Below, piece after piece: positions 1 to 50,490 of a stretch of DNA of 50,490 nt (position 1 is the first letter of the stretch; each line of letters opens with the position of its first letter). Position numbers and translations under genes: made by a program. This stretch comes from Bacteroidota bacterium. Lineage in GTDB: Bacteria; Bacteroidota; Ignavibacteria; Kapaibacteriales; UBA2268. Below the pieces are notes generated by a model. That model did no database searches, was not told the origin of the DNA, and saw only the letters and a list, made by a program, of their open reading frames with translations. The stretch lies in contig JAKAKE010000024.1 of the NCBI GenBank assembly GCA_021824625.1, forward strand, positions 1 to 50,490. Direction: 5' to 3'.

Positions 1-13
1 TATAATCCTAATA

Positions 14-34
14 CATTTTACATTTTACATTAAA
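14..34. repeat. Short heptamer-periodic repeat (CATTTTA type)
   Basis: Two exact CATTTTA units and a third degenerate unit (CATTAAA) run in a 7-bp register. The last unit overlaps the stop codon of the acyltransferase gene that ends at 30. The same CATTTTA unit recurs at 17897-17931, so this is a minor member of the heptamer class described elsewhere in the window. With only about three units, chance in AT-rich DNA cannot be excluded on its own. Confidence 0.5.
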
Positions 35-914
35 TCGTGTGTTTCCAACGCCTGTGCTGCCAAACCCACAGTTCAGGATTTTTTTTAATTGCATCTTCTA
101 ACATTCGGGCATAGCGGCTTGTTAATTCAAAAATCCCATGTTCATCTTCAGCAAGGTCATCATGTTTTAATTCCTGAATTTCAGCAATATATGTATTATC
201 AGGTTGCCTAACAGGAAACGCACAAATTACAGGGACTTTAAATTTTAATGCCAATTCAGCCGGTGCTTTGTATGTTGCGGTAGGTTTACCGAAGAAATCA
301 ACATATACATCTTTATCACTTGTGGCACTTTGGTCTGCAAGCATGGCTATCACACCGCCCCCTTGCAGTGTTTTTATAATTTCTCGTGCAGCTTTATACA
401 TTGAGATGACAGTATTACCGGCCTTTGTTCTATAATGATTTATTATTTTATCCGATGAAGAATTTTTTTGAGGTTTGACAACAATAAGTATTGGTATCTG
501 AGTAAATAATCCGGCAGAATAAGCTAATATCTCCCAATTGGCAAAATGGCCGGACAATAGAATAAGCCCTTTACCTTCTTTGTGTTTGGCTTTTAATAAA
601 TCCAGATTATTATATTTAATTATGTTGTGTAAATAATTCTCAGAAAAGGTATGCATAGCTGAAACTTCAGAAACTATTATTCCAAGGTTATAATAAGATT
701 TATTTACTATAGCATTTATCCAACTATCAGATTCACCGGGAAATGCAGTTTTAATATTGTCATAAGCTATCTTCTTTCTTTTTGAACTTATTAATTTAAA
801 AAATATTCCAATTGTACAGCCAAGTTTATATCTTTTGGAAATTGAGAGATGTGATGATATGGAACCAACAAAGACTAAAAGCTGAGTAATTAAAAAATCA
901 ATAATTGTTTTCAC
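30..914 (-). CDS. Lipid A biosynthesis acyltransferase family protein (LpxL/HtrB-like)
   Basis: This 294-aa protein belongs to the lysophospholipid/lipid A acyltransferase family, which transfers an acyl chain from acyl-ACP to a lipid A precursor at the cytoplasmic face of the inner membrane. The N-terminal 25 residues are hydrophobic, fitting the family's membrane anchor. The catalytic H-x4-E motif is visible as HFANWE (H123, E128), followed by a basic, Gln-containing segment (VVKPQKNSS) and a later ADQSA-type motif typical of HtrB/LpxL proteins. The C-terminus ends in the family-like PELWVWQHRRWK stretch. The length matches the family (about 290-310 aa). The gene lies 24 bp downstream of the GWxTD-protein gene on the same strand, so cotranscription is plausible. 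Which acyl position is modified cannot be told. Confidence 0.9.
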   Translation of the reverse strand: MKTIIDFLITQLLVFVGSISSHLSISKRYKLGCTIGIFFKLISSKRKKIAYDNIKTAFPGESDSWINAIVNKSYYNLGIIVSEVSAMHTFSENYLHNIIKYNNLDLLKAKHKEGKGLILLSGHFANWEILAYSAGLFTQIPILIVVKPQKNSSSDKIINHYRTKAGNTVISMYKAAREIIKTLQGGGVIAMLADQSATSDKDVYVDFFGKPTATYKAPAELALKFKVPVICAFPVRQPDNTYIAEIQELKHDDLAEDEHGIFELTSRYARMLEDAIKKNPELWVWQHRRWKHTI

Positions 915-938
915 TAAAATAAAATTCCTAATAATAAT

Positions 939-2384
939 TTATCTGATTATACCCTGATTATTATTTTGTTGATTCTGAATATTATCGTCTTCATTCCTTG
1001 AAGGAACATACTGGTTATACCAATCTTCATTCCTCATTTCACCTATTGCAGTTGAGTGAACAAGTACAAAATTACCAAACCCAATCAAGTCAACAAAGTA
1101 AAAATCAACACCCCCCTGAATATCAGTATAAGTCCATGATTCATAAGCCCTATAATCGCCTCTGGATGACGTCTGGTCTCTTTGTGTAGGCTTCCCGTAT
1201 TTCAATAGTACTTTTCCTCTATCGGTTCTCCAACCATCCTTCATCAATCCATAAGAGAAATAGGTATTGGCGTAATCAATTAATTTTCTATATTCCATGA
1301 GCGTCTCATTGTAAGACTTTGTTGTGTCGGAATTACGAATGTTCCAAAAAGCATACATGAATTTTTGTTTAGCTTCAGTTGATGTTATTTCATCCCACAA
1401 CTTAATTTCATTTACAGATGCTATACATTTAGCTTTTTCAAACTCTGTGTTTATCTTTTCATCAGACATAACAGCCCATTCACTTTTTTCAAATGTAATG
1501 CTTTCTGAAAAATTTGTCAGCAGCTTTGGTGGAATCTCAGGATTTAGAACATAAAATAATTCATATTTTGATACGGAATCTGTTGGATTAACATCGGGAT
1601 ATATCAGGGTAGTTTCAAAAAAATATACCCCTGTTGGAAGAACATCAATGGGTATAGAAATAAAATCGGATAGTTCATCGGCAATTGACTGCTTTACTTG
1701 TGAGATTACAAGTTCTTCTCTTTTAACCGCATCCAGAATTCTGTGCTTAATTATAAATCCTGAGGGAGAAATCCTTTGGGCATTATAAATTTCATAATAA
1801 GCATTTAAAATCAAACTATCGCCAAAAAACAAATGTGAAGGGTTAGGAACAACGTATAAATTTCCTTTCTTAAAGGATTCATTCCATGGCACACTTAATC
1901 TGTCTTGATTTTCTACAGCTATTGATAACTCCAAATCACTTAAATCAATAGTATTCGCATTAAATTTTTTTATGATTAAATTATATTTTATCTCTGCTTT
2001 TGTAGTGTTCTCGTTTGAATCAAGTATATTTATTTGAACTTCATATTGACCCGGAGAAAGCAAAAAGTCCTTTTGCCCTAATAAATCCGACTTGTGTTCA
2101 ATAAGTGGAAATTTAGAATAATTAGTAACAATCCATTCTTTCTCAGCTTCAATTTTTACAGATGATTTGATTTTAACATTTATATATAATTCCCCTAAAT
2201 AAATTCCTTCCTGAAATTTAAATTGATATTTAAGAAGTGTATCGGGAAAAGAATAATACATCTCCCATAGAACTTTGTTATCATCATATCGGAATTGTGC
2301 TCCATCAATATCGAATTTAACTGTCTTGGCATCGGTTAACGAAATAATAAAAAAAGAGCATATAATAATTAAAATCCGAAACAT
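939..2384 (-). CDS. GWxTD domain-containing secreted protein
   Basis: A 481-aa protein with an N-terminal signal peptide (hydrophobic residues 4-17, ending near TDAK). The C-terminal third contains the diagnostic GWRTD signature at residues 384-388, followed by RGKVLLKYGKP, which is the core of the GWxTD domain (a family of unknown function found in Bacteroidota, Ignavibacteria, Acidobacteria and relatives). The preceding 350 residues look like beta-sandwich modules (VPNPSHLFFGDSLIL resembles a macroglobulin-like strand). The tail is Asn/Gln-rich (DDNIQNQQNNNQG). It lies downstream of a PorV-like gene but is separated from it by a hairpin terminator at 2407-2443. Function is unknown; a periplasmic or surface role is inferred from the signal peptide. 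Confidence 0.88.
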   Translation of the reverse strand: MFRILIIICSFFIISLTDAKTVKFDIDGAQFRYDDNKVLWEMYYSFPDTLLKYQFKFQEGIYLGELYINVKIKSSVKIEAEKEWIVTNYSKFPLIEHKSDLLGQKDFLLSPGQYEVQINILDSNENTTKAEIKYNLIIKKFNANTIDLSDLELSIAVENQDRLSVPWNESFKKGNLYVVPNPSHLFFGDSLILNAYYEIYNAQRISPSGFIIKHRILDAVKREELVISQVKQSIADELSDFISIPIDVLPTGVYFFETTLIYPDVNPTDSVSKYELFYVLNPEIPPKLLTNFSESITFEKSEWAVMSDEKINTEFEKAKCIASVNEIKLWDEITSTEAKQKFMYAFWNIRNSDTTKSYNETLMEYRKLIDYANTYFSYGLMKDGWRTDRGKVLLKYGKPTQRDQTSSRGDYRAYESWTYTDIQGGVDFYFVDLIGFGNFVLVHSTAIGEMRNEDWYNQYVPSRNEDDNIQNQQNNNQGIIR

Positions 2385-2406
2385 AATAACAAGAATTTAA
2401 AAAATT

Positions 2407-2443
2407 AAAAAAAAAATTGCCGTTGATTTGTTTCAACGGCAAT
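2407..2443 (-). terminator. Rho-independent terminator of the PorV-like gene
   Basis: An 11-bp perfect stem (ATTGCCGTTGA at 2416-2426 pairing with TCAACGGCAAT at 2433-2443) with a 6-nt loop is followed, in the minus direction, by a run of T (the A-run at 2407-2415 on the plus strand). It sits 20 bp past the stop of the PorV-like gene and just before the start of the GWxTD gene, so it should separate the two transcripts. Confidence 0.85.
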
Positions 2444-2462
2444 TAATAAATTTAAATTATAT

Positions 2463-3497
2463 TTAATTAAGAGCCATACCAATACTAATCCGGTTTACCA
2501 AGCCGAAATTCCTTGTAGGATTAATAGAATAATCAATTTGTCCCTTAAATCCACCGCCAATATAATTGACTCCAACACCACCCGATAAACCAAGCTGGTC
2601 TTGTCCAATTAAATATCCTCCACGTATTGACAACAGATTATTCCATGTATATTCGGCACCTAAAGCAAATTGCTCTGACACATCAGACATGGCAATAAAA
2701 TCAATTTCTGCAAGTAACCTGTTATCTTCGTCACTAATAATATCGGTAGTGGCTCCTGCCCTGAATGCCAATGGTATCGTATAAGAATTGGCAAGATACT
2801 GGGCATCAATTGGCGAAGCATAAGCCTGCTCAATTAACTTCTTTGTCGTCTGCAAATCCTGGCCCGAAAACTTCTGTTCAGTTCCTAAATTATTAATTGA
2901 AAAGCCCAGCTTAATACCCTGTATCCCTGTATTATACATTGTCCCTATATCAAAAGCAATCCCACTCGCATTTAATCCGGTAAAGGCTGTTTGAATATAT
3001 TTAAATGTAAAACCAAAAGAAAATTGGTCTGTCAGATACCCTGCCAGTGTAGCTCCAACGGCAATATCACTCCAAGTATAAGAACCTAAACCATTTTGCT
3101 GATCCATTGTTGTCAATTTAATTCTGTCACTGCTGAAGGATAAAGCGTAAAAAGCAGTAGTGAAATTTTCTCCAATGGGTAATGCAATTGCACCATAATT
3201 TAATCCAAATCCGGCAAACCATTGAGTATATGAAAAATTTGCCCCAATTGCTTTGATATCGGCTAAACCTGCTGGATTCCAATACATAGAAGTTAAATCA
3301 TTGCAAACGGCAGAATAAGCACCGCCCATGGCATTTGCCCTTGCACCAATCCCGATTTTCAAAAATTGTGCTCCGGCAGCACCGACCTTTACATATTTGC
3401 CTCCGGAGGCTCCTGACACATCTCCCTCAGAAAATACAGGAGATGATAAAGAAATTACCAAAAATGTAATTATCATCATTCTTAAATATTTATTCAT
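2463..3497 (-). CDS. PorV/PorQ family outer-membrane protein
   Basis: A 344-aa protein with a signal peptide (hydrophobic residues 7-22) and the family hallmark near the mature N-terminus, GAGAQFLKIGIGARANAMGGAYSA, followed by LTSMYWNPAGLAD. This is the UPF0164/PorV-PorQ family of FadL-like 14-strand outer-membrane barrels. In T9SS organisms PorV carries secreted cargo from the translocon to the attachment complex. Repeated strand-like segments (GFTFKYIQTAF, IKLGFSINNLG, RGGYLIGQDQLGLSGG) run to the end, and the last residues (ISIGMALN) form a final strand. It has the same orientation as the 1463-aa surface protein and TonB receptor upstream, 50 bp away, suggesting a secretion/assembly unit. 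Whether it is the genuine PorV or one of several paralogues cannot be decided here. Confidence 0.88.
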   Translation of the reverse strand: MNKYLRMMIITFLVISLSSPVFSEGDVSGASGGKYVKVGAAGAQFLKIGIGARANAMGGAYSAVCNDLTSMYWNPAGLADIKAIGANFSYTQWFAGFGLNYGAIALPIGENFTTAFYALSFSSDRIKLTTMDQQNGLGSYTWSDIAVGATLAGYLTDQFSFGFTFKYIQTAFTGLNASGIAFDIGTMYNTGIQGIKLGFSINNLGTEQKFSGQDLQTTKKLIEQAYASPIDAQYLANSYTIPLAFRAGATTDIISDEDNRLLAEIDFIAMSDVSEQFALGAEYTWNNLLSIRGGYLIGQDQLGLSGGVGVNYIGGGFKGQIDYSINPTRNFGLVNRISIGMALN

Positions 3498-3547
3498 AAT
3501 TATTCTCCATTAAAATTCATTTTATTGATTATTTATATATTGTAACA

Positions 3548-6500
3548 TTAGTCAATTAACCTGAAACCACCGACAACAACCGCGAATTTCTTTATTGTCT
3601 GGGCTCCGTTTGGTGTTGTTATCAAAGCTACCAGAATTTGACTTTGGACTCTCTGTTTATTGGTTGACAATAAATTCCAAACATCAACACCTTCTTTATC
3701 TGGGTCAGTTGATATATACTCATCATGTTTGATGGTTTGAATTAAATCACCTGTTACCGTATAAATATCAATATTACATATTTTTGGCAATCTTGTAAAA
3801 TAGATTTTAGCATCATAAGCCGATTTCTGACCCTGATGAGTAATATAGTAAGGATTTGGTACTACATCAACCTGGTCCAGAATATCATCTGTATAACTTT
3901 CAATATGAGGAACTGCAGAATCAATCCTAAACCTTACCTTTGCACCCGGCAGTGGGAAACCTAAGGCTCCACCTGTTGTTTTGAGAATGATTTTATCACC
4001 TGCGGCAAAATCAAGACCAAAAGTCTTCTTCTTAATCGGATCATCAGCCCATTCGTTGATTGTGCCAAGCCTGCCCGTCCATCTTGCATAATCGAGTGCA
4101 AAGGTTACACCTGAAGCCGATATGGTATTTACAAAGTCAACCGTATCACTCTTATCAGGTGTAAATCCGGTTATATAATATCTGCCCTGCTGACCGATAA
4201 AAGTAGCCCTCCCGGAATAAGGTTCAGTATTACGAATTGCAACCGATCTTTTTAAGGATAAAAACTTAACATACCTTGCATTTATATAACCATAAGCAGA
4301 TAAATTATACTTATTTATATAATCATCGTGATTATTTAATAGACTTCTTGGGTCGGTTGTTAATTTCGGAGGAACAGAAATTGTATCAATTCCAAGATTG
4401 ATATGCTGTAATTCGCCGGGATATGTAACATCTACTTCACCATTAAGACCAGGCCTTTTATATGAAATTATATTTGTTACCTTTACATTCAGATAAGGGA
4501 CTTCAAAGGTTTTTGTACCGGCATACCAGCTTAATTGCATTGTCTCAATTCCTCCCGGAAGAAATTCAACAAGATATTCGGCAGGACCATTGTTGAAACT
4601 TCCAATTTGAGCCATTCCATATCCTTGAAAAGCGAAATTACCGCTGGGATACCCAACAAATCTTTGGTTGGTTACCAAGAAATTTGTAACAGTTGTAGCT
4701 AACACTTTTTCCAAATCTCTCATCTGATTAGGTTGGTCAGTCATAAATGAAATGGGAGTAGTCGCTGAACTTGAAACTATTCCGCTCGATGAATCGGGCC
4801 TATAACGGCCTCCTCTCTGTTCTAATGTAAAATCAAATGTTAATCCTATTGTCCCATAAGCTTCATTAGCAAATCCGGAACTATAACAATAATTATCTTG
4901 TGTAAAATATCCTGTTGTAAACTTACCTGACCTAACAATTTTATCATTATTATAAGGTACACCAATTGAAATTTCTTTACCGCTGATAGTATCATGGATT
5001 GTCGTATCAGCAGAAACCAATGAATAAGCATCCTCAGTAAATAAGTTTCTAAACAGGAATGAACAAGGTGTCTGCTCAAAATATGTATTACCATTAAAGA
5101 GGATTTTTCCATCTGACAAATCCGTTAAAACAAGATGCCTCATATAAATACCTACATCCTTTGTTGTGGTTGTATTCAGAATTGGAAAACTATAGAAAGA
5201 CCATGCCGGTTCCAACGCAAGTTCAAGTTCATGTCCGGCATATAATTGTTGAGCCCTATCTGCATCAATGCCAAACATTTTAAAATTATACAAACCTCCA
5301 ATCTTTGCTGAATCAACATAAGTAACTTTGAAATCAATAGATTTCATAGCCGCTTCTGCTTTAGGTGATGTTTCTGCAACATTTGGTAAGTTCAAATCAC
5401 CTGTATTATGTTTCAATGGTGTTGGTTGATTATAATCACCTTCATCATAAGCTAAAATTTTGTAAAAATAATCAACATTATTAATTAATTTTTCTGTCTT
5501 AACCGGGTTTGATTCATACGAGACAACACCATCTCTATTATCATCGCCTATGTCAACAAATGTTCTATGATTGGTAATAAGGTCAATATAGGTTGATATG
5601 ACATCAGTTCTTACTTCCAATGACTGTTCAAACTCGGGGAAAAATTTTACCTGAGCAAATCCCTTTTGAATATAACTATAAACAGAATCAAGAACGGCTC
5701 TTAAATGCAGAGTATCTTTCATGGCTTGATGAATTTCATAAGGAATCAATCTATCAACTGCCATGTAATCCACGCCATTCACATTAATCTTCCTAAATGT
5801 ATTTCTAAAATAAATAGTATCGTTATCAAAATCACGTACAGATGAAGTATCAGCAACTGTTACTGTCTCCTTTTTTCTCAGTAGAGGATTATAAGTTAAT
5901 AATGCAGGATTCAAATGGACTGTACCAATTGACACTGTATCTAATAAATAATGTTTAAAAGTATTCGGGTTGAAAGGGTCATGGAAAACCGGAACTTCAT
6001 TACGGTTAAAATGCTTATCGTAGAACTTGCCCCATGGTGCAGTTAATATTGCTGTGTCAATACCCATGATTACAGGAAAATCATATCTTCCTGTATTTCT
6101 AAATAATACATCCGTAACCCAAGTATCAGGTCCTGCTAAAATAAATCCTTTGCCAATTCTCATTACTTTGATTGCCATTGAATCAATTGTATTGCCTATC
6201 ACAACCGGACCGGCTATTCTCATTGAGTCAATCAAAGGCATCTCCAAATCGTTCTTATTAGTACCTGCCCTGTTATATGATTTCCAAAAAGGAGATGGTA
6301 TTTCCCATTGGGCAAGCTGTTTATAACCGAATGGGCCTTTACCTCTGCTGTATTTGTTATTTGGAGTGATTTGGTCAACATCGAATGTGTCGAGGTTTGA
6401 ACTTCTGGCTCTGTAGAGTCGAAGTCCCATAAAATCCATCCCAGTCTCATAAATGTCATGTGACATTTCGGCGGTATTATCCCATTCAATTCTTACAGCA

Positions 6501-7939
6501 TTATTTAATGGAATCCATTTTTTAATTTGAGTCCTGTCGGGTGGCGATGGAGCTCTGAAATTATTATCATATACGCTTTGAGCAAACTTGACCTTACGTA
6601 CGAGTTCAGCAGCGTCTTCATCCGAACCATCTGCATCGGTTTTTGTTGCCGGCCCTGCTAACACCATACCGACAACAACTCTTACCGTATCATTCGGAAG
6701 AACATGAAAAGGGCCGGTTGCCATCATAAATCTTTTATCGCCAGCATTATCATCTCCATCCCTTCTCTCAGATGCCATAGTATTGTATCTGTCCTCATCT
6801 TCGTTTATATCTTCATCAATATTCCAGTTTTTAAAAGTTTTTAATCCTAACTGCTCGGATGTATTGTAAACTTTTTTATCCTTTCGAATAAATGAGTTTG
6901 CATCAACAGCAGGACTTTCTAAAAAGACAAATCCAAGATAACCGAAACCGTAACCTTTTTCGCCCCTTGGTATTCCAATGTCGGTCCACTGAAGAGCAAG
7001 GTTTAATGAAGGATCGGAACTATAATATTTCACACGGTCATTATCTGCGGCAGGGCTGGGATTTCTACCGATGTCAATGTCCATGGTAGGAGCCATCCAG
7101 CTATTAAAAAGTGTATCGGATGATTTATTAACAATATCATATTTAATAAAAATAAAATCCTTATAATCACCAAAACCCCAGGAGTAAATCATTTGTTCAA
7201 ATTGCAACTTGAACGGATAGCCTAACGGCTGGCGTAATCCTAACCCGCCATCAAACCTGTCAAGGTCTGTATCTTTATAGGTAGCAAAAATATCTTCACC
7301 CGATATGAAAGCAGGGCCATTGGGATACCTCGTTAATGTTCTGTCATTTTGGTCAGGTATGTAATATCCATAATACCTGTCCTTTTTTAAAGTGTCTTCA
7401 GGATTTTCACTTGCATCCCAAATAGGCCAATTATCCCTTTCTTTTGCTGTTATAGGTTTGCCGTCATTTGTTAAAAAATCGGTTGAAAAACAAGTTCTGT
7501 ATTTATAAATATCGGTTTCGTCAAACAAGTCTCCGTCTTCAATTCTGCCGGGGACCATCCATGATTTTCCATTATTGGGATTGTAAGTAATTTCAACAAG
7601 TTTATGGGGAACCGGATCGTTTGGTAAAAACTTCTGTGCGCCGAACCAAATACCGCCGCCGTAAATATATTGATTAAATGAGCCTCGGGGCCAGATTCCG
7701 CCTCCTTTATTATGCAAAACATCCAACCCGAAAATACCATAATTTGTTGTAAAGAACTGGATGTTGCTTATGGTATTTTCCTGAAGGTCAAATGGCCGTT
7801 CATACTTTCTTTGAATTTCATCAGTCTTGTCTTTATCACCGGGATTAACTTTGGTTTTTGCTAAAGTTCCAATTGTTAAAGCGATAAATAAAACAATAAC
7901 AAACAATGAAATAAACATTTTTTTTGTGAAGTTATACAT
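3548..7939 (-). CDS. Large secreted surface protein with T9SS/FlgD-like C-terminal domain
   Basis: I place the start at 7939 (1463 aa) because AGAGG lies 7 bp upstream of this ATG (7947-7951); an in-frame ATG at 7960 lacks such a site. Residues after the start form a signal peptide (MYNFTKKMFISLFVIV and following). The long middle has no recognised enzyme motif but contains fibronectin-like strands (NAVRIEWDNTAEMSHDIYET) and repeated Asp-rich turns. The C-terminal ~100 residues (VVPNPYY..., NIDIYTVTGDLIQTI, VWNLLSTNKQRVQSQILV) match the T9SS sorting/FlgD-Ig-like domain pattern. Proteins of this type commonly sit beside TonB receptors and PorV-like genes in Ignavibacteria-type genomes. It is flanked by the TonB receptor (29 bp from its stop codon to the 7960 ATG) and the PorV-like gene. 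Function is unknown. Confidence 0.8.
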   Translation of the reverse strand: MYNFTKKMFISLFVIVLFIALTIGTLAKTKVNPGDKDKTDEIQRKYERPFDLQENTISNIQFFTTNYGIFGLDVLHNKGGGIWPRGSFNQYIYGGGIWFGAQKFLPNDPVPHKLVEITYNPNNGKSWMVPGRIEDGDLFDETDIYKYRTCFSTDFLTNDGKPITAKERDNWPIWDASENPEDTLKKDRYYGYYIPDQNDRTLTRYPNGPAFISGEDIFATYKDTDLDRFDGGLGLRQPLGYPFKLQFEQMIYSWGFGDYKDFIFIKYDIVNKSSDTLFNSWMAPTMDIDIGRNPSPAADNDRVKYYSSDPSLNLALQWTDIGIPRGEKGYGFGYLGFVFLESPAVDANSFIRKDKKVYNTSEQLGLKTFKNWNIDEDINEDEDRYNTMASERRDGDDNAGDKRFMMATGPFHVLPNDTVRVVVGMVLAGPATKTDADGSDEDAAELVRKVKFAQSVYDNNFRAPSPPDRTQIKKWIPLNNAVRIEWDNTAEMSHDIYETGMDFMGLRLYRARSSNLDTFDVDQITPNNKYSRGKGPFGYKQLAQWEIPSPFWKSYNRAGTNKNDLEMPLIDSMRIAGPVVIGNTIDSMAIKVMRIGKGFILAGPDTWVTDVLFRNTGRYDFPVIMGIDTAILTAPWGKFYDKHFNRNEVPVFHDPFNPNTFKHYLLDTVSIGTVHLNPALLTYNPLLRKKETVTVADTSSVRDFDNDTIYFRNTFRKINVNGVDYMAVDRLIPYEIHQAMKDTLHLRAVLDSVYSYIQKGFAQVKFFPEFEQSLEVRTDVISTYIDLITNHRTFVDIGDDNRDGVVSYESNPVKTEKLINNVDYFYKILAYDEGDYNQPTPLKHNTGDLNLPNVAETSPKAEAAMKSIDFKVTYVDSAKIGGLYNFKMFGIDADRAQQLYAGHELELALEPAWSFYSFPILNTTTTKDVGIYMRHLVLTDLSDGKILFNGNTYFEQTPCSFLFRNLFTEDAYSLVSADTTIHDTISGKEISIGVPYNNDKIVRSGKFTTGYFTQDNYCYSSGFANEAYGTIGLTFDFTLEQRGGRYRPDSSSGIVSSSATTPISFMTDQPNQMRDLEKVLATTVTNFLVTNQRFVGYPSGNFAFQGYGMAQIGSFNNGPAEYLVEFLPGGIETMQLSWYAGTKTFEVPYLNVKVTNIISYKRPGLNGEVDVTYPGELQHINLGIDTISVPPKLTTDPRSLLNNHDDYINKYNLSAYGYINARYVKFLSLKRSVAIRNTEPYSGRATFIGQQGRYYITGFTPDKSDTVDFVNTISASGVTFALDYARWTGRLGTINEWADDPIKKKTFGLDFAAGDKIILKTTGGALGFPLPGAKVRFRIDSAVPHIESYTDDILDQVDVVPNPYYITHQGQKSAYDAKIYFTRLPKICNIDIYTVTGDLIQTIKHDEYISTDPDKEGVDVWNLLSTNKQRVQSQILVALITTPNGAQTIKKFAVVVGGFRLID

Positions 7940-7988
7940 ATATTTTCCTCTCATTATCATATTTAATTTCTTATTTGCTTAAATAACG

Positions 7989-10900
7989 TTAAAACCTGAA
8001 CATAGCCCCGAAATATACGGTAATTGGGAGTTGATAATTTCCCTGGAATTTACGGTTTATTTCAAGTTGTTTTTTAAAAGCCTGGAATTTCTCGGTCTGG
8101 GTAACCACACCATTTCCATCGAAATCCGAGTTCACATTATATTTTCTGTTACCAAAATAATCATATTGGTCAGGTTTAAAAGAATCGGTATTTGAAAAAT
8201 CTGCTTCCTTGTATAATGTTGTTGAAGAAAAACTGCCCTGTGTATAATAAAATGATGTACCATCATCATCAGGGTCACCTGTTACTATATAATAATTATT
8301 AGCACTTCTAATATTAAAAATATTAAATACATCAACAAAGAATTCAACTGAGGATTCCCCAAAATCTTCACCAAATATATCCTTAAATTTAAACATCTTG
8401 GATAATCTCATATCTGTTCTCCATGCAGATGGCCCCCTTTCAGCATTTATTTCACCTACTACTTTACCTTTAATATCCCTTTTTGTGTAAGGTGTACCCG
8501 TCTGGAAAAATGTCGTAAAGCTTATATTTGTATTTTCCAATGGTTGAATGCCTGCTATTGATGGCCCCTGATTATCCCTCCAGTCAAAAGTAAGATTGAA
8601 GTTGATTCTGTGCCTTCTGTCCCATGACATGGGATATTCGGATAATGGATAAGCGGGTAAATTCGTATATGGGTCAATTGGCATTTGATAGTTATCTCCG
8701 GCATTTGAGGACGTACCATTTGCTGAAGATAAATTATAATTCAACGAAAATCCAATATTATCTGTTGCTGTTACATTTTTTCTTAATGTAAATTCAAGTC
8801 CTTTTGCATTTCCATATTCGGCAACAGTATATAGGTAGAATGATACGGGAACTGCCGGAACATACATGATTCCAATTTGATTATATATATCTTTATAATA
8901 TGCAGTTACATCAAATGCAAAATCATCGGATATTTGATTACTATATGAAACCTGGTAAGCATTTACACGTTGTGCATCCATATTCGGATTGCCGAGTATT
9001 TGATTACCGCGAAGTCTGGGTGTAGCAAATCCATCATATAAATTCTGAAATTCAGGAATTTTGAAATACATGTCATAAGCAATAGAAACATTTGACCGTT
9101 CGGTTATTGGATAGGTAACGTTAACTCTCGGGCTAATTTGGAACTTCATCTTTGAGTTGGCAAATCCGGTATCGGATAATATTGAAATAAAATCAGTATT
9201 TGTTGTTCTATAATTCGAATTTGGTGTAAAGATGTCGAACCGCAAACCCGGACTGATAATGATTCCTTTATAAGAAATCTGGTCCTGCAAATAAAGAGCG
9301 CCGAGCATAGGCTTATAAGGTTTGCTTGTCATTTCCCATGTCCTTTGGTCTTCAGCATAGAGGTTTCCTCCCCATTCGTCCGTGTAAACATCAAAAAACG
9401 GGTCGGCTACCCAAGGTAAATTATTTTCATGCCTGTAAAGTTCATAAAATCTGAAGTCAATTCCGGTTTTAAACATATGGGAAAATTCACCTTCTATGTT
9501 CAACGAATAATTGCCTTCTACCTGCCAGTAATTACTTTTCCTGAATTCAAAATATCTGTTATTGCCATGGGTTGCATAAGTATTATCTCTCCCAAATGGA
9601 TTATCGGTGCCTGAATCATTTATATCACCTTCTATATACCCCGTAATCGGATTAATTTTTCGCGAAGCACCCCTCAGATAACCATCCGCGGTTGAAATGA
9701 TTGTAGGTATAACCTCAAATTCATCAATAATTCTGTTCTTACCCGAAACCAAAGTATTTTGGTCGGCTTTTACTTTATCAAAGGGATACCACATTTCGAA
9801 ACCTGTAAAGAAATTCGGGTTAATTGTCGGGTCCTTGATTTCTGCTTCAGAAGGGAACCTGCCATCTATATAATCAGTAACAGAGTACCCCGGGTAAAGA
9901 TTTCTTTTTGATGTTTCATCGGCATTTGTATTATTTGAGATTGTTAATTCATAAAAACTTTTATCAGATAATGTATGATTTATTCGTGCCATTAGGTTCA
10001 TCACGAGTGTATTATTCACCGGCAATTTTGCTATATATTCAGGCAAACTATTACTAACACCGTTTATTACACCAAAATCACGTGCATAGAGCCAATTTGT
10101 TGATGGTACTGAGGCTATTTCAATGTTAGTCAAGCCCCACATACCACCTACAAGAAGGTATATGTCATCGGAAATTCCCCACTTCGTTTTTACGGAAAGA
10201 TTTTTCACCCAGCTTCTGTTATTATCCAATCGTCCAATATTATCTTGCCCTCGTTCAGGATGATTTACGTCCACCGGATTATAAATCTTATAACTTGCAT
10301 TTCTGTACTTTTCGTATAAATAATAACCTGACATAAAGAAGGTTGAGTTACTAAGAATAGGAATGGGGCCACCTGCTCCAAATTCAAATATATTCTGTTG
10401 TGGACCCTGAAGTTTATTTCCTTCTCCAGTATGAATTGCAGTCAATTTTCTCCCGTCATCTTTTAACACCAAATCAGTTAGCTGCGAACCCCATAAGGCA
10501 TCCACATCCGTTCTCCATCTAATAAAACCTTCATATTTATCAGTACGCCCGACTTTACTTACAGTATTAACAATACCTCCAAGGGCATTACCATATTCAG
10601 GAGCGAACGCACCTGTATTTACCTGTACTTCTTCAGTTGCATAAGCACTAATCATTGGAAAATATGTTAATCCGGCAGCACCGAATCCACCTGTGAATTG
10701 ATTGCCTAAATCTATTCCATCAACCCTGATTTGCGATTCGGTTTGGCGGCTCCCACGAATATTGTAGCCGTTATTACCCTGAAAGACACCGGCACTCAAA
10801 CCGATTACCGATTGAATTCCTTCGCGGGCGACATGAGTTAATCCATCAGATGTTATTTTTCTTTTGGTTCCGATTTCTGTATTATTAACCATAACCTTTG

Positions 10901-11249
10901 TACCAAAGACATCAACCTGTCCCATTTTTTTAATCTCTGAGTTCAGTTTAACGTTGATGTCTGTGGTTTCATCAGCAGATATTCTTATGGTAGTTGTATA
11001 TTTGGAATAACCGACTGCAGTAACCTGAACCTGGTATTCACCGGAATTGATGTTAACGATTGTAAATCTTCCATCTTTATCTTTGACATAAGTGCCGCGG
11101 GGTGTTCCGATTACTCTGACAGTTGCACCAATCACAGGTTTGCCTTCGTCATCAACAACTTTGCCCTTTAGGGTACCGTAAATACCGGCATAAGTTGTGA
11201 GAGGAAATATTAAAAAGCTAATTAAAAATAAAGTCAATATTTTTCGCAT
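7989..11249 (-). CDS. TonB-dependent receptor with carboxypeptidase-like regulatory domain
   Basis: A 1086-aa outer-membrane receptor. After the signal peptide (residues 1-21) comes a CarboxypepD_reg-like domain (GTLKGKVVDDEGKPVIGAT, residues ~25-105), then a plug domain (~130-235, including GIQSVIGLSAGVFQGNNGYNIRGS and VDGIDLGNQFTGG), then a 22-strand-type barrel ending in a C-terminal aromatic (VYFGAMFRF). This domain order is typical of SusC-like and related receptors in Bacteroidota that import glycans, siderophores or peptides, energised by TonB-ExbBD. No SusD-like partner is adjacent, so the substrate is unknown. It lies between a T9SS-sorted protein (30 bp upstream) and the large surface protein (downstream), probably in one transcript. 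Confidence 0.93.
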   Translation of the reverse strand: MRKILTLFLISFLIFPLTTYAGIYGTLKGKVVDDEGKPVIGATVRVIGTPRGTYVKDKDGRFTIVNINSGEYQVQVTAVGYSKYTTTIRISADETTDINVKLNSEIKKMGQVDVFGTKVMVNNTEIGTKRKITSDGLTHVAREGIQSVIGLSAGVFQGNNGYNIRGSRQTESQIRVDGIDLGNQFTGGFGAAGLTYFPMISAYATEEVQVNTGAFAPEYGNALGGIVNTVSKVGRTDKYEGFIRWRTDVDALWGSQLTDLVLKDDGRKLTAIHTGEGNKLQGPQQNIFEFGAGGPIPILSNSTFFMSGYYLYEKYRNASYKIYNPVDVNHPERGQDNIGRLDNNRSWVKNLSVKTKWGISDDIYLLVGGMWGLTNIEIASVPSTNWLYARDFGVINGVSNSLPEYIAKLPVNNTLVMNLMARINHTLSDKSFYELTISNNTNADETSKRNLYPGYSVTDYIDGRFPSEAEIKDPTINPNFFTGFEMWYPFDKVKADQNTLVSGKNRIIDEFEVIPTIISTADGYLRGASRKINPITGYIEGDINDSGTDNPFGRDNTYATHGNNRYFEFRKSNYWQVEGNYSLNIEGEFSHMFKTGIDFRFYELYRHENNLPWVADPFFDVYTDEWGGNLYAEDQRTWEMTSKPYKPMLGALYLQDQISYKGIIISPGLRFDIFTPNSNYRTTNTDFISILSDTGFANSKMKFQISPRVNVTYPITERSNVSIAYDMYFKIPEFQNLYDGFATPRLRGNQILGNPNMDAQRVNAYQVSYSNQISDDFAFDVTAYYKDIYNQIGIMYVPAVPVSFYLYTVAEYGNAKGLEFTLRKNVTATDNIGFSLNYNLSSANGTSSNAGDNYQMPIDPYTNLPAYPLSEYPMSWDRRHRINFNLTFDWRDNQGPSIAGIQPLENTNISFTTFFQTGTPYTKRDIKGKVVGEINAERGPSAWRTDMRLSKMFKFKDIFGEDFGESSVEFFVDVFNIFNIRSANNYYIVTGDPDDDGTSFYYTQGSFSSTTLYKEADFSNTDSFKPDQYDYFGNRKYNVNSDFDGNGVVTQTEKFQAFKKQLEINRKFQGNYQLPITVYFGAMFRF

Positions 11250-11279
11250 AAATGCACTCCTTAAAAATTTATATTTATT

Positions 11280-13226
11280 TTATCTCACAATTGTAATCAT
11301 TTGGGTTGCTCTCTGTCCGTTAGACGATACAGTGCAGAAGTATGCACCGGCAGGGAGGTTTTCAATATTTAATTTTACCGATTGCACACCTGCTCCTCTT
11401 AATCCCAAGAATACATTTTTCACAACCTTTCCCATCAAATCGTAAATCATTATATCAACTTTCCCATCGTTTGGCAAATTGAAATTAAATTCAGCATTTT
11501 CATCCATCGGATTTGGATAGATGCTTGTGATGCTGAGTTTGGAATTGATATTTGTAGTTTCATCAACATCCAAAACACTTGATGCATCAAAATTTCCAAT
11601 CATCACATATTGGGGATAAAGTTCAAGATATCTTTGTCTTTCTCTTGCAGTGGCAGGGTCATCTCCCGGATTTGGTATTGTTTCAATTTTCAAAATTGGG
11701 ACATTCAACAACCCATTTGGCACATAATCTGGTATCCATGTAATCCTGTCCCATATTTCACTAAGGGTTATATCGAGAGGTTCTCCCCAACTCGAATTCT
11801 TATATCTACCATTAACTAATATATCAGTTGTATTAACCGTTTGCTGTGTTTGCTGGTCAACCAATCCTAAATACTCAACCCATTTACATAAAATTGTATT
11901 ACCATCGAATGAACGGGACATTTGAAGTTCATAACCCATCTGATTGTTGGTTCCTGAAGGTAGGTATGCAATAACTAAGCCAGATACATCAGCAATTTTT
12001 CTTATACCCCAGCTGCCGTTCTCTTTATAAATTTCGACAATTTGTTTTAATTGCAAAGAATCAGGTTGTGATACACCATCAATAGCTCCATCATAAACAT
12101 CTAAAGCAAAACTAAAATCCCCGTTATCAAAAACAACAAAGCCTTTTCCATTATAATTCATAAAAATACTGTCGGGGTCAAAACCTATAGCAGCAGCATA
12201 ATCTCTGAGAAGCTGATGGGGTGATACATCAAATTCGCTCCAGGTCTCACCATAGTCAGTTGATATTGACACTCCAAGTTTCACTCTGTTATTAGGTGCC
12301 TGGCTGACAAAATTTCCCTCAACAGCCATATACATTGAATTATTAGGACCGTATTCCAAATCAATAATTGAAGCTGACCTAGTGCTATCCTGACTCACAG
12401 GGTAAAATTTCGCGCTTAGCCATTGAGCTGGGATCTTCGGTGTCCATTTGTCAAAAGTCATTGTTTTTCTGAGTCCGATATTACTATTATTATCCCATTG
12501 ATTTCCTCCGGGGGGCATTAATCCACCGACTGCAAGACCAAATGCATCTGTACCATCAACACCACCGAGTATCATAGACTCAGTACCAGCCCAGCCATAA
12601 TCCTGACCATCATAATTAAACGCACCATTAAATGAAGCTGGTGGTTTATCAACAACATTATATAACCCGTTAACATATCCGTACCAACCTGAAGCATTAT
12701 TTGTTGGTGCAGTAAAAACATAAGTAAGAATGTTTTCATAACTAAAGGCGTGAATACTTGGATAACGGGCTGTGCCATAACCTCCGGGTGATTTTGCATT
12801 AAATATTAGTTCAGGAGCAGTCCAATCTTGTCCAAGGTTGGTTGATGTCAATAAAAATAAATTATCCTTTGTATTAGTTCCGGTATAATTTGGGTCTTTT
12901 TCCAAATCTGTATAACCTCTTTTTATAGTAACCAAAGTGCCGGAAGGAATATGATAAACAAAAGGCTTTTGACTATCTGTAAAATATGAATAAGCATTTG
13001 AAAGAGAATCCAAAATTCTGAAATCAACTGCTTGTATTGTATTTTGTTTTTTAACTTTTAAAGTAAAATTTTCGGATACTGCGGAAGGAGCTATTTCTTT
13101 AGGTCCCCCAATATTAGGGATATGATTCTTCAGTGCGGGAAATTCCTTTGCAAGTGTTGTTGCAAACAATCCGAGAAACAGCATTAAAGCCGTACTTATA
13201 GTAATGAGAGAGCGTAACAATTTCAT
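11280..13226 (-). CDS. T9SS-sorted exported protein with BNR/sialidase-like repeats
   Basis: A 648-aa protein with a signal peptide (hydrophobic residues 8-25). Asp-box-like repeats (STNLGQDWTAPELIF; ISTDYGETWSEFDVS; SRSFDGNTILCKW) suggest a beta-propeller of the sialidase/BNR type. No catalytic Arg triad could be assigned, so an enzymatic role is not claimed. The C-terminal ~75 residues are a canonical T9SS type A sorting domain (SIYPNPMDENAEFNF, VDIMIYDLMGKVVK, LPAGAYFCTVSSNGQ, final ITIVR), which directs export across the outer membrane and surface attachment. It precedes the TonB receptor by 30 bp and probably heads the cluster, with a GGAGG ribosome site about 6 bp before its ATG. Confidence 0.85.
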   Translation of the reverse strand: MKLLRSLITISTALMLFLGLFATTLAKEFPALKNHIPNIGGPKEIAPSAVSENFTLKVKKQNTIQAVDFRILDSLSNAYSYFTDSQKPFVYHIPSGTLVTIKRGYTDLEKDPNYTGTNTKDNLFLLTSTNLGQDWTAPELIFNAKSPGGYGTARYPSIHAFSYENILTYVFTAPTNNASGWYGYVNGLYNVVDKPPASFNGAFNYDGQDYGWAGTESMILGGVDGTDAFGLAVGGLMPPGGNQWDNNSNIGLRKTMTFDKWTPKIPAQWLSAKFYPVSQDSTRSASIIDLEYGPNNSMYMAVEGNFVSQAPNNRVKLGVSISTDYGETWSEFDVSPHQLLRDYAAAIGFDPDSIFMNYNGKGFVVFDNGDFSFALDVYDGAIDGVSQPDSLQLKQIVEIYKENGSWGIRKIADVSGLVIAYLPSGTNNQMGYELQMSRSFDGNTILCKWVEYLGLVDQQTQQTVNTTDILVNGRYKNSSWGEPLDITLSEIWDRITWIPDYVPNGLLNVPILKIETIPNPGDDPATARERQRYLELYPQYVMIGNFDASSVLDVDETTNINSKLSITSIYPNPMDENAEFNFNLPNDGKVDIMIYDLMGKVVKNVFLGLRGAGVQSVKLNIENLPAGAYFCTVSSNGQRATQMITIVR

Positions 13227-13282
13227 TTGAATCCTCCAATAATTATTAACTAAAAATTTTAAATTCGATTTTAAGCAATCTT

Positions 13283-13290
13283 CAAATATA
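13283..13290 (-). promoter_or_regulatory. Possible -7 box (TATATTTG) for the secretion cluster
   Basis: Read on the minus strand, TATATTTG matches the Bacteroidota -7 consensus TAnnTTTG and lies about 57 bp upstream of the start at 13226. No TTTG is present at the expected -33 spacing, so the call rests on one half-site in AT-rich DNA and is weak. Confidence 0.3.
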
Positions 13291-13384
13291 ACAATTTCTT
13301 TTTGATTGTTATAATTTATTAAGTCTCATTACTTTCAATTATTTAATCCGTCCAAGTAATTATAAATCAATAAATTAGAACTAA

Positions 13385-14803
13385 TTAAAAATTTATCTGA
13401 ATTCCATAGATTATAGTAGCGGTTGATTTCAATCTCCTGCTCACACTTTCACCCGGTAAGCTTGCCTGAAACAACCTCCCCTCAGTTCCAACGGTTACAG
13501 AAAATCCATCAAGAAATTCATAAATACCGAAAAGCTTCCCGTAGCCTAATGGCCCGTCATGGGACATTCCAAATCCTATCCTTCCTTCGAGGGACAAATC
13601 ATCAGACTTAATCAAGGACCTTTCATAAAATGCAGAACCCCATACCATTTGCCTGTGATTTTCCAGGGTCATTGAATATTCGAATAAATCAACTCCTATC
13701 GGAATGTCAAATTCAGATGTCTCGATCATCTGTGTCTTACCGGTGCTCATCGGCTGGTATGGTAAAGGCAGAACAACATTTTCTTTATAGGCATATTCAG
13801 AATAGCCTATTTCTATTCCTAATTTCTCATCATTATCAATTGTATAGGCTAAACTCTGTGAAAAGTTGGTAACAGCCATTTTCTCACCGTCACCAAGTCC
13901 TGTACGGATAAAATCTGTGCCGAGAAAAGATGAGAAAATGACTTCTGTTTTCTTCTCACCGGGCTTCATTGGAACCGGTAAACCGGCAATTTCCGCAGGT
14001 TTGGTTTTGTTGGTTACTAAATTATTAAAATTATTTATTTCTGCTCTGCCATCCTTTTTCAGTGTCTCCTTTTTATCTTTAGCTGACGGTGTACTATATA
14101 ACGCAACTGAAGGTTTAGATTCATTATCCTCAAGTTCATCAATATTGTTATTTAATACGGGTGATATATGTAATGGCGAAGCGTCCCACATCACTTCTGT
14201 CTTTTTATCAGCACTCACTTCAATGTCAGATATAACAATCTCATCGGCATGAGCGATTCCTTTTCCTCCACCTTGAGCGGATGAAACCGAAGAAACAGCC
14301 ATGTCATTTGTTGAAACTCTTCCAACAGCCGGAGGAACCATGTTATTAATAATTCTGCCGGTAGAAGCAGCAAGATTATCACCGGTAATAACGGGTGATG
14401 TTTCAGGTTCATTATTTTCTGAACTTAATTCTGAAATTTGAATTCCAAGTTTTTTTCCAAGACTGCCTAAAGTCATATCATCAATTTGAAATACAAAACT
14501 GAAAATGAAAAAAACAATCATAGCCGCTAAAACCTGTGAACGTCTCCATAAGAAAGGACGTTCAATTATAATAGGCCGGCTTGCAAGAATCTTCATCAAT
14601 ATAATATCTTCAGTCTGCCTGAGTAGAGCCTCGGGAGCATCTATTGATTGAGAATCCTCTTTCATAGCCAAATGTACAGAAACAGCCGAATCGAATTTCT
14701 CACGGGCATAATCATCTTCCGAGAGTAATTTCCTCAGAAGAACATCTTCCTCTTCGGTCAATTCTCCGTCAATATACTTCGATATGTGGTCATCAAGCTC
14801 CAT
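13385..14803 (-). CDS. Predicted anti-sigma factor fused to an outer-membrane-barrel-like C-terminal domain
   Basis: A 472-aa protein encoded immediately after, and overlapping by 11 bp, an ECF sigma gene. Residues 1-50 resemble the anti-sigma N-terminus (ISKYIDGELTEEEDVLLRKL), but lack the zinc-binding His/Cys residues of classical zf-HC2 proteins. One transmembrane helix follows (about residues 90-107). Residues ~110-290 are a low-complexity linker. From ~290 to the end, alternating amphipathic segments (KLGIEIGYSEYAYKE, LEGRIGFGMS, FSVTVGTEGRLFQ, ATIIYGIQINF) end in a terminal Phe, the signature of outer-membrane beta-barrels. Position next to the sigma gene and the N-terminal motif support an anti-sigma role. 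The barrel assignment is inference from strand pattern only. A paralogous architecture occurs at 29144-30532. Confidence 0.7.
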   Translation of the reverse strand: MELDDHISKYIDGELTEEEDVLLRKLLSEDDYAREKFDSAVSVHLAMKEDSQSIDAPEALLRQTEDIILMKILASRPIIIERPFLWRRSQVLAAMIVFFIFSFVFQIDDMTLGSLGKKLGIQISELSSENNEPETSPVITGDNLAASTGRIINNMVPPAVGRVSTNDMAVSSVSSAQGGGKGIAHADEIVISDIEVSADKKTEVMWDASPLHISPVLNNNIDELEDNESKPSVALYSTPSAKDKKETLKKDGRAEINNFNNLVTNKTKPAEIAGLPVPMKPGEKKTEVIFSSFLGTDFIRTGLGDGEKMAVTNFSQSLAYTIDNDEKLGIEIGYSEYAYKENVVLPLPYQPMSTGKTQMIETSEFDIPIGVDLFEYSMTLENHRQMVWGSAFYERSLIKSDDLSLEGRIGFGMSHDGPLGYGKLFGIYEFLDGFSVTVGTEGRLFQASLPGESVSRRLKSTATIIYGIQINF

Positions 14804-15371
14804 AAAGCTCCTCTTTCAATGGTGTCAACAATTTCCTCATTATTTCCCTTGCACGGAAAACACGAACTTTTGCAAGAGATAAATCTATGTTCAAAATATC
14901 GGCAATCTCCTGATACGAACATTCTTCGTATTCCCTGAGCAGAAGGGCTTCCCTCAATGCTAAAGGCAATATTGCAATTGCCTTTTCGATGCAATCCTTC
15001 AATCCGATATCCGGCTCATTTTTTCTTGCCGAAAAATGAATCACTTCATCGAACTCATCGTGTTCTTTCCGTGTACGGATACTATTCAAGCAGGTGTGCC
15101 GTGCAATCGTAAAAAGCCATGCCTGAAAATTATCCCCCCTAAACTCTCTTCTGTGCTCAAACACTTTTATAAAAATCTCCTGGAATGTGTCTTTTGCAGA
15201 ATCCTCATCTCCCAACATTCTCAGGCAGAACCTGTAAACTTTTTTATTATATCTTTCATAAAGCAAATGGAAGGCTTCGGCACTCCCCTTCCTCAAATCT
15301 TCAAAAGCTTCTTGAAGTCTTTCGGGTTGCAACCCTTCATGGTCGTCAATATTTCCCATGTGTTTATCCAT
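14793..15371 (-). CDS. ECF-type RNA polymerase sigma factor
   Basis: A 192-aa sigma-70 family protein of the extracytoplasmic-function group. Region 2 is clear (AFHLLYERYNKKVYRFCLRM, then DSAKDTFQEIFIKVFEHRREF and FQAWLFTIARHTCLNSIR), and region 4 is a helix-turn-helix (LREALLLREYEECSYQEIADIL, DLSLAKVRVFRAREIMRKLL). Region 3 is absent, as expected for ECF factors. The gene overlaps the start of its putative anti-sigma partner by 11 bp (ATGGAGCTTGA), indicating translational coupling. A 42-unit heptanucleotide array lies about 150 bp upstream. The regulon is unknown, but the adjacent envelope proteins suggest cell-envelope stress or surface-protein control. Confidence 0.93.
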   Translation of the reverse strand: MDKHMGNIDDHEGLQPERLQEAFEDLRKGSAEAFHLLYERYNKKVYRFCLRMLGDEDSAKDTFQEIFIKVFEHRREFRGDNFQAWLFTIARHTCLNSIRTRKEHDEFDEVIHFSARKNEPDIGLKDCIEKAIAILPLALREALLLREYEECSYQEIADILNIDLSLAKVRVFRAREIMRKLLTPLKEELYGA

Positions 15372-15473
15372 AAATCAGCATATTTATTTAAACAGCACTT
15401 CCGCTTTTAAACATAAAGACACATCTACTATAATAAAAGTTACAACCATATTTAAAAAAATTTTCAATTTCCA

Positions 15474-15820
15474 AGTCAACAGTCGTTAGTCGTTAGTCAA
15501 TAATTGTTTGTTATTGTTTTCAACTTCCGACTTCCAACTTCCGACTTCCGACTTCCAACTTCCAACTTCCAACTTCCGACTTCCAACTTCCGACTTCCAA
15601 CTTCCGACTTCCGACTTCCGACTTCCAACTTCCGACTTCCGACTTCCGACTTCCGACTTCTGACTTCCGACTTCCGACTTCTGACTTCCGACTTCTGACT
15701 TCCGACTTCCGACTTCCGACTTCCGACTTCCGACTTCCGACTTCCGACTTCTGACTTCCGACTTCTGACTTCCGACTTCTGACTTCCGACTTCCAACTTC
15801 CGACTTCCGACTTCCGACTT
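15474..15820. repeat. 42-unit heptanucleotide tandem array (ACTTCCG) with in-phase flanking heptamers; fills the 15372-15820 gap
   Basis: From 15523 to 15820 there are 42 complete 7-bp units plus four bases, all of the form ACTTC(C/T)(G/A). ACTTCCA variants cluster at the sigma-gene side (units 2-15) and ACTTCTG variants toward the other side (units 20-37). The flank 15474-15522 keeps the same 7-bp register with other units (AGTCAAC, AGTCGTT twice, AGTCAAT). The array starts directly after the stop codon of the OmpA-like gene (stop at 15821-15823, minus strand). Because 7 is not a multiple of 3 and no stop is formed, long spurious reading frames exist on both strands. The remaining gap, 15372-15473, shows no gene and would hold the sigma-gene promoter. 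Confidence 0.97.
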
Positions 15821-17899
15821 TTATTCATTTACGGGAGTTTCAATTTTAATTTTTACTGTCCTGCAATAGCTCCTGCCTTGAGGCAAGTCATTGTTATATA
15901 AAAGGACATCGCTGCCAATCGGATTAATATTCAGATTGGATTTATTAACATTTAGTATGTTTTGAACTTCGTTACAACGTCTCAGGGCGAGTTCCCTATT
16001 GTATATTTGTTCGCCTGTTCTATCAGCATATCCTTCAATTGTTACAATAGAATTAGGCATAATCCTTTGTTTTATTTCATCCAATATTTTCTTATGGCCG
16101 GGTTTAATATTTGCCTTATCATAATCAAATAAGATTAAAGAAAATCTTTCTATTCTTTTATCTTCCTTCAGTTCATATCTTTTCTTTCTGATAGTCAACT
16201 GCTCAATAAGAAGAGAAGTTTCAGCTTCTGTCATTTGGTCAACATTATCATTTGCAGTTAACTTTATTTTCACAGGCGAATCAAGTTTCGGAATCGGTTC
16301 TTTCTCAACTTCCCAAACCAGCTTTCCAGGTTCCTTGATTGTCATTCTGAGCGAAGTCGAAGAATCTCTTGGTGAATATTTTCTTAATACATTACCTGAT
16401 TGTTCAACTGTTATCTCCCAATCTGTCAATTCAGCCTCACAAAGAATATTTGGTTCAATCTCGACAACAGGTGGATTTGATTTCCTGTCTATTTCTTTCA
16501 GGTAAACAGGTTTTAATAAATCAAAGCTTGTAGAACTTAATTCTGCTCTTTGATTCTCAATCTGTCCGTCAATAACAGTGTTATTACCGGGATTTTCGGG
16601 AAGGTTTCTTTCATTAACAATTAATCTTTCAGGTTTGATTCCCCAAATATTAACTAAATACTCCTTAACGGCTTCTGCTCTCTTTCGCGACAAATTTAAA
16701 TTATTTGTTTCAACTCCCAGATTCTTATTACAGCCTGTGAGTGTCAGTTTCTCCTTTGGCTTATGCCTCATTCTGTATCCTACAATATTGAGCAGGTCGG
16801 AATAAATATCCATAATGTTCCGATTCATAGAATCCTCGACGAAAGAGTTAGTCTTGCTCTTTGTCAATAGATGCAATCCTGTTGTATTAATATCCGAACT
16901 ACCCTCTTTAAAAAACACATGAGGAAGCAAAGGAAAACCTTCTTCAATTTCAGTTTCCTCTATAACAATAGTTGGAGTCTTCTGTCTGTTGCCATCTGCA
17001 CTGATACCGTAGGCTTCAATGGCGGCTGTCAACTTTGGTTTTGGCAATGGTAAAACCGTGTCAACCCGTTCAATCTTTTTTATAACCGGTGGAGGTTCAA
17101 CATGAGGATAAAATGGAAATTTTATGGATGCTCCCAATTGCAAATGATTTGGTTTCCAATTAACGGATGTTACATTTATAAAACCGATATAATATTTAAT
17201 TTCAGGTATTAAATACGTATTTCTTCCAATTGGTAATTCATAGCCCAGTCCAACCATACCAAATAAAAGGATAGAATTTTTATTAGGTATTTCAATGTTA
17301 TAATAATCATTTTGAATTGTTCTTCCATCAAGAAATGTAACATTTTCAGGAGAAATTAATTGTTCCTTCTGGTTCATTGTTCCCGTAACAATATACCCGG
17401 CTTTTAAACCAAAACTTGCAATAAATCCATGCAAAAATTTCATTTTAAAAATTGGTTCAAAACTGATAATATCAATTTTTGAATCAATTGTATGGTCAAC
17501 TGCCACATCCACAACCTCGGTAATCCCGTTTCTCAAAACTGTTGTATTGGCTATTTTTTTATCATGAACCAATAGCTCGGCACCGATAGAAGAATAACCT
17601 GATCTGCCCTCGATAAACATATCGTTTTTGATTTCATAATCAAACAATGCACCAAGGCTGAAACCGCTTCCTGTACCACTTGTGAAACCCTTGCAACAAT
17701 TCGGCACAGGCGGTATTTCTTTGAAATCGGCACTATGAATATTCAGATTATATCCTGCATATCCACCGAGATAAAATAGTGGTTTGAGACTCTTCAGAGT
17801 TGTATCATTGCTCTCACCCCGAGCATTATCTAAGAGTAAAACATAAGTTATTGCAATAACAAATAAAATTTTAAATATTTTCATTTTTTTATTCTTCAT
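15821..17899 (-). CDS. OmpA-like outer-membrane protein with two OmpA-like modules
   Basis: A 692-aa protein. The ATG at 17899 lies inside a heptamer array, and Met6 (17884), which begins MKIFKILFVIAIT, gives a more ordinary signal peptide, so the true start may be there. Residues ~35-260 look like a porin-type barrel (FYLGGYAGYNLNI, GSGFSLGALFDYEI, GLGYELPIGRNTYLI). Two OmpA-like regions follow: one around residues 340-450 (LNLSRKRAEAVKEYL) and a canonical C-terminal one at ~590-690 (FDYDKANIKPGHKKIL, VTIEGYADRTGEQIYNRELA). The C-terminal domain normally binds peptidoglycan. Between them, at residues ~510-520, a dispersed DNA repeat is translated as SSTSLRMT. Stop is followed at once by the 42-unit heptamer array and then the ECF sigma gene. 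Confidence 0.85.
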   Translation of the reverse strand: MKNKKMKIFKILFVIAITYVLLLDNARGESNDTTLKSLKPLFYLGGYAGYNLNIHSADFKEIPPVPNCCKGFTSGTGSGFSLGALFDYEIKNDMFIEGRSGYSSIGAELLVHDKKIANTTVLRNGITEVVDVAVDHTIDSKIDIISFEPIFKMKFLHGFIASFGLKAGYIVTGTMNQKEQLISPENVTFLDGRTIQNDYYNIEIPNKNSILLFGMVGLGYELPIGRNTYLIPEIKYYIGFINVTSVNWKPNHLQLGASIKFPFYPHVEPPPVIKKIERVDTVLPLPKPKLTAAIEAYGISADGNRQKTPTIVIEETEIEEGFPLLPHVFFKEGSSDINTTGLHLLTKSKTNSFVEDSMNRNIMDIYSDLLNIVGYRMRHKPKEKLTLTGCNKNLGVETNNLNLSRKRAEAVKEYLVNIWGIKPERLIVNERNLPENPGNNTVIDGQIENQRAELSSTSFDLLKPVYLKEIDRKSNPPVVEIEPNILCEAELTDWEITVEQSGNVLRKYSPRDSSTSLRMTIKEPGKLVWEVEKEPIPKLDSPVKIKLTANDNVDQMTEAETSLLIEQLTIRKKRYELKEDKRIERFSLILFDYDKANIKPGHKKILDEIKQRIMPNSIVTIEGYADRTGEQIYNRELALRRCNEVQNILNVNKSNLNINPIGSDVLLYNNDLPQGRSYCRTVKIKIETPVNE
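16341..16368 (-). repeat. Dispersed GTCATTCTGA-type repeat inside the OmpA-like gene
   Basis: Plus-strand sequence starts GTCATTCTGAGCGAAGTCGA and continues AGAATCTC. Related copies lie at 23941-23966 and 45515-45539 (intergenic) and, in reverse orientation, at 46457-46482 inside the GAF/GGDEF gene. Here it is read in frame as DSSTSLRMT, the same peptide frame as in the GAF/GGDEF protein (DPSTSLRMT). Confidence 0.85.
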
Positions 17900-17931
17900 T
17901 TTGAATTTTACATTTTACATTTTGAATTCTA
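17897..17931. repeat. Heptamer-periodic array spanning the 29-bp gap and an ORF start
   Basis: Five consecutive 7-bp units in one register: CATTTTG, AATTTTA, CATTTTA, CATTTTG, AATTCTA. The first unit includes the annotated ATG of the OmpA-like gene (CAT at 17897-17899) and the last contains the stop codon of the upstream multi-domain gene (17929-17931). Confidence 0.75.
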
Positions 17932-20900
17932 TTTAACTACCATCACAGGAATAACAATCCGTCGTGTCGGTGATTTCAATATTAAATAGTATATCCCGCT
18001 CGACACATTTTCTAATTCCAAATTGTAATGGTAATCTATATCGGAATTGAGTTTGACATCCCATTCCTTAATTTTAGAACCATCTCCAGTCAAACCCATC
18101 AATTCAATTTTATAGCTGCCTGTTTCAAGAACTGTAATATTTACTTCCAAAAATTCATCAGCCGGATTAGGAGACACAGACATAGCAATCGGACTACCAT
18201 GTCTCAGCAATCTGTCTTGTCCCCGTCTGCAAATTTGAATTTCGAGACTGCCGTTTTCCATAGTCGGAGGGTTGATGGTTTCACCGCCAGTCCACTGAAA
18301 ATCAAGCCATCTAAGGTCTGTGTAAGTAGTATCACCTAACAAAGTGTATCCGATTATTTCAGTCAATAATGAATCAGTTTTACTAATATTAACATCACTC
18401 ACTTGAATTGAAATGACAACATTTTTCCTGTCTCTCGATAAAGAAAGGATGTTACCTTTACTCATTGATACAGGAAAGAACAAGGTAGAATCAAAACCAA
18501 TATCGGCAACGAATGTTGAACCCATTAGAGTTTCATTCGGATTTTCAAGTTTCCCATAAACAGGGATTCGATAGCCGTCTTGGTCAGGTGATACATCCGG
18601 CAAGTGCGGCAGCCAGACACGCATTGACTTTTCCGGTGAACCCCTTCCGTTTACAATTACACTTACACTGTCAATGCAGGTGAGAACTTGTATTCCAAAA
18701 TGCATAGTATCTTCATAATATTTTAATGAATCGGGTGTAAATTGAATAGTTACAACCAGACTATCTCCGGGTTGCAGGATTGTAATAGGAATCGGGTCAG
18801 GATTTGTCCTGAAATTCCCGAAGAATGAAATTGGTACAATAGTAACAGGTAGAGTTCCAACATTTTTTAGAACCAGTTTTCGTTCTGCGGTTGAACCGAC
18901 TGTAACATTTCCAAAAGCAACCTGGTTTGGTATCATCAAAATACCGCTTCTTCTTTCCCCTCTTAATGAAGTAACGACTTCCATCGTATCGTTATTCATA
19001 AAAATCGGAATTGCCAGCTCAGCCTGTTTTATTCCATCTGTTGAACCCTGAGGATGAAACTGAACATCAATAAAACAGGAATCACCCGGATTAAGTATCT
19101 TCGTATATGAATTAGTATCGAGAATGTTGAATAAAGATTTATCCAATCCTCTTAGATAGGGATTTGGCAAAAGTTCAATTGAAGCAGTTCCGGTATTAGT
19201 AACCATAACAATCAACACCGAATCTTCGCAGGGAGCAAGAATACCAAAATCAAGACTCGTAGTATTTTCAATATTTCCAACAAGTCCATCACCTTTGACA
19301 TCTACAATAAGTGAATCGGGACATGGAATATCAAAAATAAATTTCAAATGTGCTGTTTGAACACCACTATTTATGAAATTCATACTAATATCGAAGTCTG
19401 CTGTTCCTCCATTCGCTGCTATAGTTGCTGTTTGAGGATTTAAGCTGACATTAGAATTATCAATTTCTACTCTTAAGACATGAACATCAAATTCACTGTT
19501 ATTTGTTAATGTTATTGTTTGTGTTCGTATTTCTCCAATAGGTACAGCTCCAAAGTCAATCATAGATGGCGCAGAAACTCTTATGCTGTCACTCCTGGCT
19601 GTAAGTGGAACGACTATATTCGGTATTGAAGGTTCATCCGTACTAATTGAAAAATCAGCATTCTTAGTTCCCGATGCACCGACCGAAGGAATAAACTCAA
19701 TTATATACATTTCACTGCTATTTGGCAGTAGTGTATAAGGAACATTAGAAGGCTCTGTAACAATTCTGAAAAATGCAGGATTTGCCCCTGTTATTTGTCC
19801 TCTCGATGTAATACTGACAGCACCTGTTCCCCTGTTGGTAACAATAATTGTATCGAGCTTGGTCCGGCACATACCGAGTAAACCGAAATCAATTGAATAT
19901 TTATTCAACTCAATCAAAGGTATAACAGAATTTCCTTTTACTCTGATAAAAGCGGTGTCAATACAAGATTTTCCCTGCATTACAGAATAAGCAAAATAAT
20001 TTGTTGAATCATTACCTTCAACCGTTGGTGCATATTCAATATAGACTTCAACGCCCTCATCTTTTTTAAGCAGTATAGGAACAGAAGGAACTGAATATAA
20101 TACTTTAAATGGCGGATTTAGAATCGGCAAAGTAGTTATTAAAGCATCGCTCGAACCAGTATTTCTCAGATATGTTGTCAATGTATCCCTTGTGCCGACT
20201 TTAATATCTGTGAAAGTAATATCATTCGAGAAAGTAATATCTGTTCTGACTCCTTCACCAATTAAAGTTACAGTGTCAATTACTGAAGGACATTCCAGAC
20301 TACTAACAAATAATTTTGCAGTAATAATTCCTTCACTTGTCGGTTTGAAACTAACATAGATTGTGCTTGTATCTCCCAAAGGGATAGTTCTCTTTCCTGA
20401 TATGCCGCCATCATAATCTGTTGTTGATGAAAAGACAAGGTCTGCAATGTTTATATCAATGCTGGAGGCATTTTTAAAATTAAAATAAACTTCCTTTTTG
20501 TCTCCAACACATACTTTTCCAAAATCAATTGTATCAATGTGAAAAGGTGATAAAATATCCAACAAATAATAATCAACTGAATCAATTATAGCCTCATAAG
20601 CAATCTGCCAGGGTTTATATCTCGATTCATAATCATTGTTGTAGATTATAAGTGTATCACGAATGATTCCTGTCTGACCTGGCTGGTATGTGTATCTCAC
20701 AATAACTTCCTGCGAATCTGCCGGTGCTACCGACACTATATTTGTCGGCGTTACAATTGAAAAACCACTCCCCGGATTTTTGAATCCTGATGAATCCATT
20801 CTCATAATTAAATTTGCTTTCCCAATATTATGAATCTGAATTGTATCGTCGTGTGTATTACCTTCACATCCGACAATCCTGAAAGAAATCAATGTGTCGC

Positions 20901-22737
20901 TGTCAATAACAGGAAGTAAAATAACCCTGAAAATGTTTGCTGCGGATTGAGACATTACTGCTTCCGGGTCCCAAAGATGGTCTGTCATATTCTGAAAAGG
21001 ATTAGTAACATCCTGTATAACCGCAAAAAAGTAGAGTGAATCATCACCTTGCAGATCAAGTGGAATTTGCCAATTGGCAACAGGTGGTAAAACCTGTATA
21101 ATTTCCTGCCATACACCCGATTCAGGCTTAATGAAAAAATGCAGATTCTCAGCAACATTTCTACTGCCTGTTAAATTGAATTGCCTCTTAACAAAATTGG
21201 ATGTATCTGTCGTCGGACCGCGATATTTGGTAGCTTCAGGAGGCACAGTTACAGGACCGAAATTCCAAATCGGGTAATCGTGCCTGATTCTGCCGGCTCC
21301 ACCGGGAACACCGCCGCCCATCCCGCCAGTTGTATTTGCTATTCCTCCGTTTATAGCTATTCTTGTGTGGTACGAAACACTTCCCCCTGAACCTCCTCCG
21401 CCATGAGCGCCATTATCACCGGTATGCCCTTCACCACCTTCAGCCGTTAAACTGATATTCGAAATAATCGGTGCATAAAGTCTTACAGCACCACCGCCAC
21501 CACCACCGGAGCCAGAACATTCGATTGCCGAAAATGGATTTAATTTTTGAGGATTTCCACTTGCACCGCCTGAACCACCTGCAATAGGCACTACCATGCT
21601 GTTACCGTACATTCTGCCGCCATTCTGAGTTCCGGAACTTATTCCATTCGTTGCATATCCCCCGGAACCACCGTTTTTCCTTTGTTGATAACCGCTGCCT
21701 CCGCCAAAACCACCCATGGGGTCATCAGAATTTCCATCTGCTGTTCCAACACCAGGCTTACCGAAAGGATGGCCTGTACCTCCGCCTGATGCTTCATAAG
21801 AATTCGGATTTTGCTTTGGAGGATAAATTCCATTGATACTGTATCCTTTTGATGGGTTACTGCCAGTTCCAAAACCAACAGATTTTAAACTTCCTCCTCC
21901 GCCGATTACTCTGTTTTCACCGCCTTTGCCGCCACCTGTAAATCCATCGCCTCCGTCATCACCTTGTGTTCCGCCAGAATTAACATCACAGAATCTGCCA
22001 CCGCCGCCGCCGCCGCCGGGACCCGCATGTCCGCCATGTCCACCTGCAGATATTTCTCCGTCAACGGTTATTTTAGTATTATTTCCTCCCTGTACTTTTC
22101 CGATAGATAATAAAACAAAAGGTAAAAATGCTTCGTTTGCAGGTGTTGAAGGGTCACAATCAATAGTTGAAACATTATAACTGACATTTGCTAAAATCAT
22201 AGAATCTACAATCATCGCTCCACGCTTCGACCTTTTTCCAAGTGAGCCGGAGCCTAATGTCCAATGTGCAATTCCTGTCGCATCTCCAATGTGAAATGGA
22301 TTTACTATATAAAATGTATCAATGTTTGATGATACACCCATCACCGTTACTTTGTAAGGTATTCTGAAACTTGAACTAAGCAGATTCCAATCCCATGAAT
22401 TGGGCTGAACTGACGGACGAATAAATACTTGTGATGAAATCATCCTTCCGCCCCAGCTAACGATAATGGGCCCGAAAGTAATTTTCTGTGCATCCGAAGG
22501 ATTCACACATTCTAATCTCACCACGTCACCGGGATTATTTCTATATATAGAATCCAACCAGAAATTTTGTGCCGAAGCCGGTACATTGTCCGGGTCAAAC
22601 GGGCAAATTATATCAACATATACATTCATTCCCGGAGCTCCGATATCAGGAATAATATATGATATTCGAGGTTGTGAAATCAATGATGAAGTTAATGTTA
22701 ACATCAAAATCGAAGTGAGTAGCAAAAACTTTTTCAT
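17929..22737 (-). CDS. Giant T9SS-sorted protein with about seven ASH (choice-of-anchor D) domains and a Gly-rich block
   Basis: A 1602-aa exported protein with a signal peptide (hydrophobic residues 4-20). Residues ~230-480 are extremely glycine-rich (runs such as GPGGGGGGG and GGSGGASG), enclosed by more ordinary beta-rich sequence. From ~630 to ~1450 there are about seven ASPM/SPD-2/Hydin-like Ig repeats, each starting near DFG or VG (HIDTIDFGKVCVGDK, YSIDFGLLGMCRTK, MIDFGAVPIGEIRTQ, TSLDFGILAPCEDS, NQVAFGNVTVGSTA). The end is a T9SS type A sorting domain (SVSPNPADEFLEVNI, YKIELMGLTGDG, SSGIYYLILKSP). Such proteins are surface or extracellular; an adhesive or structural role is inferred. 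It has a good ribosome site (AAAGGAG) and lies upstream of the OmpA-like gene with only 29 bp between. Confidence 0.87.
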   Translation of the reverse strand: MKKFLLLTSILMLTLTSSLISQPRISYIIPDIGAPGMNVYVDIICPFDPDNVPASAQNFWLDSIYRNNPGDVVRLECVNPSDAQKITFGPIIVSWGGRMISSQVFIRPSVQPNSWDWNLLSSSFRIPYKVTVMGVSSNIDTFYIVNPFHIGDATGIAHWTLGSGSLGKRSKRGAMIVDSMILANVSYNVSTIDCDPSTPANEAFLPFVLLSIGKVQGGNNTKITVDGEISAGGHGGHAGPGGGGGGGRFCDVNSGGTQGDDGGDGFTGGGKGGENRVIGGGGSLKSVGFGTGSNPSKGYSINGIYPPKQNPNSYEASGGGTGHPFGKPGVGTADGNSDDPMGGFGGGSGYQQRKNGGSGGYATNGISSGTQNGGRMYGNSMVVPIAGGSGGASGNPQKLNPFSAIECSGSGGGGGGAVRLYAPIISNISLTAEGGEGHTGDNGAHGGGGSGGSVSYHTRIAINGGIANTTGGMGGGVPGGAGRIRHDYPIWNFGPVTVPPEATKYRGPTTDTSNFVKRQFNLTGSRNVAENLHFFIKPESGVWQEIIQVLPPVANWQIPLDLQGDDSLYFFAVIQDVTNPFQNMTDHLWDPEAVMSQSAANIFRVILLPVIDSDTLISFRIVGCEGNTHDDTIQIHNIGKANLIMRMDSSGFKNPGSGFSIVTPTNIVSVAPADSQEVIVRYTYQPGQTGIIRDTLIIYNNDYESRYKPWQIAYEAIIDSVDYYLLDILSPFHIDTIDFGKVCVGDKKEVYFNFKNASSIDINIADLVFSSTTDYDGGISGKRTIPLGDTSTIYVSFKPTSEGIITAKLFVSSLECPSVIDTVTLIGEGVRTDITFSNDITFTDIKVGTRDTLTTYLRNTGSSDALITTLPILNPPFKVLYSVPSVPILLKKDEGVEVYIEYAPTVEGNDSTNYFAYSVMQGKSCIDTAFIRVKGNSVIPLIELNKYSIDFGLLGMCRTKLDTIIVTNRGTGAVSITSRGQITGANPAFFRIVTEPSNVPYTLLPNSSEMYIIEFIPSVGASGTKNADFSISTDEPSIPNIVVPLTARSDSIRVSAPSMIDFGAVPIGEIRTQTITLTNNSEFDVHVLRVEIDNSNVSLNPQTATIAANGGTADFDISMNFINSGVQTAHLKFIFDIPCPDSLIVDVKGDGLVGNIENTTSLDFGILAPCEDSVLIVMVTNTGTASIELLPNPYLRGLDKSLFNILDTNSYTKILNPGDSCFIDVQFHPQGSTDGIKQAELAIPIFMNNDTMEVVTSLRGERRSGILMIPNQVAFGNVTVGSTAERKLVLKNVGTLPVTIVPISFFGNFRTNPDPIPITILQPGDSLVVTIQFTPDSLKYYEDTMHFGIQVLTCIDSVSVIVNGRGSPEKSMRVWLPHLPDVSPDQDGYRIPVYGKLENPNETLMGSTFVADIGFDSTLFFPVSMSKGNILSLSRDRKNVVISIQVSDVNISKTDSLLTEIIGYTLLGDTTYTDLRWLDFQWTGGETINPPTMENGSLEIQICRRGQDRLLRHGSPIAMSVSPNPADEFLEVNITVLETGSYKIELMGLTGDGSKIKEWDVKLNSDIDYHYNLELENVSSGIYYLILKSPTRRIVIPVMVVK

Positions 22738-22894
22738 GGAAGCTCCTTTATTTTTTTTATTTATTTCAAATTCACAAGATTAAAATTAATAACTAATTTA
22801 AAAGAATACAATCAATATTATTTATTGTTACTTAAAATAAATTTAACATGGCTTGGATTTTGCTATTTTTGTTATAAAATAATATAAAGATAAA

Positions 22895-23791
22895 ATGAAT
22901 CTTACAGAAACGATAAATAAATTTCTTGAGTATTGCAGACTTGAACGCAATTATTCACCACACACAGTTCTGAGCTATAAGCTGGCTCTGAATCAGTTTT
23001 GTATTTATTTAAAAACCGAATATTCAAACCTACCTGACTTGAATGAAATTACTACTAATGATGTCAGGCCCTTTCTCGGATGGCTTCATGATAACGGAAA
23101 AGAAAAAAGCTCACTCAAACAAAAAATTTCTGCTGTCAAATCATTCTTTAAATTTTGTCAGAAAAAAGGATTCATTGAAAGAAACCCTGCGGCATTGGTT
23201 ATAACACCAAAAACACCAAAGCGGCTTCCTTCTTTTCTCCTTGAAGGTGAAGTAACAGAATTATGTAATCAATTCAATCCGGAACTCGCAGAAGATTCGA
23301 GAAATCTTGCATTGATTGAATTAATTTATAGTTCAGGTTTGCGAATCAATGAGGCTCTACAATTGAACATAAATAATATAAATTTTTCGACAAAAGCTGT
23401 CAGAGTACTCGGTAAAGGTAGAAAAGAGCGTGTCGTACCAATAGGTTCAAAGGCATTGCAGGCTTTGACTAATTACATAAAAAAAAGAAAAGAATTGTCT
23501 GAAAAAATTGAAGATAATTCTCTTTTCATTTCAATAAACGGTAAAAGATTGAGTTCGGTTGCAGCTTATAGAATCATAAATCATGCTATGCAGGGAATAA
23601 CAGAAGCCAAACGGAAAAGTCCTCATGTTCTACGTCACTCATTTGCTACTCACTTGCTTGACCATGGTGCCGATATTCAATCGGTCAGCGAAATGCTCGG
23701 GCATGAATCCCTTTCGACAACCCAGATTTACACTCACGTCTCGGTTGACAGGCTGAAAGAAGCATACAAAAAAGCACACCCAAAAGCCTAA
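22895..23791 (+). CDS. xerC: Tyrosine recombinase XerC/XerD
   Basis: A 298-aa tyrosine recombinase of the size and domain order of chromosome-dimer-resolving Xer proteins. The N-terminal SAM-like core-binding domain spans ~1-90 (INKFLEYCRLERNYSPHTVL). The catalytic domain carries the complete active-site set: R150 (SSGLRINEAL), K174 (GKGRKERVVPIG), H244 and R247 (HVLRHSFATHLL), H270 (MLGHESLSTTQ) and nucleophile Y279 (IYTHV). Together with FtsK and a dif site such enzymes resolve chromosome dimers. XerC versus XerD cannot be separated firmly; the N-terminus looks slightly more XerC-like. It stands alone, divergent from the ASH-domain gene, without mobile-element neighbours, so I read it as the housekeeping enzyme rather than an integrase. 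Confidence 0.92.
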   Translation: MNLTETINKFLEYCRLERNYSPHTVLSYKLALNQFCIYLKTEYSNLPDLNEITTNDVRPFLGWLHDNGKEKSSLKQKISAVKSFFKFCQKKGFIERNPAALVITPKTPKRLPSFLLEGEVTELCNQFNPELAEDSRNLALIELIYSSGLRINEALQLNINNINFSTKAVRVLGKGRKERVVPIGSKALQALTNYIKKRKELSEKIEDNSLFISINGKRLSSVAAYRIINHAMQGITEAKRKSPHVLRHSFATHLLDHGADIQSVSEMLGHESLSTTQIYTHVSVDRLKEAYKKAHPKA

Positions 23792-23983
23792 TCAATTACG
23801 AATTATGAATTACGAAAGAATGTCATTCCTGGGAAAGCAGGTATCCAATATTTCCCCATTAGAATAAGGGAGATTCAATGGGATTTAAAATTTTACTCTT
23901 AACCTTTTATTTACGAATTTTGTAAAACATTTTTTTTAATGTCACCCTGAGCATAGTCGAAGGGACTTAATCAATAAAAAAAT
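23792..23983. other. Repeat-bearing intergenic region
   Basis: No gene is seen. It contains a three-unit heptamer run (AATTACG, AATTATG, AATTACG at 23794-23814), a GTCATTCCTGGGAAAGCAGG element (from 23822) resembling widely distributed GTCATTCC palindromic repeats, a degenerate CCCCATTAG...AAGGGAG palindrome (about 23854-23874), and a GTCACCCTGAGCATAGTCGA copy of the GTCATTCTGA family at 23941-23966. Confidence 0.75.
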
Positions 23984-24967
23984 ATGAAAAAAATCAAGGT
24001 CTCTGTTATCGGCTCCGGTCATTTGGGAAGCATCCACACAAGATTATGGAAATCAACACCCAACTCCGAATTGATTGGTATCTTCGATACCGATGTTGAA
24101 AGAGCAAATAAAGTCGCAAACGAAAATGTGATTAATGTTTTTGATACAATAGATGAAGCGGTTCAATCATCTGATGCAGTAACGATTTCTGCTCCGACAA
24201 CATTCCATTACGAAATAGCCGAAAAGTGCATCGAGTGCGGAGTTCACTGCCTGATTGAAAAACCTATAACATCAACATATCAAGAAGCAAAAAAAATAAT
24301 TGCCCAGGCAAAAAACAAAAATCTTGTCATTCAGGTCGGGCATGTGGAAAGATTTAATCCTGCACTGCTCGCTATAAAAGGCTACAAATTGAATCCTATG
24401 TTCATCGAAGCACACAGGCTCAGCCAGTTCAAGCCTCGTGCTATTGATGTTTCTGTTATTCTCGATTTGATGATTCACGATATTGATATAATGCTTTGGC
24501 TCATAAAATCCAAAGTTGAAAAAATTGATGCCAACGGAGTCGCAGTACTGACCGATACTCCTGACATCGCAAATGCAAGAATAAAATTTGAAAATGGCGC
24601 AGTTGCCAATTTGACGGCATCCAGAATTTCTGCAAATCCTATGAGAAAACTGAGACTCTTCCAAAGCAATGCATATATTTCTATTGACTTCGGAAACCAG
24701 GATGTCGAGGTATTCAGATTATTGGAAGAAGATGAATCCGCAGAAGGAAATGCAATACCAGCAAATATGCTTGGAACACTCGAAGCCGGATTAAAAAACA
24801 AAAAAATTGTTTTCGAAAAACCTGTTGTTCCCGGAATCAATGCCATCGCTGAAGAACAAAAAGCATTTATCGAAGCAATTATCAATAGCTCACCAGCCGC
24901 AGTCAGTGCCGAAGAAGCTGCCGAAGCACTTAGGATTGCGGAATTGATTTCAGAACAGATTTCTTAA
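23984..24967 (+). CDS. Gfo/Idh/MocA-family NAD(P)-dependent oxidoreductase
   Basis: A 327-aa protein with an N-terminal Rossmann fold (VSVIGSGHLGSIHTRLW, a GxGxxG-type dinucleotide motif) and the family's EKPITSTYQEA motif (residues ~93-103), whose Lys is a catalytic/cofactor-positioning residue. The C-terminal domain includes VGHVERFNPALLAI and MIHDIDIMLWLIKS, where the His-Asp pair matches the family pattern HDxD. Proteins with this specific ERFNPA...HDIDI pattern are often annotated next to lipid A or sugar-nucleotide genes, but no such neighbour is present here, so the substrate is undefined. Upstream is a repeat-rich gap and downstream a larger one, so it is probably monocistronic. Confidence 0.88.
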   Translation: MKKIKVSVIGSGHLGSIHTRLWKSTPNSELIGIFDTDVERANKVANENVINVFDTIDEAVQSSDAVTISAPTTFHYEIAEKCIECGVHCLIEKPITSTYQEAKKIIAQAKNKNLVIQVGHVERFNPALLAIKGYKLNPMFIEAHRLSQFKPRAIDVSVILDLMIHDIDIMLWLIKSKVEKIDANGVAVLTDTPDIANARIKFENGAVANLTASRISANPMRKLRLFQSNAYISIDFGNQDVEVFRLLEEDESAEGNAIPANMLGTLEAGLKNKKIVFEKPVVPGINAIAEEQKAFIEAIINSSPAAVSAEEAAEALRIAELISEQIS

Positions 24968-24972
24968 GATAT

Positions 24973-25007
24973 ATTTTGAATTTTGAATGTTGAATTCTGA
25001 ATTAATT
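24973..25007. repeat. Heptamer-periodic array (ATTTTGA type)
   Basis: Five 7-bp units in a single register: ATTTTGA, ATTTTGA, ATGTTGA, ATTCTGA, ATTAATT. It begins 5 bp after the stop codon of the oxidoreductase gene. Confidence 0.75.
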
Positions 25008-25169
25008 TATTATCAATTTGATCATGTAGTGATAATATATCGGTAATATTATAAATAACAACACACTTCCTTTACCGTAGTGAATAAATAATTGTTTCAC
25101 GCAAAGATTTCGCAAAGTTCACAAAGAATTTTCATTTGTAATTCGTAATTCACAATTCGTAATCAATTA

Positions 25170-25248
25170 TATAATCCCTACGGGATAAGGGTGGGTGTGG
25201 ACTTATACATGCTACTAATATTTAATCGCTACGCGATAGAATTGTTAT
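25170..25248 (-). repeat. 80-bp paired-palindrome element, reverse copy
   Basis: On the minus strand this reads ATAACAATTCT, then palindrome ATCGCGTAGCGAT (25225-25237), TAAATATTAGTAG, a variable centre, then palindrome ATCCCGTAGGGAT (25174-25186) and TATA. The layout and spacing (51 bp between palindrome starts) match the two plus-strand copies at 45411-45490 and 45580-45659 (53 bp). The first palindrome differs by a paired C-to-G and G-to-C change that preserves base pairing. Confidence 0.8.
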
Positions 25249-25285
25249 GTTTAATTATTATTTAACACCTACCCTATAATAAAAA

Positions 25286-25314
25286 CCCCCTGAATCCCAC
25301 TTTGATAAGGGGGA
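25286..25314. repeat. CCCCCTGAATCC-type palindromic repeat
   Basis: Contains CCCCCTGAATCCCACTTTGA then TAAGGGGGA; the second half is a near-palindrome (TCCCACTTT / AAGGGGGA around GAT). Copies of the same family lie inside coding sequence at 46551-46579, 46652-46679 and 49770-49800. Confidence 0.8.
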
Positions 25315-25430
25315 ACTGATATGTATTTTATGATATGGATTCTGAAATAAATTCAGAATGACAACCACAATTCAGCATTCAGAATTTTTTTCCTAACAGT
25401 CTAACAGCCTAAACCCCTTCAGCCTGATTA

Positions 25431-27500
<2,070 letters not shown>

Positions 27501-27550
27501 TTATTAATCATTAGAATTTAAAACTATTAAATCAAATCCCAAAAAGATAT

Positions 27551-27581
27551 TTTGTATTTTCTTATAAATCCCTTATATTTG
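27551..27581 (+). promoter_or_regulatory. Bacteroidota-type promoter for the bL31-bS18 operon
   Basis: TTTG at 27551-27554 and TATATTTG at 27574-27581 are separated by 19 bp, an exact match to the Bacteroidota housekeeping consensus TTTG-N19-TAnnTTTG. The -7 element ends 37 bp before the ATG of the first small gene. This is the clearest promoter in the window and supports the lineage assignment. Confidence 0.75.
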
Positions 27582-27618
27582 TAGTCTATGAATTATAAAA
27601 TTAAAAGAAAGTGCTGAT

Positions 27619-27789
27619 ATGGCAAAACAACAAACTTTCAGTGATAAAGTTAAGAAGAAAAAAGGAGATTCGAGAATCCACATTAAGGTTATTTACAGTT
27701 CAAAAACCGATGGCGGACATATAAGGTTTAATGAGAAACAAATAACTGTGGACGATATGAACCAATTAGAAAAAGTTGAAGTAAATTAG
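27619..27789 (+). CDS. 56-aa basic small protein leading the bL31-bS18 operon
   Basis: A short reading frame, ATG at 27619 to TAG at 27787-27789, reading MAKQQTFSDKVKKKKGDSRI and ending MNQLEKVEVN. It is strongly basic at the N-terminus (KVKKKK) and the centre contains strand-like IHIKVIYSSK and GGHIRFNEKQITVDD. It lies downstream of a strong promoter and 10 bp upstream of the bL31 gene, in the same direction, which supports it being translated. The composition and context suggest a ribosome-associated or translation-linked small protein, but I do not recognise the family, so the function is unassigned. Confidence 0.72.
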   Translation: MAKQQTFSDKVKKKKGDSRIHIKVIYSSKTDGGHIRFNEKQITVDDMNQLEKVEVN

Positions 27790-27799
27790 GAATTGAGAT

Positions 27800-28027
27800 A
27801 TGAAAAAAGGAATTCATCCATATTACCATACCGTTGAAATTGTAATGACAGACGGTTCAGTGTTTCAGACAAGGTCTTGCGTAAAAACAGACAAAATGGT
27901 GCTTGAAATTGATTCGAAATCACATCCTTTTTTTACCGGCAAGCAAGTGTTGATTGACACGGCAGGACGCGTCGAAAGGTTTAACAAACGCTTTGAAAAA
28001 ACAAAGAAAATAAAAGAAGGAGTATAA
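27800..28027 (+). CDS. rpmE: 50S ribosomal protein bL31
   Basis: A 75-aa protein starting [20 protein letters not shown], with FQTRSC and the conserved [21 protein letters not shown] segment that identifies bL31. It has the zinc-less arrangement: only one Cys (in TRSC) is present rather than the C-x2-C set of zinc-binding bL31 (inferred from the missing residues). It is a component of the large subunit, bridging to the small-subunit head. It is followed by bS18 with a 3-bp gap. Confidence 0.95.
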
Positions 28028-28030
28028 AAC

Positions 28031-28297
28031 ATGAGCACAATTCATCCGATGCAAACGGGCAATGCCTTAAAAACAAATAAAAAAATCATTAAGAAGAAAA
28101 ATAACCCCTTAAAGAGCTCTAAGGTTATTGATTACCTCGACCCAAAATTTTTATCGAGATTCACAAACGACCAGGGGAAAATTCTCCCGAGAAGAATTAC
28201 AGGTGCTAATGCATTCCAGCAGAGAGAATTGGCAAGAGCAATCAAATATTCGAGGCATCTTGCATTGATTCCATTTGTTGCACAGGATACTGCTTAA
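28031..28297 (+). CDS. rpsR: 30S ribosomal protein bS18
   Basis: An 88-aa protein whose C-terminal two thirds match bS18: VIDYLDPKFLSRFTNDQGKI, LPRRITGANAFQQRELARAI, KYSRHLALIPFV. The first ~35 residues are a basic extension (MSTIHPMQTGNALKTNKKII), longer than in most short forms. bS18 pairs with bS6 on the small-subunit platform. It is the last gene of the small operon, followed by a strong hairpin terminator at 28330-28357. The coupling of bL31 and bS18, rather than bS6-bS18-bL9, is a lineage-type arrangement. Confidence 0.95.
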   Translation: MSTIHPMQTGNALKTNKKIIKKKNNPLKSSKVIDYLDPKFLSRFTNDQGKILPRRITGANAFQQRELARAIKYSRHLALIPFVAQDTA

Positions 28298-28329
28298 TAA
28301 TGTAAAATTCAAATTGAAAAATTTATGGG

Positions 28330-28357
28330 GACAGAATTTTATTCTGTCTTTTTTTTT
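28330..28357 (+). terminator. Rho-independent terminator after bS18, built from a GACAGAAT hairpin
   Basis: GACAGAAT (28330-28337) pairs with ATTCTGTC (28341-28348) around a TTT loop and is followed by nine T residues. The stem is nearly the same palindrome as the dispersed GGACAGAAC element at 48272-48292 and 49501-49521, so a repeat may have been adopted as a terminator. The convergent DUF4397 gene ends only 2 bp further. Confidence 0.9.
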
Positions 28358-28358
28358 G

Positions 28359-29060
28359 TTAAAAAGTAAATTCGATGATTTCACAAGTTAATTTTCTTGA
28401 ATTGGGTTGTTTGTAATAACCCTTTAAAAGTAAATTATAATATTTCCCCGGTTTAAAGTTGTAATTCTCTACTTTTATGATTTCACTTCCATCACCGGAA
28501 TCATTTATAATCAATGTAAAAATACCTGTAGGAATAGGCATAAATTTAGTATATGACTTATATTTGAGGGGTTGGTTTATCTGGTAACTGCCGAAGGCAA
28601 AAACAATTTCAGGAGCATCCTGTGAAAGATGAACAAACCTTACATAAGCATTTGTGGGAACTGCTTTTCCAATGCTGTCATTAATCAATAAACCGTTTGT
28701 CCTGCTTTTTGTGCCATAAGCAAAAAAAGTGTAATAAGCATCTTTTGTCAAATCAAGCATTGTGTTAAAATAAATAGTCGAATCCTTATAGCTTTGTACC
28801 CTTATGCTAGTTAATCCTGAAGCAATGACTTTATATTCAACGGATGCCGAATCATAAAGAATATTTCTACTTATAATTTTATCCACTGAACAAATATCAA
28901 CAGAATCTATTTCAGGCATGGAATTAATAAACATCACTTTTGCGAAATCGGTTGGTTCAACAACCTTTGGTGTGTCTAATTTCGTAACACATTCGCATGA
29001 CACCAAGAATAATGTTGAAAATAACAATAATAAAATTGAAGTGCTTAATTTTAATTTCAT
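28359..29060 (-). CDS. DUF4397-domain lipoprotein
   Basis: A 233-aa protein with a lipoprotein signal peptide: a hydrophobic stretch followed by LFLVSC, giving a canonical lipobox with the lipidated Cys near residue 23. The rest matches the DUF4397 pattern, a repeated beta-sandwich with VMFINSMPEIDSVDI near the start and VRFVHLSQDAPEIVFAFG in the second half. The family is of unknown function, often found as secreted or outer-membrane lipoproteins in Bacteroidota. It follows the second ECF sigma/anti-sigma pair on the same strand but is separated from it by a terminator at 29071-29106, so it may have its own promoter. Confidence 0.8.
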   Translation of the reverse strand: MKLKLSTSILLLLFSTLFLVSCECVTKLDTPKVVEPTDFAKVMFINSMPEIDSVDICSVDKIISRNILYDSASVEYKVIASGLTSIRVQSYKDSTIYFNTMLDLTKDAYYTFFAYGTKSRTNGLLINDSIGKAVPTNAYVRFVHLSQDAPEIVFAFGSYQINQPLKYKSYTKFMPIPTGIFTLIINDSGDGSEIIKVENYNFKPGKYYNLLLKGYYKQPNSRKLTCEIIEFTF

Positions 29061-29070
29061 AATAATTCAT

Positions 29071-29106
29071 AAAAAAAAATAAACCCACAATATGTATCGT
29101 GGGTTT
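29071..29106 (-). terminator. Terminator of the second sigma/anti-sigma operon
   Basis: AAACCCAC (29081-29088) pairs with GTGGGTTT (29099-29106) around a 10-nt loop. In the minus direction it is followed by a T-run (A-run 29071-29079). It lies 37 bp after the stop of the anti-sigma-like gene and directly upstream of the DUF4397 gene. Confidence 0.8.
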
Positions 29107-29143
29107 AATTAAATTATTGTAAAAAAATAATTTTGAGTATTAA

Positions 29144-30532
29144 TTAAAAATTCACACTCCCTCCGAATGTAAAGCCATGATTCAATGAACCATAATAATT
29201 TGGATTCACTTTATAAAATAATCCGGCACTTTCGTATCCTGCATTCAGTCTAATCAAATTTGTAGGCTGAAGCATTAATCCTACTTGTAAACGAACTAAT
29301 GGACCTACTGAAGTTCCGCCTGCTGTAAACTGTCCATAAGGATATAAAACATCTTCCCATAAAAATTCAGGTGCTATGAATCTGCATGTAGCACCATACC
29401 ACATCAATTGCGGACTTTGTCTCTGACTCTGACTCTGACCACTTTCATCTACAAATTTGAAAACCTGGTTAAAAGCTTCCCAGCCAATTTCAAATCCGAA
29501 TGACCAATATGGGTTTGTTTTATACATTGCACTAATTGCTAAATTTTTATTCCATTTAATTTCTTCTTTTTTATCGAAAGTCTGGGATAAATCTACACTC
29601 TGTGCAGGATTCAGAGCCAATCTTCTAACCTGAATAGTCCAATTAGTATTGTCAACCGAAACTAATAAAAATGGATTAACAAGAAAATTCAAGGTCCCGC
29701 TATTCATGTAAAAATCCTGTTTTGATTGTGTTGGATTGACCAGCACATTCGAATTTGTTGTCATTGAAGAATTGACTCTTCTGGTTGCTGAATTTGTCAG
29801 GTTCATATCCTGTGAAGCATCGCTAATTAATTCATTGTCCGAAAAAATATTATGTCTTTCGCTTAAATTATTAGCAGATAAATCCGTCCCATTACCGAAC
29901 TCAACAGTATTAGCAGAATTACCTGATTGATTCCTCGAATTTGAATGTGTTCCAAATATATCATTTGCAACCCTTGGATTACGGCTTGAATGTCTAACTA
30001 CGGAGCCATTGTCGGCAATGTTTTGGCTATTATCCTGGTCACCTGCTATGGAGCGGATAATAGGTATTGATGACATACCTGAAAAATTATTATTATCCGC
30101 ATTAGTAACATTTTGTTCCTGAATGATTGATGACTTATTACCGCCATTAAAATTTAAAATATCCGGATTCATAACCAGCATAGTTCCGGTAGTAAGGAGC
30201 ATAAGTAGAAGGATGACATTCAATGCAAAATACTTAACCCAAAATCTCTTTATCGAGGTTATAGGAGAAGTTGCAACCGTGTCTCCAACCAGGTTTTTCA
30301 AATACTCTTCGGAAGGAATCGAAAAACCGAGTGATGCAAATATCGTATTTGTAGCCTCCATCGGTGGTGTTATCATCGCCATATCGCTTTGTGCCACAAC
30401 CTGAAGTTTGACCTGCTGGCTAAAGTCAACCCTCATATCCTGGTTTGTTGCAAGCTCTGCAAACAATATATCCTGTTGCATCTGGTCGAGCTCGCCATCC
30501 AGGTAATCGTGAATCATTCTTGAGTAATCCAT
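29144..30532 (-). CDS. Predicted anti-sigma factor with Ser/Asn-rich linker and barrel-like C-terminal domain
   Basis: A 462-aa protein that follows an ECF sigma gene by 17 bp. The N-terminus carries the anti-sigma-like motif IHDYLDGELDQMQQDILFAEL without zinc ligands, as in the other copy (13385-14803). A transmembrane helix lies at ~102-121. Residues ~125-270 are low-complexity and rich in Ser, Asn and Asp, typical of a periplasmic spacer. Residues ~280-462 show alternating hydrophobic/polar strands with aromatic girdle-like positions (WSFGFEIGWEAFNQVF, VRLQVGLMLQ, LIRLNAGYESAGLFY, HGFTFGGSVNF) and a terminal Phe. I infer a membrane-spanning anti-sigma fused to an outer-membrane-barrel-like sensor. 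Topology is unproven. Confidence 0.68.
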   Translation of the reverse strand: MDYSRMIHDYLDGELDQMQQDILFAELATNQDMRVDFSQQVKLQVVAQSDMAMITPPMEATNTIFASLGFSIPSEEYLKNLVGDTVATSPITSIKRFWVKYFALNVILLLMLLTTGTMLVMNPDILNFNGGNKSSIIQEQNVTNADNNNFSGMSSIPIIRSIAGDQDNSQNIADNGSVVRHSSRNPRVANDIFGTHSNSRNQSGNSANTVEFGNGTDLSANNLSERHNIFSDNELISDASQDMNLTNSATRRVNSSMTTNSNVLVNPTQSKQDFYMNSGTLNFLVNPFLLVSVDNTNWTIQVRRLALNPAQSVDLSQTFDKKEEIKWNKNLAISAMYKTNPYWSFGFEIGWEAFNQVFKFVDESGQSQSQRQSPQLMWYGATCRFIAPEFLWEDVLYPYGQFTAGGTSVGPLVRLQVGLMLQPTNLIRLNAGYESAGLFYKVNPNYYGSLNHGFTFGGSVNF

Positions 30533-30549
30533 TGTAATTCTGCTATTAA

Positions 30550-31110
30550 TTAATTAGACATTTCTTTCAAATACGGTGACAGTATTTCTTTAATTTGTTC
30601 CTTGGCTCTCCATACCCGGTTCTTGATTGCAGAAACGCTTATTCCGCAAATCTTTGAAATCTCCTTGTAGGACAAACCCTGATACTGTCTTAAAACGAAC
30701 GCTTCCCGATATTCAAAATCCAAAAGCTCGAGAGCCCTTGAAATCAGCTCCAGAAGCTCTTTTTTCTCATAATCGGTTTCGACAGATGAAACCTGGTAAT
30801 CATCAATATTATAATTAGTTCTCTTATCTCTTTTATGGTTTAAGCATAAATTTCGTGCAATGGTCAAAAGCAAGCCTGGTATATTATCAACAACTTCAAG
30901 CGACTGGGCATTATTATAAAATTTCAGATAAGTCTCCTGAAAAATATCCTGTGCATCATCATGATTACCCATTACACGTAAACAATAAGCAAAAACCCTT
31001 TGGGCATACCTTGAATACAGCTCGGAAAATGCCGCCTCAGCCATTGGCTTCTTTTCCCGCAGAGCTTTGTATAGCTCCAAATCGCTGTGTTTACCGAAGG
31101 TTCTTCCCAT
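30550..31110 (-). CDS. ECF-type RNA polymerase sigma factor (second copy)
   Basis: A 186-aa sigma-70 ECF protein. Region 2: AFSELYSRYAQRVFAYCLRV, DDAQDIFQETYLKFYNNAQS, PGLLLTIARNLCLNHKRDKR. Region 4: FEYREAFVLRQYQGLSYKEI, then ISVSAIKNRVWRAKEQIKEI, a clear helix-turn-helix. Region 3 is absent. It lies 28 bp downstream of the TolB-like gene and 17 bp upstream of its anti-sigma partner, so the three are probably cotranscribed. It is clearly paralogous to the sigma factor at 14793-15371, with the same gene order (sigma, then anti-sigma with barrel-like end). Confidence 0.93.
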   Translation of the reverse strand: MGRTFGKHSDLELYKALREKKPMAEAAFSELYSRYAQRVFAYCLRVMGNHDDAQDIFQETYLKFYNNAQSLEVVDNIPGLLLTIARNLCLNHKRDKRTNYNIDDYQVSSVETDYEKKELLELISRALELLDFEYREAFVLRQYQGLSYKEISKICGISVSAIKNRVWRAKEQIKEILSPYLKEMSN

Positions 31111-31138
31111 TTCGATTCTTTTAATTGATGATTCTAAT

Positions 31139-32248
31139 TTAAGCTTTTATTCTCATTTTATATCCCCTCAAAACACCATTACTAAGTACCATCCTTCTTT
31201 TTGATGGATAACTGACAATCTCAAGTGTTCCACTAAATCTACCGGTATCATCCCGGTAATACTTAGTATAAAATATCTCTTTACCATCATTTATCCATTG
31301 GGGATAGAGATTATATTCTATGGTTGTATCTGTTTCTTCAGTCATATTCTTATACTTTCCATCATCTATTGTTCTGACCCATATATTCCCATCTCTTGAA
31401 GCAAAAACAACTTTTGTTTTGTCCGGTGACAAAGAAGGCATTTTTGCCCCGATTCCTGATATTTTTAATTCTTTATCAGAATTACCACCGATTTCTTTAA
31501 TATAAATAATATCAGTAGTCGCATCAGTGTCGTTTACAGCATAAGTTAGAAATCTGCTGTCATCAGACCAGTCAATTGTGGCGTTTCCTTGCATTGGATT
31601 TAATAATCTCTCGAAACTACGTTCGTAAACAACTGTTTTCGGAAAATCTGTTCTGACTACTTTAATTAAAATCGGTCCGAGCAATCCATTTCTTTCATAA
31701 AAAGCAAGATAATTTCCATCCGGTGAAAAGGATGGTTCGGTTCCCTCATAAAAATTAAAAGTTGCCTCCTGTCCAAAAAACATATTTTCAATTTTAAAGA
31801 GTTTGCCGCCGCCCACATAAATTGTAAAATTTTTTCCATCAGGAGAAATAACAGGCATTTCAATCAAGTTATATTTTTTAGATATTGTATTATCTATAAA
31901 AAGACTATCACCATTTGTCTTGACTGTGCAAATGACCGTATCTACATTAACTTTTTCTCTGAGGAAAATTAATGTTTTGTTCAGTGAAGTACCGCTGTAT
32001 AAAATTCCATCTTTAATAATCTCCCTAAGATTAGTTCCATCGGGAGAAACAGCATATATACCCGGTACTGAACCATTCAAAGAAACGGCTGAAAAAAATA
32101 TGTCGTTTGCATCCTTATCCTTGCTCTCACCAAGGTCACAGACATCACAACCATAAAATCCCGCTGTGACAAAGAACGCTGCAAATAGTATAAATTTTTT
32201 TCGAATAAAGCTTACCTTAATTACAAATTTTAAAACTTTTTCAAACAT
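31139..32248 (-). CDS. TolB-like WD40/PD40 beta-propeller protein, probable lipoprotein
   Basis: A 369-aa protein with a long N-terminal hydrophobic segment ending FYGCDVC, a near-lipobox (position -1 is Gly but -3 is Phe, so lipidation is uncertain). Repeated PD40 motifs are visible: AVSPDGTNLREI, PVISPDGKNFTIYV, PSFSPDGNYLAFYERNG, IDWSDDSRFLTYAVNDT, PSLSPDKTKVVFASRDG and YPQWINDGKEIFYTKYY. These form a six-bladed propeller as in TolB and DPP-IV-type proteins. Role is unknown; propellers of this type bind other envelope proteins. Its position directly upstream of an ECF sigma and a membrane anti-sigma is suggestive of an envelope-sensing link, but that is inference only. Confidence 0.82.
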   Translation of the reverse strand: MFEKVLKFVIKVSFIRKKFILFAAFFVTAGFYGCDVCDLGESKDKDANDIFFSAVSLNGSVPGIYAVSPDGTNLREIIKDGILYSGTSLNKTLIFLREKVNVDTVICTVKTNGDSLFIDNTISKKYNLIEMPVISPDGKNFTIYVGGGKLFKIENMFFGQEATFNFYEGTEPSFSPDGNYLAFYERNGLLGPILIKVVRTDFPKTVVYERSFERLLNPMQGNATIDWSDDSRFLTYAVNDTDATTDIIYIKEIGGNSDKELKISGIGAKMPSLSPDKTKVVFASRDGNIWVRTIDDGKYKNMTEETDTTIEYNLYPQWINDGKEIFYTKYYRDDTGRFSGTLEIVSYPSKRRMVLSNGVLRGYKMRIKA

Positions 32249-32305
32249 TTTACACTTTAACTATATATAATGACACATAAAAGGCAAAAAGGTCTCAAAC
32301 TTTTT

Positions 32306-33106
32306 TCATTTTTTTAAAAATAATTTAATATATAACTTCTTGAGCATATTAATATTCTTAACATTATGAACCCTGATTATATCAATCGGCTTAGTTAAAA
32401 GGAAAGCATGGAGCAATGCAGTAGGCAAATCCCGTTCGTCCGTATTCTCAATATTTAAAAACTTTCCAATGAAGGATTTCCTTGAAATACCAAGTAGTAA
32501 CGGAACATTCAGTTTCTTGAATTTCTCCAGATTTCTTAATAGTTCGATATTATGCTCAAGTGATTTTCCAAAGCCAATACCGACATCGGCAATTATTTTT
32601 TTTACACCATATCCTGCTGCATATATTACGCTCTGCTCCAATTCTTTAAACACATCATCCACAACATTTTTATAAACCGGATTATCCTGCATTGTTCTCG
32701 GCTCACCCTGAATATGCATAATTATTAAACCAACTTGATTCTCTGAGGCTATTTTCAGGATTTTTTCATCGTTCTTGATACCCAATATATTATTTATTAG
32801 CTTAGCACCTTCTCCAACTGCTCTTAATGCAACATAAGGTTTTGTTGTATCAATAGAAATAATTGTATCGGGTTTTTCTTTTAAAACTGCTTTAATTACC
32901 GGCAGAACTCTTTTAAATTCTTCCTCTTCATTAACCGATACAGAACCAGGCCTGGTACTTTCACCTCCAATGTCTATGTACTCTGCCCCTTCATCAATTA
33001 AATCCAATGAATGCTTAACAGCAAGATTAGTATCGAAATATCTACCACCGTCAGAAAATGAATCAGGGGTTACATTAACAATACCCATTATTTTAGGAAA
33101 ATTCAT
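32306..33106 (-). CDS. folP: Dihydropteroate synthase FolP
   Basis: A 266-aa enzyme condensing 4-aminobenzoate with 6-hydroxymethyl-7,8-dihydropterin diphosphate in folate synthesis (cytosolic TIM barrel). All family motifs are visible: GIVNVTPDSFSDGGRYFD near the N-terminus, YIDIGGESTRPGSVSV, IISIDTTKPYVALRA, GIGFGKSLEHNIELL, LLGISRKSFIGKFL and the C-terminal RVHNVKNINML. Length is standard. It sits between a LON-domain gene (27 bp upstream) and the TolB-like gene (57 bp downstream), all on the minus strand, so it may be in an operon with them. Confidence 0.97.
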   Translation of the reverse strand: MNFPKIMGIVNVTPDSFSDGGRYFDTNLAVKHSLDLIDEGAEYIDIGGESTRPGSVSVNEEEEFKRVLPVIKAVLKEKPDTIISIDTTKPYVALRAVGEGAKLINNILGIKNDEKILKIASENQVGLIIMHIQGEPRTMQDNPVYKNVVDDVFKELEQSVIYAAGYGVKKIIADVGIGFGKSLEHNIELLRNLEKFKKLNVPLLLGISRKSFIGKFLNIENTDERDLPTALLHAFLLTKPIDIIRVHNVKNINMLKKLYIKLFLKK

Positions 33107-33133
33107 ATTGCAATACCTTCGTTTTGTCGCTGA

Positions 33134-33766
33134 TTATTTATTAACAAAATACCCGTCATTTTTTATAATTCGATTTACAGCATCCGCTTCCTTTAATGCC
33201 GGAAATACTTTTTGTAAATGCAGTAAAATACTCATTAATCTTTCATTTTCCGATTTTAATTCCAAAATATGCTGCTTTTGTAAAGCAGTCAAACCGGATT
33301 TTTGTGCAATGTAAAAGGATGGTTTTTCTGTTTTTAATTCTGATTTTTTTATTTCTTTTATACCGTCATTTTTTAATAAATTAATTATATCATTATACGT
33401 ATTCAGGCAATTCACGAGGGTTGAATCATCATAAGATTGTGTTATATCTTCATAAAAATCGGCTTCACCCATCGAATATCCGAATTCGCATTTCTTAATA
33501 TTTTTAATATTATATCTTCTACCGCCGGAAACTATAATATCCATCCTGCCATCATCATATTTTTTAATTATTTCTACACTTTTTGCCATACAGCCTGCAT
33601 CATAATTCTTTGAACTGATACATAAATTAATTCCAAATCCAATTTTATTTTCAAGAAAATCCCGAATCATCCTGATATACCTCTCTTCGAAAATATGTAA
33701 GGGTATTATTGATTCAGGAAATAATACAATTTTTAATGGGAAAACGGCTATTAATGATGAATTCAT
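33134..33766 (-). CDS. Stand-alone LON N-terminal (substrate-binding) domain protein
   Basis: A 210-aa protein consisting only of a LON-type N-terminal domain: LIAVFPLKIVLFPESIIPLH, then IFEERYIRMIRDFLENK, IGFGINLCISS, and the DGRMDIIVSGGRRYNIKNI segment. There is no AAA+ ATPase or Ser-Lys protease domain. The C-terminal half (~120-200) is helical (LQKQHILELKSENERLMSIL). Such stand-alone LON-substrate-binding proteins are common in bacteria and of poorly known function, probably recognising unfolded polypeptides. It begins 295 bp from the divergent gene at 34062. Confidence 0.88.
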   Translation of the reverse strand: MNSSLIAVFPLKIVLFPESIIPLHIFEERYIRMIRDFLENKIGFGINLCISSKNYDAGCMAKSVEIIKKYDDGRMDIIVSGGRRYNIKNIKKCEFGYSMGEADFYEDITQSYDDSTLVNCLNTYNDIINLLKNDGIKEIKKSELKTEKPSFYIAQKSGLTALQKQHILELKSENERLMSILLHLQKVFPALKEADAVNRIIKNDGYFVNK

Positions 33767-34061
33767 ATTATTCTTTAATTGTTACTAATGGTTATTTACA
33801 CGACTAATTCCATATTTTCTTGCATATTCATTCTTTTTTTTTATTGAGTATTAAGCAAGTAAAGATTTAATGAAATTTACTTTAATAATATATAAATAAA
33901 ATTTTAGCTTGATTTAAAAATAATAATTTTGTATATTAAAAATTATGTTTACATAAAATATTAAGAATATTTTTATCTGTTATAAAATTTTATTTGTTAC
34001 CATTCTATATCTGTTGAATATTAAAATTATTTGATTTTAAAATTATTCAGGAGCCTCTATT
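33767..34061. other. Divergent promoter region, AT-rich, no gene
   Basis: A 295-bp gap between the LON-domain gene (minus) and the tandem peptidase gene (plus). It is very AT-rich; no reading frame, hairpin or repeat stood out. A ribosome site AGGAG (34050-34054) lies 7 bp before the ATG at 34062. No confident TTTG/TAnnTTTG pair was found. Confidence 0.6.
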
Positions 34062-37000
34062 ATGAAAAATAATTACTTATTAAAAAGTGCATTCATTGCA
34101 TTAATTTTCTTTATAACTTCAATTTCATCCTTTGCAACTGACCTTAAGGTTCAATCAATAATTCAACCAAAAGGTTATGTACAGATGTTATTACAATATC
34201 AAATTATATTTATTATAGCAAATATAAATCGACTACCTGCATTGAATTATTTTAATCAGGTTACAATTACTAAGAAAAACGACCCCACTTATCTCTGGAA
34301 TACAACTGTTGAAGGTATTCCGATAGATTCATTTTCTACTATGCAGCATTCTACAATAGACTTATGGGCTCCTATGAATCCCGGAGAATACACTATTAAA
34401 GTAGAAGTATTTTTTGAAGATGACATAGACAATTCAAACAATACATTATCTGAAAACATTATTGTCCAGGAACCGGGTGAACCTTTTCTTAAATACCCAT
34501 TTAAATTAAGCCAGGTGCAATACCTAAATCCGGTACTAAAAGATTTTTCAAACACGGGGCTTTTTTCAGTGGATTATTCAAACCTTGATACAGTAACATA
34601 TATTAATGTAATGGGAAGAGTTGATTCATCGAAACCTTATAATTGGATTATACAAAATGCACCGTTATTCCCATTTAAAGATCCGTCAACTTCGACTTTC
34701 TTTTTTAATTATGACGACATGTACGTAACCCGTGATTCACAAATTACAACAATGAGTATCAACATTTCATGGACGAATAAAATATTAACAGCACCGTATG
34801 AAGTTAATAGAGATACCAGTGTTGTAGTTAATTTGGTATTATTTGATGTTGCAACTAATAATGAAGTTGTTGACTCAGTATTTAATGTACCTTCATCTAC
34901 AACGGGTACAACATGGGATACAACAAAACCTACAACTTTTGTTTACAGAGGTTGTACAGTTCCGAATATTGATTTGAATTCAACATTATATAATCCCACA
35001 ACGGTACCGGGATATGCCGGAGATAAAAACGCCTGTGGCCCTGCTGCTGCCGGAAATAGCCTCGAGTGGCTTGAGAAGACTCACCCCAAGACACCATTGA
35101 CAGGTACAACACACAGGGAAAAAATGGTTGAGCTGAGCAAAATGATGGACAGGGCAAATGAAGACGGAGTTACAACCGACCAACTTGTCAAAGGTAAACT
35201 GGCATTTATTGATAAATATAAACTCCCAATCAGGGTAAAATATCAATCGGTTTTTAATGGTGATTCTTCTATTAAATCTCCAAATAACAAGTATGAAAAT
35301 GAGGCAAAAAATCATAATACCGGAAATAATACACCGCCAACTTGGGATTGGCTCAAACAGGAAATGGAGCATGGCGAAGACGTCGAAATTCTATTCGGAT
35401 GGTACGATTCAACTGGTCATCGTAATGGCGGACACTGGATTACAGTTACAGGTCTCAGCGAAATAGGTGGTAAAAAAGGATTGTATTTCAAAGATGATTG
35501 GGAACAGGGGGCGACAGGAGGCTTGAGACATCCTTTTTCAGAATGGATTGAGGGTGATAATGGATGGTCAAGAATAAAAGGTTTGGATGAAGGAAACAGC
35601 ATTTGCTGGGTCGAAAGTGTAGTTTCTGAAAGTTATGATTCAACGGTACATCAGGATGCCGAGCCGTTAGGTATGAATGAATGTAGATTTGCTGAAATGT
35701 TGTTTGGTTTGGATGACAAAAAAGGCGAGGTCGAAGTAGAAGTTAAACCCGACAATGAGCCAAGGTATTTGAATATGTGGGCTACGAAAACAGATTCAAA
35801 AGATTTTAAATGGATTGGATGGAATATTTTTGTTCCGCCATTCAGTGTGTCCCAGAAATATACGTTCTTTTATGATTTCGATGATATTGGGTATCAAACA
35901 AATGAACAACGGGATTCAATAAGGTTTGCATATTCTGTTACAGATACTCCAATTACAAAAAAGGATACAATCAAACATTTTGTTGATTATAAACTTGGAA
36001 CAACAAACATAATAATCGGTGATGGAACTATCGACGAGGACATATTCACAAGCCCAAGAATTACTCCCACACTACCCGGATTTGAAGGATGGAATTTAAG
36101 GACATGGGTATATCGGGGATGTGAAGTTCCGAACATTGACCTCGATTCCACAAGAAATAATCCGGGAACTGTACCCGGGTACGCCGGTGACATGAATGCC
36201 TGCGGACCTGCGGCGGCATCAAACAGTCTTCAATGGCTTGCAAACGTAAATCCCAAATTAGATCCTAAAAACACACATAGGGATAAACTACAGGAACTAA
36301 GCGGACTAATGAATCGTGCTAATAACGCAGGAGTGATGAGGGAAGATTTTATTAAAGCCAAACTTGCTTTTATAGATAAATACAAATTGCCAATTAAAGT
36401 TAAATTCCAGGGTTTTAAATTTGATACTAATGATATTAATTCGCCAAATCCTGCATTTGGACATAAGGCCGAGAACAAAAACGATTCTAACAGAATGTCT
36501 CCAAAATGGGATTGGTTAGTTGGAGAAATGAGAGATAGTGAAGACGTAGAGCTTGAATTCGGATTCTATGACAATTCAGGCACCAGAAAGGGTGGTCACT
36601 GGATTACCGTTACAGGAGTCAGTGATGTAGGAACGGCTCACGGATTATACTTTAAGGACGATTTGAATCAGAGGGATTCAGGCGGCTTAAGAAATCCGTA
36701 TGTTAACCTAAAGGATACGCTCGGATATACTTATCTTGTTCAGCTTTCAACTGCAAGCGGATATACTTGCTGGATTGAAACATTGGTATCGGAAAGCTAT
36801 GACTCTACAATGACTTTTACAGGTGTTGATGAGCAGCCATTGAGGGATGAGTACAACTTGAAAATCATTCCTAATCCAAGCCCGGCAGGAAAAAATATTG
36901 ACATAGCTTTCAATTTATCTTCAGCATCAAAAGTAGAAGCCGGGATATTTGACCTGAGAGGTAATTTAATTTCAAGCATATTTATCGGTAATCTTCAGCC

Positions 37001-37124
37001 CGGACAGCAAAAATTCAATTGGTCATGTAAGAACTTGCGGGGACATGATGTATCGGCAGGCACTTATATTCTGTCAATCAAAATTGATGGAAAAATGCTG
37101 AGTGGAAAAATTATTATCGAATAA
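34062..37124 (+). CDS. T9SS-sorted protein with two tandem C39-like cysteine-peptidase modules
   Basis: A 1020-aa exported protein. A signal peptide ends near residue 26 (SSFA). After a beta-sandwich region (~27-290) come two homologous modules, ~300-530 and ~690-915, each starting YRGC(T/E)VPNIDL and ending CW(V/I)E(S/T)(V/L)VSESYDST. Each carries NACGPAAA with C325 or C714, GGHWITVTG with H458 or H846, and YFKDD with D478 or D866. The C-to-H (133/132) and H-to-D (20/20) spacings are conserved, the order of the C39/papain-like triad. A different domain (~540-685) separates them. The C-terminus is a T9SS sorting domain (IIPNPSPAGKNIDIAF, AGTYILSIKIDGK). A peptidase-like role (protease or amidase) is inferred, not shown. 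Confidence 0.8.
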   Translation: MKNNYLLKSAFIALIFFITSISSFATDLKVQSIIQPKGYVQMLLQYQIIFIIANINRLPALNYFNQVTITKKNDPTYLWNTTVEGIPIDSFSTMQHSTIDLWAPMNPGEYTIKVEVFFEDDIDNSNNTLSENIIVQEPGEPFLKYPFKLSQVQYLNPVLKDFSNTGLFSVDYSNLDTVTYINVMGRVDSSKPYNWIIQNAPLFPFKDPSTSTFFFNYDDMYVTRDSQITTMSINISWTNKILTAPYEVNRDTSVVVNLVLFDVATNNEVVDSVFNVPSSTTGTTWDTTKPTTFVYRGCTVPNIDLNSTLYNPTTVPGYAGDKNACGPAAAGNSLEWLEKTHPKTPLTGTTHREKMVELSKMMDRANEDGVTTDQLVKGKLAFIDKYKLPIRVKYQSVFNGDSSIKSPNNKYENEAKNHNTGNNTPPTWDWLKQEMEHGEDVEILFGWYDSTGHRNGGHWITVTGLSEIGGKKGLYFKDDWEQGATGGLRHPFSEWIEGDNGWSRIKGLDEGNSICWVESVVSESYDSTVHQDAEPLGMNECRFAEMLFGLDDKKGEVEVEVKPDNEPRYLNMWATKTDSKDFKWIGWNIFVPPFSVSQKYTFFYDFDDIGYQTNEQRDSIRFAYSVTDTPITKKDTIKHFVDYKLGTTNIIIGDGTIDEDIFTSPRITPTLPGFEGWNLRTWVYRGCEVPNIDLDSTRNNPGTVPGYAGDMNACGPAAASNSLQWLANVNPKLDPKNTHRDKLQELSGLMNRANNAGVMREDFIKAKLAFIDKYKLPIKVKFQGFKFDTNDINSPNPAFGHKAENKNDSNRMSPKWDWLVGEMRDSEDVELEFGFYDNSGTRKGGHWITVTGVSDVGTAHGLYFKDDLNQRDSGGLRNPYVNLKDTLGYTYLVQLSTASGYTCWIETLVSESYDSTMTFTGVDEQPLRDEYNLKIIPNPSPAGKNIDIAFNLSSASKVEAGIFDLRGNLISSIFIGNLQPGQQKFNWSCKNLRGHDVSAGTYILSIKIDGKMLSGKIIIE

Positions 37125-37144
37125 TATAGTAGACTATAACACAT

Positions 37145-37177
37145 AAAAAGGCGGTATATATCATACCGCCTCTTTTT
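37145..37177. terminator. Bidirectional rho-independent terminator
   Basis: GGCGGTAT (37150-37157) pairs with ATACCGCC (37163-37170) around a 5-nt loop. A T-rich tract follows on the plus strand (37171-37177) and an A-run precedes it (37145-37149), giving T-runs in both directions. It separates the convergent peptidase gene and the small membrane-protein gene. Confidence 0.9.
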
Positions 37178-37185
37178 AAAAAGTG

Positions 37186-37458
37186 TTATCTATCCTTAAT
37201 AAAGAAAAAATAAAAGAAAAGCGACTCAGGGAAAGCAAGCATTACAAGTGATAGAGTATCCCTTGTGAACCAGATTGTCTCCCAGCTTTGGGGCATTATT
37301 CTGGACATGGGGCTGGTTAAAGCCCATCCGATTGTAAAAAATAAGCCAATAATCATAAGTGCGAGAATGGCATCTCTTATTTTCCTTTTTTGCCAGTTTT
37401 TTGTAAAAGCATATAAAGCCGCCACAAGATGTAGATGAAAAATTAGTATTTCTATCAT
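37186..37458 (-). CDS. Small integral membrane protein, unknown function
   Basis: A 90-aa protein with about three hydrophobic helices (~3-18, ~30-48, ~66-87) and little else: LIFHLHLVAALYAFTKNWQK, ILALMIIGLFFTIGW, SLVMLAFPESLFFYFFF. It is convergent with the peptidase gene and divergent from cutA. I do not recognise the family. It is supported as a gene by its hydrophobic architecture, its position opposite a bidirectional terminator, and the lack of any overlapping frame on the plus strand. Confidence 0.72.
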   Translation of the reverse strand: MIEILIFHLHLVAALYAFTKNWQKRKIRDAILALMIIGLFFTIGWALTSPMSRIMPQSWETIWFTRDTLSLVMLAFPESLFFYFFFIKDR

Positions 37459-37515
37459 AAATTTATTAAATTATTACTTTATGAATTAAGTATTCCTACA
37501 AATACAGGAAAAAAT

Positions 37516-37842
37516 ATGGAAAAATCAAACGAACTCCGAATTGTATTTGTAACAACAGCAAATTTCGAGAATGCAAGGCAAATTTCAAAAATCCTTGTAA
37601 CTGAAAAACTCGCTGCTTGCTGTTCTATTATGCAAAATGTTACTTCCATCTTTGGCTGGGAGGGTACAATTCATGAAAGAAATGAATATATAATTTTAAT
37701 AAAAACCACCGAAAAAAGACTATCAGAGCTTGAAGAAAGAATAAAGGAAATGAACTCCGATGATGTCCCTGAAATAATTTCACTGAACATAGATAAATCA
37801 TCCGACTCTTATATGCAGTGGCTCTTGCAATGCACTAGTTGA
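37516..37842 (+). CDS. cutA: CutA divalent cation tolerance protein
   Basis: A 108-aa protein of the CutA1 family: RIVFVTTANFENARQISKIL at the start, EKLAACCSIMQNVTSIFGWE in the centre and EYIILIKTTEKRLSELEERI, then SDDVPEIISLNIDKSSDSYM toward the end. CutA forms a very stable ferredoxin-like trimer that was linked to copper tolerance; the true role is unsettled. The length and motif set are standard. It precedes radC by 23 bp on the same strand, so they are probably cotranscribed, with no functional link implied. Confidence 0.95.
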   Translation: MEKSNELRIVFVTTANFENARQISKILVTEKLAACCSIMQNVTSIFGWEGTIHERNEYIILIKTTEKRLSELEERIKEMNSDDVPEIISLNIDKSSDSYMQWLLQCTS

Positions 37843-37865
37843 TATTGTAAAACGCAAATTAAACC

Positions 37866-38591
37866 ATGCGAAAGGTTCAGAATTATATTGATAAAAACGA
37901 AACCGATAACAAATTTAAATCTATTCGATATTGGAAAGAGGATGAACGGCCCCGCGAAAGATTAATACTTCATGGCCCAGCCAGCTTATCCGATTCGGAG
38001 CTACTGGCAATTTTAATTAATACCGGTTCAAAAGGGTTTTCTGCTGTTGATGCCGCACGTGAACTACTTGATAAATTCACTTCAATAACACTATTAGCAT
38101 CCTGCGATATGAGTGAATTAAAAAAAACAAAAGGAGTGGGACCTGCCAAAGCAGTAAAGCTGGCAGCGGCTTTCGAGATTGCAAAAAGAATTAAATCAGA
38201 ACCATTTTCCCAAAAAAAAATACTTAGAACTCCCGAAGATGTCGCCAATTATTATATTCCGAGATTCCAGGGTGAGCGGGTTGAAACTTTCCTGACCTTG
38301 CTTCTTAACTCAACAAACCAGGTTTTTAGAGAGATTGATGTTGCAAAAGGGACTTTGAATAGCAGTATTGTACACCCAAGAGAAGTTTTCAGGGTTGCGA
38401 TTACCGAAAGTGCCGCCGCTATTATTTTAATTCACAATCACCCTTCCGGAAACTTAGAACCATCTAAAGAAGATTTGCTCATAACAAAACAATTGGTTGA
38501 AGCGGGAAAAATTATTGACATAAAAGTTCTCGACCATATAATAATAGCCGGGGACTCGTTCACAAGCTTTGCACAAAAAGGACTTATTTAA
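37866..38591 (+). CDS. radC: RadC family JAB-domain protein
   Basis: A 241-aa protein. The N-terminal region carries RPRERLILHGPASLSDSELL and the HhH-type LKKTKGVGPAKAVKLAAAFE. The C-terminal JAB/MPN domain has the metal-site motif HNHPSG (H190, H192) followed by NLEPSKEDLLITKQLVEAGK, which is intact. The family was named for DNA repair but that role is doubtful; the JAMM fold suggests a metal-dependent hydrolase. The stop is followed immediately by a heptamer array (38591-38625) that runs into the next gene start. Confidence 0.95.
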   Translation: MRKVQNYIDKNETDNKFKSIRYWKEDERPRERLILHGPASLSDSELLAILINTGSKGFSAVDAARELLDKFTSITLLASCDMSELKKTKGVGPAKAVKLAAAFEIAKRIKSEPFSQKKILRTPEDVANYYIPRFQGERVETFLTLLLNSTNQVFREIDVAKGTLNSSIVHPREVFRVAITESAAAIILIHNHPSGNLEPSKEDLLITKQLVEAGKIIDIKVLDHIIIAGDSFTSFAQKGLI

Positions 38592-38625
38592 TTCACAATT
38601 AATAATTAACAATTAATAATGAAAA
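38591..38625. repeat. Heptamer-periodic array containing a start codon
   Basis: Five 7-bp units in one register: ATTCACA, ATTAATA, ATTAACA, ATTAATA, ATGAAAA. The last unit contains the ATG of the WG-repeat protein gene (38619), so the gene start lies in phase with the array. Confidence 0.75.
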
Positions 38626-39221
38626 TCTTTATAATCATAATATTATTGATAATAATTGATTTTAACCATTCTTATGGCAAAGGAAAATTAATTCCGTTTG
38701 AGGATGGGGATTTTATGGGATACAAGAATAGTAAAGGTGAAATCGTAATACCTGCTAAATACCGCATGGCTGAGAAATTCTCGAAATATGGAATTGCCGC
38801 TGTTGTTGATGACAATTCCTGGGCATATATTGATACAAAGGGTAATGTTTTAATCAGGCCCTGTTCATGGGATAATTTCCCGGATGAGTTCTGCAACGGA
38901 CTTGCAAGATTCAAGAAAGATGAAATGTTCGGATTCTTTAATCAGAAAGCAGAAATAGTTATACCAAATAAATACAGCTACTGCTCTCGTTTCTCAAATG
39001 GATTGGCTGCTTTTTGTGACGGATGCAAAAAGCAATACATAGGCGAATATGATTTTTACAAAGGAGGCAAATGGGGTTATATGGACACAAAAGGTCTAAT
39101 TGTAATTGTCCCAATTTATGAAGAAGCGTACGATTTTGAGAAAGGACAAGCAAGAGTGAAATTAGAAGGAGTATGGTATCAAATTAATAAAAAAGGTAAG
39201 TTAATCAAGAAAGTGAAATAA
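38619..39221 (+). CDS. WG-repeat exported protein
   Basis: A 200-aa protein with a very hydrophobic N-terminus (residues 2-14) that serves as a signal peptide or anchor. It then contains about four WG-type repeats with the pattern (W/F)GYxDxxGxIVIPxxY: FMGYKNSKGEIVIPAKY, WAYIDTKGNVLIRPCSW, FGFFNQKAEIVIPNKY and WGYMDTKGLIVIVPIYEEAY. WG repeats occur in exported beta-solenoid proteins of uncertain function. No Shine-Dalgarno sequence is visible; the start codon lies in the last unit of a heptamer array. It is 23 bp upstream of the SAM hydroxide adenosyltransferase gene. Confidence 0.88.
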   Translation: MKIFIIIILLIIIDFNHSYGKGKLIPFEDGDFMGYKNSKGEIVIPAKYRMAEKFSKYGIAAVVDDNSWAYIDTKGNVLIRPCSWDNFPDEFCNGLARFKKDEMFGFFNQKAEIVIPNKYSYCSRFSNGLAAFCDGCKKQYIGEYDFYKGGKWGYMDTKGLIVIVPIYEEAYDFEKGQARVKLEGVWYQINKKGKLIKKVK

Positions 39222-39243
39222 AAATAAAATTATGAGGTGAATA

Positions 39244-40068
39244 ATGAAAAATCCTCTTATTGTATTGTTATCCGATTTCGGAGAATCTGACATATACTCC
39301 GGTGTTGTCAAAGGTGTGATTAGCTCGATATGTTCTAATGCACATATCATTGATTTGACGCATAATATTTTGCCGCAAAACATAAAGCAGGCGGCGTTTC
39401 TGTTGAAAAATACATTGCAGTATTTTGCACCCGGAACAATTTTTGTTTGTATTGTTGACCCGGGAGTAGGTAGCGAAAGAAAATCAATCATTCTCAAAAC
39501 ATCAGATAAATACTTTATTGCTCCCGACAATGGGTTATTGAGCTATATAATTAGTGATGATGAATATGAAATTTATGAGCTAAGCAACAGTGAATTATTC
39601 TTAAAAAATATTAGCTGTACTTTTCATGGAAGGGATGTTTTCGCTCCCGTAGCGGCTAAACTTGCAAACGGAGTTGATATTAAAAAATCCGGAAATCAAA
39701 TTAAACTGAAAGATATTGTAACCATCCCTCCCCCGCTATTCCAAAAGGAAGCTATTCACACATGGTTGGGTGAAGTGATTTATTATGATTCATTTGGTAA
39801 TATTATTACATCACTTGAAGCAAAAGAAATTGATGCTGCATTGGACAATATTCAGGATGACAAAATAATTACAGAAGGCTGGAGGTTTGAAATTGCTAAC
39901 CACATTATTAAAGGATTAAAAAAAACATATTCTTGTGCAAAAGCCGGAGAACTACTTGCTTACATCGGTAGTTTTGGTTATATAGAATTTGGCATAAGAA
40001 ACGGAAATGCCGCACAGACTCTTAATATAAAAAGCGGAGATAAAATCAGAGCGATAAAATTTAACTAA
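39244..40068 (+). CDS. S-adenosyl-L-methionine hydroxide adenosyltransferase family protein (DUF62)
   Basis: A 274-aa protein of the SAM hydroxide adenosyltransferase/fluorinase-like family, which hydrolyses S-adenosylmethionine to adenosine and methionine. Motifs: IVLLSDFGESDIYSGVVKGV at the start, DLTHNILPQNIKQAAFLL, then VCIVDPGVGSERKSIILKTS with the conserved DPGVG, APDNGLLSYI and FHGRDVFAPVAAKLANG. All are characteristic of DUF62 enzymes. An AGGTG-type ribosome site sits 6 bp upstream of the ATG. It ends 50 bp from the convergent T9SS gene, with a hairpin repeat (40089-40115) between. Confidence 0.95.
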   Translation: MKNPLIVLLSDFGESDIYSGVVKGVISSICSNAHIIDLTHNILPQNIKQAAFLLKNTLQYFAPGTIFVCIVDPGVGSERKSIILKTSDKYFIAPDNGLLSYIISDDEYEIYELSNSELFLKNISCTFHGRDVFAPVAAKLANGVDIKKSGNQIKLKDIVTIPPPLFQKEAIHTWLGEVIYYDSFGNIITSLEAKEIDAALDNIQDDKIITEGWRFEIANHIIKGLKKTYSCAKAGELLAYIGSFGYIEFGIRNGNAAQTLNIKSGDKIRAIKFN

Positions 40069-40088
40069 TTTAGAATAGTTTTGATTTT

Positions 40089-40115
40089 GTCATTCCGAAC
40101 TTGGTTCAGAATGAC
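40089..40115. repeat. GTCATTCCGAAC-type hairpin repeat between convergent genes
   Basis: GTCATTCCGAAC and GTTCAGAATGAC form inverted arms around TTG, with one mismatched pair (C opposite A). It belongs to the GTCATTC.GA repeat class. Its place between two convergent stop codons (40068 and 40118) means it could serve as a weak terminator, but no T-run follows. Confidence 0.75.
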
Positions 40116-40117
40116 TT

Positions 40118-41896
40118 TCAGTGTATAATTTGAATTGTTTTGTATAAAAAATTATTTGGTGTTTGCAATTTTAAAATATAAGAACCGGATTCAAATATAC
40201 CTACATTAAAATCAAAAGAGTATTTGCCATGTTTTAAAAATTTATTAAATAATTCAGTAATTTTTTGGCCGAACATATTATAAATCTCAAGCGTTGTTTC
40301 CCCTTCTTCGATAATTCCAACGTCAATGGTAATATTATCGGAAGCAGGATTAGGCCTTGATTGTCTCAGATAAAAAGCACCATTGTCATCAAACAGCCTC
40401 ACAACCGGCTCTCTGCATAAATTCTTCAGGCAAAACCTTCCGTAAATAGTATCAACCTGTATTAAATCACATCCCCATTTGAAAAAAGTTAACTTAATAT
40501 CAGTACATTCTGCATTGCCGAGTACGGCAACAAATTCAAAATTATTCAGAAGCTTTCCCTGGGCAGTACCTGTGATATTTATTATTTCTTCGTCACCGTT
40601 AATTATTCCTACGGGAGTATTACCAATAGGTACTAATATTGATTTATTATAACTGATTGTTGCATCGAACTGCCCCAAAGCACAAGCCGGGTCAACTGGA
40701 GAGGCCACATGCATCGGAATAACTATATTATCTCCAACTTCACCATAAACAGTATCGAGTTGAATTGATGTCGCAATCTCTAAATTAAGTACAACTAATT
40801 GGGTGTCAATATCAACAGTGCATAAATTTTGATTATTAACAGTAACTCTGTAATTGCCTGGTAATCTTGCAATTATTGATTGGGATGTTGCACCTGTTGA
40901 CCAAACATAAGAATCTCCAGGCGGAGCTGTCATCTTGACACTGTCGCATGGACATATAGTCATTGGTTTATCAGTTACGATTTTATTTTGCGGAAATGGA
41001 ATTACTGTAATAGTAACCGTGTCATAAGCTACACACCCTAAGCTGTCTGTTACTGTAACATTAAAGGTAGATGATGTATTGACATTCACGGTTGGAGAAG
41101 CAATAGTTGGATCATTTAAGCCTGTGGCAGGCTGCCATACATATTGAAATGGCGGAATGCCATTTGGTGGGAGGTTGCCGATATGAGTCGTTTCTCCTTC
41201 ACATATCGTTACATCAGGACCTGCATCAGCCTGTACCGAGCATATAGCCCTGAATGATAAATCATCAATTGCAAAGTCATTTCCACTTGCTTCAAGATTT
41301 GTATCAATGATTGTAATGACTGCAATTTTATTCATACCGGAATTCCACACAAGCTCCTGATAATACCACTTGCATACTGTGTCAGTTAAGTACATCATGT
41401 CAGGAAGTTTTTTCCCGTTGATGTAAACCTCAAGCCTTGCAGGATTACGGTATATACAGCTTTGTGCCCAAAACGAAAATATATAATCATTATTTGGTAA
41501 TACATTTAATATAGAATCGCCCCATACAACATATCCTGAAAAAACAAAACCATTAATTACCATCATAAGGCTGTCTATTCCGGGAGTATGGTCAGCACAT
41601 GGAGACAGTACATCATATATTGCGTAAGGATCGGATGTAATCGTATAATTCCCTTCAAGTGTTAGGTCATTTACTGAGTAAATATAGTCAGTGAAAAAAC
41701 CTGTATTTCCTTTACTAAAATCCCCGTTAAATATATTTTCATAAATGCTAAGCTGAAAATTTTGAGAAGAAGATGTGTGATAAAAAGTTAAGAAAACAAA
41801 TAAAGCAATCAAAGCAATTTTGATTTTAGTTGCATTTATTCTACAAAGATAACTTGGTATCGAAATAAACATTATTTTTATTTGGCCAGTTTGCAT
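40118..41896 (-). CDS. T9SS-sorted surface protein with PKD-like and cohesin-like modules
   Basis: A 592-aa exported protein. The N-terminus (to about residue 45) is a signal peptide; an internal Met at 41872 (MFISIPSYLCRI) is an equally possible start, and neither has a clear ribosome site. Residues ~55-230 form a beta-sandwich with paired Cys (SCIYRNPARLEVYINGK). A PKD/SprB-like segment follows (QADAGPDVTICEGETTHIGN, NVTVTDSLGCVAYDTVTITV), then a cohesin-like part (YGEVGDNIVIPMHVASPVDP). The C-terminus is a T9SS sorting domain (QSRPNPASDNITIDV, TLEIYNMFGQKITELF, GSYILKLQTPNN). Its role is unknown, probably adhesion or surface structure. It is divergent from sucD. Confidence 0.83.
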   Translation of the reverse strand: MQTGQIKIMFISIPSYLCRINATKIKIALIALFVFLTFYHTSSSQNFQLSIYENIFNGDFSKGNTGFFTDYIYSVNDLTLEGNYTITSDPYAIYDVLSPCADHTPGIDSLMMVINGFVFSGYVVWGDSILNVLPNNDYIFSFWAQSCIYRNPARLEVYINGKKLPDMMYLTDTVCKWYYQELVWNSGMNKIAVITIIDTNLEASGNDFAIDDLSFRAICSVQADAGPDVTICEGETTHIGNLPPNGIPPFQYVWQPATGLNDPTIASPTVNVNTSSTFNVTVTDSLGCVAYDTVTITVIPFPQNKIVTDKPMTICPCDSVKMTAPPGDSYVWSTGATSQSIIARLPGNYRVTVNNQNLCTVDIDTQLVVLNLEIATSIQLDTVYGEVGDNIVIPMHVASPVDPACALGQFDATISYNKSILVPIGNTPVGIINGDEEIINITGTAQGKLLNNFEFVAVLGNAECTDIKLTFFKWGCDLIQVDTIYGRFCLKNLCREPVVRLFDDNGAFYLRQSRPNPASDNITIDVGIIEEGETTLEIYNMFGQKITELFNKFLKHGKYSFDFNVGIFESGSYILKLQTPNNFLYKTIQIIH

Positions 41897-42183
41897 AAAA
41901 TTTGTTTACTTTATTTTTCAAACTCAAATTTTTATTAAGTAACAGAACCGAGTTATGTCGCTTCACTGTTCGGCAAAATACAAAATGAGCGTTAAAAATA
42001 AAAGGGAAGTAAATAATTCTTAATGTAGTATTATCATAACACAACTCTGATTATACAGAGATTAAAACCAATCAAAGATAATTGAATTCAGAATTGGGAT
42101 TTCACAAGATATTATTAAATTGCAAATTCAATAAACACTTGTGTAAGTAATTTGTTTTAAAATAGAATAATTCAGGATGTAAA
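41897..42183. other. Divergent intergenic region, no gene
   Basis: A 287-bp AT-rich spacer between the T9SS gene (minus) and sucD (plus). It should contain both promoters, but no confident TTTG/TAnnTTTG pair was found. It includes TTGAATTCAGAATTGGGATTTC (about 42083-42104), which is close to the CAATTCAGAATT-type heptamer repeats. Confidence 0.5.
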
Positions 42184-43152
42184 ATGAGCATTTTAGTTAA
42201 CAAAAAATCAAAAGTTTTGGTTCAGGGTATTACAGGGTCGGAAGGAACTTTTCACACTGCACAAATGATTGAATACGGAACAAAAGTCGTTGCAGGAGTA
42301 ACACCCGGTAAAGGTGGTATTGAATATAACGGCAAGGGTGAATCAATTTTCAAAAAGGCCGTACCCATATTCAACACTGTCAGAGAAGCTGTTTCTCATA
42401 CGGGGGCTGATGTTTCGATTATTTTCGTACCTCCCCAGGCGGCAGGCGATGCCATACTTGAAGCAATTGATGCCGGTGTTAGGCTTATCGTAACTATTAC
42501 CGAAGGTGTTCCGACAAGGGATATGATTAAAGTAAATTCTGCACTGAAAACCTCTAACTCAAGATTAATAGGACCCAACTGCCCCGGAATAATTTCACCG
42601 GGAGAATGCAAAATTGGAATAATGCCGGGATTTATTCATAATCCCGGAACTGTCGGAGTTGTCTCGAGAAGCGGTACATTGACTTATGAAGCAGTGAAAC
42701 AAATCACCGATATGGGATTAGGGCAATCAACCTGCATAGGTATAGGTGGTGACCCGATTATCGGGACTCAGTTTTTGGATGTCATTAAGCTTTTCAATGA
42801 AGACCCTGACACTGAAGCCATTATGATGATTGGAGAAATAGGAGGCAATGCTGAGGAAACTGCTGCGGATTACATTAAGAAACATGTTAAGAAACCTGTT
42901 ATTGGTTTTATAGCAGGCAGGACAGCACCTCCGGGAAGAAGGATGGGACATGCCGGAGCAATAATTTCAGGCGGGAAAGGTACTGCTGTTGAAAAAATTA
43001 AAGCATTGCAGGATGCAGGTATCCATGTTGCAGAATCACCTGCACATATTGGTATTACTGTTGCTGCTGCACTTAAATCAAGAAAGCCGAAAATTAAAAA
43101 GACAAAAAAAACAGTTACAACTAAAATTGCAACTTTAAAAAAAACAAAGTAA
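42184..43152 (+). CDS. sucD: Succinyl-CoA ligase alpha subunit
   Basis: A 322-aa enzyme subunit of the TCA cycle that forms succinyl-CoA (or, reversed, succinate plus ATP/GTP). The CoA-binding Rossmann domain begins [20 protein letters not shown], with [18 protein letters not shown] and [20 protein letters not shown] following. The phosphorylated His is H256 in [14 protein letters not shown]. The enzyme normally ends near IGITVAAAL; here a Lys-rich tail follows ([20 protein letters not shown] and LKKTK), about 26 residues beyond it. The partner sucC is not adjacent. A hairpin terminator lies at 43181-43207. Confidence 0.95.
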
Positions 43153-43180
43153 ACTAATGCAATTGTTCAACATATCGAAG

Positions 43181-43207
43181 CACAGGAAAATGCTTTTTCC
43201 TGTGTTT
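43181..43207 (+). terminator. Probable terminator after sucD
   Basis: CACAGGAAAA (43181-43190) pairs with TTTTCCTGTG (43195-43204) around a 4-nt loop, followed only by TTT. The stem is strong, the T-run short. Confidence 0.65.
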
Positions 43208-43285
43208 CGTCATTTATGCGGAATTTAATTGAAAATATTTTGAGACCAAATTGAATTTAATGTGTCATTTGATATTGAGGATGTG

Positions 43286-43711
43286 ATGATTGAAAAAACT
43301 TTGGCGATAATTAAGCCGGATGCCGTAAAAAATAATGTGATTGGTGAAATATTAAGTATGATTACAAAAGCGGGTTTTAAGGTACTGGGAATGAGATATA
43401 CTAAAATTAATAAAGAGCAGGCCGGTGCTTTTTACGAAGTACATAAGGAAATGCCGTTTTATGCTGACCTTGTTGAATATATGAGCAGTGGAGCGATTGT
43501 TCCTGTCGCTTTGGAAAAAGAAAATGCAATCGGGGATTTCAGAAAACTAATTGGAAGCACAGACCCGGCTCAGGCTGATGAAGGTACTGTCAGAAAACTA
43601 TACGGCGAATCGAAATCTTATAATGCGATTCATGGTTCTGATTCTGCTGAAAACGGATTAATAGAAATAGGATTTTTCTTTAGTAAAAGCGAGATTGTTC
43701 TTAGTAATTAA
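43286..43711 (+). CDS. ndk: Nucleoside diphosphate kinase
   Basis: An enzyme (141 aa from this start) that equalises nucleoside triphosphates by a phosphohistidine mechanism. I choose the ATG at 43286 because the protein then begins [20 protein letters not shown], exactly as in the family, and GAGG lies about 6 bp upstream; an in-frame ATG at 43262 adds eight unusual residues. Active-site His116 is in [12 protein letters not shown]. Other family motifs: [40 protein letters not shown]. Its stop is 1 bp from the start of the NUDIX gene, so translation is probably coupled. Confidence 0.96.
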
Positions 43712-43712
43712 T

Positions 43713-44279
43713 ATGCTGAAAACACTTGAACAGATAAGTACTGAATCAAAATTTGTAAACCCATTTTGGGAATACAAAGTTGATAAATACAAAATGCCTA
43801 CAGGAAGAATCAGTGAATATCATTATGTTAATTCCCGGGGTGCTGCTATCATTATACCAATCACCGATAATAATAAATTCTTGATGATAAATCAGTTCAG
43901 ATATCTGAATCGAAGAACAAGTCTTGAATTTCCCGGTGGGGGTATTAAAGATAAAATGAGCCCTTTAGAAAATGCAAAAAAAGAATTATTGGAAGAAACA
44001 GGATATACGGCATCTTCAATTAGGTTAATTGGCGAGTACAATCCATATAATGGCGTTACAAATGAAATGTGCCATGTGTTTGTAGCTGAAGGATTGAAGA
44101 TTGCTAAGACAATCGAGACTGATGATTCGACCATGCTCGGCATGACAACTCATGATGAAAGCGAAGAGTTTGAAATTTTAGAATTAAAAATACAGGAAAT
44201 AAACAATAAAATCATCAAAGCTGATATCTGGGATGGTATGACACTTGCGGCATGGGCAATTTATTCAATTACAAATTAA
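43713..44279 (+). CDS. NUDIX hydrolase (ADP-ribose pyrophosphatase-like)
   Basis: A 188-aa protein from ATG 43713 (an earlier in-frame ATG overlaps ndk). The Nudix box is visible as GGGIKDKMSPLENAKKELLE then ETGYTA, with the conserved E-x7-(K/R)E-x-x-EE core (KELLEE in place of REL.EE). The preceding INQFRYLNRRTSLEFPGGG segment is typical of ADP-ribose pyrophosphatases. Such enzymes hydrolyse nucleoside diphosphate-X compounds with Mg2+. The substrate is not certain. The gene follows ndk by 1 bp, suggesting shared nucleotide-metabolism control. The last codons and stop (TAA at 44277-44279) lie inside a heptamer array that runs on to 44344. Confidence 0.9.
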   Translation: MLKTLEQISTESKFVNPFWEYKVDKYKMPTGRISEYHYVNSRGAAIIIPITDNNKFLMINQFRYLNRRTSLEFPGGGIKDKMSPLENAKKELLEETGYTASSIRLIGEYNPYNGVTNEMCHVFVAEGLKIAKTIETDDSTMLGMTTHDESEEFEILELKIQEINNKIIKADIWDGMTLAAWAIYSITN

Positions 44280-44344
44280 AAATGCAAAATGAAGAATGTA
44301 AAATGCAGAATGTAAAACTGTGAATGAATAGTGAATAATTATAG
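44268..44344. repeat. Eleven-unit heptamer-periodic array overlapping the NUDIX stop codon
   Basis: Eleven 7-bp units in one register: ATTACAA, ATTAAAA, ATGCAAA, ATGAAGA, ATGTAAA, ATGCAGA, ATGTAAA, ACTGTGA, ATGAATA, GTGAATA, ATTATAG. The first two encode the last residues and stop codon of the NUDIX protein; the array ends 12 bp before the next gene. Confidence 0.8.
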
Positions 44345-44356
44345 AAGGGAAACTAA

Positions 44357-45355
44357 ATGAAAAAAATATTAATTTTATGCTTGACCGTATGCTTGTTATC
44401 ATTATCAGTATATGCCGATGATACACAGAAAGGTAGTAGCAGGTATGAAAGTAAAAAAGAGGAAGTAGTAAAATACAAACCAAAAGTGATATACCATACT
44501 AATGCTTACAGGCTGTATAAGATGACTGAAACAACTAATGTCCACAGAGTTTACAGCGACAGTAGTACAAAAGATTTTAAACGGGAAGTATCTTATTACA
44601 TTACATTGACAATATTTAATAAACCCGATAATGGTTTTCAAACTCTCAAGATTGTTATTGATTCGATGTCGTATAAGTTGACTGAAGGAGATAAGGTTAT
44701 TGAGTTTAATTCGCAGGATGATAAGATAAAACCAATTAGGTTAAAGGACCTTGAGGCAATATCTGTCCCTTTGAACAGACAGTTTGATATGACTTATTCA
44801 CCTTATGGGGAGGTCGCTAAAATTGAAAGTCCGGACATACAGGAAGCGATTGATTTTATAAAAGACGGCGATGCCAAGTATGGAACAAAGAATAAGGATG
44901 AGATGATAAATCTGATATGGTTCGACGGTTTATCAGATGCCAGGCTCAAGCATATAACCGATGTACAAAAGATCTTATTATCTCAGGAGCCGATTGCTAA
45001 GGATAGTATATGGAGTTCCCCATTTACAATACAAATTGACGGGAAGGATTTCATTGATACAGTAAATGCAAAGATAGTCGAATATAATAACGGTAAATTT
45101 GTTATTGAAGCTAAAACTAACCAATTAAAACCTGTTAAAAGAGATTCCTATTTTTATGGTGTTACAAAACCTGCAAGGATAGAATCAGCAAAGGGAGACG
45201 GATTTTATATTATTGAAATAAGTCCAAGAGGAATAATATCTAAAGTGGATGCGGAATTTATTATTGAATCGAACTGCAAGGTGAGATTTGAGCCTTTTTA
45301 CGAGCAGGTTGATTCTAAGATGGTGTGGGAGTATTTAGGGCAGTTTAAACTGTAA
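44357..45355 (+). CDS. Exported protein of unknown function
   Basis: A 332-aa protein with a clear signal peptide (hydrophobic residues 4-17, cleavage near VYA). The rest is a soluble, mostly beta-rich sequence without Cys clusters or enzyme motifs I recognise. Visible features include YITLTIFNKPDNGFQTLKIV, RQFDMTYSPYGEVAKIESP, YFYGVTKPARIESAKGDGFY and ISKVDAEFIIESNCKVRFEP. The pattern of a 'set to a reference polynomial' or periplasmic binding protein is not evident. It stands between two repeat regions (a heptamer array upstream, the 80-bp element copies downstream). Two in-frame TGA/TAA-free halves argue that it is a genuine gene. Confidence 0.75.
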   Translation: MKKILILCLTVCLLSLSVYADDTQKGSSRYESKKEEVVKYKPKVIYHTNAYRLYKMTETTNVHRVYSDSSTKDFKREVSYYITLTIFNKPDNGFQTLKIVIDSMSYKLTEGDKVIEFNSQDDKIKPIRLKDLEAISVPLNRQFDMTYSPYGEVAKIESPDIQEAIDFIKDGDAKYGTKNKDEMINLIWFDGLSDARLKHITDVQKILLSQEPIAKDSIWSSPFTIQIDGKDFIDTVNAKIVEYNNGKFVIEAKTNQLKPVKRDSYFYGVTKPARIESAKGDGFYIIEISPRGIISKVDAEFIIESNCKVRFEPFYEQVDSKMVWEYLGQFKL

Positions 45356-45410
45356 CTAAGAATTAGGTGTAGGATTTTTGATTGTAGGCATTTAAGGATA
45401 AGAATAAAAA

Positions 45411-45490
45411 TATAACAATTCTATCCCGCAGGGATTATATGTCAGTAGAAAAATGAATCTCCATAATCCATCATTATCCCGTAGGGATTA
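45411..45490 (+). repeat. 80-bp paired-palindrome element, copy 1
   Basis: An 80-bp sequence identical to 45580-45659. It starts TATAACAATTCT and carries two 13-bp imperfect palindromes, ATCCCGCAGGGAT (45423-45435) and ATCCCGTAGGGAT (45476-45488), joined by TATATGTCAGTAG and a unique centre. A diverged reverse copy is at 25170-25248. Confidence 0.95.
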
Positions 45491-45579
45491 AATTTTCTAT
45501 TAATAATTGTTGCTGTCATTCTGAAGAATGTGAAGAATCAACCATCCTTGAGGAAGGGCATGGTATGATTAAAAAATTA

Positions 45580-45659
45580 TATAACAATTCTATCCCGCAG
45601 GGATTATATGTCAGTAGAAAAATGAATCTCCATAATCCATCATTATCCCGTAGGGATTA
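45580..45659 (+). repeat. 80-bp paired-palindrome element, copy 2
   Basis: Base-for-base identical to 45411-45490, offset by 169 bp in direct orientation. The second palindrome is followed by TATATGTCA, the same bases that follow the first one, which suggests the element ends or repeats in units of ATCCCG(C/T)AGGGATTATATG. Confidence 0.95.
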
Positions 45660-45868
45660 TATGTCATTTACATATTAGATTCTTAACGGAGTTTATCCCG
45701 AACTTGTTTCGGGACTCATGATGACAGACGGGCTCAAAATTACAGCAGTCAATTGATTCCGTGTCAGGCACGTAATGACCGGGTTCAGGTATAAATTTTA
45801 ATCTAATTAACCTCAAATTTGTTAAATTTGAAGATGTGTGAAGTGTGAAAACCCAAGCAGCATGAAAT

Positions 45869-48262
45869 ATGTTTAAAAGAAAAATAAATATTAAAAAGGT
45901 ATTAATACCAAGCGACAGCATTGCGATTGTAGTAATATTAATAGGATTGCTTATTGCATTGTTTTTATCTGAACTGGCAATCAGGCTGATTGGAGTATCA
46001 ATTATGATTCTCGGTGCGGTTGCTTTGTTTATGTTAATATCCCAAAGACTGTCTGAAATAGTCGAATCGAATAAATTTAAAGCCTCCACACCAGCACCAA
46101 ATTATAATATAACAATCAAAAAAGATACTGCGGCTAAACGCCAGACTATAGAAAATTTTGAAGCTACTTTCACGCCCGAAGAACAAAAATCAATTACGAA
46201 TTACGATTTACGAATTACGAATGAATCGCCAGCAGAAGGATACATGACTCAAGAAGAGGGTTTCAGGATAATCGGGAAAAAAGATGCAGGAACAATTACG
46301 AATTACGATTTACGAATTACGAATGAAGAAGTAAAGCCACAGGTATCCGTAGCAGATGATTTTGAATTTGAGGAAGAGATTTCCGGTATAAAAATTTTAG
46401 GAAAGAAGGAAGCTGAATTATTTACCAATGACGTATTACTAATTACTAATGAAGCTGATCCTTCGACTTCGCTCAGGATGACAGCTGAGCAAGAATTGTT
46501 TGCTGAAAAGATAGAGGAGGCAAAAGAGCCGGAATTATTTGAAGAAAAATCCCCCGAACCCCCTTTGATAAAGAGGGAAAGAACTGAGAAAATAGTTGCA
46601 GATTTAAAGGAACAGATTAGTAAGAATTTCAAGGAACAAGCTGAAGAAAAGCCCCCCGAACCCGCTTCAAAAAAGGATGAAAAATCTGTTGGGATTAAGC
46701 CGATTTATGACGGACAGGAATATAAGGAGAAGTATAAGGAGAAACATCTCGATATTCCGATTTCTGAATTAATCGAGAATGAACCGATCTTCGGGCAGGA
46801 ACCAAGAAAAGAATTTCAATACTTCTTATCGAAAGCATTAACAATAATCCGGTCTGTTACAATAACTCGTACAGCAACTTTCATTATGGTAAATACTGAA
46901 AAAGAAGAGTTGATTTTAGAAGCTTTCGTTTCTGATTATCCTTATGCTATAACCAAGAAATTAAAATTTCCGATAGGGAACGACATTGTAAGCCAGATTA
47001 TTAAAAATCTGAAACCTGAAATCCTTACTGAAATAAATCCTGCGGCTGAGCTTGACTTGATACCTTATTACAAGCAATCAGTTGGTACAAGTTCTTTTAT
47101 TGGTGTTCCGGTGTTCTATGACGGCTCGATAATAGGTATCATCTGTGCTGATTCGGATGTTGTGGATTCTTATGATGCAAACACTGTCGGATTTTTAGGA
47201 CATTTCACAAAACTGATCGGCTCACTTCTTCACAGCTATATCGAGAAACATGACTTAAAACAAAATTCAAGAACTTTAGAGGCAATTAACAAGTTCAGGT
47301 CAATCAGCGCAAACAGGAATGCTACTGTTGATGATATTATAGAATCAGTCGTTGATGCGGCAACCGGTGTTTTTGAATTTATGAACATTGGAATTTGTGC
47401 TTTCGATGATTCTATCAATAAATGGATAATAAAATCATTTAGGACAAAAGAAGATACAACCGAAAACATTCAGGGAACAATAATCAGTATCCAGTCTTCT
47501 CTTGTAGGTAAATCAATGACGACAAATAATACGGTTTATGTTTCACCTGTAAATGAAAATATTATTCGTTTCAATCCTGATGAGCCTCCAGGTGCCAAGG
47601 GATACTTTGTTTCCGTACCTTTGAAAACATTTACAAATAATTATGGGGCATTATTTGTCGAAGGTGCCAGTCCATCAAGTATGACCTCTTATGATGTAAA
47701 CGTGCTTGAAACTCTTGGGGAACATGCAGGGGCAGCACTGGAGCAAATACAGTTTTACAAAGTACTTCAATTCAGTTCATTGATTGATATATCAACCGGA
47801 CTATATAATCCTCCTGCTCTGTATCAGCGGCTTGAAGAAGAATATCTAAGAAGTAAGGAAATAAAAAGTAAATTCACATTTTGCCTTATTCAAATTGATA
47901 AATATGCTTCATTCAACCCCGAAAAGTATCAGGACAGAGCAGAGCTTGTATTTGAACATATTACAAAAGTCATTCATAAGCATATCCGAAGTTTTGATGT
48001 ATGTGGCAGGGTTGATTCGAATACTATGGGAATTGTACTGATTGGAACAAATCTCAATGAATCTAAGTTATGGGCTGAAAAGGTACGGTCCGAAACAGCT
48101 ACATCAGAATTCAGTATTGGAAATAAACGATTCAATGTAACTGTCAGCATGGGTATTTCAGAATCCAGCAAAGCTGCTAATGTGGAGGAATTAATATCAA
48201 ATACCAGGAAAGTACTTGAGATTTCTGTCGGAAAAACAAATTGTGTCTCGGTGTTCACATAA
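45869..48262 (+). CDS. Membrane protein with two GAF domains and a degenerate GGDEF domain
   Basis: A 797-aa protein. Residues ~10-55 hold two hydrophobic helices (IAVVILIGLLIALFLSELAI; VSIMILGAVALFMLI). Residues ~105-275 are a variable linker built largely from in-frame DNA repeats. A GAF domain lies around 300-450 (IGVPVFYDGSIIGIICADSD) and a second around 470-640 (GVFEFMNIGICAFDDSINKW, YGALFVEGASPSSMTSYDV). The C-terminal ~150 residues are a GGDEF-type fold (DISTGLYNPPALYQRLEEEY, FCLIQIDKYASF, VSMGISE), but the catalytic loop is GRVDSNTMG instead of GGDEF, so c-di-GMP synthesis is unlikely. A sensory or ligand-binding role is inferred. A hairpin repeat separates it from RNase R. Confidence 0.83.
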   Translation: MFKRKINIKKVLIPSDSIAIVVILIGLLIALFLSELAIRLIGVSIMILGAVALFMLISQRLSEIVESNKFKASTPAPNYNITIKKDTAAKRQTIENFEATFTPEEQKSITNYDLRITNESPAEGYMTQEEGFRIIGKKDAGTITNYDLRITNEEVKPQVSVADDFEFEEEISGIKILGKKEAELFTNDVLLITNEADPSTSLRMTAEQELFAEKIEEAKEPELFEEKSPEPPLIKRERTEKIVADLKEQISKNFKEQAEEKPPEPASKKDEKSVGIKPIYDGQEYKEKYKEKHLDIPISELIENEPIFGQEPRKEFQYFLSKALTIIRSVTITRTATFIMVNTEKEELILEAFVSDYPYAITKKLKFPIGNDIVSQIIKNLKPEILTEINPAAELDLIPYYKQSVGTSSFIGVPVFYDGSIIGIICADSDVVDSYDANTVGFLGHFTKLIGSLLHSYIEKHDLKQNSRTLEAINKFRSISANRNATVDDIIESVVDAATGVFEFMNIGICAFDDSINKWIIKSFRTKEDTTENIQGTIISIQSSLVGKSMTTNNTVYVSPVNENIIRFNPDEPPGAKGYFVSVPLKTFTNNYGALFVEGASPSSMTSYDVNVLETLGEHAGAALEQIQFYKVLQFSSLIDISTGLYNPPALYQRLEEEYLRSKEIKSKFTFCLIQIDKYASFNPEKYQDRAELVFEHITKVIHKHIRSFDVCGRVDSNTMGIVLIGTNLNESKLWAEKVRSETATSEFSIGNKRFNVTVSMGISESSKAANVEELISNTRKVLEISVGKTNCVSVFT
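46191..46326 (+). repeat. Two identical 34-bp heptamer-type repeats inside coding sequence
   Basis: Exact copies at 46191-46224 and 46293-46326 begin CAATTACGAATTACGATTTA and end CGAATTACGAATGA. Both are read in the same frame as ITNYDLRITNE. The repeat itself is made of AATTACG-type 7-bp units, the unit found between genes at 23794-23814. A third, diverged version (FTNDVLLITNE) follows at about 46421-46453. Confidence 0.93.
46457..46482 (+). repeat. GTCATTCTGA-type repeat inside the GAF/GGDEF gene
   Basis: GATCCTTCGACTTCGCTCAG followed by GATGAC is the reverse complement of the 16341 element with two or three changes. It is translated as DPSTSLRMT, the same peptide as in the OmpA-like protein. 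Confidence 0.85.
46551..46679 (+). repeat. Two CCCCC-type palindromic repeats inside the GAF/GGDEF gene
   Basis: Copy 1 (46551-46579) reads CCCCCGAACCCCCTTTGATA then AAGAGGGAA, encoding SPEPPLIKRE. Copy 2 (46652-46679) reads CCCCCCGAACCCGCTTCAAA then AAAGGATG, encoding PPEPASKKDE; it is more diverged. Both match the intergenic element at 25286-25314. Confidence 0.75.
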
Positions 48263-48271
48263 TAAATAAAC

Positions 48272-48292
48272 GGACAGAACGGTGTTCTGTCC
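48272..48292 (+). repeat. GGACAGAAC hairpin element between the GGDEF-like gene and rnr
   Basis: A perfect 9-bp stem, GGACAGAAC and GTTCTGTCC, around a GGT loop, 9 bp after the stop of the upstream gene and 13 bp before the RNase R start. There is no T-run, so it is a poor intrinsic terminator. The same element occurs with one mismatch inside RNase R at 49501-49521. Confidence 0.85.
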
Positions 48293-48305
48293 ATACAAAT
48301 TGAAT

Positions 48306-50490
48306 ATGGATAAGAATGAATTAGTAGAAAAAATTATAAATGCCCTTCGCGAAGCGGGAGCGCCTGTCCAATTATTCGACCTGTCGAAAACACTGCATAT
48401 TAAATCAGATTCTCTCGATTATCAGAAACTGAAATCCGAATTGAGAGAATTATCTATGCTTAAAATTATCGAAAGGTTATCGCGTAGAAAATTTGTTTTA
48501 AAAGAGTATGATGACAATTCAATCTACAAAGGAGTACTAAAAATCAGGGATGACAGGGCTTTTGTTGATATAAAGCCATCGGGGGGACAAAGCGATGTTC
48601 AGTCTGAACAAAATGAAATAAAAAAAGTATATATTAAAAAGAAACATCTTCAGACTGCATTCGAAGGTGATACTATACAAGTAAAAATTCTCGGTACGGG
48701 CAAAGGCAATAAAGCACGCGGTGAGGTTATTAGCATTTTAAACCGCTCTACTCATATCATAAGAGGAATAATTGAATTTGACAACAATATTACTTACTTA
48801 CTTCCGGATGATGATAAATATTATGTTGACTTTCTGATTCCAAAAAATAAACTGAACGGTGCTAAGCATGGAGAAAGAGTTAAAGCTTCATTTGTCTCAT
48901 GGGATGACAGAATGAAAAGTCCTTTGGCAGAGGTCATTGAAATTTTAAAAAGGAAAATTGCACCTACAGCCGATTTCGATTCGATTATTGAAGAATTTTA
49001 TCTTCCCGGAGATTTCAAACCGAATGTAATTGCTGAAGCTGATGAAGCAGCTAAGCCGGTTAGCAAAGAAATTATTAACAACCGTCTCGATTTGAGAAAA
49101 GAGCTAATTATAACGATAGATCCTGTAGATGCCAAGGATTTCGATGATGCTCTTTCACTTAAATTACTTGAAAACGGCAACTATGAACTCGGTGTACACA
49201 TAGCAGATGTCAGCCATTACATCAAAGAAAATACAAACATTGACAATGAAGCAAGATGGAGAGGAAACAGTATTTATCTTGTTGACCGTGTTATACCAAT
49301 GCTTCCTGAAAATCTCTCAAATAATATGTGTTCACTTCAACCTAATAAAGTACGTCTTGCCTACACGGTGTTTATGGAATTTACATCTTCGGGAGTTTTG
49401 AAAAAATATGCTCTTCGTGAGTCGGTAATAAAAAGCAAAAAAAGGTTTAATTATGATGAAGTGGATAAAATACTCATAACAGGTAAAGGAAAAAAAGTAA
49501 GGACAGAACATTGTGCTGTCCCTACAGGAGAAGATCCCCTTACAGATTTACTTTTGTCATTAAATAAACTTGCACAAACACTTAGAGAAAAAAGATATTC
49601 AAGTGGCGGTATAGATTTCGAAACATCAGAGGTGAAATTTCAAATTGAAAATGGTATCCCTACCTCAGCAGTTCTTAAAAAAAGCTCTCCGGCAACAATA
49701 CTTGTTGAGGAATGTATGCTTGCGGCTAACCAGGTGGTTGCGAAACATGTTAAGGTTCTTAGTCATAATCCCCCTGAATCCCCCTTTAAAAAAGGAGGAA
49801 AAGTGTTACCGTTTATATATAGGATACATGATGACCCGGTACAGCAGAAACTCGGCGAAGTCTTGGAATTTTTGAAAACACTGCGTCCTTCAATTACATT
49901 AAAAGGAAAAAAATCATCAGACATTAATAAATTTCTTGAGAGATTCGATGATTTACCTGAAAAACCTGTTGTTCATCAAATGCTTCTAAGGGCAATGGCA
50001 AAAGCTGTATATTCTGAAAAAAATATAGGGCATTATGGATTGGGATTTTCCGACTATTCTCATTTTACATCTCCAATCAGAAGGTATCCTGATTTGCAGG
50101 TACACCGGCTGCTCAAAGAATACAGTGATGGGAAAATAAAATTCGAACGTGTGAAATACCTTGAATCTGAAATGAAAATTGTGTCTGAACATTGTTCGGA
50201 CAGAGAAAGAATAGCTGTGGAAGCCGAAAGAGCATCGGTCAAACTGGCACAAACTGTACTTGCATCAAATTATCTTGGCAAAGAGTTTGACGGAACAATA
50301 TCGGGTGTAATAAGTTTTGGATTATTCGTTCTTCTTGATGATATTTACGCTGAAGGATTGCTGCACATCCGCGATTTGCATGATGATTTTTATTATTTTG
50401 AAGAACGCAATTACAGGCTTGTTGGAAGAAGATATAAACGAACATTTTCAATCGGAAAAAGAATAAGAGTCAAAATCACACACGTAAATA
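48306..50490 (+). CDS. rnr: Ribonuclease R (3' end beyond window)
   Basis: An open frame from ATG 48306 to the window end, 728 complete codons without a stop. RNase R is a processive 3'-to-5' exoribonuclease for structured RNA. The N-terminal helix-turn-helix region begins MDKNELVEKIINALREAGAP. Cold-shock domains follow (KGVLKIRDDRAFVDI; AFEGDTIQVKILG). The RNB catalytic domain has D272-P-V-D-A-K-D278-F-D280-D281, matching the metal-binding Asp set, then FTSPIRRYPDLQVHRLL. An S1 domain starts near GTISGVISFGLFVLLDDIYA. Three segments look like translated dispersed repeats: GQSDVQSEQ, RTEHCAVPTG and NPPESPFKKGG. No Shine-Dalgarno sequence is obvious. Confidence 0.95.
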   Translation, partial: MDKNELVEKIINALREAGAPVQLFDLSKTLHIKSDSLDYQKLKSELRELSMLKIIERLSRRKFVLKEYDDNSIYKGVLKIRDDRAFVDIKPSGGQSDVQSEQNEIKKVYIKKKHLQTAFEGDTIQVKILGTGKGNKARGEVISILNRSTHIIRGIIEFDNNITYLLPDDDKYYVDFLIPKNKLNGAKHGERVKASFVSWDDRMKSPLAEVIEILKRKIAPTADFDSIIEEFYLPGDFKPNVIAEADEAAKPVSKEIINNRLDLRKELIITIDPVDAKDFDDALSLKLLENGNYELGVHIADVSHYIKENTNIDNEARWRGNSIYLVDRVIPMLPENLSNNMCSLQPNKVRLAYTVFMEFTSSGVLKKYALRESVIKSKKRFNYDEVDKILITGKGKKVRTEHCAVPTGEDPLTDLLLSLNKLAQTLREKRYSSGGIDFETSEVKFQIENGIPTSAVLKKSSPATILVEECMLAANQVVAKHVKVLSHNPPESPFKKGGKVLPFIYRIHDDPVQQKLGEVLEFLKTLRPSITLKGKKSSDINKFLERFDDLPEKPVVHQMLLRAMAKAVYSEKNIGHYGLGFSDYSHFTSPIRRYPDLQVHRLLKEYSDGKIKFERVKYLESEMKIVSEHCSDRERIAVEAERASVKLAQTVLASNYLGKEFDGTISGVISFGLFVLLDDIYAEGLLHIRDLHDDFYYFEERNYRLVGRRYKRTFSIGKRIRVKITHVN
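48585..48604 (+). repeat. Possible decayed GGACAGAAC-type element in rnr
   Basis: GGACAAAGCGATGTTCAGTC shares 16 of 20 positions with the intact element at 48272-48291 and is translated as part of GQSDVQSEQ, in a loop between cold-shock strands. The match is suggestive only. Confidence 0.45.
49501..49521 (+). repeat. GGACAGAAC-type element translated within RNase R
   Basis: GGACAGAAC, ATT, GTGCTGTCC: the same palindrome as at 48272 with one mismatched pair. It is read in frame as RTEHCAVPTG in the loop after KILITGKGKK, where I expect other RNase R proteins to be shorter. Confidence 0.8.
49770..49800 (+). repeat. CCCCCTGAATCC-type element translated within RNase R
   Basis: CCCCCTGAATCCCCCTTTAA then AAAAGGAGGAA is nearly the consensus element (compare 25286-25314). 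It is read in frame as NPPESPFKKGGK between AKHVKVL and LPFIYRIHDD, a loop in the RNB domain. Confidence 0.85.

Follow-up and report, generated by a model that had tools for sequence, protein, structure and literature searches.

The locus described here raises the question of whether a single polypeptide can inform an ECF sigma factor of the state of the outer membrane. The window, by which we designate the whole stretch of DNA analysed (50,490 nucleotides of contig JAKAKE010000024.1, from a Bacteroidota bacterium), contains an ECF sigma factor gene overlapped by a gene for a putative anti-sigma protein. The initial annotation had proposed that the C-terminal region of this protein resembles an outer-membrane barrel and that, if it is a real one, one chain would connect outer-membrane assembly state to sigma activity in a manner unlike known systems.

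Gene pair and domain organisation

The sigma product presented matches to Sigma70_r2 (PF04542, 2e-18), Sigma70_r4_2 (PF08281, 1.1e-13) and, above cut-off, TIGR02937; Sigma70 regions 2 and 4 within a short protein of 192 residues define it as an ECF sigma factor. The previously noted 11-bp overlap with the anti-sigma gene was confirmed at positions 14793-14803, with coordinates and strand exact. Homologues of the fusion were found as a single open frame in 40 of the 60 nearest genomes and an ECF gene lay directly upstream in all 30 homologous loci fetched, indicating that the fusion is not a chance reading frame. The offset between the two genes was -11, -14 or -4 bp in 43 of 46 cases. The named relatives carrying the fusion were mostly Ignavibacteriae, Ca. 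Kapaibacterium (placed in Bacteroidota by NCBI) and MAGs labelled 'Bacteroidetes', and the fusion and its ECF partner are conserved across this order of the Kapabacteria/Ignavibacteria type. Relatives of the pair were also detected in MAGs labelled Desulfobulbaceae and Bradyrhizobiaceae, whose conserved gene order makes mislabelling of the bins probable. The same type of anti-sigma domain occurs in other Bacteroidota, mostly beside ECF genes, in proteins of 155-275 aa apparently devoid of a barrel.

Features of the window on and around the sigma/anti-sigma locus (all on the reverse strand)
Feature	Position	Strand	Basis
PorV/PorQ-family protein (T9SS-related)	2463..3497	-	NF033709, 6e-51
1470-aa protein, no Pfam or NCBIfam match	3548..7960	-	homologues after TonB-receptor-like gene in other loci of the order
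CarboxypepD_reg + Plug TonB-receptor-like outer-membrane protein, conserved	7989..11249	-	domains, synteny
T9SS-tail (cargo) protein, conserved next gene	11280..13226	-	PF18962 / TIGR04183; synteny
Anti-sigma / putative outer-membrane barrel fusion gene, 472 aa	13385..14803	-	ORF, model, conserved fusion beside ECF gene
Eight-stranded C-terminal barrel, residues 288-472 (modelled)	13388..13942	-	model; Foldseek and VIA-align matches to OmpA/NspA
Disordered periplasmic tether, residues 105-281 (modelled)	13961..14491	-	pLDDT ~35; 134-228 residues in homologues, 15% identity
Transmembrane helix, residues 84-104	14492..14554	-	model; hydropathy peak 89-107
Anti-sigma domain, residues 1-75, four helices	14579..14803	-	model; sub-threshold zf-HC2; ~50% mean identity among homologues
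ECF sigma factor gene, 192 aa	14793..15371	-	PF04542, PF08281, TIGR02937
Predicted ECF autoregulatory promoter TGTAAC-N17-TGTC	15418..15444	-	33/45 orthologous upstream regions, 0/31 paralogous
OmpA-family protein, upstream, conserved in several loci	15821..17899	-	PF00691, synteny
Choice-of-anchor-D protein, weak T9SS-tail match, upstream, conserved in several loci	17929..22737	-	synteny
Paralogous anti-sigma / barrel fusion, 462 aa	29144..30532	-	profile match of both domains, model, fold search
Paralogous ECF sigma factor, 186 aa	30550..31110	-	

The AlphaFold2 model of the anti-sigma protein, built on a 29-sequence alignment, comprises four helices (residues 3-75), a membrane helix, a disordered segment and eight strands (288-471), with pLDDT of about 90 for the helical domain and most strands, one barrel loop excepted. 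Model and hydropathy profile agree on the one transmembrane helix of the initial annotation. The anti-sigma N-terminus of the protein matched zf-HC2 below cut-off (first 24 residues, E 0.012), and 12 of 29 homologues matched at E up to 0.1 (best 1.2e-4); with regard to the His/Cys zinc ligands of this family, the window protein has no Cys within residues 1-75. Mean identity of homologues to the window protein was about 50% in the anti-sigma domain and 34% in the barrel; the tether shows only 15% identity among homologues, but its length (177 residues here) is maintained.

Sequence searches yielded no PDB relative, the one match being meaningless (E 0.51). Searches by fold (Foldseek, VIA-align) matched residues 283-472 to the outer-membrane barrels of NspA (Z 16.6), OmpA (16.3-16.5), OprF (16.1) and OmpW (14.6). 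The C-terminus was modelled as an OmpA/NspA-like barrel and not as a soluble sandwich, and every close homologue examined was fused and sigma-linked, with no separately encoded C-terminal part. Together, the model, the fold searches and the conserved fusion support the earlier reading of a barrel carried on the same chain as the anti-sigma domain, and its fold resemblance suggests that this barrel would insert in the outer membrane.

At least five sigma/barrel anti-sigma pairs of this kind are encoded in the window's genome, two of them within the window. Profile comparison identified the second pair (29144-31110) as homologous to the first in both domains of the anti-sigma protein, and its fusion yielded a similar model and similar matches by fold. 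This second pair is preceded by a gene for a TolB-like protein (31139-32248) and followed by one for a lipoprotein-like product (28359-29060).

Conserved association with T9SS genes

The pair belongs to a conserved cluster with genes of the type IX secretion system (T9SS), encompassing cargo, TonB-receptor-like, PorV-family and OmpA genes. In the large majority of some 60 loci the pair precedes genes for a T9SS-tail protein, for a TonB-receptor-like protein or for both, after which, wherever the flank extends far enough, the 1470-aa gene has its homologues. The OmpA and choice-of-anchor-D genes precede the pair in several loci, and within the window the PorV/PorQ-family gene lies in the same gene run. 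SprA is represented in the genome by fragments, and T9SS-tail genes number at least 150. A simple scan, which provides weak evidence, detected no terminator between the anti-sigma and cargo genes, and co-transcription of the cargo gene with the pair is assumed, since the promoter motif described below was not found upstream of it.

The OmpA-family gene is separated from the sigma promoter by a tandem array of the heptanucleotide ACTTCCG (42.6 copies, 15523-15820), and similar repeats are present at the same place in one congener.

Promoter motif and predicted regulon

The sequence upstream of the sigma gene, TTGTAACTTTTATTATAGTAGATGTGTCTT, contains a TGTAAC-N17-TGTC motif that, with exact spacing, was identified upstream of 33 of 45 orthologous sigma genes. 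The motif was absent from all 31 sigma genes of the paralogous family, from all 29 Bacteroidales ones, and from the region upstream of the second pair in the window. Pattern searches with the extended form of the motif, TGTAACTTT-N14-TGTCTT, returned 62 sites in 54 genomes of the family, some of them at the ECF gene itself, against 2 for a reversed control (31-fold). Besides those at sigma genes, the sites lay mostly 13-139 bp ahead of an open reading frame. The loose motif presented no genome-wide excess over its reversed control in the genus; over-representation was clear only for the extended form, and single loose sites, such as that at 35148-35174 inside a gene of the window, were hence treated as chance occurrences. 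A copy of the loose motif also lies 26 bp ahead of a gene for a BlaI-like repressor; the gene after it encodes a membrane protein whose tail resembles TonB (BlaR1/TonB-like, as judged by eye), and an identical site occurs in two congeners.

Among the 31 complete proteins encoded by the putative targets, 22 carry a T9SS tail, three are TonB and one is ExbD/TolR. The apparent bias towards T9SS-tail proteins is strong relative to a background that we estimate at about 5-8% of genes (150 or more tail genes over an assumed total of ~3,000). A binomial test with an assumed background of 8% gave p ~7e-18, a value that overstates independence because orthologues from related genomes are among the 31 targets, which form 17 clusters. 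These results are consistent with a regulatory network in which the sigma factor would control T9SS cargo and TonB/ExbD genes.

The predicted network might instead belong to another ECF factor, or to several, with the pair regulating its own operon locally. The genome encodes about ten ECF factors, another of which could read a similar promoter, and the loose motif lacks genome-wide excess. Against this, the motif is characteristic of this sigma gene throughout the order and is missing from the whole paralogous family, while the extended form is strongly enriched over its control and its targets are functionally coherent. We therefore consider it unlikely that the regulon is that of a different sigma factor, and favour its assignment to the sigma factor of the pair.

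Relation to the Dma and Reo proteins

The notion that no known system operates in this way had to be abandoned. Both Reo (PMC9308784, PMC13114119) and Dma1-3 (PMC13088901) span from the cytoplasm to the outer membrane, and published genetics provide experimental precedent for the architecture, notably for Dma2 and Reo. The Dma proteins of Bacteroides thetaiotaomicron (Dma1/Das1, Dma2/Das2 and Dma3) are encoded beside an ECF sigma gene, combine an anti-sigma domain and a transmembrane helix with a disordered tether and a barrel, and function through their ECF partner (PMC13088901). Reo of P. vulgatus, described as spanning all five compartments, reaches the cell surface from the cytoplasm through a C-terminal outer-membrane barrel and restrains its own ECF sigma factor, EcfO, whose gene responds to envelope toxins with strong induction (PMC9308784, PMC13114119). 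The EcfO-Reo regulon (B. fragilis / Phocaeicola vulgatus) includes nigD and O-antigen-related functions, and NigD is a signature regulon member in Bacteroides.

The four-part organisation and the ECF neighbour are shared with Dma, and it could hence be proposed that the window pair is an orthologue of Bacteroides Dma/Reo, that is, an envelope-stress anti-sigma of the same ancestry and regulon type. As a comparison set, we used 33 Bacteroidales fusions located beside ECF genes, collected from genomes carrying NigD, which on architecture and context are putative Dma proteins; one of these loci adjoins a NigD gene. In a Bacteroidales-type genome, locus L126 (391-2031, reverse strand) encodes a 547-aa fusion of sigma factor, anti-sigma with transmembrane segment and barrel, resembling Dma3 as published.

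Homology via the anti-sigma domain was not detected against the 33-member profile: the two families align with an hhalign probability of 2.3 over 14 columns, and the anti-sigma domain of the window protein is the longer one. With the same profile, full-length comparison returned probabilities of 45-53, at the C-terminus only, a weak match that favours common ancestry, whereas the barrels compared on their own gave 1.3-7.2. The Pfam OMP_b-brl family was matched by the Bacteroidales barrels, not by those of the window family. Membership in the Dma family would also imply a partner sigma of group ECF21; the partner sigma factors of the two families fell into separate clades in a tree of 87 sequences. 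The promoter motif differs as well, the predicted targets are T9SS/TonB genes and not nigD, and no NigD was detected in the window's genome at the threshold of the search. The window protein thus resembles Dma and Reo in its presumed working, but the lack of anti-sigma similarity, the faint similarity of the barrels and the separate sigma clades give no support to membership in their sequence family and render orthology doubtful.

Proposed mechanism

We propose that the pair constitutes a sensor of outer-membrane/T9SS state, in which a one-chain anti-sigma protein governs the genes of T9SS cargo and TonB energy supply together with its own operon, and we regard this proposal, taken as a whole, as likely. 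At rest, the cytoplasmic helical domain would bind the sigma factor and keep it at the inner membrane, with one helix crossing that membrane, the disordered tether crossing the periplasm and the eight-stranded barrel residing in the outer membrane. The input would be an altered state of the barrel, be it failed insertion, a ligand, or contact with neighbouring TonB-receptor or T9SS proteins. The signal would be relayed along the same polypeptide, most likely through a cut in the tether and subsequent intramembrane proteolysis, and the released sigma factor would then transcribe its own operon from TGTAAC-N17-TGTC, as well as scattered genes with the same promoter, mainly those for T9SS cargo and TonB/ExbD. 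Gene context and predicted targets point to T9SS cargo and TonB more specifically than to the outer-membrane assembly state originally suggested.

An ordinary inner-membrane anti-sigma protein with a long periplasmic sensor, ending in a soluble beta-barrel ligand-binding domain, could also be envisaged from the matches to soluble barrels (PsbO, Z ~11 for the window protein; avidins, Z ~11 for the paralogue) and from the absence of any Pfam outer-membrane-barrel family match in the barrels of the window protein family, but it is very improbable: outer-membrane barrels rank clearly higher (Z 14.5-16.6 for the window protein) and cover the whole domain up to the last residue, summed strand alternation exceeds that of shuffled sequences (p 0.006, with amphipathicity beating shuffles at p < 0.05 in just three of the eight individual strands), the C-terminal residue is Phe, Leu or Tyr in most homologues, and the tether is kept at no fewer than 134 residues.

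The outer-membrane reading, which we retain, suggests that signalling from the outer membrane to sigma factors on one polypeptide has arisen or diversified more than once in the Bacteroidota, with different anti-sigma domains. A concrete promoter and a set of predicted targets are also available for the pair, and the motif makes the regulon testable by in vitro transcription without culturing the organism.

Comparison with known systems

In the FecA-FecR-FecI system, an outer-membrane barrel protein informs an ECF sigma factor, with FecA and FecR being separate proteins that meet in the periplasm. The window pair would likewise convey information from an outer-membrane barrel to an ECF sigma factor, and its operon also includes a TonB-receptor-like gene, but here barrel and anti-sigma domain lie on one chain.

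The PorXY-SigP system of Porphyromonas gingivalis provides a parallel on the side of the regulon, with an ECF sigma factor controlling T9SS genes and a T9SS-tail protein, PorA, feeding in a signal from the surface (PMC7712824). Control of T9SS-related genes by an ECF sigma factor is only predicted for the window pair, from motif targets of which 22 of 31 carry a T9SS tail; by analogy with PorA and SigP, a signal coming from a cargo protein is plausible here too. SigP works via a two-component system and how its signal crosses the envelope is unknown, whereas here the anti-sigma protein itself would reach the outer membrane; the targets predicted here are cargo and TonB, as opposed to the por machinery. 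A tethered barrel would offer a direct and testable route for such a crossing.

Like Reo, the window protein, encoded beside an ECF sigma gene, is predicted to run as one chain from the cytoplasm to an outer-membrane barrel, but it stems from a different lineage. The Dma barrel bears no clear relation to that of the window protein, which is set in a T9SS operon context, and the targets of Dma are NigD/PUL genes. The architecture is therefore already known, and the new part is the prediction of a T9SS/TonB regulon.

Follow-up and report, generated by a model that had tools for sequence, protein, structure and literature searches.

The window, i.e., the whole 50,490-nt stretch analysed (contig C203 of the genome G000, a draft assembly of 3.58 Mb in 231 contigs), ends within a gene for RNase R, which is preceded by a gene for a GAF-GGDEF protein; both carry short DNA repeats in frame (Table 1; repeat families F1 to F8 are described below). 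The nearest relatives of the same genus are G051 (Ignavibacteria bacterium RIFOXYC2_FULL_35_21), G052, and G053; genomes of this Ignavibacteria genus are draft assemblies of 3.4-4.2 Mb.

Table 1. Genes and repeat copies in the window and, in the last three lines, at two other loci of the study.
Feature	Position	Strand	Remarks
F4 copy, OmpA-family gene (15821-17899, minus)	16340-16366	-	In frame, common to G051
F4-like sequence, Nudix gene (43695-44279)	44126-44147	+	Within a 36-nt insert relative to G051
GAF-GGDEF protein	45869-48262	+	Upstream of RNase R; linker largely in-frame repeats of F2, F3, and F4
F3 copy, GAF-GGDEF linker	46191-46225	+	AATTACG units; encodes ITNYDLRITNE
F3 copy, GAF-GGDEF linker	46293-46327	+	Encodes ITNYDLRITNE; missing in G051
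F4 copy, GAF-GGDEF linker	46457-46483	+	Encodes DPSTSLRMT
F2 copy, GAF-GGDEF linker	46546-46574	+	Encodes SPEPPLIKRE
F1 palindrome	48267-48297	.	Between the GAF-GGDEF stop (48262) and the RNase R start (48306); 0-mismatch core, 24/28
RNase R coding sequence	48306-50490	+	3' end lost at contig end; TIGR02063, 676 bits; Pfam RNB, CSD2, OB_RNB, S1
RNase R site b	48573-48610	+	33-nt in-frame insert, probable decayed F1 at 48580-48610; encodes KPSGGQSDVQS/EQ
RNase R site c	49496-49541	+	45-nt in-frame insert, F1 copy at 49496-49526; encodes VRTEHCAVPTGEDPL
RNase R site d	49767-49797	+	F2 copy, encodes NPPESPFKKGG; common to G051
Short protein with F1 in signal peptide, L079	12337-13161	-	
Short protein with F1 in signal peptide, L079	13295-14128	-	
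Short protein with F1 in signal peptide, L084	11701-12561		

Repeats within the RNase R gene

The RNase R of G000 is 91% identical to its G051 orthologue. The first-pass annotation, made from the window alone, had placed three repeats inside the RNase R frame, at 49501, 49770, and 48585, and had considered the frame open and the catalytic Asp set preserved. Both claims are borne out: the repeats are an F1 copy (25/28), an F2 copy, and a probable decayed F1 copy (19/28), located at sites c, d, and b, respectively, and the catalytic motif IDPVDAKDFDDA with D272, D278, D280, and D281 is intact, as far as the gene is seen, its 3' part lying beyond the contig end. The intergenic F1 palindrome upstream of the gene has a decayed counterpart at the equivalent place in G051.

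Thirty RNase R orthologues of the family were aligned, those of G000, G051, G052, and G053 and 26 further ones. At site b, 11 extra residues (33 nt) are present in G000 only, being absent from the three congeners and the 26 further family orthologues. The palindrome register at this site matches 19 of the 28 fixed positions of the F1 consensus, a chance match being rejected by shuffles (p ~6.5e-5), and taking the 31-nt palindrome and two more nucleotides out of the DNA closely recreates the empty site of G051. Since the palindrome register coincides with the G000-only insert, the latter probably represents F1 in decayed form, not a chance resemblance.

At site c, the core GGACAGAACATTGTGCTGTCC at 49501 matches F1 with no mismatches, the whole palindrome agrees with the consensus at 25 of 28 fixed positions, and the 15 extra residues (45 nt) are found in G000 and in no other aligned orthologue. 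The insert consists of the palindrome and ~14 nt more, and, according to the alignment with G051 DNA, both its flanks look like one and the same empty-site stretch, consistent with a possible degenerate target-site duplication of 14-18 nt; no such duplication was found at site b or at the F4 insert of locus L094.

The F2 copy at site d (CCCCCTGAATCC, 49770) occurs in G051 as well, encoding NPPESPIKKGG there, and is therefore older than the other two. The loop is of equal or near-equal length in G052 and G053, with other residues, and genera outside lack ~7 residues. Hence this copy is not a recent one. At sites c and d, a chance match is rejected by near-zero reversed-pattern controls.

The three stretches are absent from the solved RNase R structures of B. 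subtilis and E. coli. A weak AlphaFold model (mean pLDDT 62), taken as support for loop placement only, puts sites b, c, and d in low-confidence coil between structure elements. An example of a tryptic peptide spanning the RNase R/ValRS inserts, as predicted from sequence, is TEHCAVPTGEDPLTDLLLSLNK. The RNase R match of G053 (L019) contains one in-frame TAA.

Repeat families and the proteins they enter

RNase R is one instance of a genome-wide pattern, in which at least five families (F1-F5) lie in frame within proteins. The earlier statement that two unrelated families share one enzyme understated the situation, as many proteins are involved and 2-oxoglutarate dehydrogenase alone contains three families.

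F1 (TGTAGGGACAGAACATTGTTCTGTCCCTACA) is a 31-nt palindrome forming a perfect hairpin with a 14-bp perfect stem. In G000 it has 26 and 22 matches on the two strands, with none for the reversed-pattern control; all four congeners have it, and within the family it is also present in genus g25 and, as a single copy, in g9. With a strict pattern, none of the other genomes among 198 of the phylum gave a match. In genes, one of the two frames that are open in F1, VGTE[HQ]CSVPT, predominates. F2 (CCCCCTGAATCCCCC... / CCCCCTKAATCCCCCTTT...) has 49, 120, 15, and 16 matches in G000, G051, G052, and G053, respectively, vs. 3, 2, 0, and 0 for the controls. F3 is made of AATTACG units; F2 as well as F3 shows tandem expansion, e.g., 3 x 36 nt in a UvrD-type helicase. 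F4 (TTCGACTTCGCTCAGGATGACA) has no strong hairpin, and the length of its inserts hardly varies (24-27 nt) from one unrelated site to another. F5 is GTAGAGACA...TGTCTCTAC; F1 and F5 share the ends GTAG...CTAC. F6 and F7 lie beside RAYT genes, and F8 is a dispersed family with no known partner.

F4 is present in 15 of the 198 phylum genomes. In a distant Bacteroidota genome, G055 (loci L216-L245), it forms REPIN-like inverted pairs ~50 bp apart, and 28 of the 30 copies examined are intergenic; because of this, the single-unit, gene-entering state may be peculiar to the genus studied here.

According to Pfam, F1 enters NAD(P)H-hydrate dehydratase, 2-phosphosulpholactate phosphatase (near the N-terminus), and NamZ (in the signal peptide region); F2 enters a UvrD-type helicase with a PD-(D/E)XK domain, a shikimate dehydrogenase/kinase fusion, and a subtilase; F4 enters a RecN-like SMC protein, KDO transferase, an ABC-F-type ATPase, and OmpA, the Nudix sequence being F4-like. 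Valyl-tRNA synthetase (ValRS) carries F2 and F4, and 2-oxoglutarate dehydrogenase F1, F3, and F4. The latter protein in G000 (L204) also has an extra 31-aa segment around YYGKGLRAGIVESQKSNAKSESASHTPNTEEH that is missing from the three congeners and is not assigned to a repeat family. F1 is also found in frame within the signal-peptide region (MKKLNVGTEHCSVL...) of three related short proteins (Table 1). An array of 14-bp units in 20 register copies lies at the edge of the OmpA-family gene of the window (15448-15876).

Comparison of congeners reveals empty and filled versions of sites in RNase R, NAD(P)H-hydrate dehydratase, 2-oxoglutarate dehydrogenase, and ValRS. Among the four congeners, F1 in NAD(P)H-hydrate dehydratase is present in G000 only, and F4 in ValRS, at its site, in G051 only. 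Other copies persist between species, namely, F2 in ValRS and RNase R and F4 in OmpA and KDO transferase. Families also replace each other: one site of the subtilase holds F2 in G000 and F6 in G051, and near one site of ValRS there is F2 in G000 and G051 and an F4-like segment in G053. In the GAF-GGDEF protein, the folded domains are nearly identical in G000 and G051, while the linker of one contains F3, F4, and F2 and that of the other F4 and F5 types, with exchanges of F3 for F4 and of F4 for F5 at individual sites.

Genic and intergenic copies were counted in samples of ~0.74 Mb of G000 and ~1.6 Mb of G051, a copy being considered genic if it lay deep inside an open reading frame of about 150 aa or more. 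Genic copies make up 4/37 for F1, 27/91 for F2, 12/113 for F3, and 17/67 for F4, i.e., 60/308 in total, vs. 3/146 for F6, F7, and F8 combined (Fisher p ~3e-8); the counts are not fully independent, as one gene can hold several copies, and the G000 stretches were mostly picked for containing F1 or F2, which inflates repeat density there and should affect the genic-to-intergenic ratio less. Thus, F6, F7, and F8 almost never enter genes, and two of them, F6 and F7, are those found beside RAYT transposase genes. The orthologue-anchored test scored copies flanked on either side by sequence matching the same protein in the other species. Every scorable genic copy keeps the frame, with no out-of-frame case; genes destroyed by insertion are invisible to this test, some of the matches are distant (25-30% identity), and a copy that both species share is scored twice. 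Among 125 orthologue pairs, there are 18 inserts of at least 7 aa, six to eight of them being dispersed repeats. Repeat peptides occur in 16 of 497 proteins of at least 150 aa in G000 and in 22 of 1058 in G051, and in none of the reversed proteins of either genome.

Origin and spread of the repeats

Very probably, these are short mobile repeats of a REP/RPE-like kind that insert in many places, with selection retaining the copies that preserve the frame and lie in tolerant loops and linkers. The repeats would scatter through the genome, and copies landing in genes would survive only if the frame stays open and the loop or linker tolerates them. Dispersal, empty counterparts of filled sites in sister species, in-frame genic copies, and hot spots common to several families were observed directly, and there is good support for insertion with subsequent selection for frame and tolerance. 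The direction proposed at first pass, from intergenic DNA into the gene, agrees with these data. Two observations had been named as able to overturn it, the presence of the same residues in orthologues and the absence of the repeats from intergenic DNA; instead, the orthologues lack the residues at sites b and c and the repeats are common between genes. We infer that the copies move and do not merely multiply by local copying; they are presumably translated in the cell, and they are likely near-neutral passengers.

That the loops are native, their likeness to intergenic repeats arising by chance or from shared low complexity, is hardly credible. Sites c and d do vary in length over the family, the orthologues at L027 and L035 have unrelated long insertions at site c, and the match at site b is weak (19/28); against this, the reversed-pattern controls of F1 and F2 are near zero, unrelated proteins share the same peptides, which reversed proteins never contain, and the inserts are species-specific, so that for sites c and d this explanation is largely refuted. 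It is improbable, although less so, that the inserts are selected functional additions, such as binding segments or DNA/RNA signals, e.g., hairpins, rather than tolerated passengers. The preference of genic F1 for one frame and the persistence of several copies between species would fit such a role, whereas the replacement of one family by another at the same site, together with the unrelated nature of the host proteins, suggests tolerance, not function.

As to a possible mover of the repeats, 19 Y1_Tnp matches were found across the four congeners, and G000 has ~7 such genes. RAYT-like genes of this type with their own palindromic arrays lie at L049, L052, L054, L057, and L063 in G000 and at L051, L056, and L062 in G051; none of the 19 matches to Pfam Y1_Tnp in the genus has an F1-F5 array beside it. 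At L055 of G052, two F1 copies lie ~1 kb from a RAYT gene, the repeats of which are of the F7 type, and no convincing pair emerged when inverted F1 half-sites were sought around a transposase. The leading guess for the mover, because of the ~7 such genes in the genome and the GTAG...CTAC ends of F1 and F5, is a Y1 HUH transposase (RAYT/TnpA-REP) that would work in trans, which we propose tentatively, at somewhat less than even chances. Somewhat less likely is transposase-free copying, in which hairpins would seed template switching or gene conversion at replication forks: the lack of a transposase linked to F1-F5, the tandem expansion of F2 and F3, and the strong F1 hairpin point this way, while F4, without a strong hairpin and with inserts of near-constant length at unrelated sites, argues against it.

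Comparison with known systems and implications

The kind of phenomenon is already known, with precedents in the palindromic elements of Rickettsia (RPEs) and in intragenic REPs of Opitutus and others. RPE-1 to RPE-7 and their Wolbachia equivalents are dispersed palindromes inserted in frame in conserved proteins and also found between genes, and different groups of RPE-4/6/7 occupy the same loci in different species (PMC3767692, PMC2229807). The likeness to RPEs noted at first pass holds against the orthologues: F1 is palindromic, dispersed, both genic and intergenic, and inserted without loss of the open reading frame. In behaviour, including different groups at the same loci, RPEs are the closest system. 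However, they are 100-150 bp long and reside in reduced intracellular genomes, whereas here the units are 24-45 nt, the genomes of the genus are several megabases in size, and there are at least five families.

The closest in size are intragenic GTAG/CGTC REPs (Opitutus terrae, R. conorii, Thauera, Xanthomonas, and others), palindromes of 20-40 bp, some in repair and tRNA-related genes, that encode extra residues; their GTAG ends give TAG stops to neighbouring ORFs (PMC3733652). F1, with its 31 nt, falls within this range, and F1 and F5 have GTAG...CTAC ends. In contrast to REPs, where GTAG is unpaired at one end, the GTAG of F1 is paired with CTAC in the stem, so that both ends are involved; moreover, no RAYT linkage of F1-F5 was found among the Y1_Tnp matches, and F2, F3, and F4 have no GTAG tag. 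As in REPIN/RAYT systems, the genus has several Y1_Tnp genes flanked by their own arrays, and F4 forms inverted pairs in G055; however, the RAYT-linked families here are intergenic, while the gene-entering families are mostly single units with no linked RAYT. Bacterial MITEs (ERIC, YPAL, the Neisseria 107-bp element) are non-autonomous, have open frames, and are fused in frame to proteins (PMC2229807); being ~100-200 bp long, often with terminal inverted repeats and target duplication, they far exceed the units described here. Thus, F1 works like RPEs and GTAG REPs, yet is classed as neither, since it is shorter than RPEs and its GTAG is not unpaired. No literature naming these repeats or peptides, or in-frame repeats of Ignavibacteria, was found in a search that left most subscription journals outside.

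Rickettsia provides the best-known examples of in-frame palindromic insertion, which has usually been put down to the oddities of reduced genomes or seen in scattered REP cases. In the present genus, a larger genome, several repeat families, and central enzymes are involved, and sister species are near enough to read single insertion events. For annotation, peptides such as DPSTSLRMT, IPLNPPLxKGE, or NYELRITN in proteins should be read as repeat DNA. It is possible, if somewhat doubtful at present, that the repeats form an ultra-short mobile class, distinct from RAYT-linked REPs and readily entering coding sequences. Such a class would keep supplying essential enzymes with new protein segments from a shared pool, and a given hot spot would be occupied by one family in one species and by another family in the next. 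Two old questions, by what means repeats this small move and how frequently they leave lasting additions to proteins, now become testable.
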